Shown: piece after piece, positions 1 to 64,000 of the stretch
Layout: the number at the start of each line of letters is the position of its first letter
Numbering within the stretch: position 1 is the stretch's first letter
DNA from: Lucinisca nassula
Taxonomy: Eukaryota; Mollusca; Bivalvia; Lucinida; Lucinidae
DNA length: 64,000 bases
NCBI GenBank assembly: GCA_963580285.1
Contig: OY757026.1
Span: forward strand, 43,827,431-43,891,430
Direction: 5' to 3'
Position numbers and translations under genes: made by a program
Notes under the pieces: model-generated
Databases searched by the model: none
The model's input: the letters and a program-made list of their open reading frames with translations, nothing else
Told to the model about the DNA's origin: nothing

Positions 1-1320
1 CAACCTTTACTTTTAAAGTTAAAAGTTTGTCAAACTACTCCTACAGGAGCTGTATGATCTGGCCCATATTGTTTTCAGCCATATTATTTAAAGTTAAAAG
101 GTTATCAAACTACTCCTACAGGAGCTGTCTGATCTGGTCTCATATTGATGCAGCCATGCCTTTTAAAGTTAAAAGATGATCAAACTACTCCTACAGGAGC
201 TGTCTGATATGGGTTCATATTGTTTGCAACCATTACTTTTAAAGTTAAAAGGTTTTCAAACTTCTCCTACAGGAGCTGTCTGATGTGGGCCCATATTGTT
301 TGCAGCCATGCCTTTTGAAGTTAAAATTTTATCAAATTACTCTTTAAGGAGCTGTCTGATCTGGGCCCATTTTGTTTGCAACCATGCCTTTTAAAGTTAA
401 AATGTTATCAAACTACTCCTACAGGAGCTGTCTGATCTGGGCCCATATTGCATTCAACCATGCATTTTAAAGTTTAAAGGATATCACACTACTCCCACAT
501 GAGCTGCCTTTTGAAGTTAAAATTTTATCAAACTACTCTTTAAGGAGCTGTCTGATCTGGGCCCATATTGTTTGCAATCATGCCTTTTAAAGTAAAAAGG
601 TTATCAAACTACTCCTACAGGAGCTGTCTGATCTGGGCCTATATTTGTTGCAAGCATAACTTTTAAAGTTAAAATTTAATCAAACTACTCCTACAGGAGC
701 TGTCTGATCTGGGCCCATATTGGTTGCAACCATGCCTTTAAAGTTAAAAGTTTATCAAACTACTTCTTCAGGAGCTGTCTGATCTGGGCCCATATTGTTT
801 GCAGCCATGCCTTTTATAGTTAAAAGGTTATCAAACTACTCCTAGAGGAGCTGTCTCATCTGGGCCCATATTGTTTTCAGCCATAACTTTTAAATATAAA
901 AGGTTATAAAACTTCTCCTACAGGAGCTATCTGATCTGGTCCCATATTATTTTCAACCAAGCCTTTTAAAGTTAAAAGGTTATCAAACTACTCCTACAGG
1001 AGCTGTCTGATCTTGGCCCATATTGTTTGCAACCATAACTTTTAAAGTTAAAAGGTTATCAAACTACTCCTAAAGGAGCTGTCTGATCTGAGCCCTTATT
1101 GTTTTCATTCTTGCGTTTTAAAGTTAAAAAGTTATTAAAATTATCCTATAGGAGCTGTCAAATCTGGGCCCATATTGTTTGCAACCATGCCTTTTAAACT
1201 TAAAAGGTTATCAAACTACACCTGCAGGAGCTGTCTGATCTGGGCCCATATTGTTTGCAACCATGCCTTTTAAAGTTAAAAGGTTATCAAACTACTCCTA
1301 CAGGAGCTGTCTGATCTGGG

Positions 1321-2200
1321 CCCATATTGTTTGCAACCATGACTTTTAAAGTTAAAAGGTTATCAAACTACTCCTACAGGAGCTGTCTGATCTGGGCCCA
1401 TATTGTTTGCATCCATTCCTTTTAAACATAAAAGGTTATCAAACTACTCCTACAGGAGCTGTCTGATATTGACCCATATTGTTTGCAGCCATAATTTTTA
1501 AAGTTAAAAGATTATCAAACTACTCCAACAGGAGCTGTCTGATCTTGGCCCATATTGTTTGCAACAGTAACTTTTAAAGTTAAAAGGTTATCAAACTACT
1601 CGTACAGGAGCTGTCTGATCTGGGCCCATATTGTTTTCAACCTTGCGTTTTAAAGTTAAAAGGTTCTCAAACTACTCCTACAGGAGCTGTCAGATCTGGG
1701 CCCATATTGTTTGCAACCATGCCTTTTAAAGTTAAAAGGTTCTCAAACTACTCCTACAGGAGCTGTCAGATCTGGGCCCATATTGTTTGCAACCATGACT
1801 TTTAAAGTTAAAAGGTTATCAAACTACTCCTACAGGAGCTGTCTGATCTGGGCCCATATTGTTTGCATCCATTCCTTTTAAACATAAAAGGTTATCAAAC
1901 TACTCCTACAGGAGCTGTCTGATATTGACCCATATTGTTTGCAGCCATAATTTTTAAAGTTAAAAGATTATCAAACTACTCCAACAGGAGCTGTCTGATC
2001 TTGGCCCATATTGTTTGCAACCATAACTTTTAAAGTTAAAAGGTTATCAAACTACTCCTACAGGAGCTGTCTGATCTGGGCCCATATTGTTTTCAACCTT
2101 GCGTTTTAAAGTTAAAAGGTTCTCAAACTACTCCTACAGGAGCTGTCAGATCTGGGCCCATATTGTTTGCAACCATGCCTTTTAAAGTTAAAAGGTAATC
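1321..2200 (+). repeat. Six-monomer (456 bp) tandem duplication
   Basis: Six monomers at 1321-1776 are repeated at about 1777-2200. A diagnostic variant, ATCCATTCCTTTTAAACAT, occurs at 1411 and again at 1867, exactly 456 bp (6 x 76) apart. A neighbouring TGATATTGACCC variant is repeated with the same spacing. The copies differ at only a few bases, for example around 1561 against 2017, so this is a young local amplification. Confidence 0.85.
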
Positions 2201-3182
2201 AAACTTCTCCTACAGGAGCTGTCTGATCTGGGCCCATATTGTTTGGCAGCCATGCCTTTTAAAGTTAAAAGGTTTTCAAACTACTCCTTAAGGAGCTGTC
2301 TTATGTGGGCCCATGTTGTTTGCAGCCATAACTTTTAAAGTAAAAAGGTTATCAAACTACTCCTACAGGAGCTGTCTGATCTGGGCGCATTTTGTTTTCA
2401 ACCATGCCTTTTAAAGTTAAAAGTTATCAAACTACTCGTACAGGAGCTGTCTGATCTGGGCCCATATGGTTTGCTGCCATAACTTTTTATCAAAATACTC
2501 GTACAGGAGCTGTCTGATCTGGGCCCATATTGTTTGCAGCCTTGTCTTTTAAAGTTAAGGGTTATCAAACTACTCCTACAGGGGCTGTCTGATCTGGGCA
2601 CATATTGTTTGCAGCCATAACTTTTAAAGTTAAAATGTTATCAAACTACTCCTACAGGAGCTGTCTGATCTAGGTCCATATTTTTTGCAACCATGCCTTT
2701 TAAAGTTAAAAGGTTATCCTACTTCTCCTACAGGATCTGTCTGATCTGGGCCCATATTGTCTGCAACCATAACATTTGAAGTTAAAAGACTATCAAACTA
2801 CTCCTACAGGAGCTGTCTGATCCATATTGTTTGCAGCCAATTCTTTTAAAGTTAAAAGGTTATCACACTATTCCTTCAGGAGTTGTCTGATCTGGGCCCA
2901 TATTATTTGCAACCATAACTTTTTAAGTTGAAATGTTATAAAACTACTCCTACAGGAGTTGTCTGATCTGGACCCATATTGTTTGCAGCCATAACTTTTA
3001 AAGTTAAAAGGTTATCAAAGTACTCCTACTGGAGCTGTCTGACCTGGGCCCATATTGTTTGCAGCCATAACTTTTTATCAAACTTCTCCTTCTGATCTGG
3101 GCCTATATTGTTTTCAGCTATAACTTTAAAGTTAAAAGGTTATCAAACTACTCCTACAGGAGCTGTCTGATCTGGGCCCATA

Positions 3183-3790
3183 TTGTTTGCAACCATGCCT
3201 TTTAAAGTTCAAATGTTATCAAACTACTCCTACAGGAGCTGTCTGATCTGGGCCCATATTGTTTGCAGCCATAACTTTTTATCAAACTACTCCTACAGGA
3301 GCTGTCTGAACTGGGCCAATATTGTTTGCAGCCATAACTTTTTATCAAACTACTCCTACAGGAGCTGTCTTATCTGGGCCCACATTGTTTGCAGCCTTGT
3401 CTTTTTAAGTTAAAATGTTATTAAACTACTCCTACAGGAGCTGTCTGATCTGGTCCCATTTTTTTTGCAGCCATAACTTTTAAAGTTAAAAGATTATCAA
3501 ACTACTCCTACAGGAGGTGTTTGATCGGGGCCCATATTGTTTGCAACCAAAATCTTTAAAGTTAAAAGGTTATCAAACTACTCCTACAGGAGCTGTCTGA
3601 CCTGGGCCCATATTGTTTGCAACCATGCCATTTAAAGTTCCAATATTATCAAACTACTCCTACAGGAGCTGTCTGATCTGGGCCCATATTGTTTGCAGCC
3701 ATAACTTTTTATCAAACTACTCCTACAGGAGCTGTCTGATCTGGGCCCATATTGTTTGCAGCCTTGTCTTTTAAGTTAAAATGTTATTAA
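3183..3790 (+). repeat. Stretch containing shortened 63-bp monomers
   Basis: Several monomers here read ATAACTTTTTATCAAAC in place of the usual ATAACTTTTAAAGTTAAAAGGTT...; they have lost 13 bp. The variant is at 3271, 3334 and 3701, and the 3271-3334 spacing is 63 bp. The same shortened form occurs at about 2479, 3069, 26171, 27640, 30700, 31900 and 39330. This suggests that one deletion was copied around the array. Confidence 0.8.
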
Positions 3791-4869
3791 ACTACTCCTA
3801 CAGGAGCTGTCTGATCTGGGCCCATATTATTTGCAGCCATAACATTTAAAGTTAAAAGGTTATCAAACTACTCCTACAGGAGCTGTCTGATCTTGGCCCA
3901 TATAATTTGCAACCATGCCTTTTAAAGTTAAAAGGTTATCAAACTACTCCTACAGAACCTGTCTGATCTGGGCCCATATTGTTTGCAACCAAATTTTTTA
4001 AAGTTAAAAGGTTATCAAACTACTCCTACAGGAGCTGTCTGATCTGGGCCATATTGTTTGCAGCCATGCCTTTTTAAGTTAAAAGGTTATCAAACTACTG
4101 TCTGATCTGGGCCCATATTGTTTGCAGCAATGCCTTTTACAATTAAAAGGTTATCAAACTTCTCCTACAGGAGCTGTCTGATCTGGGCCTATATTGTTTG
4201 CAACCATAACGTTTAAAGTTAAAATGTATTCAAACTACTCCTACAGAAGCTGTGTGATCTCGGCTCATATTGTTTGCAGCCATTACTTTTAAAGTTAAAA
4301 GGTTATCAAACTACTCCTACAGGAGCTGTCTGATCTGGGGCCATATTGTTTGCTGACATAACTTTTAAAGTTAAAAGGTTACCAAACTACTCCTACAGGA
4401 GCTGTCTGATCTGGGCCCATATTGTTTGCAACCATGACTTGCAAAGTTAAAAGGTTATCAAACTACTCCTACCGAAGCTGTGTGATCTCGGCTCATATTG
4501 TTTGCAGCCATTACTTTTAAAGTTAAAAGGTTATCAAACTACTCCTACAGGAGCTGTCTGATCTGGGGCCATATTGTTTGCAGACATAACTTTTAAAGTT
4601 AAAAGGTTATCAAACTACCCCTACATGAGCTGTCTGACCTGGGCCCATATTGTTTGCAGCAATACCTTTTAAAATTAAAAGGTTATCAAACTACTCCTAT
4701 AGGAGCTGTCTGATCTGGGCCCATATTGTTTGCAACCATTATTTTTAAAGTTAAAAGGTTATCAAACTGCTCCTAAAGGAGCTATCAAATCTGGGCCCAT
4801 ATTGTTTGCAGCCATAACTTTTAAAGTTAAAAGGTTATCAAACTACTCCTTCATGAGCTGTCTGATCTT

Positions 4870-4934
4870 GGCCCATATTGTTTGCAACCATGCCTTTTTG
4901 TCTGATCCTATAGGAGCTACAAACAATATGGGCC
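4870..4934. other. Forward-to-reverse orientation switch 1
   Basis: The satellite changes strand here. GGCCCATATTGTTTG at 4870-4884 is matched by its reverse complement CAAACAATATGGGCC at 4920-4934. Between them the forward monomer is cut short after CATGCCTTTTT and is followed by GTCTGATCCTATAGGAGCTA. The shared string GTCTGATCCT (4900-4909) recurs at the other forward-to-reverse switch near 47026. Confidence 0.9.
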
Positions 4935-5569
4935 CAGTTATACAGATCCTGTAGGAGTAGTTTTATAACCTTTTAACTTTAAAAGGCAAGGTTGCAAACA
5001 ATATGGGCCCAGATTAGACAGCTCCTGTAGGAATAGTGTGATAACGTTTTAACTTTAAAAGTTATGGCTGCAAACAATATGGGCCCAGCTCAGACAGCTC
5101 CTGCAGGAGTGGTTTGGTAACCTTTTATGTTTAAAAGTTATGGTTGCAAACAATATGGGCCCAGATCAGACAGCCCCTGTAGGAGTAGCTTGATAACCTT
5201 TAAACTTCAAAAGGCATGGTTGAAAACAATATGGGCCCAGATCAGACAGCTCCTGTAGGAGTAGTTTGATAACATTTTAACATTAAAAGTTATGGCTACT
5301 AACAATATGGGCCCAGATCAGACAGTTCCTGTAGGAGTAGATTGATAACCTTTTAACTTTAAAAGACAAGGCTGCAAACAATATGGGCCCAGATCAGACA
5401 GCTCCTATAGGAGTAGTTTGATAACCTTTTAACTTTAAAAGTTATGTCTGCAAACAATATGGGCCCAGATCAGACAGCTCCAGTAAGAGTAGTTTGATAA
5501 CCTTTTAACTTTAAAAGTTATGGCTTCAAACAATATGGGCCCAGATCAGACAGCTCATGTAGGAGTAGT
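4912..5569 (-). repeat. 76-bp satellite array, reverse block 1a
   Basis: About 8-9 monomers of the same satellite read on the minus strand (plus-strand marks AACAATATGGGCCCAGATCA, GTAGGAGTAGTTTGATAACC). The block is interrupted at 5570 by a non-satellite insertion and continues on the other side in the same orientation, so 4912-22342 was originally one reverse block. Confidence 0.95.
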
Positions 5570-5574
5570 TTTAT

Positions 5575-5913
5575 TTGTCTAAATCGCGACGGAAATAAGG
5601 GCGAGGATTGTGGCCACGTAAAGTCGATTTAAGCCCCCCCAGTGGAAATCTTCCACTGACCGTTCCAAGGCGGCTCTTCTGTGGCGATTTATTTATGTTG
5701 TTGTTTGTTACTTACTGTGTGTATCACTTGTGTCTTTTGGTTTTGGATGGTCATATGGCCATTTTGTGGGAAAGTAACTGTCCTTATGGCCTTCCTTTGT
5801 TTAGGTTTCCATTATGGTCTGGTTGCTTAATGTTTGTATTTCTTTCCCTTTGGTGTCTTTTATGGGTGGAGTTAGTTAATTGTATCAATTCCTGATCTTT
5901 GTTTTACTTCTAC
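5575..5913. mobile_element. Non-satellite insertion of about 339 bp, probable small dispersed element
   Basis: This is unique sequence within the window, flanked on both sides by reverse-orientation satellite. The pentamer TTTAT at 5570-5574 recurs at 5914-5918, which may be a target-site duplication. It is short and AT-rich, and the right copy is followed by one extra A, so this is uncertain. The left part is CpG-containing, with a run of seven C at 5634-5640 followed by a perfect hairpin. The right two thirds are T-rich. There is no poly(A) tail, no terminal inverted repeat and no hammerhead core. An open frame of 95 codons crosses it, but the product is only a T-rich, hydrophobic translation with no domain I recognise. 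It could be a SINE-like or other small element, or a fragment of a larger one. I do not recognise the family. Confidence 0.5.
5641..5657. other. Perfect 7-bp hairpin in the 5.6-kb insertion
   Basis: AGTGGAA at 5641-5647 is followed by the loop ATC and by TTCCACT at 5651-5657, a perfect stem directly after a run of seven C. It may be a structural part of the inserted element. No T-run follows it. Confidence 0.6.
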
Positions 5914-7020
5914 TTTATAAACCTTTTAACTTTAAAAGTTAAGGTTGCAGACAATATGGGCCCAGATCAGACAGCTCCTGTAGGGGTAGTTATATAACCT
6001 TTTAACTTTAAAAGTTATGGCTGCAAACAATATGGGCCCAGATCAGACAGCTCCTGTAGGAGTAGTTTGATAACATTTTAACTTAAAAAGATAAGGCTGA
6101 CAACAGTATGTGCCCAGATCAGACAGCTCCTGTAGGAATAGTTTGATAACCTTTTAACTTTAAAAGTTATGGCTGCAAACAATATGGGCCCAGATCAGAC
6201 AGCTCCTGTAGGAGTAGTTTGATAACCTTTTAACTTTAAAAGGTATGGCTTCAAACAATATCGGTCCAGATCGGACAGCTCCGATAGGAGTAGTTTGATA
6301 ACCTTTTAACTTTAAAAGTTAGGCTGAAAACAATATGGGCCCAGATCAGACAGCTCCCGTAGGAGTAGTTTGATAACCTTCAACTTTAAAAGTAATGGCT
6401 GCAAACAATATGGGCCCAGATCGGACAGCTCCTGTAGGAGTAGTTTCATAACCTTTTAACTTTAAAAGTTATGGTTGCAAACAATATGGGCCCATATCAG
6501 ACAGCTCCTGAAGGAGTAGTTTGATAACTTTTTAACTTTAAAAGGCATGGTTGCAAACAACATGATCCCAGATCAGACAGCTTCTGTAGGAGTAGTTTAA
6601 TAACATTTTAACTTTAAACGTTATGGCTGCAAACAATATGGGCCCAGATCAGACAGCACCTGTAGGAGTAGTTTGATAACCTCCTAACTTTAAAAGACAA
6701 CTCTGTAAACAATATGGGCCCAGATCAGACAGCTCCTGGAGGAATAGTTTGACAGCCTTTTAACTTTATAAGTTATGGCTGCAAACAATATGGGCCCATA
6801 TCAGACAGCTCCTGTAGGAGTAGTTTGATAACCTTTTAACTTTGAAAGTCATGGTGGCGAAAAATATGGGACCAGATCAGACAGCTCCTGTAGGAGTAGT
6901 TTGATAACCTTTTAACTTTAAAGTTATGGCTGCAAACAATATGGCCCCAGATCAGACAGCTCCTGTAGGACTAGTTTGATAACCTTTTAACTTTAAAAGT
7001 AATGGCTGCAAACAATATGA

Positions 7021-10000
7021 GCCGAGATCACACAGCTTCTGTAGGAGTAGTTTGAATACCTTTTAACTTTAAATGTTATGGTTGCAAACAATATGGGCCC
7101 AGATCAGACAGCTCCTGTAGGAGTAGTTTGATAACCTTTTAATTGTAAAAGGCATTGCTGCAAACAATATGGGCCCAGATCCGACAGTAGTTTGATAACC
7201 TTTTAACTTTAAAAGGCATGGCTGCAAACAATATGGGCCCAGATCAGACAGCTCCTGTAAGAGTAGTTTGATAAACTTTTAACTTTAAAACTTATGGCTG
7301 CAAACAATCTGGGCCCAGAGCAGACAGCTCCTGTAGGAGTAGTTTGATAACCTTTTAACTTTAAAAGTTATGGCTGCAATCAATATGGGCCCAGATCAGA
7401 CAGCTCCTGTAGGAGTAGATTGATAACCTTTTAGCTTTAAAAGTTAAAGCTGCAAACAATATGGGCCCAGAACAGACATCTCCTGTAGGAGTAGTTTAAT
7501 AACCTTCTAACTTTAAAAGTTATGGCTGCAAACAATATGGGCCCAGATCAGACAGCTCCTGTAGGAGTAGTTTGATAAAAAGTTATGGCTGCAAACAATA
7601 TGGGTCCAGATCAGTCAGCTCCTGTAGGAGTATTTTGATAACACATGAACTTTAAAAGGCATGGTTGCAAACAATATGGGCCCAGATCAGACAGCTCCTG
7701 TAGTAGTAGTTTGATAACCTTTAACTTTAAAAGCTATGGCTGCAAATAATATGGGCCCAGATCAGACAGCTCCTGTAGGAGAAGTTTGATAACCTTTTAA
7801 CTTTAAATGACATTGACTGAAAACAATAAGGGCCCAGATCATATAGCTTCTGTAGGAGTAGTTTTATAACCATTGAACTTTAAAAGTTATGGCTGCAAAC
7901 AATATGGGCCAAGGTCAGACAGCTCCAGTAGGAGTAGTTTGATAACCTTTTAACTTTAAAAGTTATGGTTGCAAACAATATGGGTCCAGATCAGACAGCT
8001 CCTGAAGGAGTAGTTTGTTAACCTTTTAAGTTTAAAAGGCATGGTTGCAAACAATATGGGCCCAGATCAGACAGCTCCTGTAGGAGTAGTTTGATAACCT
8101 TTTAACTTTAAAAGGCAAGGTTGCAAACAATATGGGCCAAGATCAGACTGCTCCTGTAGGGGTAGTTTTATAACCTTTTAACTTTAAAAGTTATGGCTGC
8201 AAACAATATGGGCCCAGATCTGACAGCTCCTTTAGGAGCAGTTTGATAACCTTTTAACTTTAAAAGTAATGGTTGCAAACAATATGGGCCCAGATCAGAC
8301 AGCTCCTATAGGAGTAGTTTGATAAACTTTTTATTTTAAAAGGCATGGCTGCAAACAATATGGGCCCAGGTCAGACAGCTCCTGTAGGAGTAGTATGATA
8401 ACCTTTTAACTTTGAAAGTCATGGTGGCAAACAATATGGGCCCAGATCAGACAGCTCCTGTAGGAGTAGTTTTATGACCTTTTAACTTTAAAAGTAATGG
8501 CTGCAAACAATATGAGCCAAGATCACACAGCTTCTGTAGGAGTAGTTTGAATAACTTTTAACTTTAAATGTTATGGTTGCAAACAATATGGGCCCAGATC
8601 AGACAGCTCCTGTAGGAGTAGTTTGATAACCTTTTAATTGTAAAAGGCATTGCTGCAAACAATATGGGCCCAGATCAGACAGAAGTTTGATAACCTTTTA
8701 ACTTTAAAAGGCATGGCTGCAAACAATATGGGCCCAGATCAGACAGCTCCTGTAAGAGTAGTTTGATAATCTTTTAACTTTAAAAGTTATGGCTGCAAAC
8801 AATATGGGCCCAGAGCAGACAGCTCCTGTAGGAGTAGTTTGATAACCTTTTAACTTTAAAAGTTATGGCTGCAAAAAATATGGGCCCAGATCAGACAGCT
8901 CCTGTAGGAGTAGATTGATAACCTTTTAGCTTTAAAAGTTAAAGCTGCAAACAATATGGGCCCAGAACAGACATCTCCTGTAGGAGTAGTTTGATAACCT
9001 TTTAACTTTAAAAATTATGTCTGCAAACAATAGAGGCCACGATATGACAGCTCCTGTAGGAGTAGTTTGATAACCTTTTAACTTTAATAGTTATGGTTGC
9101 AAACAATATGGGCCCAGATCAGACAGCTCCTGAAGGAGTAGTTTGTTAACCTTTTAAGTTTAAAAGGCATGGTTGCAAACAATATGGGCCCAGATCAGAC
9201 AGCTCCTGTAGGAGTAGTTTGATAACCTTTAAACTTTTAAGCGCAAGGTTGAAAACAATATTGGCCCAGATCAGACAGCTCCTGTAGGAGTAGTTTGATA
9301 ACCTTTTAACTTTAAAAGTTATGGCTGCAAACAATAAGGGCCCAGATCTGACAGCTCCTTTAGGAGCAGTTTGATAACCTTTTAACTTTAAAAGTAATGG
9401 TTGCAAACAATATGGGCCCAGATCAGACAGCTCCTATAGGAGTAGTTTGATAAACTTTTTATTTTAAAAGGCATGGCTGCAAACAATATGGGCCCAGGTC
9501 AGACAGCTCCTGTAGGAGTAGTTTGATAACCTTTTAACTTTGAAAGTCATGGTGGCAAACAATATGGGCCCAGATCAGACAGCTCCTGTAGGAGTAGTTT
9601 GATAACCTTTTAACTTTAAAAGTTATGGCTGCAAACAATATGGCCCAAGATTAGAAAGCTCCTGTAGGAGTAGTTTGATAACCTTTTAACTTTAAAAGTA
9701 ATGGCTGCAAACAATATGAGCCGAGATCACACAGCTTCGGTAGGAGTAGTTTGAATACCTTTTAACTTTAAATGTTATGGTTACAAACAATATGGGCCCA
9801 GATCAGACAGCTCCTGTAGGAGTAGTTTGATAACCTTTTAATTGTAAAAGGCATTGCTGCAAACAATATGGGCCCAGATCAGACAGAAGTTTGATAACCT
9901 TTTAACTTTAAAAGGCATGGCTGCAAACAATATGGGCCCAGATCAGACAGCTCCTGTAAGAGCAGTTTGATAAACTTTTAACTTTAAAAGTTATGGCTGC

Positions 10001-10215
10001 AAACAATATGGGCCCAGAGCAGACAGCTCCTGTAGGAGTAGTTTGATAACCTTTTAACTTTAAAAGTTATGGCTGCAAAAAATATGGGCCCAGATCAGAC
10101 AGCTCCTGTAGGAGTAGATTGATAACCTTTTAGCTTTAAAAGTTAAAGCTGCAAACAATATGGGCCCAGAACAGACATCTCCTGTAGGAGTAGTTTGATA
10201 ACCTTTTAACTTTAA
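7021..10215 (-). repeat. Sub-block present three times inside the 7.97-kb unit
   Basis: A run of about six monomers is found at 7021-7500, 8521-8995 and 9725-10200. Its first landmark is GATCACACAGCTTC (7026, 8521) or its variant at 9725. Its last is AAGTTAAAGCTGCAAAC (7441, 8936 and the equivalent near 10140). The offsets are 1495 and 1204 bp. It reappears in copy 2 of the large unit at about 15.0-15.5 and 17.46-17.97 kb, so this sub-block was amplified before the 7.97-kb duplication. Confidence 0.8.
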
Positions 10216-10334
10216 AAATTATGTCTGCAAACAATAGGGGCCACGATATGACAGCTCCTGTAGGAGTAGTTTGATAACCTTTTAACTTTAAAAGTTATGG
10301 TTGCAAACAATATGGGCCCAGATCAGACAGCTCC

Positions 10335-13010
10335 TGTAGGAGTAGTTTGATAACCTTTTTACTTTAAAGGCATGGTTGCAAACAATATGGGCCCAGATCA
10401 GACAGCTCCTGTAGGAGTAGTTTGATAACCTTTTAACTATAAAAGTTATGGTTGCAAACAATATGGGCCCCGATCAGACAGCTCCTGTAGGAGTAGTGTG
10501 ATAACCTTTTTACTTTAACAATTATGGCTGCAAACAATATGGGCCCAGCTCAGACAGCTCCTGTAGGAGTAGTTTGGTAACCTTTTATCTTTAAAAGTTA
10601 TGGTTGCTAACAATATGGGCCCAGATCAGACAGCTACTGTAGGAGTAGTTTGATAACCTTTTAACTTCAAAAGGCATGGTTGAAAACAATATGGGCCCAG
10701 ATCAGACAGCTCCTGTAGGAGTAGTTTGCTTACATTTTAACTTCAAAAGGCATGGTTGCAAACAATATGGGCCCAGATAAGACAGCTCCTGTAGGAGTAG
10801 TTTCATAACATTTTAACTTTAAAAGTTATGGCTACAAACAATATGGGCCCAGATCAGACAGCTCCTGTAGGAGTAGTTTGATAACCTTTTAACTTTAAAA
10901 GACATGGCTGTAAACACTATGGGCCCAGATCAGACAGCTCATGTTGGAGAAGTTTGATAACCTTTTAACTTTAAAAGTTATGGCTGCAAACAATATGGGC
11001 CCCGATTGGAGAGCTCCTGTAGGAGAAGTTTGATAAAAAGTTATGGCTGCAAACAATATGGGCCAAGATCAGACAGCTCCTGTACGAGTAGTTTGATAAC
11101 CTTTTAACTTTAAAAGGCACGGTTAGAAACAATATGGGCGCAGATCAGACATCTCCTGTAGGAGTAGTTTGATAACCATTTAACTTTAAAAGTTATGGCT
11201 GCAAACAATATGGGCACAGACCAGACAGCTCCTGAAGGAGTAGTTTGATAACCTTTTAACTTTAAAAGTTATGGCTGCAAACAATATGGGCCCAGATCAG
11301 ACAGCTCCTGTACGAGTAGTTTAATAACCTTTTATCTTTAAAAGGCACGGTTAGAAACAATATGAGCTCAGATCAGACAGCTCCTGTAAGAGTAGTTTGA
11401 TAACCTTTTAACTTTAAAAGGCATGGTTGCAAACAATATGGGCCCAGATCGGACAGCTCCTGTAGGAGTAGTTTGATAACCTTTTAACTTTAAAAGTAAT
11501 GGTTGTAAACAATATGAGCTCAGATTAGACAGCTCCTGTAGAAGTAGTTTGATAACCTTTTAACTTTAAAAGGCATGGTTGCAAACAATATAGGCCCAGA
11601 TCAGACAGCTCCTGTAGGAGTAGTTTGATAACCTTTTTACTTTAAAAGGCATGGTTGCAAACAATATGGGCCAAGTTCAGACAGCTCCTGTAATAGTAGT
11701 TTGATAACCTTTTGACTTTAAAAGTTATGGTTGCAAACAATATGGGCCAAGATCAGACAGCTCCTCTAAGAGTAGTTTTATAACCTTTTAACTCTAAAAG
11801 TTATGGCTGCAAACAATATGGGCAAAGATCAGATAGCTCCTGCAGGTGTAGTTTGATAACCTTTTATCTTTAAAAGGCATGGTTGTAAACAATATTGCCC
11901 AGATCAGACAGCTCCCTAGGAGTAGTTTGATAACCTTTTTCCTTTAAATGCATGGTTGCAAACAATATGGGCCCAGATCAGAAGCTCCTGTAGGAGTAGT
12001 TTGATAACCTTTTAACTATAAAAGATATGGTTGCAAACAATATGGGCCCCGATCAGACAGCTCCTGTAGGAGTAGTGTGATAACCTTTTAACTTTAAAAA
12101 TTATGGCTGCAAACAATATGGGCCCAGCTCAGACAGCTCCTGTAGGAGTAGTTTGGAAACCTTTTATTTTTAAAAGTTATGGTTGCTAACAATATGGGCC
12201 CCGATCAGACATTTCCTGTAGGAGTAGTTTTATAACCTTTTAACTTCAAAAGGCATGGTTGAAAACAATATGGGCCCAGATCAGACAGCTCCTGTAGGAG
12301 TAGTTTGATAACATTTTAACTTCAAAAGGCATGGTTGGAAACAATATGGGCCCAGATAAGACAGCTCCTGTAGGAGTAGTTTCATAACATTGTAACTTTA
12401 AAAGTTATGGCTACAAACAATATGGGCCCAGATCAGACAGCCCCTGTAGGAGTAGTTTGATAACCTTTTTACTTAAAAGGCATGGTTGCAAACAATATGG
12501 GCCCAGATCAGACAGCTCCTGTAGGAGTAGTTTGATAACCTTTTAACTATAAAAGTTATGGTTGCAAACAATATGGGCCCCGATCAGACAGCTCCTGTAG
12601 GAGTAGTGTGATAACCTTTTAACTTTAACAATTATGGCTGCAAACAATATGGGCCCAGCTCAGACAGCTCCTGTAGGAGTAGTTTGGTAACCTTTTATCT
12701 TTAAAAGTTATGGTTGCTAACAATATGGGCCCAGATCAGACAGCTACTGTAGGAGTAGTTTGATAACCTTTTAACTTCAAAAGGCATGGTTGAAAACAAT
12801 ATGGGCCCAGATCAGACAGCTCCTGTAGGAGTAGTTTGCTTACATTTTAACTTCAAAAGGCATGGTTGCAAACAATATGGGCCCAGATAAGACAGCTCCT
12901 GTAGGAGTAGTTTCATAACATTTTAACTTTAAAAGTTATGGCTACAAACAATATGGGCCCAGATCAGACAGCTCCTGTAGGAGTAGTTTGATAACCTTTT
13001 AACTTTAAAA
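10335..13010 (-). repeat. Duplicated ~0.57-kb sub-block, 2110 bp apart
   Basis: Monomers at about 10335-10900 are repeated at about 12445-13010. Landmarks are TAACCTTTTTACTT at 10351/12461 and CAGATCAGACAGCTACTGT at 10622/12732, both 2110 bp apart. A related, more diverged run lies at about 11.93-12.45 kb. The pair is carried along inside both copies of the 7.97-kb unit. Confidence 0.8.
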
Positions 13011-14160
13011 GTAATGGTTGCAAACAATATGGGCTCAGATTAGACAGCTTCTGTAGGAGTAGTTTGATAACCTTTTAACTTTAAAAGTTATGGCTGCAAA
13101 CAATAAAGGCCCAGATCAGACAGCCCCTGTAGGAGTAGTTTGATAAAATTTGAACTTTCAAAAGCATGGTTTCAAACCAAATGGGCCCATATCAGACAGC
13201 TCCTGTAGGAGTAGTTTGATATCCTTTTAACTTTAAAAGTTATGGCTGCAAACAATATGGGCCCAGATTAGACAGCTCCTGTAGAAATAGTTTGATAACC
13301 TTTTAATTGTAAAAGGCATGGCTGCAAACAATATGGGCCCAGATCAGACAGCTCCAGTAGGAGTAGTTTGATAACTTTTTAATTTTAAAAGTTATGGCTG
13401 CAAACAATGTGGGCCCAGATCAGACAGCTCCTGTAGGAGAAGTTTGATAACCTTTGAACTTTAAAATAACGCTGTAAACAATATGGGCTCAGAACAGACA
13501 ACTCCTGTAGGAGTAGTTTTATAACCTTTTAACTTTGAAAGTTATGGCTGCAAACAATATGGGCCCAGGTCAGACAGCTCCAGTAGGAGTAGTTTGATAA
13601 CCTTTTAACTTTAAAAGTTATGGCTGCAAACAATATGGGCCCAGAACAGACAGCTCCTGTAGGAGTAGTTTGATAACCTTTTAACTTTAAAAGTTATGGC
13701 TGCAAACAATGTGGGCACAGATCAGACAGCTCCTGTAGGAGTACTTTGATAACCTTTTAACATTAAAAGTTATGGGTACAACCAATATGGGCCCAGATCA
13801 GACAGCTCCTGTAGGAGTAGTTTGATAACCTTTTAACTTTAAAAGGCATGGCTACAAACAATATGGGCCCATATCAGACAGCTTCTGTAGGAGTAGTTTG
13901 ATAACATTTTAACTTAAAAAGTTATGGCTGCAAACAATATGGGCGCAGATCAGACAGCTCCTGTAGGAGTAGTTTTTTAACCTTTTAACTTAAAAAGTTA
14001 TGGCTGCAAACAATGAGGACCCAGATAAGACCGCTCCTGTATGAGTAGTTTGTAAAAACGTTTTGGCTGCAAACAATATGGGCCCAGGTCAGACAGCTCC
14101 TGTAGGAATAGTTTGATAACATTTGAACTTTAAAAGGCATGGTTGCAAACAATATGGGCC

Positions 14161-17100
14161 CTGATCAGACAGCTCCTGTAGGAGTAGTTTGATAACCTTT
14201 TAACTTTAAAAGGTATGGCTTCAAACAATATCGGTCCAGATCGGACAGCTCCGATAGGAGTAGTTTGATAACCTTTTAACTTTAAAAGTTAGGCTGAAAA
14301 CAATATGGGCCCAGATCAGACAGCTCCCGTAGGAGTAGTTTGATAACCTTCAACTTTAAAAGTAATGGCTGCAAACAATATGGGCCCAGATCGGACAGCT
14401 CCTGTAGGAGTAGTTTCATAACCTTTTAACTTTAAAAGTAATGGTTGCAAACAATATGGGCCCATATCAGACAGCTCCTGAAGGAGTAGTTTGATAACTT
14501 TTTAACTTTAAAAGGCATGGTTGCAAACAACATGATCCCAGATCAGACAGCTTCTGTAGGAGTAGTTTAATAACATTTTAACTTTAAACGTTATGGCTGC
14601 AAACAATATGGGCCCAGATCAGACAGCACCTGTAGGAGTAGTTTGATAACCTCCTAACTTTAAAAGACAACTCTGTAAACAATATGGGCCCAGATCAGAC
14701 AGCTCCTGGAGGAATAGTTTGACAGCCTTTTAACTTTATAAGTTATGGCTGCAAACAATATGGGCCCATATCAGACAGCTCCTGTAGGAGTAGTTTGATA
14801 ACCTTTTAACTTTGAAAGTCATGGTGGCGAACAATATGGGACCAGATCAGACAGCTCCTGTAGGAGTAGTTTGTTAACCTTTTAACTTTAAAAGTTACGG
14901 CTGCAAACAATATGGCCCCAGATCAGACAGCTCCTGTAGGACTAGTTTGATAACCTTTTAACTTTAAAAGTAATGGCTGCAAACAATATGAGCCGAGATC
15001 ACACGGCTTCTGTAGGAGTAGTTTGAATACCTTTTAACTTTAAATGTTATGGTTGCAAACAATATGGGCCCAGATCAGACAGCTCCTGTAGGAGTAGTTT
15101 GATAACCTTTTAATTGTAAAAGGCATTGCTGCAAACAATATGGGCCCAGATCCGACAGTAGTTTGATAACCTTTTAACTTTAAAAGGCATGGCTGCAAAC
15201 AATATGGGCCCAGATCAGACAGCTCCTGTAAGAGTAGTTTGATAAACTTTTAACTTTAAAACTTATGGCTGCAAACAATCTGGGCCCAGAGCAGACAGCT
15301 CCTGTAGGAGTAGTTTGATAACCTTTTAACTTTAAAAGTTATGGCTGCAATCAATATGGGCCCAGATCAGACAGCTCCTGTAGGAGTAGATTGATAACCT
15401 TTTAGCTTTAAAAGTTAAAGCTGCAAACAATATGGGCCCAGAACAGACATCTCCTGTAGGAGTAGTTTAATAACCTTCTAACTTTAAAAGTTATGGCTGC
15501 AAACAATATGGGCCCAGATCAGACAGCTCCTGTAGGAGTAGTTTGATAAAAAGTTATGGCTGCAAACAATATGGGTCCAGATCAGTCAGCTCCTGTAGGA
15601 GTATTTTGATAACACATGAACTTTAAAAGGCATGGTTGCAAACAATATGGGCCCAGATCAGACAGCTCCTGTAGTAGTAGTTTGATAACCTTTAACTTTA
15701 AAAGCTATGGCTGCAAATAATATGGGCCCAGATCAGACAGCTCCTGTAGGAGAAGTTTGATAACCTTTTAACTTTAAATGACATTGACTGAAAACAATAA
15801 GGGCCCAGATCATATAGCTTCTGTAGGAGTAGTTTTATAACCATTGAACTTTAAAAGTTATGGCTGCAAACAATATGGGCCAAGGTCAGACAGCTCCAGT
15901 AGGAGTAGTTTGATAACCTTTTAACTATAAAAGTTATGGCTGGAAACAATATGGGCCGCGATCAGACAGCTCCTGTAGGAGTAGTTTTACAACCTTTTAA
16001 CTTTAAAAGTTATGGTTGCAAACAATATGGGCCCAGATCAGACAGCTCCTGAAGGAGTAGTTTGTTAACCTTTTAAGCTTAAAAGGCATGGTTGCAAACA
16101 ATATGGTCCCAGATCAGACAGCTCCTGTAGGAGTAGTTTGATAACCTTTAAACTTTTAAGCGCAAGGTTGAAAACAATATTGGCCCAGATCAGACAGCTC
16201 CTGTAGGAGTAGTTTGATAACCTTTTAACTTTAAAAGGCAAGGTTGCAAACAATATGGGCCAAGATCAGACAGCTCCTGTAGGGGTAGTTTTATAACCTT
16301 TTAACTTTAAAAGTTATGGCTGCAAACAATATGGGCCCAGATCTGACAGCTCCTTTAGGAGCAGTTTGATAACCTTTTAACTTTAAAAGTAATGGTTGCA
16401 AACAATATGGGCCCAGATCAGACAGCTCCTGTAAGAGTAGTTTGATAATCTTTTAACTTTAAAAGTTATGGCTGCAAACAATATGGGCCCAGAGCAGACA
16501 GCTCCTGTTGGAGTAGTTTGATAACCTTTTAACTTTAAAAGTTATGGCTGCAAAAAATATGGGCCCAGATCAGACAGCTCCTGTAGGAGTAGATTGATAA
16601 CCTTTTAGCGTTAACAGTTAAAGCTGCAAACAATATGGGCCCAGAACAGACATCTCCTGTAGGAGTAGTTTGATAACCTTTTAACTTTAAAAATTATGTC
16701 TGCAAACAACAGAGGCCACGATATGACAGCTCCTGTAGGAGTAGTTTGATAACCTTTTAACTTTAATAGTTATGGTTGCAAACAATATGGGCCCAGATCA
16801 GACAGCTCCTGAAGGAGTAGTTTGTTAACCTTTTAAGTTTAAAAGGCATGGTTGCAAACAATATGGGCCCAGATCAGACAGCTCCTGTAGGAGTAGTTTG
16901 ATAACCTTTAATCTTTTAAGCGCAAGGTTGAAAACAATATTGGCCCAGATCAGACAGCTCCTGTAGGAGTAGTTTGATAACCTTTTATCTTTAAAAGGCA
17001 AGGTTGCAAACAATATGGGCCAAGATCAGACAGCTCATGAAGGAGTAGTTTGATAACCTTTTAACTTTAAAAGTTATGGCTGCAAACAATAAGGGCCCAG

Positions 17101-20100
17101 ATCTGACAGCTCCTTTAGGAGCAGTTTGATAACCTTTTAACTTTAAAAGTAATGGTTGCAAACAATATGGGCCCAGATCAGACAGCTCCTATAGGAGTAG
17201 TTTGATAAACTTTTTATTTTAAAAGGCATGGCTGCAAACAATATGGGCCCAGGTCAGACAGCTCCTGTAGGAGTAGTTTGATAACCTTTTAACTTTGAAA
17301 GTCATGGTGGCAAACAATATGGGCCCAGATCAGACAGCTCCTGTAGGAGTAGTTTGATAACCTTTTAACTTTAAAAGTTATGGCTGCAAACAATATGGCC
17401 CAAGATTAGAAAGCTCCTGTAGGAGTAGTTTGATAACCTTTTAACTTTAAAAGTAATGGCTGCAAACAATATGAGCCGAGATCACACAGCTTCGGTAGGA
17501 GTAGTTTGAATACCTTTTAACTTTAAATGTTATGGTTACAAACAATATGGGCCCAGATCAGACAGCTCCTGTAGGAGTAGTTTGATAACCTTTTAATTGT
17601 AAAAGGCATTGCTGCAAACAATATGGGCCCAGATCAGACAGAAGTTTGATAACCTTTTAACTTTAAAAGGCATGGCTGCAAACAATATGGGCCCAGATCA
17701 GACAGCTCCTGTAAGAGCAGTTTGATAAACTTTTAACTTTAAAAGTTATGGCTGCAAACAATATGGGCCCAGAGCAGACAGCTCCTGTAGGAGTAGTTTG
17801 ATAACCTTTTAACTTTAAAAGTTATGGCTGCAAAAAATATGGGCCCAGATCAGACAGCTCCTGTAGGAGTAGATTGATAACCTTTTAGCTTTAAAAGTTA
17901 AAGCTGCAAACAATATGGGCCCAGAACAGACATCTCCTGTAGGAGTAGTTTGATAACCTTTTAACTTTAAAAATTATGTCTGCAAACAATAGGGGCCACG
18001 ATATGACAGCTCCTGTAGGAGTAGTTTGATAACCTTTTAACTTTAAAAGTTATGGTTGCAAACAATATGGGCCCAGATAAGACAGCTCCTGTAGGAGTAG
18101 TTTCATAACATTTTAACTTTAAAAGTTATGGCTACAAACAATATGGGCCCAGATCAGACAGCTCCTGTAGGAGTAGTTTGATAACCTTTTTACTTTAAAG
18201 GCATGGTTGCAAACAATATGGGCCCAGATCAGACTGCTCCTGTAGGAGTAGTTTGATAACCTTTTAACTATAAAAGTTATGGTTGCAAACAATATGGGCC
18301 CCGATCAGACAGCTCCTGTAGGAGTAGTGTGATAACCTTTTTACTTTAACAATTATGGCTGCAAACAATATGGGCCCAGCTCAGACAGCTCCTGTAGGAG
18401 TAGTTTGGTAACCTTTTATCTTTAAAAGTTATGGTTGCTAACAATATGGGCCCAGATCAGACAGCTACTGTAGGAGTAGTTTGATAACCTTTTAACTTCA
18501 AAAGGCATGGTTGAAAACAATATGGGCCCAGATCAGACAGCTCCTGTAGGAGTAGTTTGCTTACATTTTAACTTCAAAAGGCATGGTTGCAAACAATATG
18601 GGCCCAGATAAGACAGCTCCTGTAGGAGTAGTTTCATAACATTTTAACTTTAAAAGTTATGGCTACAAACAATATGGGCCCAGATCAGACAGCTCCTGTA
18701 GGAGTAGTTTGATAACCTTTTAACTTTAAAAGACATGGCTGTAAACACTATGGGCCCAGATCAGACAGCTCATGTTGGAGAAGTTTGATAACCTTTTAAC
18801 TTTAAAAGTTATGGCTGCAAACAATATGGGCCCCGATTGGAGAGCTCCTGTAGGAGAAGTTTGATAAAAAGTTATGGCTGCAAACAATATGGGCCAAGAT
18901 CAGACAGCTCCTGTACGAGTAGTTTGATAACCTTTTAACTTTAAAAGTAATGGTTGTAAACAATATGGGCACAGACCAGACAGCTCCTGAAGGAGTAGTT
19001 TGATAACCTTTTAACTTTAAAAGTTATGGCTGCAAACAATATGGGCCCAGATCAGACAGCTCCTGTACGAGTAGTTTAATAACCTTGTATCTTTAAAAGG
19101 CACGGTTAGAAACAATATGAGCTCAGATCAGACAGCTCCTGTAAGAGTAGTTTGATAACCATTTAACTTTAAAAGGCATGGTTGCAAACAATATGGGCCC
19201 AGATCGGACAGCTCCTGTAGGAGTAGTTTGATAACCTTTTAACTTTAAAAGTAATGGTTGTAAACAATATGAGCTCAGATTAGACAGCTCCTGTAGAAGT
19301 AGTTTGAAAACCTTTTAACTTTAAAAGGCATGGTTGCAAACAATATAGGCCCAGATCAGACAGCTCCTGTAGGAGTAGTTTGATAACCTTTTTACTTTAA
19401 AAGGCATGGTTGCAAACAATATGGGCCAAGTTCAGACAGCTCCTGTAATAGTAGTTTGATAACCTTTTGACTTTAAAAGTTATGGTTGCAAACAATATGG
19501 GCCAAGATCAGACAGCTCCTCTAAGAGTAGTTTTATAACCTTTTAACTCTAAAAGTTATGGCTGCAAACAATTAGGGCAAAGATCAGATAGCTCCTGCAG
19601 GTGTAGTTTGATAACCTTTTATCTTTAAAAGGCATGGTTGTAAACAATATTGCCCAGATCAGACAGCTCCCTAGGAGTAGTTTGATAACCTTTTTCCTTT
19701 AAATGCATGGTTGCAAACAATATGGGCCCAGATCAGAAGCTCCTGTAGGAGTAGTTTGATAACCTTTTAACTATAAAAGATATGGTTGCAAACAATATGG
19801 GCCCCGATCAGACAGCTCCTGTAGGAGTAGTGTGATAACCTTTTAACTTTAAAAATTATGGCTGCAAACAATATGGGCCCAGCTCAGACAGCTCCTGTAG
19901 GAGTAGTTTGGAAACCTTTTATCTTTAAAAGTTATGGTTGCTAACAATATGAGCCCCGATCAGACATTTCCTGTAGGAGTAGTTTTATAACCTTTTAACT
20001 TCAAAAGGCATGGTTGAAAACAATATGGGCCCAGATCAGACAGCTCCTGTAGGAGTAGTTTGATAACATTTTAACTTCAAAAGGCATGGTTGGAAACAAT

Positions 20101-21930
20101 ATGGGCCCAGATAAGACAGCTCCTGTAGGAGTAGTTTCATAACATTGTAACTTTAAAAGTTATGGCTACAAACAATATGGGCCCAGATCAGACAGCTCCT
20201 GTAGGAGTAGTTTGATAACCTTTTTACTTAAAAGGCATGGTTGCAAACAATATGGGCCCAGATCAGACAGCTCCTGTAGGAGTAGTTTGATAACCTTTTA
20301 ACTATAAAAGTTATGGTTGCAAACAATATGGGCCCCGATCAGACAGCTCCTGTAGGAGTAGTGTGATAACCTTTTAACTTTAACAATTATGGCTGCAAAC
20401 AATATGGGCCCAGCTCAGACAGCTCCTGTAGGAGTAGTTTGGTAACCTTTTATCTTTAAAAGTTATGGTTGCTAACAATATGGGCCCAGATCAGACAGCT
20501 ACTGTAGGAGTAGTTTGATAACCTTTTAACTTCAAAAGGCATGGTTGAAAACAATATGGGCCCAGATCAGACAGCTCCTGTAGGAGTAGTTTGCTTACAT
20601 TTTAACTTCAAAAGGCATGGTTGCAAACAATATGGGCCCAGATAAGACAGCTCCTGTAGGAGTAGTTTCATAACATTTTAACTTTAAAAGTTATGGCTAC
20701 AAACAATATGGGCCCAGATCAGACAGCTCCTGTAGGAGTAGTTTGATAACCTTTTAACTTTAAAAGTAATGGTTGCAAACAATATGGGCTCAGATTAGAC
20801 AGCTTCTGTAGGAGTAGTTTGATGACCTTTTAACTTTAAAAGTTATGGCTGCAAACAATAAAGGCCCAGATCAGACAGCCCCTGTAGGAGTAGTGTGATA
20901 AAATTTGAACTTTCAAAAGCATGGTTTCAAACCAAATGGGCCCATATCAGACAGCTCCTGTAGGAGTAGTTTGATATCCTTTTAACTTTAAAAGTTATGG
21001 CTGCAAACAATATGGGCCCAGATTAGACAGCTCCTGTAGAAATAGTTTGATAACCTTTTAATTGTAAAAGGCATGGCTGCAAACAATATGGGCCCAGATC
21101 AGACAGCTCCTGTAGGAGTAGTTTGATAACTTTTTAATTTTAAAAGTTATGGCTGCAAACAATGTGGGCCCAGATCAGACAGCTCCTGTAGGAGAAGTTT
21201 GATAACCTTTGAACTTTAAAATAACGCTGTAAACAATATGGGCTCAGAACAGACAACTCCTGTAGGAGTAGTTTTATAACCTTTTAACTTTGAAAGTTAT
21301 GGCTGCAAACAATATGGGCCCAGGTCAGACAGCTCCAGTAGGAGTAGTTTGATAACCTTTTAACTTTAAAAGTTATGGCTGCAAACAATATGGGCCCAGA
21401 ACAGACAGCTCCTGTAGGAGTAGTTTGATAACCTTTTAACTTTAAAAGTTATGGCTGCAAACAATGTGGGCACAGATCAGACAGCTCCTGTAGGAGTACT
21501 TTGATAACCTTTTAACATTAAAAGTTATGGGTACAACCAATATGGGCCCAGATCAGACAGCTCCTGTAGGAGTAGTTTGATAACCTTTTAACTTTAAAAG
21601 GCATGGCTACAAACAATATGGGCCCATATCAGACAGCTTCTGTAGGAGTAGTTTGATAACATTTTAACTTAAAAAGTTATGGCTGCAAACAATATGGGCG
21701 CAGATCAGACAGCTCCTGTAGGAGTAGTTTTATAACCTTTTAACTTAAAAAGTTATGGCTGCAAACAATGAGGACCCAGATAAGACCGCTCCTGTATGAG
21801 TAGTTTGTAAAAACGTTTTGGCTGCAAACAATATGGGCCCAGGTCAGACAGCTCCTGTAGGAATAGTTTGATAACATTTGAACTTTAAAAGGCATTGTTG
21901 CAAACAATATGGGCCCTGATCAGACAGCTC
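14161..21930 (-). repeat. Higher-order repeat, ~7.97-kb unit, copy 2
   Basis: Second copy of the unit that starts at about 6190. It ends with the same GGGCCCTGATCAGAC landmark (near 21911) that ends copy 1. Relative to copy 1 it has lost about 290 bp between the points equivalent to 7.9 and 9.1 kb, gained two monomers (152 bp) near 18.06-18.21 kb, and lost one further monomer in the region equivalent to 11 kb. Beyond 21.96 kb the sequence diverges from the copy 1 pattern. Confidence 0.85.
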
Positions 21931-22322
21931 CTGTAGGAGTAGTTTGATAACCTTTTAACTTTAAAAGACAAGGATGCAACAATATGGGCCCAGATCAGAC
22001 AGCTCCTGTAGGAGTAGATTGATAACCTTTTAACTTTAGAAGTAACGGTTGCAAAGAATATGTGCTCAGATCAGACAGCTCCTGTAGGAGTAATTTTATA
22101 ACCTTTTAACTTTAAAAGTTATGGCTGCAAACAATATGGGCCGCGGTCAGACAGCTCCAGTAGGAGTAGTTTGATAACCTTTTAACTTTAAAAGATATGG
22201 CTGCAAACAATATGGGCCCAGATCAGACAGATCCTGTAGGAGTAGTTTTAACTTTTAGGAGTAGTTTTAACCTTTTAACTTTAAAAGTTATGGCTGCAAA
22301 CAATATGGGCCCAGCTCAGACA

Positions 22323-22367
22323 GCTCCTGTAGGAGTAGTTTGGTAATCAAACTACTCCTATAGGAGC
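22323..22367. other. Reverse-to-forward orientation switch with near-perfect palindrome
   Basis: The arm at 22323-22342 (begins GCTCCTGTAGGAG, ends TAGTTTG) and the arm at 22348-22367 (begins CAAACTA, ends GGAGC) are reverse complements over 20 bp with one mismatch. They are separated by the 5-bp spacer GTAAT. The switch falls just beside the internal inverted repeat of the monomer. The structure could form a cruciform. Confidence 0.92.
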
Positions 22368-24099
22368 TGTCTGATCTGGGCCCTTATTGTTTGCAACCAT
22401 AACTTTTAAAGTTAAAAGGTTATCAAACTACTCCTAAAGGAGCTGTTAGATCTGGGCCAATATTGTTTGCAGTAATAACTTTTAAAGTTAAAAGGTTATC
22501 AAACTACTCCTGCAGGAGCTGTCTGATCTGGTCCCATATTGATGCTGCCATGCCTTTTAAAGTTAAAAGATTATCACAATACTTCTACAGGTGCTGTCTA
22601 ATATGGGCCCATATTGTTTGCAGCCATGCCATTTAACGTTAAAAGGTTATCAAACTACTCCTACAGGAGCTGTTTGATCCGGGACCATATTTTGTTGCAG
22701 CCATGCCTTTAAAAGTTAAAAGATGATCAAACTACTTCTATAAGAGCTGTCTGATTTGGGCCCATATTGTTTTCAGCCATAACATTTAAAGTTAAAAGGT
22801 TATCAAACTACTCCTACAGGAGCTGTCTTATTTGGGCCATATTGATTGCAACCATGCCTTTTAAAGTTAAAAGGTTATCAAACTACTCCTACAGGAGCTG
22901 TCTGATCTGGGCCCATATTGTCTGCATCCATGACTTTTAAAGTTAAAAGGTAACCAAACTACTCCTACAGCAGCTGTCTGATCTGGGGTCATATTGTTTG
23001 CAGCCATGCCTTTTAAAATTCAAAGGTTATCAAACTACTCCTACAGGAGCTGTCCGATCTGGTCCCATATTGATGCAGCCATGCCTTTTAAAGTTAAAAG
23101 GTTATCAAAATACTTCTACAGGTGCTGTCTCATATGGGCCCATATTGTTTGCAGCCATGCCATTTAAAGTTAAAAGGTTATCAAACTACTCCTACAGGAG
23201 CTGTCTGATCTGGGCCATATTGTTTGCAGCCATGCCTTTAAAAGTTAAAAGATGACCAAACTTCTCCTATAGGAGTCGTCTGATCTGGGCCCATATTGTT
23301 TTCAGCCATCATTTAAAGTTAAAAGGTTATCAAACTACTCCTACAGGAGATGTCTGATTTGGTCCATATTGTTTGCAATATGCCTTTTAAAGTTAAAAGG
23401 TTATCAAACTTCTCCTACAGGAGCTGTCCGATCTGAGCCCATATTGTTTGCAACCATTACTTTTTAAGTTAAAAGGTTATCAAACTTCTCCTACAGGAGC
23501 TGTCTGATCTGGGCCCATATTGTTTGCAACCTTGACTTTAAAAGTTAAATGATTATCAAAATACTCCTTAAGGAGCTGTCTGATCTGGGCTCATATTGTT
23601 TGCTGCCATAACTTTTATTGTTAAAATGTTATCAAACTACTCCTACAGGAGATATCTGATCCCGGCCCATATTGTTTGCCACCATTACTTTTAAAGTTAA
23701 AAGGTTATAAAACTTCTCGTACAGGAGCTGTCTGATCTGGGCCCATATTCTTTGCAACCATGCCTTTGAAAGTTAAAAGGTTATCAAACTACTCCTTGAG
23801 GAGCTGACTGATCTGGGCCCATATTGTTTGCAGCCATAACTTTTAAATATAAAGGTTATCAAACTACTTCCACAGGAGCTGTCTGATCTGGGCCCATATT
23901 GTATGCAACCATGCCTTTTAAAGTTAAAATGTTATGAAACAACTCCTACAGGAGCTGTCTGATCAGGGCCCATATTGTTTGCAACCATGCCTTTTAAGTT
24001 AAAATATTTTCAAACTACACCTACAGGAGATGTCTAATTTGGGCCATATTGTTTGCAACCATAACTGTTAAAGTTAAAAGGTTATCAAACTACTCCTAC

Positions 24100-25230
24100 A
24101 GGAGCTGTCTGATCTGGGCCCATATTGTTTGCAGCCATAACTTTTTAAGTTAAAATGTTATCAAACTACTCCTACAGGAGCTGTCTGATCTGGGCCCATA
24201 TTGTTTGCAACCATAATTTTAAAGTTAAAATGTTATCAAACTACTCCTACAGGAGCTGTCTGATCTGGTCCCATATTGATGCAGCCATGCCTTTTAAAGT
24301 TAAAAGGCTATCAAACTGCTCCTACAAGAGCTGTCTCATATGGACCCATATTGTTTTCAGTCAATATCATTTTAAGTTAAAAGGTTATCAAACTACTTCT
24401 ACAGGAGCTGTCTGATCTGGGCCCATATTGTTTGCAGCAATGCAATTTAAAGTTAAAAGGTTATCAAACAACTGCAACAGGAGCTGTCTGATCGGGGCCC
24501 ATATTGTTTGCAGCCATGCCTTTTAAAGTTAAAAGGTCATCAAACAACACCTACAGGAGCTGTCTGATCTGGGCCCATATTATTTTCAGTCAATGTCATT
24601 TAAAGTTAAAAGGTTATCAAACTACTCCTACAGGAGCTATCTGATCTGGGCCCATTTTGTTTAAAACCATAACATTTTTAAGTTAAAAGGTAACCAAACT
24701 ACTCTCACAGGAGCTGTCTGATCTGGGCCAATAATGTTTGCCACCATGCCATTTAAAGTTAAAAGGTTATCAAACTACACCTACAGGAGCTGTCTGATCT
24801 TAGCCCATATTGCAACGATATCTTTTAAAGTTAAAAGATTATCAAACTACTCCTACAGGAGCTGTCTGATCTGGGCCCATATTGTATTCAAAAATGCCTT
24901 TTAAAGTTAAAAGGTTATCAAACTACTCCTACAGGCGCTGTCTGATCTGGGCCATATTGTTTGCAACCATGCCTTTTAAAGTTAAAAGGTTATCAAACTA
25001 CACCTACACGAGCTATCTGATCTTGGCCCATATTGTTTGCAGCCATAACTATTAAAGTTAAAAGGTTATCAAACTACTCCTAGCGGAGCTGTCTGATCTT
25101 GGCCGATTTTGTTTGCAACCATAACTTTTAAAGTTAAACTGTTATCAAATTACTCCTACATGAGCTGTCTGATGTGGGCCCATATTGTATTCAACCATGC
25201 CTTTTTAAGTAAAAAGGTTATCAAACTACT
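24100..25230 (+). repeat. Long-range duplicate, copy 1 (partner at ~52.0-53.2 kb)
   Basis: Rare variants here recur far downstream in the same order. Examples are the AGTCAATATCAT or TCAATGTCAT variant, CAAACAACACCTACAGG (24541/52461) and GGGCCAATAATGTTTGCC (near 24725/52645), all with an offset of 27920 bp. Near 25049/53048 the offset is 27999, so one monomer-sized indel lies between. This is a segmental copy rather than chance similarity of monomers. Confidence 0.8.
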
Positions 25231-27119
25231 CCTACAGGAGCTGTCTGAACTTGGCCTATATTGTTTGCAACCATGCTTTTTAAAGTAAAAAGGTTATCAA
25301 ACTACTCCTACAGGAACTGTCTGATTTTTGTCCATATTGTTTGCAACCATGCCTTTTAAAGTTAAAAGGTTATCAAACTAATCCTCAGGGCCCATATTGT
25401 TTGCAGCCATGTCTTTTTAAGTTAAAAGATTATCAAACTACTTCTACAGGAGCTGTCTGATCTGGGCCTATATTGTTTGCAACCATGCCTTTTAAAGTTA
25501 AAAGGTTATAAAACTACTCCTACAGAAGCTGTCTGATCTGAGCCCATATTGTTCGCAACCATTACTTTTAAAGTTAAAATTTATCAAACTACTCCTACAG
25601 GAGCTGTCTGATCTGGGCCCATATTGTATTCAATCATGTCTTTTAAAGTTAAAAGGTTATCAAACTACTCCTACAGGAGCTGTCTGATCTTGGCCCATAT
25701 TGTTTGCAACCATGCCTTTTAAAGTATAAAGGCTATCAAACTACTCCTACAGTCTCTGTCTGATCTGGGCCAATATTGTTTGCAACCATGCCTTTTAAAG
25801 TTAAAAGGTTATCAAACAACCCCTACAGGAGCTTTATGATCTGAGCTCATATGGTTTGCAACCGTTACTTTTAAAGTTAAAAGGTTATCAAACTTCTCCT
25901 ACAGGAGCTGTCTGATCTGGGCCCTTATTGTTTGCAGCCATGCCTTTAAAAGTTAAAAGGTTATAAAACTACTCCTTCAGGAGCTGTCTGATCTGTGCCC
26001 ATATTGTTTGCAGCCATAACTTTTAAAGTTAAAAGGTTATCAAACTTCTCCTACAGGATCTGTCTGATCTGGGCCCATATTGTTTCTAACCATGCCTTTT
26101 ATAGATAAAAGGTTATTAAACTACTCCTACAGGAGCTATCTGATCTGGACCCAAACTGTTTGCAGCAATAACTTTTTATCAAACTACTCCTACAGGAGCT
26201 GTCTGATCGGGGTCCATATTGTTTGCAGCCATAACTTTTAAAGTTAAAAGGTTATCAAACTAATCCTACAGGAGCTGTCTGATCTGGGCCCATAGTGTTT
26301 GCAGCCATGTCTTTTAAAGTTAAAGGGTTATCAAACTACTCCTACAGGAGCTGTCTCATCTGGGCCCATATTGTTTGTAGCCTTCCCTTTTAAAGTTAAA
26401 ATGTTATGAAACTACTCCTACAGGAACTGTCTGATCTGAGCCCATATTGTTTGCAACCATAACTTTTAAAGTTAAAAGGTTATCAAACTTCTCCTACAGG
26501 AGCTGTCTGATCGTGGCCCATATTGTTTGCAGCCATAACTTTTAAAGTTAAAAGGTTATCAAACTTCTCCTACAGGAGCTGTCTGTTCTGGGCCCATATT
26601 GTTTGCAACCATAACTTTTAAAGTTAAAAGGTTATCAAACTTCTCCTAGAGGAGCTGTCTGATCTGGGCCCTTATTGTTTGCAGCCATAACTTTTAAAGT
26701 AAAAAGGTTATCAAACTACTCCTACAGGAGCTGTCTGATCTGGGCACATATTGTTTGCAGCCATAACTTTTAAAGTTAAAAGGTTATCAAACTTCTCCTA
26801 CAGGAGCTGTCTGATCGGGGCCCATATGGTTTGCAGCAATGCCTTTTACATCTAAAAGGTTATCAGGAGCTGTCTGATCTGGATCCATATTGTTTTCAAC
26901 CATAACTTTTAAAGTTACAAGGTTATCAAACTACTCCTACAGGAGCTGTCTGGTCTGGGCCCATATTGTTTGCAACCATGACTTTTAAAGTTAAAAGGTT
27001 GTCAAACTACTCCTACAGGAGCTTGTAGCCATGCCTTTTAAAATTAAAAGGTTATCAATCTACTCCTATAGGAGCTGTCTGATCTGGGCCCATATTGTTT
27101 GCAACCATTACTTTTAAAG

Positions 27120-28120
27120 TTAAAAGGTTATCAAACTGCTCCTAAAGGAGCTGTCTCGTCTGGGTCCATATTGTTTTCAGCCATAACTTTTAAATTTAAA
27201 AGGTTATCAAACAACTCCTGCAGGAGCTGTTTGATCTGGACCCATATTGTTTTCAACCATAACTTGTAAAGTTAAAAGGTTATCAAACTACACCTACAGG
27301 AGCTGTCTGATCTGGGCCCATATTATTTGCAACCATGACTTTTAAAGTTAAAAGGTTATCAAACTACTCCTACAGGAGCTGTCTGATCTGGGCCCATATT
27401 GTTTGCAGCCATGCCTTTAAAAGTTAAAAGGTTATAAAACTACTCCTTCAGGAGCTGTCTGATCTGTGCCCATATTGTTTGCAGCCATAACTTTTAAAGT
27501 TAAAAGGTTATCAAACTTATCCTACAGGATCTGTCTGATCTGGGCCCATATTGTTTCTAACCATGCCTTTTATAGATAAAAGGTTATTAAACTACTCCTT
27601 CAGGAGCTGCCTGATCTGTGCCCAAATTGTTTGCAGCAATAACTTTTTATCAAACTACTCCTACAGGAGCTGTCTGATCGGGGTCCATATTGTTTGCAGC
27701 CATAACTTTTAAAGTTAAAAGGTTATCAAACTAATCCTACAGGAGCTGTCTGATCTTGGCCAATAGTGTTTGCAGCCATGTCTTTTAAAGTTAAAGGGTT
27801 ATCAAACTACTCCTACAGGAGCTGTCTCATCTGGGCCCATATTGTTTGTAGCCTTCACGTTTGAAAGTTAAAGTGTTATGAAACTACTCCTACAGGAGCT
27901 GTCTGATCTGAGCCCATATTGTTTGCAACCATAACTTTTAAAGTTAAAAGGTTATCAAACTTCTCCTACAGGAGCTGTCTGATCGTGGCCCATATTGTTT
28001 GCAGCCATAACTTTTAAAGTTAAAAGGTTATCAAACTACTCCTACAGGAGCTGTCTGTTCTGGGCCCATATTGTTTGCAACCATAACTTTTAAAGTTAAA
28101 AAGTTATCAAACTACTCCTA
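27120..28120 (+). repeat. Higher-order sub-block also found at 30.2-31.2 and 31.4-32.4 kb
   Basis: A run of about 13 monomers contains several private variants: TCTGGGTCCATATTGTTTTC, GTTTCTAACCATGCC, GGCCAATAGTGTTTGC and GTAGCCTTCACGTTTG. The same series recurs 3052 bp and 4256 bp downstream. The landmark CTGTCT before GGGTCC is at 27151, 30203 and 31407. Related but more diverged runs occur at 25.9-26.8 and 28.3-29.0 kb. Confidence 0.85.
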
Positions 28121-28663
28121 GAGGAGCTGCCTGATCTGGACCCTAATTGTTTGCAGCCATAACTTTTAAAGTTAACAGGTTATCAAACTACTCCTACAAG
28201 AGCTGTCTAATCTGGGCACATATTGTTTGCAACCATGACTTTTAAATTTAAAAGGTTATCAAACTACTCCTGCAGGAGCTGTCTGATCTGGGCCCATATT
28301 GTTTGCAGCCATGCCTTTAAAAGTTAAAAGGTTATAAAAGTACTCCTTCAGGAGCTGTCTGATCTGTGCCCATATTGTTTGCAGCCATAACTTTTGAAGT
28401 TAAAAGTTTATCAAACTTCTCCTACAGGATCTGTCTGATCTGGGTCCATATTGTTTCTAACCATGCCTTTTATAGATAAAAGGTTATTAAACTACTCTTA
28501 CAGGAGCTGTCTGATCTGGGCCTCAAACTACTCCTACAGGAGCTGTCTGATCGGGGTCCATATTGTTTGCAGCCATAACTTTTAATGTTAAAAGGTTATC
28601 AAACTAATCCTACAGGAGCTGTCTGATCTGGGCCCATAGTGTTTGCAGCCATGTCTTTTAAAG

Positions 28664-29275
28664 TTAAAGGGTTATCAAACTACTCCTACAGGAGCTGTCT
28701 CATCTGGGCCCATATTGTTTGTAGCCTTCACTTTTAAAGTTAAAATGTTATGAAACTACTCCTACAGGAGCTATCTGATCTGAGCCCATATTGTTTGCAA
28801 CCATAACTTTTAAAGTTAAAAGGTTATCAAACTTCTCCTACAGGAGCTGTCTGATCGTGGCCCATATTGTTTGCAGCCATAACTTTTAAAGTTAAAAGGT
28901 TATCAAACTACTCCTACAGGAGCTGTCTGTTCTGGGCCCATATTGTTTGCAACCATAACTTTTAAAGTTAAAAGGTTATCAAACTACTCCTAGAGGAGCT
29001 GTCTGATCTGGAACCTTATTGTTTGCAGCCATAACTTTTAAAGTAAAAAGGTTAGTTAAAAAGTAAAGTTAAAGGGTTATCAAACTACTCCTACAGGAGC
29101 TGTCTCATCTGGGCCCATATTGTTTGTAGCCTTCACTTTTAAAGTTAAAATGTTATGAAACTACTCCTACAGGAGCTATCTGATCTGAGCCCATATTGTT
29201 TGCAACCATAACTTTTAAAGTTAAAAGGTTATCAAACTACTCCTACAGGAGCTGTCTACTCTGGGCCCATATTGT
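28664..29275 (+). repeat. 395-bp duplication with out-of-register junction
   Basis: The GTAGCCTTCACTTTT monomer at 28731 is repeated at 29126, 395 bp away, which is five monomers plus about 15 bp. The join at about 29040-29072 is visibly scrambled: AAAAAGGTTAGTTAAAAAG is followed by a second TAAAGTTAAAGGG. The monomer phase therefore slips here. The right copy soon diverges by a further internal deletion. Confidence 0.7.
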
Positions 29276-30039
29276 TTGCAGACATAACTTTTAAAGTTAA
29301 AAGGTTATCAAACTTCTCCTACAGGAGCTGTCTGATCGGGGTCCATATGGTTTGCAGCAATGCCTTTTACATCTAAAAGGTTATCAGGAGCTGTCTGATC
29401 TGGATCCATATTGTTTTCAACCATAACTTTTAAAGTTACAAGATTATCAAACTACTCCTACAGGAGCTGTCTGTTCTGGGCCCATATTGTTTGCAACCAT
29501 GACTTTTAAAGTTAAAAGGTTATCAAACTACTCCTACAGGAGATTGTAGCCATGCCTTTTAAAATTAAAAGGTTATCAATCTACTCCTATAGGTGCTGTC
29601 TGATCTGGGCCCATATTCTTTGCAACCATTACTTTTAAAGTTAAAATGTTATCAAACTGCTCCTAAAGGAGCTGTCAGATCTGGGCCCAAATTGTTTGCA
29701 GCCATAACTTTTAAAGTTAAAAGGTTATAAAACTACTCCTTTATGAGCTGTCTGATCTGGGCCCATATTGTTTGCAATCCTGCCTTTTAAAGTTAAAAGG
29801 TTATCAAACTACTCCTACAGGAGCTGTCTGATCTGGTCCCATATTGATGCAGCCATGCCTTTTAAAGTTAAAAGGTTATCAAACTACTCCTGCAGGAGCT
29901 GTCTGATCTCGGCCCATATTGTTTGCAGCCATGCCTTTTAAAGTTAAGAGATTATCAAACTACTCCTGCAGGAGCTGTCTGATCTGGGCCCATATTGTTT
30001 TCCGCCGTCACATTTAAAGTTAAAAGGTTATCAAACTAC

Positions 30040-31243
30040 TCCTACAGGAGCTGTCTGATCTGGGCCCATATTTTTTGCAAGCATAACATTTAAAGTTGAA
30101 AGGCTATCAAACTACTCCTACATAACCTGTCTCAACTGGGCCCTTATTCTTTGCAGGCATGCCTTTCAAAGTTAAAAGGTTATCAAACTGCTCCTACAGG
30201 AGCTGTCTAATCTGGGTCCATATTGTTTTCAGCCATAACTTTTAAATTTAAAAGGTTATCAAACAACTCCTGCAGGAGCTGTTTGATCTGGACCCATATT
30301 GTTTTCAACCATAACTTGTAAAGTTAAAAGGTTATCAAACTACACCTACAGGAGCTGTCTGATCTGGGCCCATATTATTTGCAACCATGACTTTTAAAGT
30401 TAAAAGGTTATCAAACTACTCCTACAGGAGCTGTCTGATCTGGGCCCATATTGTTTGCAGCCATGCCTTTAAAAGTTAAAAGGTTATAAAACTACTCCTT
30501 CAGGAGCTGTCTGATCTGTGCCCATATTGTTTGCAGCCATAACTTTTAAAGTTAAAAGGTTATCAAACTTATCCTACAGGATCTGTCTGATCTGGGCCCA
30601 TATTGTTTCTAACCATGCCTTTTATAGATAAAAGGTTATTAAACTACTCCTTCAGGAGCTGCCTGATCTGTGCCCAAATTGTTTGCAGCAATAACTTTTT
30701 ATCAAACTACTCCTACAGGAGCTGTCTGATCGGGGTCCATATTGTTTGCAGCCATAACTTTTAAAGTTAAAAGGTTATCAAACTAATCCTACAGGAGCTG
30801 TCTGATCTTGGCCAATAGTGTTTGCAGCCATGTCTTTTAAAGTTAAAGGGTTATCAAACTACTCCTACAGGAGCTGTCTCATCTGGGCCCATATTGTTTG
30901 TAGCCTTCACGTTTGAAAGTTAAAGTGTTATGAAACTACTCCTACAGGAGCTGTCTGATCTGAGCCCATATTGTTTGCAACCATAACTTTTAAAGTTAAA
31001 AGGTTATCAAACTTCTCCTACAGGAGCTGTCTGATCGTGGCCCATATTGTTTGCAGCCATAAATTTTAAAGTTAAAAGGTTATCAAACTACTCCTACAGG
31101 AGCTGTCTGTTCTGGGCCCATATTGTTTGCAACCATAACTTTTAAAGTTAAAAAGTTATCAAACTACTCCTAGAGGAGCTGCCTGATCTGGACCCTAATT
31201 GTTTGCAGCCATAACTTTTAAAGTTAACAGTTTATCAAACTAC
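30040..31243 (+). repeat. 1204-bp tandem duplication, copy 1
   Basis: The landmark TTTTTTGCAAGCATAACATT (GCAAGC at 30077) recurs 1204 bp downstream with GCAAGC at 31281. Every private variant between them is repeated in order, including GTTTCTAACC, GGCCAATAGTG and CTTCACGTTTG. The unit is close to 16 monomers, some of them shortened. Confidence 0.88.
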
Positions 31244-32376
31244 TCCTACAGGAGCTGTCTGATCTGGGCCCATATTTTTTGCAAGCATAACATTTAAAGT
31301 TGAAAGGCTATCAAACTACTCCTACATAACCTGTCTCAACTGGGCCCTTATTCTTTGCAGCCATGCCTTTCAAAGTTAAAAGGTTATCAAACTGCTCCTA
31401 AAGGAGCTGTCTCGTCTGGGTCCATATTGTTTTCAGCCATAACTTTTAAATTTAAAAGGTTATCAAACAACTCCTGCAGGAGCTGTTTGATCTGGACCCA
31501 TATTGTTTTCAACCATAACTTGTAAAGTTAAAAGGTTATCAAACTACACCTACAGGAGCTGTCTGATCTGGGCCCATATTATTTGCAACCATGACTTTTA
31601 AAGTTAAAAGGTTATCAAACTACTCCTACAGGAGCTGTCTGATCTGGGCCCATATTGTTTGCAGCCATGCCTTTAAAAGTTAAAAGGTTATAAAACTACT
31701 CCTTCAGGAGCTGTCTGATCTGTGCCCATATTGTTTGCAGCCATAACTTTTAAAGTTAAAAGGTTATCAAACTTATCCTACAGGATCTGTCTGATCTGGG
31801 CCCATATTGTTTCTAACCATGCCTTTTATAGATAAAAGGTTATTAAACTACTCCTTCAGGAGCTGCCTGATCTGTGCCCAAATTGTTTGCAGCAATAACT
31901 TTTTATCAAACTACTCCTACAGGAGCTGTCTGATCGGGGTCCATATTGTTTGCAGCCATAACTTTTAAAGTTAAAAGGTTATCAAACTAATCCTACAGGA
32001 GCTGTCTGATCTTGGCCAATAGTGTTTGCAGCCATGTCTTTTAAAGTTAAAGGGTTATCAAACTACTCCTACAGGAGCTGTCTCATCTGGGCCCATATTG
32101 TTTGTAGCCTTCACGTTTGAAAGTTAAAGTGTTATGAAACTACTCCTACAGGAGCTGTCTGATCTGAGCCCATATTGTTTGCAACCATAACTTTTAAAGT
32201 TAAAAGGTTATCAAACTTCTCCTACAGGAGCTGTCTGATCGTGGCCCATATTGTTTGCAGCCATAACTTTTAAAGTTAAAAGGTTATCAAACTACTCCTA
32301 CAGGAGCTGTCTGTTCTGGGCCCATATTGTTTGCAACCATAACTTTTAAAGTTAAAAAGTTATCAAACTACTCCTA
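31244..32376 (+). repeat. 1204-bp tandem duplication, copy 2
   Basis: Second copy of the unit at 30040-31243. The copies look almost identical to the eye; one difference is CTCGTCTGGGTCC here against CTAATCTGGGTCC in copy 1. Copy 2 agrees with the more distant relative at 27.15 kb at this site, which suggests gene-conversion-like exchange or that copy 1 changed after duplication. Confidence 0.88.
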
Positions 32377-33504
32377 TAGGAGCTGTCTGATCTGGGCCCA
32401 TATTGTTTGCAGCCATGCCTTTTGAAATTAAAATATAATCAAATTTCTTCTACAGGAGCTGTCTCATATGGGCCATTATTGTCTGCAGCCATGCAATTTA
32501 AAGTTAAAAGGTTATCAAGCTACTCCTACAGGAGCTGTCTGATCTGGGCCCATATTGTTTGCAACCAAGCCTTTTAAAGTTAAAAGGTTATCAAACTACT
32601 CCTATAGGAGCTGTCTGATCTGGGCCCATATTGTTTGCAGCAATAACTTTTAAATTTAAAAGGTTATCAAACTACTCCTTCATGAGCTATCTGATCTGGG
32701 CCCATCTTGTTTGCAACCATGCCTTTTAAAGTTAAAAGGTTATCAAACTACTCCTTAAGGAGCTGTCTGATCTGGTCCCATATTGATGCAGCCATGCCTT
32801 TTAAAGTTAAAAGGTTATCAAACTACTTCTGCAGGTGCTGTCTCATATGGGCCCATATTGTTTGCAGCCATGCCATTTAAAGTTAAAAGGTTATCAAACT
32901 ACTCCTACAGGAGCTGTCTGATTTGGGCTCATTTTGTTTGCAGCCATGTCTTTTAAAGTTAAATGATTATCAAACTACTCCTACAGGAGCTGTCTGATCT
33001 GGGCCATATTGTTTGCAACCATGCCTTTTAAAGTTAAAACGTTATCAAACTTCTCCTACAGGAGCTGTCTGATCTGAGCCCATATTGTTTGCAACCATTA
33101 CTTTTAAAGTTAAAAGGTTACCAAACTTCTCCTACAGGAGCTGTCTGATCTGGGCTCATATTGTTTGCAACCTTGACTGTGAAAGTAAAAAGATTGTCAA
33201 ACTACTCCTTAAGGAGCTGTCTGATCTGGGCCCATATTGTTTGTTGCCATAACATTTAAAGTTAAAATGTTATCAAACTACTCCTACAGGAGCTGTCTGA
33301 TCTGTGCCCATATTGTATTCAACCATGCCTTTTCAAGTAAAAAGGTTATCAAACTACTACTACAGGAGTTGTCTGATCTGGGCCCATATTAATTGCAACC
33401 ATGCCTTTTAAAGTTAAAAGGTTATCAAACTACTCCTACAGAAGCTGTCTGATCTGAGCCCATATTGTTTGCACCCATTACTTTTAAAGTTAAAAGGTTA
33501 TCAA

Positions 33505-34264
33505 ACTTCTCCTACAGGAGCTGTCTGATTTGGGCCCACATGGTTTGCATCCATGCCTTTTAAAGTTAAAATGTTATCAAACTACTCCTACAGGAGCTGT
33601 CTGATCTGGGCCCATATTGTTTGCAGCCATAACTTTTAAAGATAAAAGGTTATCAAACTATTTCTATAGTGGCTGTCTGATCTGGGCCCATATTGTATGC
33701 AGCCATGCCTTTCAAAGTTAAAATGTTATGAAACTACTCCTTCAGGAGCTGTCTGATCTGGGCCCATATTGTTTGCAACCATGCCTTTTAAAGTTAAAAT
33801 GTTTTCAAACTACACCTAAAGGTGCTGTCTAATCTGGGCCTATATTGTTTGAAACCATGCCTTTTAAAGTTAAAAGGTTATCAAACTTCTCCTACAGGAG
33901 CTGTCTGATTTGGGCCCACATGGTTTGCATCCATGCCTTTTAAAGTTAAAATGTTATCAAACTACTCCTACAGGAGCTGTCTGATCTGGACCCATATTGT
34001 TTGCAGCCATAACGTTTAAAGATAAAAGGTTATCAAACTACTTCTATAGTGGCTGTCTGATCTGGGCCCATATTGTATGCAGCCATGCCTTTCAAAGTTA
34101 AAATGTTATGAAACTACTCCTTCAGGAGCTGTCTGATCTGGGCCCATATTGTTTGCAACCATGCCTTTTAAAGTTAAAATGTTTTCAAACTACACCTAAA
34201 GGTGCTGTCTAATCTGGGCCTATATTGTTTGCAACCATAACTTTTAAAGTTAAAAAGTTATCAA
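33505..34264 (+). repeat. 380-bp (five-monomer) tandem duplication
   Basis: TGGTTTGCATCCATGCC at 33541 recurs at 33921, exactly 5 x 76 bp away. It is followed in both copies by the variants CTATAGTGGCTGTC, GTATGCAGCCATGCC and CCTAAAGGTGCTGTC. A partial third copy lies at about 35.28-35.52 kb. Confidence 0.85.
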
Positions 34265-37029
34265 ACTTCTCCTACAGGAGCTGTTTGATCTGGGCCCATA
34301 TTGTTTGCAACCATAATTTTAAAGTTAAAAGGTTATCTAACTACTCCTTAAGGAGCTGTCTGATCTGGTCCCATATTGATGCAGCCATGCCTTTTAAAGT
34401 TAAAAGGTTATCAAACTACTTCTTCAGGTGCTGTCTCATATGGGCCCATATTGTTTGCAGCCATGCCATTTAAAGTTAAAATGTTATCAAACTACTCCTA
34501 CAGGAGCTGTCTGATTTGGGCCATATTGTTCGCAACCATGCCTTTTAAAGTTAAAACGTTATCAAACTTCTCCTACAGGAGCTGTCTGATCTGAGCCCAT
34601 ATTGTTTGCAACCATTACTTTTAAGTTAAAATGTTACCAAATTCTCCTACAGGAGCTGTCTGATCTGGGCCCATATTGTTTGCAACCTTGACTTTTAAAG
34701 TAAAAAGATTGTCAAACTACTCCTTAAGGAGCTGTCTGATCTGGGCCCATATTGTTTGCTGCCATAACTTTTAAAGTTAAAATGTTATCAAACTACTCCT
34801 ACAGGAGCTGTCTGCTCTCTGCCCATATTGTATTCAACAATGCCTTTTTAAGTTAAAAGGTTATCAAACTACTCATACAGGAGCTGTCTGATCTGGGCCC
34901 ATAGTGTTTGCAACCATGCTTTTTAAAGTAAAAAGGTTATCAAACTACTACTACAGGAGTTGTCTGATCTGGGCCCATATTGTTTGCAACCATGCCTTTT
35001 AAAGTTAAAAGGTTATCAAACTACTCCTACAGGAGCTGTCTGATCTGAGCCCATATTGTTTGCACCCATTACTTTTAAAGTTAAAAGGTTATCAAACTTC
35101 TCATACAGGAGCTGTCTGATCTGGGCCCTCATTGTTTGCAGCCATGCCTTTTAAAGTTAAAAGGTTATCCAACTACTCCTTAAGAAGCTGTCTGATCTGG
35201 GCCCATATTGTTTGCAGCCATAACTTTTAAAGTTAAAAGGTTTTCAAACTACTCCTACAGGAGCTGTCTGATCTGGACCAATATTGTTTGCAGCCATTAC
35301 TTTTAAAGATAAAAGGTTATCAAACTACTTGTATAGGAGCTGTCTGATCTGGGACCATATTGTATGCAGCCATGCCTTTCAAAGTTAAAATGTTATGAAA
35401 CTACTCCTTCAGGAGCTGTCTGATCTGGGCCCATATTGTTTGCAACCATGCCTTTTAAAGTTAAAATGTTTTCAAACTACACCTAAAGGTGCTGTCTAAT
35501 CTGGGCCTATATTGTTTGCAACCATAACTTTTAAAGTTAAAAGGTTATCAAACTTCTCCTACAGGAGCTGTCTGATCTGGGCCCATATTGTTTGCAACCA
35601 TAATTTTAAAGTTAAAAGGTTATCGAACTACTCCTTAAGGAGCTGTCTGATCTGGTCGCATATTGATGCAGCCATGCCTTTTAAAGTTTAAAGGTTATCA
35701 AACTACTTCTACAGGTGCTGTCTCATATGGACCCATGTTGTTTGCAGCCATGCCATTTAAAGTTAAAAGGTTATCAAACTACTCCTACAGGAGCTGTCTG
35801 ATTTGGGCTCATATTGTTTGCAGCCATGCCTTTTAAAGTTAAAAGATTATCACACTACTCCTACAGGAGCTGTCTGATTTTGGCCATATTGTTTGCAACC
35901 ATGCCTTTTAAAGTTTAAACGTTATCAAACTTCTCCTACAGGAGCTGTCTGATCTGAGCCCATATTGTTTGCAACCATTACTTTGAAAGTTGAAAGGTTA
36001 TCAAACTTCTCCTACAGGAAATGTCTGATCTGGGCCAATATTTTTTGCAACCTTGACTTTTAAAGTTAAAAGATTGTCAAACTACTCCTTAAGGAGCTGT
36101 CTGATCTGGGCCCATATTGTTTACTGCCATAACTTTTGTAGTTAAAATGTTATCTAACTACTCCTACAGGAGCTGTCTGATCTGTGCCCAAATTGTATTC
36201 AACCATGCCTTTTAAAGTTGAAAGGTTATCAAACTACTCCTACAGGAGCTGTCTGATCTGGGCCCATAGTGTTTGCAACCATGCCTTTTAAAGTAAAAAG
36301 GTTGTCAAACTACTCCTACAGGAGCTGTCTGATCTGGGCCCATATTGTTTGCAACAGTGTCTTTTAAAGTTAAAAGGTTATCAAACTACTCCTACAGGAG
36401 CTGTCTGATCTGAGCCCATATTGTTTGCTGCCATACTTTTTAAAGTTAAAATGTTATACAACTCCTCCTACAGGAGCTGTCTGAGCTCGGCCCATATTGT
36501 ATTCAACCATGCCTTTTTAAGTTAAAAGGTTATCATACTACTCCTTAAGGAGCTGTCTGATCTGGACCCATATTGTTTGCAGCCATAACTTTTTAAAGTT
36601 AAAAGGTTATCAAACTACTCCTACAGGAGCTGTCTGATCAAGGCCCATATTGTTTTCAACCATGCCTTTTAAAGATAAAAGGATATCAAACTACTCCTAT
36701 AGGAGCTGTCTGATCTGGGCCCATATTGTTTGCAGCCATAACTTTTAAAGTTAAAAGGTTATCAAACAAATTCTACAGGAGCTGTCTGATCTGGGCCTAT
36801 ATTGTTTGCAACCATGCCTTTTAAAGTTCAAAGGTTATCAAACTTCTCCTACAGGAGCTGTCTGATCTGGGCCCATATTGTATTCAAAAATGCCTTTTAA
36901 AGTTAAAGGTTATCAAACTACTCCTACAGGAGCTGTCTGATCTGGGCCTATATTGTTTGCAGCCATGCCTTTTAAAGTTAAAAGGTTATGAAACTACTCC
37001 TACAGGAGCTGTCTAATCTGGGCCCATAT

Positions 37030-38890
37030 TGTTTGCAGCAATGTCTTTTTAAGTTAAATGGTTATCAAACTACTTCTACAGGAGCTGTCTGATCTGGGCC
37101 TATATTGTTTGCAACCATGCCTTTTAAAGTTAAAAGGTTTTCAAACTACTCCTACAGGAGCTGTCTGATCTGGGCCCATATTGTGTGCAGCCATAACTTT
37201 TAAAGTTAAAAGGTTATCAAACTACTCCTACAGGAGCTTTCTGATCTGGGCCTATATTGTTTGCAGCCATGCCTTTTAAAGTTAAAAGGTTATCAAACTA
37301 CTCCTACAGGAGCTGTCTGATCTGGATCCATATTGTTTAAAGCCATAACTTTTAAAGTTAAAAGGTTATCAACCTACTCCTATATGAGCTGTCTGGTCTG
37401 GACCCATATTGTTTGCAGCCATGCCTTTTAAAATTAAAAGGTTATTAAACTACTCCTACAGGAGCTGTCTGATCTGATGTGGGCCCATATTGTATTCAAC
37501 CATGCCCTTTTAAGTAAAAAGTTTATCAAACTACTCCTACAGGAGCTGTCTGAACTTGGCCTATATTGTTTGCAACCATGCCTTTTTAAGTAAAAACTTT
37601 ATCAAACTACTCCTACAGGAGCTGTCTGAACTTGGCCTATAGTGTTTGCAACCATGCTTTTTAAAGTAAAAAGGTTATCAAACTTCTCCTACAGGAGCTG
37701 TCTGATCTTGGCCCATATTGTTTGCAACCATACCTTTTAAAGTTAAAAGGTTATCAAACTACTCTTACAGGAGCTGTCTGATCTGGGCCCATATTGTTTG
37801 CAGCAATGTCTTTTTAAGTTAAATGGTTATCAAACTACTTCTACAGGAGCTGTCTGATCTGGGACTATATTGTTTGCAACCATGCCTTTTAAAGTTAAAA
37901 GGTTTTCAAACTACTCCTACAGGAGCTGTCTGATCTGGGCCCATATTGTGTGCAGCCATAACTTTTAAAGTTAAAAGTTTATCAAACTACTTCTACAGGA
38001 GCTTTACGATCTGGGCCTATATTGTTTGCAGCCATGCCTTTTATAGTTAAAAGGTTATCAAACTACTCCTACAGGAGCTGTCTAATCTGGGCCCATATTA
38101 GTTGCAGCAATGCCTTTTACAATTAAAAGGTTATCAAACTACTCCTACAGGAGCTGTCTGATCTGGATCCATATTGTTTAGAGCCATAACTTTTAAAGTT
38201 AAAAGGTTATCAAACTACTCCTATATGAGCTGTCTGGTCTGGGCCCATATTGTTTGCAGCCATGCCGTTTAAAATTAAAAGGTTATCAAACTACTCCTAC
38301 AGGAGCTGTCTGATCTGGGCCCATATTGTTTGCAGCCATAACTTTTAAAGTTAAAATGTTATGAAACTACTCCTACAGGAGCTGTCTGATCTCGGCCCAT
38401 ATTGTTTCCAACCATAACTTTTCAAGTTAAAATGTTATCAAACTACTCAAACAGGAGCTGTCTGATGTTGGCCCATATTGGATTCAACCAAGCCTTTTTA
38501 AGTAAAAAGTTTATCAAACTACTCCTACAGGAGCTGTCTGAACTTGGCCTATATTGTTTGCAACCATGCTTTTTAAAGTAAAAGGTCATCAAACTACTCC
38601 TACAGGAGCTGTCTGATCTTGGCCCATATTGTTTGCAACCATGCCTTTTAAAGTTAAAAGGTTATCAAACTACTCTTACAGGAGCTGTCTGATCTGGGCC
38701 CATATTGTTTGCAGCAATGTCTTTTTAAGTTAAATGGTTATCAAACTACTTCTACAGGAGCTGTCTGATCTGGGCCTATATTGTTTGCAACCATGCCTTT
38801 TAAAGTTAAAAGGTTATCAAACTTCTCCTACAGGAGCGGTCTGATCTGGGCCCATATTGTATTCAAAAATGCCTTTTAAAATTAAAAGGT
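37030..38890 (+). repeat. Locally amplified ~0.8-0.9-kb sub-block
   Basis: The variant CAGCAATGTCTTTTTAAG occurs at 37036, 37801 and about 38712. GAACTTGGCCTATATTG or GAACTTGGCCTATAGTG occurs near 37.55, 37.63 and 38.53 kb. A 6-bp slippage duplication (TCTGATCTGATG) lies near 37470. Spacings of 765 and about 911 bp show repeated copying of the same few variant monomers. Confidence 0.7.
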
Positions 38891-40479
38891 TACCAAACTA
38901 CTCCTACAGGAGCTGTCTGATCTGGGCCAATATTGTTTGCAACCATGCCTTTAAAGGTAAAAGGTTATCAAACTACTCCTACAGGAGCTGTCTAATCTGA
39001 GCTCATATTGTTTGCAACTGTTACTTTAAAAGTCAAAAGGTTATCAAACTTCTCCTACAGGAGCTGTCTGATCTGGGCCCATATTGTTGCAGCCATGCCT
39101 TTAAAAGTTAAAAGGTTATAAAACTAGTCCTTCAGGAGCTGTCTGATCTGTGCCCATATTGTTTGCAGTCATAACTTTTAAAGTTAAAAGGTTACCAAAC
39201 TACTCCTACAGGATCTGTCTGATCTGGGCCCATATTGTTTCTAACCATGCCTTTTAAATATAAAAGATTATTAAACTACTCCTACAGGAGCTGTCTGATC
39301 TGGGCCTTAATTGTTTGCAGTCATAACTTTTTATCCAACTACTCCTACAGGATGTGTCTGATCGGGGCCCATATTGTTTGCAGCCATAACTTTTAAAGTT
39401 AAAAGGTCATCAAACTTCTCCTACAGGAGCTGTCTCATCTGGGCCCATATTGTTTGTAGCCATAACTTTCAAAGTTAAAATGTAATGAAACTACTCCTAT
39501 AGGAGCTGTTTGATCGGGGCCCATATTGTTTGCAACCATAACTTTTAAAGTTAAAAGGTTATCAAACTACTCCTACAGGAGCTGTCTGATCTGGGCCCAT
39601 ATTGTTTGCAGCCATAACATTTATAGTTAAAAGGTTATCAAACTACTGCTACAGGAGCTGTCTGATCTGGGCCCATATTGTTTGCAGCAATGCCTTTAAC
39701 ATTTTAAAGGTTATCAAACTACTCCTACAGGAGCTGTCTGATCTTGGCCCATATTGTTTACAACCATAACATTTAAAGTTAAAAGGTATTTAATCTACTC
39801 CTACAGGAGCTGTCTGATCTGGAACCATATTGTTTTCAACCATAACGTTTCAAGGTTATCAAACTACTCCTACAGGAGCTGTCTGATCTGGGCCCATATT
39901 GTTTGCTACCATGACTTTTAAAGTTAAAAGGTTATCAAACTACTCCTACAGGAGCTGTCTGATCTGGGCCCATATTGTTTGCAGCCATGCCTTTTAAAAT
40001 TAAAAGCTTATCAAACTACTCCTATAGGAGCTGTCAGATCTAGGCCCAAATTGTTTGCAGCCATAACTTTTAAAGTTAAAAGGTTATCAAACTACTCCTT
40101 CATGAGCTGTCTGATCTGGGCCCATATTGTTTGCAACCCTGCCTTTTAAAGTTAAAAGGTTATCAAGCTTCTTCTACAGGAGCTGTCTCATATGGGTCCA
40201 TATTGTTTGCAGCCATGCCATTTAAAGTTAAAAGGTTATCAAACTACACCTACAGGAGCTGTCTGATCTGGGCCCATATTGTTTGCAGCCATGCCTTTTA
40301 AAGTTAAAAGATTATCAAACTACTCCTGCAGGAGCTGTCTGATCTGGGCCATTATTGTTTTCAGCCATGACATTTAAAGTTAAAAGGTTATCAAACTACT
40401 CCTACAGGAGCTGTCTGATCTGGGCCTATATTTTTTGCAAGCATAACTTTTAAAGTTAAAAGGCGATCAAACTACTCCT

Positions 40480-41300
40480 ATATGAGCTGTCTCAACTGGG
40501 CCCTTATTCTTTGCAGCCATGCCTTTCAAAGTTAAAAGGTTATCAAACTGCTCCTACAGGAGCTGTCTCATCTGGGTCCATATTGTTTTCAGCCATAACT
40601 TTTAAATTTAAAAGGTTATAAAACTACTCCTACAGGAGCTGTTTGATCTGGACCCATATTGTTTTCAACCATAACTTGTAAAGTTAAAAGGTTATCAAAC
40701 TACACCTACAGGAGCTGTCTGATCTGGGCCTATATTGTTTGCAACCATGACTTATAAAGTTAAAAGGTTATCAAACTACTCCTACAGGAGCTGTCTGATC
40801 TGGGCCCATATTGTTTGCAGCCATGCCTTTTAAAATTAAAAGGTAATCAAACTACTCCTATAAGAGCTGTCTGATCTGGGCCCATATGGTTTGCAGCAAT
40901 AACTTTTAGATTTAAAAGGTTATCAAACTACTCCTTTATGAGCTGTCTGATCTGGGCCCATATTGTTTGCAACCATGACTTTTAAAGTTAAAAGGTTATC
41001 AAACTACTCCTACAGGAGCTGTCTGATCTGGGACCATCTTGCTTGCAACCATGCCTTTTAAAGTTAAAAGGTTATCAAACTACTCCTTTATGAGCTGTCT
41101 GATCTGGGCCCATATTGTTTGCATCCTGCCTTTTAAAGTTAAAAGGTTATCAAACTACTCCTACAGGAGCTGTCTGATCTGGTCCCATATTGATGCAGCC
41201 ATGCCTTTTAAAGTTAAAAGGTTATCAAACTACTTCTACAGGTGCTGTCTCATATGGGCCCATATTGTTTGCAGCCATGCCATTTATAGTTAAAAGGTTA
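40480..41300 (+). repeat. Sub-block duplicated at 46.26-46.92 kb
   Basis: CTCAACTGGGCCCTTATTCT at 40491 recurs at 46270, about 5.78 kb away. In both places it is followed by the GTCTCATCTGGGTCC monomer, the CATAACTTGTAAAG monomer and the CATATTGATGCAGCC monomer. The order of variants is preserved while the monomer number differs. Confidence 0.75.
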
Positions 41301-42339
41301 TCAAACTACTCCTACGGGAGCTATCTGATTTGGGCTCATATTGTTTGCCGCCATGCCTTTTAAAGTTAAAACGTTATCAAACTTCTCCTACAGGAGCTGT
41401 CTGATCTGAGCCCATATTATATATTGTTTGCAACCATTACTTTTAAAGTTAAAAGGTTATCAAACTTCTCCTACAGGAGCTGTCTGATCTGGGCCCATAT
41501 TGTTTGCTGCCATAACTTTTAAAATTAAAATGTAATCAAACTACTCCTACATGAGCTGTCTGATCTGTGCCCATATTGTATTCAACCATGCCTTTTAAAG
41601 TTAAAAGGTTATCAAACTACTCCTACAGGAGGTGTCTGATCTGGGCCCATATTGTTTGCACCCATTACTTTTAAAGTTAAAAGGTTATCAAACTACTCCT
41701 ACAGGAGCTGTCTGATCTGGGCCCATAGTGTTTGCAACCATGCCTTTAAAAGTGAAAAGGTTATCAAACTACTCCTACAGGAGCTGTCTGATCTGGGCCC
41801 ATATTGTTTGCAACCATGCCTTTTAAAGTTAAAAGGTTATCAAACTACTCCTACAGGAGCTGTCTGATCTGGGCCCATATTGTTTGCTACCATGCCTTCT
41901 AAAGTTAAAAGGTTATCAAACTACTCCTACAGGAGCTGTCTGATCTGGGCCCATAGTGTTTGCAACCATGCCTTTTAAAGTAAAAAGGTTATCAAACTAC
42001 TCCTACAGGAGCTGTCTGATCTGGGCCCATAGTGTTTGCAACCATGCATACTAAAGTAAAAATGTTATGAAACTACTCCTACAGGTGCTGTCTCATCTGG
42101 GCCCATATTGTTTGCAACCATGCCTTTTAAAGTTAAAAGGTTATCAAACTACTCCTTCAGGAGCTGTCTGATCTGGGCTCATATTTTTGCAGCCATGTCT
42201 TTTAAAGTTAAAAGATTATCAAACTACTCCTACAGGAGCTGTCTGATCTGGGCCCATATTGTTTTCAGCCATGACATTTAAAGTTAAAAGGTTATCAAAC
42301 TACTCCTACAGGAGCTGTCTCATTTGGGCCATATTGTTT

Positions 42340-43500
42340 GCAACCATGCCTTTTAAAGATAAAAGGTTATCAAACTACTTCTATAGGAGCTGTCTGATCT
42401 GGGCCCATATTGTATGCAGCCATGCCTTTCAAAGTTAAAATGTTAAGAAACTACTCCTACAGGAGCTGTATGATATGAACCCATATTGTTTGCAACCATG
42501 CCTTTTAAAGTTAAAAGGTTATCAAATTACACCTAAAGGTGCTGTCTAATCTGGGCCTATATTGTTTGCAACCATAACTTTTAAAGTTAAACGGTTATCA
42601 AACTTCTCCTACAGGAGCTGTCTGATCTGGGCCCATCTTGTTTGCAAACATAATTTTAAAGTTAAAAGGTTATCAAACTACTACTACAGGAGCTGTCTGA
42701 TCTGGTCCCATATTGATGCAGCCATGCCTTTTAAAGTTAAAAGGTTACCAAACTACTTCTACAGGAGCTGTCTCATATGGGCCCATATTGTTTGCAGCCC
42801 TGCCTTTAAAATTAAAAGGTTTTCAAACTACTCCTACAGGAGCTGTTTGATCTGGGACCATATTGTTTGCAGCCATGCCTTTTAAAGTTAAAAGATTATC
42901 AAACTACTCCTTCAGGAGCTGTCTGATCTGGGCCCATATTGTTTTCAGCCATAACATTTAAGTTAAAAGGTTATCAAACTACTCCTACAGGAGATGTCTG
43001 CTCTGGGCTCATATTGTTTGCAAGCATAAATTTTAAAAGTTAAAAGGCTATTAAACTACTCCTACAGGAGCTGTCTCATCGGGGCCCTTATTGTTTGCAG
43101 CCATGCCTTCCAAAGTTAAAAGGTTATCAAACTGCTACTACAGGAGCTGACTGATCTGGGCCCATATTGTTTGCAACCTTGCCTTTTCAAGCTAAAAGGT
43201 TAACAAACTACTCCTACAGGAGATGTCTGATCTGGGAAAATATTGTTTGCAGCCATGACTTTTAAATTTAAAAGGTTATCAAACTACTCGTACAGGAGCT
43301 GTCTGCTCTGGACCCATATTGTTTTCAACCATAACTTGTAAAGTTAAAAGGTTATCAAACTACTCCTACAGGAGCTGTCTGATCTCGGCCCATATTGTTT
43401 GCAACCATGACTTTTAAAGTTAAAAGGTTATCAAACTACTCCTACAGGAGCTGTCTGATCTGGGCCCATATTGTTTGCAGCCATGCCTTTTAAAATTAAA
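42340..43500 (+). repeat. Sub-block duplicated at 49.1-50.2 kb
   Basis: GCTGTCTAATCTGGGCCTA at 42541 recurs at about 49308, and TAACAAACTACTCC followed by GGGAAAATATTG at 43201 recurs at about 49978. The offset is about 6.77 kb. The inverted block at 47.03-48.83 kb lies between the two copies. Confidence 0.78.
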
Positions 43501-43943
43501 AGGTAATCAAACTACTCCTATAGGAGTTGTCTAATCTGGGCCCATATTGTTTGCAACCATAACTTTTAAAGTTAAAAGGTTATCAAACTACTCCTAAAGG
43601 AGCTGTTAGATCTGAGCCCATATTGTTTGCAACCATGCCTTTTAAAGTTAAATGGTTTTCAAACTACTCCTATAGGAGCTGTCTGATCTGGTCCCATATT
43701 GATGCAGCCAGGCCTTTTAAATTTAAAAGGTTATCAAACTACCTCTAAAGGTGCTATCTGATCTGGGCCAATATTGTTTTCAGCCATAACATTTAAAGTT
43801 AAAAGGTTATCAATCTACTCCTACAGGAGTTGTCTGATCTGGGCCATATTGTTTGCAACCATTACTCTTAAAGTTAAAAGGTTATCAAACTTCTCCTACA
43901 GGAGCTGACTCATCTGGGCCAATATTGTTTGCAACCTTGCCTT

Positions 43944-45000
43944 TTAAAGTTAAATGATTATCAAACTACTCCTTAAGGAGCTGTTTGATCCGGGCCCATA
44001 TTGTTTGCTGCCATACCTTTTAAAGTTAAAATGTTATCTAACTGCTCCTACAGCAGCTGTCTGATCTCGGCCCATATTGTATTCAACCATGCCTTTTTAA
44101 GTTAAAAGGTTATCAAACTACTCCTACAGGAGCTGTCTGATCTGGGCCCATATTGTCTGCAACCATGCGTTTTAAAGTTAAAATGTTATCAAACTACTCC
44201 TACAGGGGCTGTCTGATCTGGGCCCATATTGTTTGCAACCATGCCTTTTAAAGTTAAAAGGTTATCAAACTACTCCTGTAGGAGCTGTCTGATCTGGGCC
44301 CATATTATTTGCAACCATAATTTTAAAGTTAAAAATGTTATCAAACTACTCCTACATGATCTGTCTGATCTGGACCCGTATTTTTTTGCAACCATGCCTT
44401 TTAAAGTTAAAAGGTTATCAAACTACTCCTACAGGAGCTGTCTGATCTGGGCCCATATTGTTTGCAGCCATGCCTTTTAAAATTAAAAGGTTATCAAACT
44501 ACTCCTACAGGAGCTGTCTGATCTGGGCCCATATTGTTTGCAACCATGCCTTTTAAAGTTAAAAGGTTATCAAACTACTCCTACAGGAGCTGTCTAATCT
44601 GGGCCCATATAAGTTGCAGCAATGCCTTTTACAATTAAAAGGTTATCAAACTACTCCTACAGGAGCTGTCTAATCTGGGCCCATAATAGTTGCAGCAATG
44701 CCTTTTACAATTAAAAGGTTATCAAACTACTCCTACAGGAGCTGTCTGATCTGGACCCGTATTGTTTAAAGCCATAACTTTTAAAGTTAAAAGGTTATCA
44801 AACTACTCCTATATGAGCTGTCTGGTTTGGGCCTGGGCCTATATTGTTTGCAGCCATAACTTTTAAAGTTGAAAGGTTATCAAACAACTCATATAAGACC
44901 TGTCTAATCTGGGTCCATATTAGTTGCAGCAATGCCTTTTACAATTAAAAGGTTATCAAACTACTCCTACAGGAGCTGTCTGATCTGAGCCCATATTGTT
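43944..45000 (+). repeat. Source-like region of the inverted copy at 47.03-48.83 kb
   Basis: Several private variants here are found on the opposite strand at 47.03-48.83 kb in mirrored order. They are CTGTTTGATCCGGGCCC with TATCTAACTGCTCC (about 43.98-44.05 kb), ATTATTTGCAACCATAATTT (about 44.30 kb), the CATAAGTTGCAGCAATGCC and AATAGTTGCAGCAATGCC pair (about 44.60-44.70 kb), and CTATATGAGCTGTCTGGTTT (about 44.81 kb). Confidence 0.8.
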
Positions 45001-47025
45001 TGCAGCCATGCCTTTTTAAGTTAAAAGGTTATCAAACTACATCTACAGGAGCTGTCTGATCTTGGCTCGTATTGTTTGCAACCATGCCATTTAAAGTTAA
45101 AAGGTTATCAAACTACTCCTACAGGAGCTGTCTGATCTGGGCCCCTATTGTTTGCAACCATAACTTTTAAAGTTTAAAGGTTATCAAACTACTCCTACAG
45201 GAGCTGTCTGATCTGGGCCTTTATTGTTTGCAGCCATAACTTTTAAAGTAAAAAGGTTATCAAATTACTTATACAGGAGCTGTCTGATCTGGGCCCATAT
45301 TGTTTGCAGCCATAACTTTTAAATTTAAAAGGTTATCAAACTACTCCTACAGGAGCTGTCTAACCTGGGCACATATTGTTTGCAGCCATAACATTTATAG
45401 TTTAAAGGTTATCGAACTACTCCTACAGGAGCTGTCTGATCTGGGCCCATATTGTTTGCAGCAATGCCTTTTACATTTAAAAGGTTATCAAACTACTCCT
45501 ACAGGAGCTGTCTGATCTGGGCCCATATTGTTTGCAGCAATGCCTTTTACATTTAAAAGGTTATCAAACTACTCCTACAGGAGCTGTCTGATCTAGGCCC
45601 ATTTTGTTTACAACCATAACATTTAAAGTAAAAATGTATTCAAACTACTCCTACAGGAGCTGTCTGATCTGGGCCCATATTGTTTGCAGCCATTACTTTT
45701 TAAGTTAAAAGGTTATCAAACTACTCCTACAGGAGCTGTCTGATCTGGATCCATATTGTTTTCAACCATAACTTTTAAAATTAAAAGGTTATCAAACTAC
45801 TCCTACAGGAGCTGTCTGATCTGGGTCCATATTGTTTGCAGCCATGCCTTTTAAAATTAGAAGGTTATCAAACTACTCCTATAGGAGCTGTCTGATCTGG
45901 GCCCATATTGTTTACAGCCATAATATTTAAAGTTAAAAGGTTATCAAACAACTCCTTCTTGAGCTGTCTGATCTGGGCCCATATTGTTTGCAAACCTGCC
46001 TTTTAAAGTTAAAAGGTTAACAAACTACTCCTACAGGAGCTGTCTGATCTGGTCCCATATTGATGCAGCCATGCCTTTTAAAGTTAAAAGATTATCAAAC
46101 TTCTTCGACAGGAGCTGTCTCATATGCGCCCATATTGTTTGCCGCCATGCCTTTTAAAGTTATATGAATATCAAACTACTCCTGCAGGAGCTGTCTGATC
46201 TGGGCCCATATTGTTTTCAGTCATAACATTTAAAGTTAAAAGGTTATCAAACTACTCCTACAGGAGCGTCTCAACTGGGCCCTTATTCTTTGCAGCCATG
46301 CCTTTCAAAGTTAAAAGGTTATCAAACTGCTCCTACAGGAGCTGTCTCATCTGGGTCCATATTGTTTTCAGCCATAACTTTTAAATTTAAAAGGTTATCA
46401 AACTACTCCTACAGGAGCTGTTTGATCTGGACCCATATTGTTTTCAACCATAACTTGTAAAGTTAAAAAGTTATCTAACTACACCTACAGGAGCTGTCTG
46501 ATCTGGGTCCATATTGTTTGCAACCATGACTTTTAAAGTTAAAAGTTTATCAAACTACTCCTTCAGGAGCTGTCTGATCTGGGCCATTATTGTTTGCAGC
46601 CATGCCTTTTAAAATTAAAAGGTAATCACACTACTCCTAAAGGAGCTGTCTGATCTGGGCCCATATTGTTTGCAGCAATAACTTTTAAATTTAAAAGGGT
46701 ATCAAACTACTCCTTCATGAGCTGTCTGATCTGGACCCATCTTGTTTGCAACATGCTTTTTAAATATAAAAGGTTATCAAACTACTCCTTAAGGAGCTAT
46801 CTGATCTGGTCCCATATTGATGCAGCCATGCCTTTTAAAGTTAAAAGGTTATCAAACTACTTCTACAGGTGCTGTCTCGTATGGGCCCATATTGTTTGCA
46901 GCCATGCCATTTAAAGTTAAAAGGTTATCAAACTGCTCCTACAGGACCTGTCGGATTTGGGCTCATATTGTTTGCAGCCATGCCTTTTAAAGATAAAAGA
47001 TTATCAACTTACTCCTACAGGAGCT

Positions 47026-47060
47026 GTCTGATCCTGTAGCTACTGTAGGAGTAGTTTGAC
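47026..47060. other. Forward-to-reverse orientation switch 2
   Basis: Forward satellite ending GAGCTGTCTGATC is joined to reverse satellite beginning CTGTAGCTACTGTAGGAG. The string GTCTGATCCT (47026-47035) is the same as at the switch near 4900. The join sits beside the monomer's internal inverted repeat. Confidence 0.9.
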
Positions 47061-48818
47061 AACCTTTTAACTTTAAAAGTTATAGTTACAAACAATATTG
47101 GCCCAGATCCGACACCTCCTGTAGGAGTAGTTTGATAACATTTTAACATAAAGATTTTTGGATGCAAACAATATGGGCCCAGATCAGACAGCTCCTGTAG
47201 AAGTAGTTTGATAACCTGGTAACTTGAAAAGTTATGGTTGCAAACAATATGGGCCCAGATCAGACAGCTCCTGTAGCAGTAGTTTGATAACCTTATAACT
47301 TTAAAAGTTATAGCTGCAAACAATTTGGGCCCAGATCAGACAGCTCCTGTAGGATTAGTTTGATAACCGTTTAATTTTAAGCGGCATGGCTGCAAACAAT
47401 ATGGGCCCAAACCAGACAGCTCATATAGGAGTAGTTTGATAACCTTTTAACTTTAAAAGTTATGGCTTTAAACAATATGGGTCCAGATTAGACAGCTCCT
47501 GTAGGAGTAGTTTGATAACCTTTTAATTGTAAAAGGCATTGCTGCAACTAATATGGGCCCAGATTAGACAGCTCCTGTAGGAGTAGTTTGATAACCTTTT
47601 AATTGTAAAAGGCATTGCTGCAACTTATATGGATATGGGCCCAGATTAGACAGCTCCTGTAGGAGTAGTTTGATAACCTTTTAACTTTAAAAGTCATGGT
47701 TGCAAACAATATGGGCCCAGATCAGACAGCTCCTGTAGGAGTAGTTTGATAACCTTTTAATTTTAAAAGGCATGGTTGCAAACAATACGGGTCCAGATCA
47801 GACAGATCATGTAGGAGTAGTTTGATAACATTTTTAACTTTAAAATTATGGTTGCAAATAATATGGGCCCAGATCAGACAGCTCTTACAGGAGTAGTTTG
47901 ATAACCTTTTAACTTTAAAAGTTATGGCTGCAAACAATATGGGCCCAGATCAGACAGCTCCTGTAGGAGAAATTTGATAACCTTTTAACTTTAAATGGCA
48001 TGGCTGCAAACAATATAGGCCAAGATTAGACAGCTCCTGTAGGAGCAGTTTGATAACATTTCAACTTTAAAAGGCATGGTTGCTAACAATATAAGGGACT
48101 AGATCAGACAGCTCCTGTAGGAGTAGTTTGATAACATTTTAACTTTAAATGGCATGGTTGCATACAATATGGGCCCAGATCAGACAGCTCCTGTAGAAGT
48201 AGTTTGATAACCTTTTAATTTTAAAAGTTATGGCTGCAAACAATATGGGCCCAGATCAGACAGCTCCTATATGAGTAGTTTGATAACCTTTTATCTTTAA
48301 AAGGCATGTTTGAAAACAATATGGGCCGAGATCAGACAGCACCTGTAGGAGTAGTTTGATAACCTTTTAACTTTAAAAAGTTATGGCTGCAAGCAATATG
48401 GGCCCAGATCAGACAGCTCCTTAAGGAGTAGTTTGATAACCTTTTAACTTTAAAAGGCATGGCTGCAAACAATATGGGCCCAGATCAGACAGCTCCTGAA
48501 GGAGTAGTTTGATAACCTTTTTTTACTTTAAAAGGCATGGTTGCAAACAATATGGGCCCAGATCAGACAGCTCCTGTAGGAGTAGTTTGATAACCTTTTA
48601 ACTTTAAAACGCATGGTTGCAGACAATATGGGCCCAGATCAGACAGCTCCTGTAGGAGTAGTTTGATAACCTTTTAACTTAAAAAGGCATGGCTGAATAC
48701 AATATGGGCCGAGATCAGACAGCTCCTGTAGGAGCAGTTAGATAACATTTTAACTTTAAAAGGTATGGCAGCAAACAATATGGGCCCGGATCAAACAGCT
48801 CCTTAAGGAGTAGTTTGA
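47046..48818 (-). repeat. 76-bp satellite array, reverse block 2 (inverted duplicate)
   Basis: About 23 minus-strand monomers flanked by forward satellite on both sides. Reading its reverse complement gives the same series of variants as 43.94-45.0 kb, but the block is about 0.6 kb longer in one interval. The monomer at about 47.62-47.64 kb carries an 8-bp slippage (ATGGATATGGGCCC). It is best explained as an inverted duplication of the nearby forward sequence. Confidence 0.9.
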
Positions 48819-48855
48819 TAATCATTTAACTTTCTCAAACTACTCCTACAGGAGC
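48798..48855. other. Reverse-to-forward orientation switch with inverted arms
   Basis: GCTCCTTAAGGAGTAGTTTGA at 48798-48818 pairs with TCAAACTACTCCTACAGGAGC at 48835-48855, with differences only in the centre of the small inverted repeat. The spacer is 16 bp. The join is at the same TTTGA/TCAAA position of the monomer as the switch at 22343. Confidence 0.9.
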
Positions 48856-51800
48856 TGTCTGATCTGGGCCCATATTGTTTGCAACCATGCCTTTTAAAGT
48901 TGAAAGGTTATCAAACTATTCCTACAGGAGCTGTCTGATCTGAGCCCATATTGTTTGCAACCATTACTTTTAAAGTTAAAAGGTTATCAAACGTCTCCTA
49001 CGGGAGCTGTCTGATCTGGGCCCACATTGTTTGCAGCTATGCCTTTTAAATTTAAAAGGTTATCAAACAACTCCTTAAGGAGCTGTCTGATCTGAACCCA
49101 TATTGTTTGTAGCCATAACTTTTAAAGATAAAAGGTTATCAAACTACTTATAGGAGCTGTTTGATCTGGGCCCATATTGTATGCAGCCATGCCTTTCAAT
49201 GCTAAAATGTTAGAAAACTACTCCTACAGGAGATGTCTGATCTGGGCCCATATTTTTTGCAACCATGCCTTTTAAAGTTAAAATGTTTTCAAACTACACC
49301 TAAAGGTGCTGTCTAATCTGGGCCTACATTGTTTGCAACCATAACTTTTAAAGTTAAAAGGTTATCAAACTTCTCCTACAGGAGCTGTCTGATCTGGGCC
49401 CATATTGTTTGCAACCATAATTTTAATGTTAAAAGGGTATCAAACTACAACTACAGGAGCTGTCTGATCTGGTCCCATATTAATGCAACCATGCCTTTTA
49501 AAGTTAAAAGGTTATCAAACTACTTCTACAGGAGCTGTCTCATATGGGCCCATATTGTTTGCAGCAATGCCTTTAAAGTTAAAAGGTTTTAAAACTACTC
49601 CTACAGGAGCTGTTTGATCTGGGCCCATATTGTTTGGAGCCATGCCTTTTAAAGTTAAAAGATTATCAAACTTCTCCTTCCGGAGATGTGTTATCTTGGC
49701 TCATATTGTTTTCAGCCATAACATTTAAAGTTAAAAAGTTATCAAACTACTCCTACAGGAGCTGTCTGATCTGGGCCCATATTGTTTGCATGCATAACTT
49801 TTAAAGTTAAAAGGCTATCAAACTACTCCTACAGGAGCTGTCTCATCTGGGCCCGTATTGTTTGCAGCCATGCTTTTCAAAGTTAAAAGGTTATCAAACT
49901 GCTACTACAGGAGCTGTCTGATCTGTGCCCATATTGTTTGCAACCTTTCCTTTTCAAGCTAAAAGGTTAACAAACTACTCCTACAGGAGATGTCTGATCT
50001 GGGAAAATATTGTTTGCAGCCATGCCTTTTAAAGTTAAAACGTTATCAAACTACTCCTACAAGAGCTGTCTGATCTGGACCCATGTTATTTTCAACCATA
50101 ACTTGTAAAGTTAAAAGGTTATCAAACTACTCCTACAGGAGCTGTCTGATCTTGGCCCATATTGTTTGCAACCATGACTTTTATAGTTAAAGGGTTATCA
50201 AACTTCTCCTACAGGAACTGTCCGATCTGAGCCCATATTGCTTGCAACCATTACCTTTTAAGTTAAAAGGTTATCAAACTTCTCCTACAGGAGCTGTCTG
50301 ATCTGGGCCCATATTGTTTGCAACCTTGACTTTGAAAGTAAAATGATTATCAAATTACTCCTTAAGGAGCTGTCTGATCTGGGCCCATATTTTTGATTGT
50401 TGCCATAACTTTTATTGTAAAAATGTTATCAAACTACTCCTACAGGAGCTGTCTGATCTGTGCCCATATTGTTTGCAACCATGCCTTTTAAAGTTAAAAG
50501 GTTATCAAACTACACCTACAGGAGATATCTGATCTGGGCCCATATTGTTTGCCACCATTACTTTTAAAAATAAAAGGTTACAAAACTTTCTCGTACAGGA
50601 GCTGTCTGATCTGGGCCCATATTGTTTGCAGCCATGCCTTTGAAAGTTAAAAGGTTATCAAACTACTCCTTGAGGAGCTGTCTGATCAGGGCCCATATTG
50701 TTTGCAGACAAAACTTTTAAAGTTAAAAGGTTTTCAAAGTACTCCTACAGGAGCTGTCTGATCTGGGCCCATATTGTTTGCAGCCATAACTTTTAAAGTT
50801 AAAAGGTTATCAAACTACTTCTACAGGAGCTGTCTGATCTGGGCCCATATTGTATGCAACCATGCCTTTTAAAGTTAAAAGCTGATCAAACTACTCCTGC
50901 AGGAGCTGTCGGATCTGCGCCCATATTGTTTGCAACCTTGCCTTTAAAGTAAAAAGGTTATCAAACTACTCCTGTAGGAGCTGTCTGATCTGGGCCATAT
51001 TGTTTGCAGCCATGCCTTTTAAAGTTAAAAGGTTATCAAACTAGACTTACAGGAGCTATCTGATCTTGGCCCATATTGTTTACAGCCATAACTATTAAAG
51101 TTAAAAGGTTATCAAACTACTCCTAGAGGAGCTGTCTGATCTTGGCCTATATTGTTTTCAACCATAACTTTTAAAGTTAAAATGTTATCAAACTACTTCT
51201 ACTGGAGCTGTCTGATTGTGGCTCATATTGTATTCAACCATGCCTTTTTAAGTAAATAGGTTATCAAACTACTCCTTCAGGAGCTGTCTGAACTTGGCCT
51301 ATATTGTTTGTAACCATGCGTTGTAAAGTAAAAAGGCTATCAAACTACTCCTACAGGAGCTGTCTGATCTTGGCCCATATTGTTTGCAACCATGCCTTTT
51401 AAAGTTAAAAGGTTATCAATCTACTCCTACAGGAGCTGTCTGATCTGGGCCCATATTGTTTGCAGACATGTCTTTTTATGTTAAAAGGTTATCAAACTAC
51501 TTGTACTGGAGCTGTCTGATCTGGGCCCATATTGTTTGCAACCATGACTTTTAAAGTTAAAAGGTTATCAAACTTCTCCTACAGAAACTGTCCGATCTGA
51601 GCCCATATTGCTGCCGTGCCTTTGAAAGTTAAAAGGTTATCAAACTACTCCTTGAGGAGCTGTCTGATCAGGGCCCATATTGTTTGCAGACATAACTTTT
51701 AAAGTTAAACGGTTTTCAAACTACTCCTACAGGAGCTGGCTGATCTGGGCCCATATTGTTTGCAGCCATAACTTTTAAAGTTAAAAGGTTATCAAACTAC

Positions 51801-52019
51801 TTCTACACGGGCTGTCTGATCTGGGCCCATATTGTATGCAACCATGCCTTTTAAAGTTAAAATGTTATGAACTTCTCTGATCAGGGCCCATATTGTTTGC
51901 AACCATGCCTTTTAAAGTTAAAATGTTTTCAAACTACACTTACAGGAGCTGTCTAATCCGGGCCATATAGTTTGCAAACATAACTTTTAAAGTTAAAAGG
52001 TTATCAAACTACTCCTACA

Positions 52020-53210
52020 GGAGCTGTCTGATCTGTGCCCATATTGTTTGCAGCCATAACTTTTAAAGTTAAAAGGTTATCAAACTATTCCTACAGGAGC
52101 TGTCTGATCTGGGCCCATATTGTTTGCAACCATAATTATAAAGTTAAAATGTTATCAAACTACTCCTACAGGAGCTGTCTAATCTGGTCCCATATTTGAT
52201 GCAGCCATGCCTTTTAAAGTTAAAAGGTTATCAAACTGCTCCTACAGGAGCTGCCTCATATGGACCCATATTGTTTTCAGTCAATGTCATTTAAAGTTAA
52301 AAGGTTATCAAACAACTTCTACAGGAGCTGTCTGATCTGGGCCCATATTGTTTGCAGCAATGCCATTTAAAGTTAAAAAGTTATCAAACTACTCCAACAG
52401 GAGCTGTCTGATCGGGGCCCATATTGTTTACAGCCATGCCTTTTAAAGTTAAAAGGTCATCAAACAACACCTACAGGAGCTGTCTGATCTGGGCCCATAT
52501 TATTTTCAGTCAATGTCAGTTAAAGTTAAAAGGTTATCAAACTACTCCTACAGGAGCTGTCTGACCTGGGCCCATTTTGTTTGCAACCATAACTTTTTTA
52601 AGTTAAAAGGTTACGAAACTACTCCTACAGGAGCTGTCTGATCTGGGCCAATAATGTTTGCCAACATGCCATTTAAAGTTAAAAGGTTATCAAACTACAC
52701 CTACAGGAGCTGTCTGATCTTGGCCCATATTATTTACAACCATAACTTTTAAAGTTAAAAGGTTATCAAACTACTCCTACAGGAGCTGTCTGATCTGGGC
52801 CCATATTGTATTCAAAAATGCCTTTCAAAGTTAAAAGCTTATCAAACTACTCCTACAGGAGCTGTCGGATCTGCGCCCATATTGTTTGCAACCTTGCCTT
52901 TAAAGTAAAAAGGTTATCAAACTACTCCTACAGGAGCTGTCTGATCTGGGCCATATTGTTTGCAACCATGCCTTTTAAAGTTAAAAGGTTATCAAACTAC
53001 ACCTACAGGAGCTATCTGATCTTGGCCCATATTGTTTGCAGCCATAACTATTAAAGTTAAAAGGTTATCAAACTACTCCTAGAGGAGCTGTCTGATCTTG
53101 GCCTATATTGTTTGCAACCATAACTTTTAATGTTAAAATTTTATCAAACTACTCCTACAGGAGCTGTCTGATCTGGACCTATATTGTTTGCAACCATGCC
53201 TTTTAAAGTT
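52020..53210 (+). repeat. Long-range duplicate, copy 2 (partner at ~24.1-25.2 kb)
   Basis: This carries the same ordered variants as 24.1-25.2 kb at an offset of about 27.92 kb: TCAATGTCAT, CAAACAACACCTACAGG and GGGCCAATAATGTTTGCC. Such distance is unusual against the mainly local duplications in the rest of the array. Confidence 0.8.
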
Positions 53211-55375
53211 AAAAGGTTATCAAACTACTCCTACTGTAGATTTCTGATTTGGGCCAATATTGATTGCAGCCATAACTTTTAAAGTTAAAAGGTCATCAAA
53301 CCACTCCTAGAGGGGCTCTCTGATCTAAGCCCATATTGTTTGCAACCAAGCCTTTTAAAGTTAAAAGATAATCAAACTACTCCTACAGTAGCTTTCTGAT
53401 CTGGGCCCATATTGTTTGCAGCCATAACTTTTAAAGTAAAAATGTTATCAGCTTATTTCTACAGTAGCTGTCTGATCTGGGCCCATATTGTTTTCAACCA
53501 TGCCTTTTGAAGTTAAAATGTTATCAAAGTACTCCTACAGGAGCTGTCTGATATGGGCCCATACTGTTTGCAGCCATAACTTTTAAAGTTAAAAGGTTAT
53601 CAAACTACTCCTACAGGAACCTGTCTGCTCTGGGCGCATATTGTTTGCAACCATAACTTTTAAAGTTAATAGGTTATAAAACTATTCCTTCAGGAGCTGT
53701 CTGATCTGGGCCCATATTTTTTGCAGCCATGCCTTTTAAAGATAAAAGTTTATCAGACTACTCCTACAGGAGCTGTCTGATCTGGGCCCATGTTGTTTGC
53801 AGCCATAACTTTAAAAGTTATAAATCTACTCCTACAGGAGCTGTCTGATCTGGGCCCATATTGTTTGCAACCATGTCTTTTAAAGTTAAAAGTTTATCAA
53901 ACTGCTCATACAGGAGCTGTCTGATCTGGACCCATATTGATTGCAGCCATTACTTTTAAAGTTAAAAAAGGTTATCAAGCTAGTCCTACAGGAGCTGTCT
54001 GATCTGGGCCCATATTTTTTGCAACCATGTCTTTTAAAGTTAAAAGGTTATCAAAGTACCCCTACAGGAGCTGTCTGATCTGGGCGCCTATTGTTTTCAG
54101 CCATAACTTTTAAAGTTAAAAAGTTATCAAACTACTCCTACAGGAGCTGTCTGACCTGGGCATATATTGTTTGCAGTCATGCCTTTTAAAGTTAAAACTG
54201 CTCCAACAGGAACTGTCTGATCCGGGCAAATATTGTTTGCAACCATGCCTTTCAAAGTTAAAAGGTTATCAAACTTCTCCTATAGGAGCTGTCTGATCTG
54301 GGCCCATATTGTTTGCAACCATGCCTTTTAAAGTTAAAAAAAGGTTATCAAACTATTCCTACAGGAGCTGTCTGGTCTGGGCCCAAAATGTTTGCAGCCA
54401 TAACTTTTAAAGATAAAAGGTTATCAAACTACTCTTTCAGTAGCTGTCTGATCTGGGCCCATATTGCTTCAACCATGCCTTTTAAAGTTAAAATGTTATC
54501 AAACTACTCCTACAGGATCTGTCTGATCTGGGCCAATATTGTTTGCAACCAAAACATTTAAAGTTAAAAGGTTATCAATCTACTCCTACAGGAGCTGTCT
54601 GATCTGGGCCCATATTGTTTGCAACTATGCCTTTTAAAGTTAAAAGGTTATAAACCTACTCCTACAGGACCTGTCTGATCTGGGCCCATATTGTTTGCAA
54701 TCATGCCTTTTAAAGTTAAAAGGTTATCAAACTAGTCCTACAGGAGCTGTCTGATCTGGGTCCATATTGTTTGCAGCCATAACTTTTAAAGTTGAAAGGT
54801 TATCAAACTACTCCTACAGGAGCTGTCTGATCTGGGCTCATATTGTTTGCAGCCATAACTTTTAAAGTTAAAAAGTTATGAAACTACTCCTACAGGAGCT
54901 GTCTGATCTCGGCGCATATTGTTTGCAACCATGCCTTTCAAAGTTAAAAGGTTATCAACTTACTCCTACAGGAGCTGTCTGATCTGTCCCATATTGTTTG
55001 CAGCCATGCCTTTTAAAGTTAAAAGGATATCAAATTACTCCTACAGGGGCTATCTGATCTGGGCCTATATTGTTTGCAACCATGCCTTTAAAAGTTACAA
55101 GGTTATCAAACTTCTCCTAAAGGAGCTGTCTGATCTGGGCCCATACTGTTTGCAGCCATATTTTTTTAAAGATAAAAGGTTATCAAACTACTCCTACAGG
55201 AACCTGTCTGATCTGGGCCCGTATTGTTTGCAACAATAACTTTTAAAGTTAAAAGATTATCAAACTACTCCTTCAGGAGCTGTCTGATCAGGGCCCATAT
55301 TATTTGCAATCATGCCTTTTAAAGTTAAAAGGTTATCAAACTACTCCTACAGGAGCTGTCTGATCTGGGTCCATA

Positions 55376-56901
55376 TTGTTTGCAGCGATAACTTTTAAAG
55401 TTAAAAGGTTATCAAACTACTCCTACAGGAGCTGCCTGATCTGATCCCATATTGTTTGCAGCCATGCCTTTTAAAGTTAAAAAAGGTTATCAAACTACTC
55501 CTACAGGAGCCGTCTGATCTGGGCCCATATTGTTTGCAACCATAACTTTATATCAAACTACTCTTACAGGTGTTTCTGATCTGGGCCAATATTGTTTGTA
55601 GCCATAACTTTTAAAGTAAAATGTTTATAAAACTACTCCTACAGGAGCTGTCTGTTCTGGGCCCATAATTTTTTCAACCATAACTTTTAAAGTTAAAAGG
55701 ATATCACACTACTCCTACAGGAGCTGTCTGATCTGGCCCCATATTGTTTGCAGCCATAACTTTATATCAAACTACTCTTACAGGTGCCTCTAATCTGGGC
55801 CCATATTGTTTGGTTACCGATTTACTCATACAAGAGCTGCCTTAACTGGGCCCATATTGTTTGCAGCCATAACTTTTAAAGTTAAAAGGTTATCAAACTA
55901 CTTCTACAGCAGCTGTCTGATCTTGGCCTATATTTTTGCAGTCATGCCTTTTAAAATTAAAAGGTTATCAAATTACTCCTACAGGAGCTGTCTGATCTTG
56001 GCCCATATTGTTTGCAACCATGACTTTTAAAGTTAAAAGGTTATCAAACTACTAATACAGAAGCTGTCTGAAATGGGCCCATATTGTTTGCAACCATAAC
56101 TTTTAATGTTTAAAGGTTATCAAACTAATCCTACAGCAGCTGTCTGATCTGGGCCAATATTGTTTGCAACCATGCCTTTTAAAGTCAAAAAGTTTATGAA
56201 ACAACTCCTACAGGAGCTGCCTGATCTGGGCCCATATTGTTTGCAGCCATAACTTTTAAAGTTAAAAGGTTATCAAACTACTCCTACATGAGCTGTCTGA
56301 TCTGGGCCCATATTGTTTGCAACAATAACTTTTAAAGTTAAAAGGTTATCAAACTACTCCTACAGGAGCTGTCTGAACTGGGCCCATATTATTTGCAACC
56401 ATGCCTTTTAAGGTTATAAAGTTATCAAATTACTCATACAGGGGCTGTCTGATCTGGGCCCACATTGTTTGCAGCCATAACATTTAAAGTTAAAATGTTA
56501 TCAAACTACTCCTACAGGAGCTGTCTGATCTGGGCCCATATTGTTTCCAACCATGCCTTTTTTAAAGTTAAAAGGTTATCAAACTACTCCTTAAGTAGCT
56601 GTCTGATCTGGGCCCATATTGTTTGCAACCATAACATTTAAAGTTAAAAGGTTATCAAAATACTCCTACGGGACCTGCCTGATCTTGCCCATATTGTTTG
56701 CAACAATGCCTTTTAAAGTTATTAGGTTATTAAACAACTCCTACAGGAGCTGTCTGATCTTGGCCCATATTGTTTGCAGCCATGTCTATTAAAGTTAACA
56801 GGTTATTAAACTACTCCTACAGGAGCTGTCTGATCTGGGCCCATATTGTTTGCAGCCATGCCTTTTAAAGTTAAAAGGTTATTAAACTACTCCTGCGAAG
56901 C
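55376..56901 (+). repeat. 1526-bp tandem duplication, copy 1
   Basis: Landmarks repeated exactly 1526 bp apart include GCTGCCTGATCTGATCCC (55431/56957) and CAGCCATAACTTTATATC (55751/57277). The copy ends in CTCCTGCGAAGC at 56901 and is followed directly by TTGTTTGCAGCC, an abrupt join within a monomer. Confidence 0.92.
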
Positions 56902-58425
56902 TTGTTTGCAGCCATAACTTTTAAAGTTAAAAGGTTATCAAACTACTCCTACAGGAGCTGCCTGATCTGATCCCATATTGTTTGCAGCCATGCCTTTTAA
57001 AGTTAAAAAAGGTTATCAAACTACTCCTACAGGAGCCGTCTGATCTGGGCCCATATTGTTTGCAACCATAACTTTATATCAAACTACTCTTACAGGTGTT
57101 TCTGATCTAGGCCAATATTGTTTGTAGCCATAACTTTTAAAGTAAAATGTTTATAAAATTACTCCTACAGGAGCTGTCTGATCTGGGCCCATAATTTTTT
57201 CAACCATAACTTTTAAAGTTAAAAGGATATCACACTACTCCTACAGGAGCTGTCTGATCTGGCCCCATATTGTTTGCAGCCATAACTTTATATCAAACTA
57301 CTCTTACAGGTGCCTCTAATCTGGGCCCATATTGTTTGGTTACCGATTTACATACAAGAGCTGCCTTAACTGGGCCCATATTGTTTGCAGCCATAACTTT
57401 TAAAGTTAAAAGGTTATCAAACTACTTCTACAGCAGCTGTCTGATCTTGGCCTATATTTTTGCAGTCATGCCTTTTAAAATTAAAAGGTTATCAAATTAC
57501 TCCTACAGGAGCTGTCTGATCTTGGCCCATATTGTTTGCAACCATGACTTTTAAAGTTAAAAGGTTATCAAACTACTAATACAGAAGCTGTCTGAAATGG
57601 GCCCATATTGTTTGCAACCATAACTTTTAATGTTTAAAGGTTATCAAACTAATCCTACAGCAGCTGTCTGATCTGGGCCAATATTGTTTGCAACCATGCC
57701 TTTTAAAGTCAAAAAGGTTATGAAACAACTCCTACAGGAGCTGCCTGATCTGGGCCCATATTGTTTGCAGCCATAACTTTTAAAGTTAAAAGGTTATCAA
57801 ACTACTCCTACATGAGCTGTCTGATCTGGGCCCATATTGTTTGCAACAATAACTTTTAAAGTTAAAAGGTTATCAAACTACTCCTACAGGAGCTGTCTGA
57901 ACTGGGCCCATATTATTTGCAACCATGCCTTTTAAGGTTATAAAGTTATCAAATTACTCATACAGGGGCTGTCTGATCTGGGCCCACATTGTTTGCAGCC
58001 ATAACATTTAAAGTTAAAATGTTATCAAACTACTCCTACAGGAGCTGTCTGATCTGGGCCCATATTGTTTCCAACCATGCCTTTTTTAAAGTTAAAAGGT
58101 TATCAAACTACTCCTTAAGTAGCTGTCTGATCTGGGCCCATATTGTTTGCAACCATAACATTTAAAGTTAAAAGGTTATCAAAATACTCCTACGGGACCT
58201 GCCTGATCTTGCCCATATTGTTTGCAACAATGCCTTTTAAAGTTATTAGGTTATTAAACAACTCCTACAGGAGCTGTCTGATCTTGGCCCATATTGTTTG
58301 CAGCCATGTCTATTAAAGTTAACAGGTTATTAAACTACTCCTACAGGAGCTGTCTGATCTGGGCCCATATTGTTTGCAGCCATGCCTTTTAAAGTTAAAA
58401 GGTTATTAAACTACTCCTGCGAAGC
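56902..58425 (+). repeat. 1526-bp tandem duplication, copy 2
   Basis: Almost identical by eye to copy 1, with a 2-bp deletion in GATTTACATACAAG (copy 1: GATTTACTCATACAAG). It ends at CTCCTGCGAAGC, here followed by the normal TGTCTGATC continuation, so the breakpoint of the duplication can be placed to the base. Confidence 0.92.
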
Positions 58426-60239
58426 TGTCTGATCTTGGCCTATATTGTTTGCAACCATGCCTTTTAAAATAACAAGGTTATCAAACTTCTCCTACAGGAG
58501 CTGAATGATCTGCGCTCATATTGTTTGCAGCCATATTTTTTAAAGTTAAAAGGTTATCAAACTACTCCTACAGGTACCTGTCTGATCTGGGCCCATATTG
58601 TTTGCAACAATAACTTTTAAAGTTAAAAGGTTATCAAACTACTCCTTCAGGAGCCGTCTGAGCTGGGCCCATATTGTTTGCAACCATGCTATTTAAAGTT
58701 AAAAGGTTATCAAACTACTCCTACAGTAGCTGTCTGATCTGGGCCCATATTGTTTGCTACCATAACTTTTAAAGTTAAAAGAATATCAAACTACTCCTAC
58801 AGGGGCTGTCTGATCTGGGCCCATATTGTTTGCAGCCATGCCTTTTAAAGTTAAAATGTTATCAAACTACTCCTACAGGAGCCCTCTGATCTGGGCCCAT
58901 ATTGTTTGCAGCCATAACTTTATATCAAACTACTCTTACAGGTGCCTCTAATCTGGGCCCATATTTGTTTTGTAGCCATAATTTTTAAAGTTCAAAGGTT
59001 ATCAAACTACTCCTACAGGAGCTTCTGATCTGGTCCCATATTGTTTGCAATCATAACATTTAAAGTTAAAAGGATGTCAAATTACTCCTACAGGAGCTGT
59101 CTGATCTTGGCCCATGTTGTTTGCAGCCATAACTTTTAAAGTTGAAGGTTATCAAACTACTCCTACGGGAGCTGTCTGATCTTGACTCATATTGTTTTCA
59201 GCCATAACTTTTAAAGTTAAAAGGTTATCAAACTACTCCTACCGGAGCTGTCCGATCTGGGCCCATATTGTTTGTAACCATAACTTTTAAATTAAAAGGT
59301 TATCAAACTACTCCTACAGGAGCTGTCTGATCTGGGCCCATATTGTTAGCAAACATAACTTTTAAAGTTAAAAGGTTACAAATTTACTCCTACAAGAGCT
59401 GTCTGAACTGGGCCCATATTGTTTGCAGCCATAACTTTTAAAGCTAAAAGGTTATCAAACTACTCCTACAGCAGCTGTCTTATCTGGGCCCATATTTTGC
59501 AGCCAGGCCTTTTACAATTTAAAGGTTATCAAACTACTCCTACAGGAGCTGTCAGATCTGGGCCCATATGTCTGATCTTGGCCCATTTTGTTTGCAGGCA
59601 TGCCTTTTAAAGTTAAAAGGTTATCAAACTACTCCTACAGGAGCTGTCTGATCTGGGCTCATATTGTTTGCAACCATGCATTTTAATGCTAAAAGGTTAT
59701 CAAACTACTAATACAGGAGCTGTCTGATCTGGGCCCATATTGTTTGCAATCATGTCTACTAAAGTTACAAGGTTATCAAACTACTCCTACAGGAGCTTTC
59801 TGATCTGGGCCCATTTTGTTTTCAGCCATGCCTTTTAAAGTTAAAATGTTATCAAACTACTCCTACAGGAGCTGTCTGATATGGGCCCATACTGTTTGCA
59901 GCCATAACTTTTAAAGTTAAAAGGTTATCAAACTACTCCTACAGGAACCTGTCTGCTCTGGGGGCATATTGTTTGCAACCATAACTTTTAAATTAAAAGG
60001 TTATCAAACTACTCCTACAGGAGCTGTCTGATCTGGGCCCATATTTTTGCAGCCATGTCTTTTAAAGTTAAAAGGTTATCAAACTACTACTTCAGGAGCT
60101 GTCTGATCTGGGCCCATATTGTTTGCAACCATGCCTTTTAAAGTTAAAAGGTTATAAAACTACTCCTTCAGGAGCTGTCTGATCTGGGCCCATATTGTTT
60201 GCAACCATAACTTTTAAAGTTAAAAGGTTAAAAAACTAC

Positions 60240-60545
60240 TCCTTTAGGAGCTGTCTGAAATGGTCCCATATTGTTTGCAACCATAACTTTTAAAGTTTAA
60301 AGGTTATCAAACTAATCCTACAGAAGCAGTCTGATCTGGGCCCATATTGTTTTCAACAATGCCTTTTAAAGTTTAAAGGGAATCAAACTACTCCTACAGG
60401 CGCTGTCTGAAATGGTCCCATATTGTTTGCAACCATAACTTTTAAAGTTTAAAGGTTATCAAACTAATCCTACAGAAGCAGTCTGATCTGGGCTCATATT
60501 GTTTGCAACCATGCCTTTTAAAGTTTAAAGGGAATCAAACTACTC
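60240..60545 (+). repeat. Dimer (152 bp) tandem duplication
   Basis: CTGTCTGAAATGGTCCC at about 60251 recurs 152 bp downstream. The monomer with CTACAGAAGCAGTCTGATC follows in each copy. This is a two-monomer unit duplicated once. Confidence 0.8.
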
Positions 60546-61133
60546 CTACAGGAGCTGTCTGATCTGGGCCCATATTGTTTTCAACCATAACTTTTAAAGT
60601 TAAAAGGTTTTCAAACTACTCCTACAGGAGCTGTCTGATCTGGGCTCATATTGTTTGCAGCCATAACTTTTAAAGTTATAATGTAATCAAACTACTCCTA
60701 CAGGATCTGTCTGATCTGGGCTCATATTGTTTCCAACCATGCCTTTTAAAGTTAAAAGGTTATCAAACTACTCCTACAGGAGCTGTCTGATCTGGGCCCA
60801 TATTGTTTGCAACGATAACATTTAAAGTTAAAAGGTTATCAAGATACTCATACAGGAGCTGTCTGATCTGGGCCTATATTGTTTGCAATCATGCTTTTTA
60901 AAGTTAAAAGGTAATCAAACTACTCCTACAGGAGCTGTCTGATCTGGGTCCATATTGTTTGCAGCCATAACTTTTAAAGTTGAAAGGTTATCAAACTACT
61001 CCTACAGGAGCTGTCTGATCTGGGCTCATATTATTTGCAGCCATAACTTTTAAAGTTAAAAGGTTATGAAACTACTCCTACAGGAGCTGTCTGATCTCGG
61101 CGCATATTGTTTGCAACCATGCCTTTCAAAGTT

Positions 61134-61516
61134 TTATATTTTACTTTTGGTCCTTTGAGATCGGCGTGAATATTCTGAGAAATCAGAAATAAATTATTGG
61201 TTTAGACTCATATTCTAGACAGGTTTTTAATTATTTGGACCCCATTTTGATTTATATCAGTCTTTGAATCGACTGCCTTTTCGAAATTCGCAAAATTGCA
61301 GTATGTTTCTTCTGGCTTTCTTTGCCGGATCATTACAGGGTCACTGATGAGGCTTTATTAGCCGAAACTACGTAGTATGACCCATCTCCTTTCTTATGAA
61401 TGTTTTCATTGCTCTTAAAGGAACTCATTTTTGATTTTTATTTGCCTTCACTGCAGCTGGTGTTGTGCCGTGTGGCGGCCGTAAAACGTCTCCCCGTACA
61501 TCAACCATAGTGCAGT
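61134..61516 (+). repeat. Retrozyme unit 1 (383 bp)
   Basis: The first full unit starts at TTATATTTTACTTTTGG. It holds the hammerhead at 61338-61383, then an AT-rich stretch, then a GC-rich end with CTGCAGCTGG and a small GCCG-TGTGG-CGGC hairpin (61467-61479). The array begins about 244 nt upstream of the cleavage site, so insertion did not start at the ribozyme cut. Confidence 0.88.
61338..61383 (+). ncRNA. Type I hammerhead ribozyme, copy 1
   Basis: Stem I is GGGTCA (61338-61343) paired with TGACCC (61378-61383), a perfect 6 bp. The core CTGATGA is at 61344-61350. Stem II is GGCT (61351-61354) paired with AGCC (61360-61363) around the loop TTATT. GAAA is at 61364-61367. Stem III is minimal: ACT (61367-61369) pairs with AGT (61374-61376) around the loop ACGT. 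The cleavage triplet is GTA, so the predicted cut is after A61377. All invariant core positions are present. A further short outer pairing, GGA (61327-61329) with TCC (61387-61389), could give the peripheral helix typical of active type I forms, but this is weak. Confidence 0.9.
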
Positions 61517-61899
61517 TTATATTTTACTTTTGGTCCTTTGAGATCGGCGTGAATATTCTGAGAAATCAGAAATAAATTATTGGTTTAGACTCATATTCTA
61601 GACAGGTTTTTAATTATTTGGACCCCATTTTGATTTATATCAGTCTTTGAATCGACTGCCTTTTCGAAATTCGCAAAATTGCAGTATGTTTCTTCTGGCT
61701 TTCTTTGCCGGATCATTACAGGGTCACTGATGAGGCTTTATTAGCCGAAACTACGTAGTATGACCCATCTCCTTTCTTATGAATGTTTTCATTGCTCTTA
61801 AAGGAACTCATTTTTGATTTTTATTTGCCTTCACTGCAGCTGGTGTTGTGCCGTGTGGCGGCCGTAAAACGTCTCCCCGTACATCAACCATAGTGCAGT
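61517..61899 (+). repeat. Retrozyme unit 2 (383 bp)
   Basis: Second full unit, apparently identical to unit 1 over its whole length. The unit-to-unit join, GTGCAGTTTATATTTTAC, is seamless, as expected when a circular RNA is copied more than once. Confidence 0.88.
61721..61766 (+). ncRNA. Type I hammerhead ribozyme, copy 2
   Basis: Same sequence and structure as the ribozyme in unit 1, displaced by exactly 383 bp. The predicted cut is after A61760. Cleavage here and in unit 1 would release a 383-nt RNA. Confidence 0.9.
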
Positions 61900-62282
61900 T
61901 TATATTTTACTTTTGGTCCTTTGAGATCGGCGTGAATATTCTGAGAAATCAGAAATAAATTATTGGTTTAGACTCATATTCTAGACAGGTTTTTAATTAT
62001 TTGGACCCCATTTTGATTTATATCAGTCTTTGAATCGACTGCCTTTTCGAAATTCGCAAAATTGCAGTATGTTTCTTCTGGCTTTCTTTGCCGGATCATT
62101 ACAGGGTCACTGATGAGGCTTTATTAGCCGAAACTACGTAGTATGACCCATCTCCTTTCTTATGAATGTTTTCATTGCTCTTAAAGGAACTCATTTTTGA
62201 TTTTTATTTGCCTTCACTGCAGCTGGTGTTGTGCCGTGTGGCGGCCGTAAAACGTCTCCCCGTACATCAACCATAGTGCAGT
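61900..62282 (+). repeat. Retrozyme unit 3 (383 bp)
   Basis: Third full unit, apparently identical to units 1 and 2. It ends in the same TAGTGCAG before the start of the partial unit. Confidence 0.88.
62104..62149 (+). ncRNA. Type I hammerhead ribozyme, copy 3
   Basis: Complete core and stems as in copy 1, with the predicted cut after A62143. Confidence 0.9.
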
Positions 62283-62592
62283 TTATATTTTACTTTTGGT
62301 CCTTTGAGATCGGCGTGAATATTCTGAGAAATCAGAAATAAATTATTGGTTTAGACTCATATTCTAGACAGGTTTTTAATTATTTGGACCCCATTTTGAT
62401 TTATATCAGTCTTTGAATCGACTGCCTTTTCGAAATTCGCAAAATTGCAGTATGTTTCTTCTGGCTTTCTTTGCCGGATCATTACAGGGTCACTGATGAG
62501 GCTTTATTAGCCGAAACTACGTAGTATGACCCATCTCCTTTCTTATGAATGTTTTCATTGCTCTTAAAGGAACTCATTTTTGATTTTTATTT
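62283..62592 (+). repeat. Retrozyme unit 4, truncated (310 bp)
   Basis: Fourth unit, complete through the ribozyme but ending at GATTTTTATTT. It lacks the final GC-rich part of about 73 nt (GCCTTCACTGCAG... to TGCAG). It joins AAAAGG of the satellite. The missing part shows that the inserted DNA was not a whole number of units. Confidence 0.88.
62487..62532 (+). ncRNA. Type I hammerhead ribozyme, copy 4
   Basis: Complete core and stems as in copy 1, with the predicted cut after A62526. It is intact although its unit is truncated 60 nt further on. Confidence 0.9.
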
Positions 62593-64000
62593 AAAAGGTT
62601 ATCAACTTACTCCTACAGGAGCTGTCTGATCTGGGCCCATATTGTTTGCAGCCACGCCTTTTAAAGTTAAAAGGTTATCAAATTACTCCTACAGGGGCTA
62701 TCTGATCTGGGCCTATATTGTTTGCAACCATGCCTTTAAAAGTTACAAGGTTATCAAACTTCTCCTAAAGGAGCTGTCTGATCTGGGCCCATACTGTTTG
62801 CAGCCATATTTTTTTAAAGATAAAAGGTTATCAAACTACTCCTACAGGAACCTGTCTGATCTTGGCCCATATTGTTTGCAACAATAACTTTTAAAGTTAA
62901 AAGATTATCAAACTACTCCTTCAGGAGCTGTCTGATCAGGGCCCATATTATTTGCAATCATGCCTTTAAAGTTAAAAGGTTATCAAACAACTCCTACAGG
63001 AGCTGTCTGATCTGGGTCCATATTGTTTGCAGCCATAACTTTTAAAGTTAAAAGGTTATCAAACTACTCCTACAGGAGCTGCCTGATCTGATCCCATATT
63101 GTTTGCAGCCATGCCTTTTAAAGTTAAAAAAGGTTATCAAACTACTCCTACAGGAGCCGTCTGATCTGGGCCCATATTGTTTGCAACCATAACTTTATAT
63201 CAAACTACTCTTACAGGTGTTTCTGATCTGGGCCAATATTGTTTGTAGCCATAACTTTTAAAGTAAAATGTTTATAAAACTACTCCTACAGGAGCTGTCT
63301 GATCTGGGCCATAATGTTTGCAACCATAACTTTTAAAGTTAAAAGGATATCACACTACTCCTACAGGAGCTGTCTGATCTGGGCCCATATTGTTTGCAGC
63401 CATAACTTTTAAAGTTTAAAGGTTTCCAATTTACTCCTACAAGAGCTGTCTGAACTGGGCCCATATTGTTTGCAGCCATAACTTTTAAAGTTAAAAGGTT
63501 ATCAAACTGCTTCTACAGCAGCTGTCTGATCTTGGCCCATATTTTTGCAGTCATGCCTTTTAAGATTAAAAGGTTATCAAACTACTCCTACAGGAGCTGT
63601 CTGATCTTGCCCCATTTTGTTTGCAGGCATAACTTTTAAATTTAAAAGGTTATCAAACGTCTCCTACAGGAGCTGTCTGAGCTGGGCCCATATTGTTTGC
63701 AACCATGACCTTTAAAGTTAAAAGGTTATCAAACTACTAATACAGGAGCTGTCTGAAATAGGCCCATATTGTTTGCAACCATAACTTTTAAAGTTTAAAG
63801 GTTATCAAACTAATCCTACAGGAGCTGTCTGATCTGGGCCAATATTGTTTGCAACCATGCCTTTTAAAGTCAAAAAGGTTATGAAACAACTCCTACAGGA
63901 GCTGCCTGATCTGGGCCCATATTGTTTGCAGCCATAACTTTTAAAGTTAAAAGGTTATCAAACTACTCCTACATGACCTATCTGATCTGGGCCCATATTG
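62593..64000 (+). repeat. 76-bp satellite array, forward block 3 continued
   Basis: About 18-19 forward monomers matching 54946 onward at an offset of 7647. They include the AAGTTAAAAAAGG variant and the shortened ATAACTTTATATC monomer. No gene is seen, and the array continues past the window. Confidence 0.96.

Follow-up and report, generated by a model that had tools for sequence, protein, structure and literature searches.

The non-LTR retrozymes of metazoans are described as short head-to-tail repeats that carry a type I hammerhead ribozyme (~350–390 bp in mussels). Their GC content is below 50%, they contain no open reading frame, they number thousands of copies, and they share the genome with Penelope-like elements (PLEs) (Cervera and de la Pena 2020, PMC7229834). 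Target-site duplications, when present, are given there as longer than 4 bp, and are hence not a strict requirement. A review from the same group (PMC7761336) describes the metazoan repeats as having no conserved motif that points to an enzyme and no apparent promoter. In both papers it has been proposed that a circle serves as the template of reverse transcription, and PLEs are named as candidates for the enzyme; the kind of system considered here is therefore known. Hammerheads have also been reported in the W elements of schistosomes (PMC8490949). For PAc, a PLE with a hammerhead, the enzyme is reported to start internally, 111–118 nt into the ORF, and to cut both strands. Its hammerhead cuts at +26, and only with the protein present; RNA is needed to +172; unprocessed RNA is the main template, and hammerhead mutants were still inserted (PMC11167929). 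The main text of that paper contains neither 'retrozyme' nor 'circular', and no paper joining retrozymes to internal initiation was found among those listed by searches of an open-access library.

The array described here lies near the right end of the window, by which we mean the whole stretch of 64,000 nucleotides of Lucinisca nassula DNA that was analysed. Tandem Repeats Finder reports a period of 383, 3.8 copies and 100% matches at 61133–62592. By direct comparison the period is maintained across the same interval, and the 383-bp unit is repeated head to tail 3.81 times; alignment of the three complete units with the partial fourth (310 bp) shows 0 mismatches. The unit has 146/383 G+C (38% GC). 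No ORF of at least 50 aa is found in the array, which is thus non-coding and encodes no reverse transcriptase with GIY-YIG. In all these respects the locus resembles the metazoan retrozymes, especially those of mussels, and a 383-bp unit with four hammerheads falls inside their size class of 150–450 bp tandem repeats. The units and their surroundings are as follows.

61134–61516, + strand: retrozyme unit 1 (383 bp), from repeat finder and direct comparison; the 5' end of the array is 61133/61134, with one T ambiguous.
61517–61899, + strand: retrozyme unit 2, from repeat finder and direct comparison.
61900–62282, + strand: retrozyme unit 3, from repeat finder and direct comparison.
62283–62592, + strand: partial unit 4 (unit positions 1–310); 62592 is the 3' end common to most arrays.
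59569–61132, + strand: 76-bp satellite, left flank (the target).
62593–64000, + strand: 76-bp satellite, right flank, in continuous phase with the left flank and with no target-site duplication.

The satellite covers nearly all of the window around the array, in agreement with the original prediction of an array embedded in satellite DNA; the only stretches of at least 12 bp outside it are 4899–4919, 5575–5919 and the array itself. The 76-bp satellite is merely the landing site of the window copy. Its strand flips at about 4900, 22300, 47000 and 48800, and the minus-strand block 5920–22248 shows its best self-resemblance at a shift of 7,755 bp (75.5% identical; shifts of 1,000–12,000 scanned), which is a higher-order duplication. 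The stretch 5575–5919 is a 345-bp SINE-like dispersed element within the satellite. Retrozymes have inserted into this element at L028 (and L027), L038 and L051; it also follows an array of the 261-bp family described below at L016, and is found inside the retrozyme fragment of L074.

Each copy carries on the + strand GGGTCA-CTGATGA-GGC(TTTATTA)GCC-GAA-ACT(ACGT)AGT-A^TGACCC, the complete layout of a type I hammerhead. A type I descriptor (stem I of at least 5 bp, CUGANGA, stem II, GAA, stem III starting A-U, H17, stem I') gives exactly four + strand matches in the window (0-based 61343, 61726, 62109 and 62492), confirming the intact cores claimed for the 3.8 copies, and 0 matches on the − strand.

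61338–61383, + strand: hammerhead ribozyme 1, type I (unit 205–250), from the descriptor; predicted cut after 61377 (unit 244).
61721–61766, + strand: hammerhead ribozyme 2, from the descriptor; predicted cut after 61760.
62104–62149, + strand: hammerhead ribozyme 3, from the descriptor; predicted cut after 62143.
62487–62532, + strand: hammerhead ribozyme 4, from the descriptor; predicted cut after 62526.

Rfam models run over the window return nothing at the gathering threshold. The best permissive hammerhead match is to the type III model, at 20.3 bits against a threshold of 48.5 and with non-standard pairs in the alignment; our explanation for such scores is the short stems and the missing loop-loop contact. 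The excised motif has an unconstrained minimum free energy of −14.0 kcal/mol, which is not that of the active fold (−10.9 kcal/mol). Both the scores and the energies would suit an ordinary SINE or satellite in which a hammerhead-like motif is inert or has arisen by chance. This explanation is highly improbable, given that the descriptor finds 0 matches in 20 Mb of first-order Markov sequence modelled on the unit, that the motif is constrained in the source lineage (see below), and that the core of a second family differs in its stems and palindromic loop with the fold kept. The covariance-model check foreseen by the original prediction thus gives a divided answer, with Rfam scores below threshold on one side and our own descriptor matches, the selection and the kept fold of the second family on the other; these last support a real, predicted ribozyme. 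Circular folding of the unit is better than 150 shuffled controls for the + strand (z −2.8) and no better for the − strand (z −0.3). The palindromic loop III can pair with that of a second copy, with a computed −12.9 kcal/mol for the 10-nt dimer. A short stem III with a palindromic tetraloop is also found in the hammerhead repeats of amphibians (newt, axolotl), which are described as better as a dimer (PMC7229834); the likeness is one of description, and unlike those repeats the stem III seen here can form 3 bp. In 89 hammerhead copies loop II is shortened by one base and frequently reads GGCTTTTTAGCC or GGCTTATTAGCC.

The original prediction took the unit for a retrozyme family, and a genome-wide search finds it far from confined to the window: the exact core motif occurs in 23,240 dispersed copies in the 2.93-Gb genome, with 0 for the reversed pattern, and exact-pattern scans of viral contigs and of GTDB genomes each give 0. 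A second, related family with a 261-bp unit, found beside some 383-bp arrays, has 24,629 copies of its core genome-wide. This core has changes in the stems and AGCT in place of ACGT in loop III, again a palindrome, with the fold kept; the family scores 17.6 bits to an Rfam hammerhead model, below threshold, and some of its old copies (L014 and L028) have lost the loop III palindrome. With 23,240 and 24,629 motif copies, the element is therefore a dispersed retrozyme of the metazoan type. The arrays are scattered insertions whose length ranges from less than one unit to 8 and whose 3' phase is fixed. The first 100 listed motif matches form 77 clusters, of which 62 hold one intact motif, 11 two, 2 three and 2 five, units with a mutated motif being uncounted; the gaps within these clusters are exactly 383 in 16/23. 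Units are identical within the array in 4/39 arrays, that of the window among them, which supports recent activity of the family. The window array was inserted recently and represents a young copy of a mobile element that is highly abundant and has no protein of its own.

Some further relationships were seen in these loci. Degenerate sequences at about 5600–7650 of L025 are 71–75% identical to the 261-bp family and are perhaps a third family. The same locus contains a fold-back sequence that is similar to a portion of the 76-bp satellite; the satellite may have descended from a fold-back element. L015/L016 and L027/L028 each look like a single insertion in duplicated flanking sequence.

The ends of the arrays were tabulated for the window and 39 other loci. 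These 40 places have the highest scores among 1,587 candidates, and the 18 of the 261-bp family were drawn from the 40 best of 5,890; both samples are therefore biased to young copies. The right end of the 383-bp arrays falls at unit 305–316 in 35/37 readable cases and at 309 or 310 in 28/37, the exceptions being L040 (299) and L044 (234). The 37 include three extra fragments in the same loci (L013b, L013c and L014b); for L010, L013c and L022 the end was placed at 310 by eye (aligner: 320, 319 and 368, with 310 in an earlier alignment of L022), those of L018, L020 and L024 were set from 311 to 310, and those of L030, L041, L046 and L047 lie beyond the examined sequence. L027, the same insertion as L028, was left out of the end analyses and of the count of singleton and shared splits, although both were counted in the unit, haplotype and selection analyses; L015, a second copy of the L016 locus, was left out of all of these. 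Since the main sample is best-scoring, a check sample was chosen by position and not by score, as 12 isolated + strand matches along C1 from the first 100 listed, other isolated ones being passed over; here 11 of the 11 readable arrays end at unit 309–315. The right end of the 261-bp arrays is at 187–200 in 19/19 (17/19 at 187–192, the other two at 194 and 200), a spot homologous to that of the 383-bp family and just before the same conserved domain, which occurs in the window three times.

61444–61516, + strand: conserved domain, unit 311–383, copy 1; hairpin from ~unit 317, the proposed reverse-transcriptase anchor 3' of the start site.
61827–61899, + strand: conserved hairpin domain, copy 2.
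62210–62282, + strand: conserved hairpin domain, copy 3; no further copy follows the last unit, which is also the case in most arrays.

The 5' ends are scattered, with a preference for the hairpin: 17/40 lie within unit 345–383 (p = 1.2e-7; L047 and L062, cut by the sequence edge, are omitted from the 5'-end statistics). None of 58 ends in both families lies within 3 nt of the hammerhead cut, which argues against run-off on cleaved linear monomers, as this would pile ends there, although very short inserts (66 bp) of the run-off type may have escaped the searches. A narrower cluster at unit 363–369 (11/40, p = 1e-10), with enrichment at the homologous spot of the 261-bp family (4/18, p = 0.008), bears on a different version of the same retrozyme, in which the template is a linear uncleaved multimer transcribed from a start at ~363–369 to a 3' end in the T-rich 296–310, with unit 311–362 as promoter. 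T-runs do precede unit 310, the sole PLE studied in vitro used unprocessed RNA (PMC11167929), and some arrays are heterogeneous at common sites. The 5' cluster, however, is explained as well by a reverse transcriptase stalling in the hairpin. Arrays reach 8 units, yet 62 of the 77 clusters from the first 100 listed matches hold a single intact motif, and linear parents would therefore rarely be able to give long daughters. Conservation of the hammerhead would be needless with a linear template, yet the hammerhead is conserved, and the compensatory changes in the domain fit an RNA hairpin better than a promoter. We consider a linear template unlikely.

Sequence differences among units were compared within and between arrays (123 units in 40 arrays, with matches below 90% identity or spanning less than ~250 unit positions dropped). 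Arrays differ by characteristic alleles, which are mostly common to all of an array's own units. Mean divergence between arrays is 3.4%, and divergence within the array is lower in 37/39 arrays. Six common alleles (site 300, in a T-run, was left out) are fixed in 46/58 array-site cases; the 12/58 discordant cases compare with a mean of 114 and a minimum of 98 in 300 permutations. The presence of one haplotype per array suggests that each was made as if copied from one circle. Given the 12/58 discordant cases, some arrays are therefore not plain copies of one circle, or have been altered later; mixed templates, later conversion and recurrent mutation are candidates for this main blemish. The 13 arrays of at least 4 units contain 90 singleton against 6 shared splits, a near-star relationship, as expected if the units had been born together.

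Unequal exchange keeps end phases and homogenises units. It is thus conceivable that an inserted monomer grew at the DNA level, by unequal crossing-over or through circular DNA, with gene conversion keeping the units alike, and the window copy does lie within long satellite DNA. Stepwise duplication would give a nested pattern and not a near-star, the same 3' end recurs at unrelated sites and in two families, and selection is specific to the hammerhead and the hairpin; amplification of this sort is quite improbable.

This selection is seen when changes confined to a single unit, taken as post-insertion, are compared with alleles fixed within an array, taken as derived from the source. Single-unit changes are spread evenly, with 32 in the hammerhead, 33 in domain 311–383 and 177 elsewhere (5.7, 5.3 and 5.6 per kb). 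The distinct array-fixed alleles number 3, 0 and 81, respectively, giving Fisher p values of 0.005 (hammerhead), 1.5e-5 (domain) and 7e-7 (the two combined), with the qualification that fixed alleles are not fully independent among related arrays. Of the three fixed alleles in the hammerhead, two (230C>T and 247A>G) still allow a G-U pair and one (219G>A) disrupts a pair. From the contrast between the two classes of change, the hammerhead and the hairpin therefore seem to be needed for propagation: they appear constrained in the transposing lineage and free to mutate once inserted.

The conserved domain, 73 nt long in the 383-bp family and 72 nt in the 261-bp family, folds as one hairpin across both families, with 97.8% of cells paired compared with 31–63% for slid partners. 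Three hairpin pairs have changed on both sides, a number reached by 299/500 shuffles, whereas 0/500 reach the covariation score or the number of cells with changes on both sides; the structure was derived from the same alignment that was used for covariation. The changes mostly separate the two families and therefore represent few events.

The junctions with the target can be read directly at seven sites with a known target repeat (the window, L051, L028, L076, L063, L013 and L038). In the window the satellite flanks are in phase, with one T uncertain. No duplication of at least 3 bp is seen at any of the seven, L038 being poorly aligned across the joint, and the joints show either small gaps or filler of at most 8 bases. 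Exact duplications of at least 3 bp are present at 2/49 junctions compared with a shuffled mean of 1.1. The insertions thus look nearly blunt. A target consensus was considered and rejected, as the information content of the positions beside the 3' junction is low (no more than 0.18 bits), G being rare at +2 (2/49). Hairpin-shaped targets were rejected as well. Several empty sites, including the palindromic satellite site of the window, resembled inverted repeats whose loop holds the insertion; at the three arm lengths compared, arm complementarity at 34 sites gives P = 0.82, 0.17 and 0.08 against flank controls, and the ranks of fold energy give a KS p of 0.14 (35 sites).

We propose that the element is a metazoan-type (non-LTR) retrozyme, inserted by multi-round reverse transcription of an RNA circle made by the hammerhead, with an internal start beside an enzyme-binding hairpin; to this reading, drawn from sequence patterns, we give a probability of about two in three. 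The cutting, the circle, the enzyme and the priming are the steps that we infer. Genomic copies would be transcribed, and the hammerhead would cut the RNA after unit 244, perhaps as a dimer, because loop III is a palindrome. The 383-nt monomer would then be closed into a circle. A reverse transcriptase would bind the hairpin at unit 311–383 and start internally just 5' of it (~310), primed by the cut target DNA; the number of circuits would vary, the enzyme frequently falling off within the hairpin, and the cDNA would be joined to the target nearly blunt. The fixed internal end, the 3' hairpin that is hardly ever copied last and the multi-round arrays fit an enzyme docking on the hairpin of the circle.

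Several PLE families are present in the genome, with open frames of 763, 764 and 820 aa. GIY-YIG matches number 138 (150 of 746 candidates scored), several of them in open frames; the translated PLE loci contain the reverse-transcriptase motif, and one PLE has 10 copies that are 99–100% identical over 400 bases. Tandem and head-to-head PLE pairs also occur (L068–L079 and other GIY-YIG places). A loose search of 12 GIY-YIG loci with 1.5-kb flanks for the hammerhead or hairpin yields 2 string matches without the fold. Retrozyme fragments near a PLE are seen only at L074 and L076 among these 12 loci, both hairpin-free. Neither core motif nor hairpin domain is found in a tandem PLE junction of 1.3 kb, and PLE 3' ends show no resemblance by eye to the retrozyme ends. 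Two apparent links between the elements count as no more than leads. At L074 a truncated PLE lies head-to-head with a retrozyme fragment as in a chimera, and a TA repeat is found at both PLE ends; a nested insertion is therefore simpler. At L076 the retrozyme fragment sits in an older repeat near the PLE end. A PLE enzyme is the most likely candidate for the source of the reverse transcriptase, and the spacing of the elements can be compared with PAc. By our arithmetic from PMC11167929, the distance from cut to start is 85–92 nt in PAc, against 66 nt (383-bp family) and 89 nt (261-bp family) here, and the RNA beyond the start is 54–61 nt, against 73 and 72 nt.

On a broader and more tentative view, metazoan retrozymes may be the 'SINEs' of PLEs: the circle would carry a landing pad for the enzyme, consisting of hammerhead, internal start and anchoring hairpin, and a telomerase-like enzyme might print tandem arrays in one pass because the circular template has no end, so that new satellite-like DNA would be seeded directly by an RNA circle. 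A passage from RNA to tandem DNA in a single step is thereby suggested. At the level of sequence, the two families described here provide evidence for a fixed internal start, an adjacent conserved hairpin and arrays from single circles, and the proposal that animal retrozymes spread via RNA circles is now directly testable. The evidence from the fixed start, the hairpin and the haplotypes looks new to us.

Compared with the metazoan retrozymes, to which the families are likened by description, the elements presented here differ in that no target-site duplication is seen, and in having a fixed end of reverse transcription and a conserved hairpin. Satellite DNA, taken in the working sense of few loci and arbitrary end phase, differs from these dispersed insertions with a fixed 3' phase. 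Viroid-like RNAs with ribozymes on both strands differ from an array with 0 minus-strand hammerheads, although both strands are not required of all viroid-like RNAs. The plant LTR retrozymes are likewise hammerhead retroelements thought to be spread by circular RNA, but have a type III hammerhead, a length of 600–800 nt, an LTR, PBS and PPT, and a 4-bp duplication (PMC7229834), in contrast to the type I hammerhead without duplication here. The order of elements is closest to that of the hammerhead PLEs as reported for PAc (PMC11167929): a hammerhead, an internal start tens of nucleotides later, and then a stretch of RNA that is required in PAc and conserved here. The start lies in an AU-rich linker beside the hairpin here and in an AC-rich stem-loop in PAc; in contrast with PAc, neither reverse transcriptase nor endonuclease is encoded here, and the proposed template is a circle.
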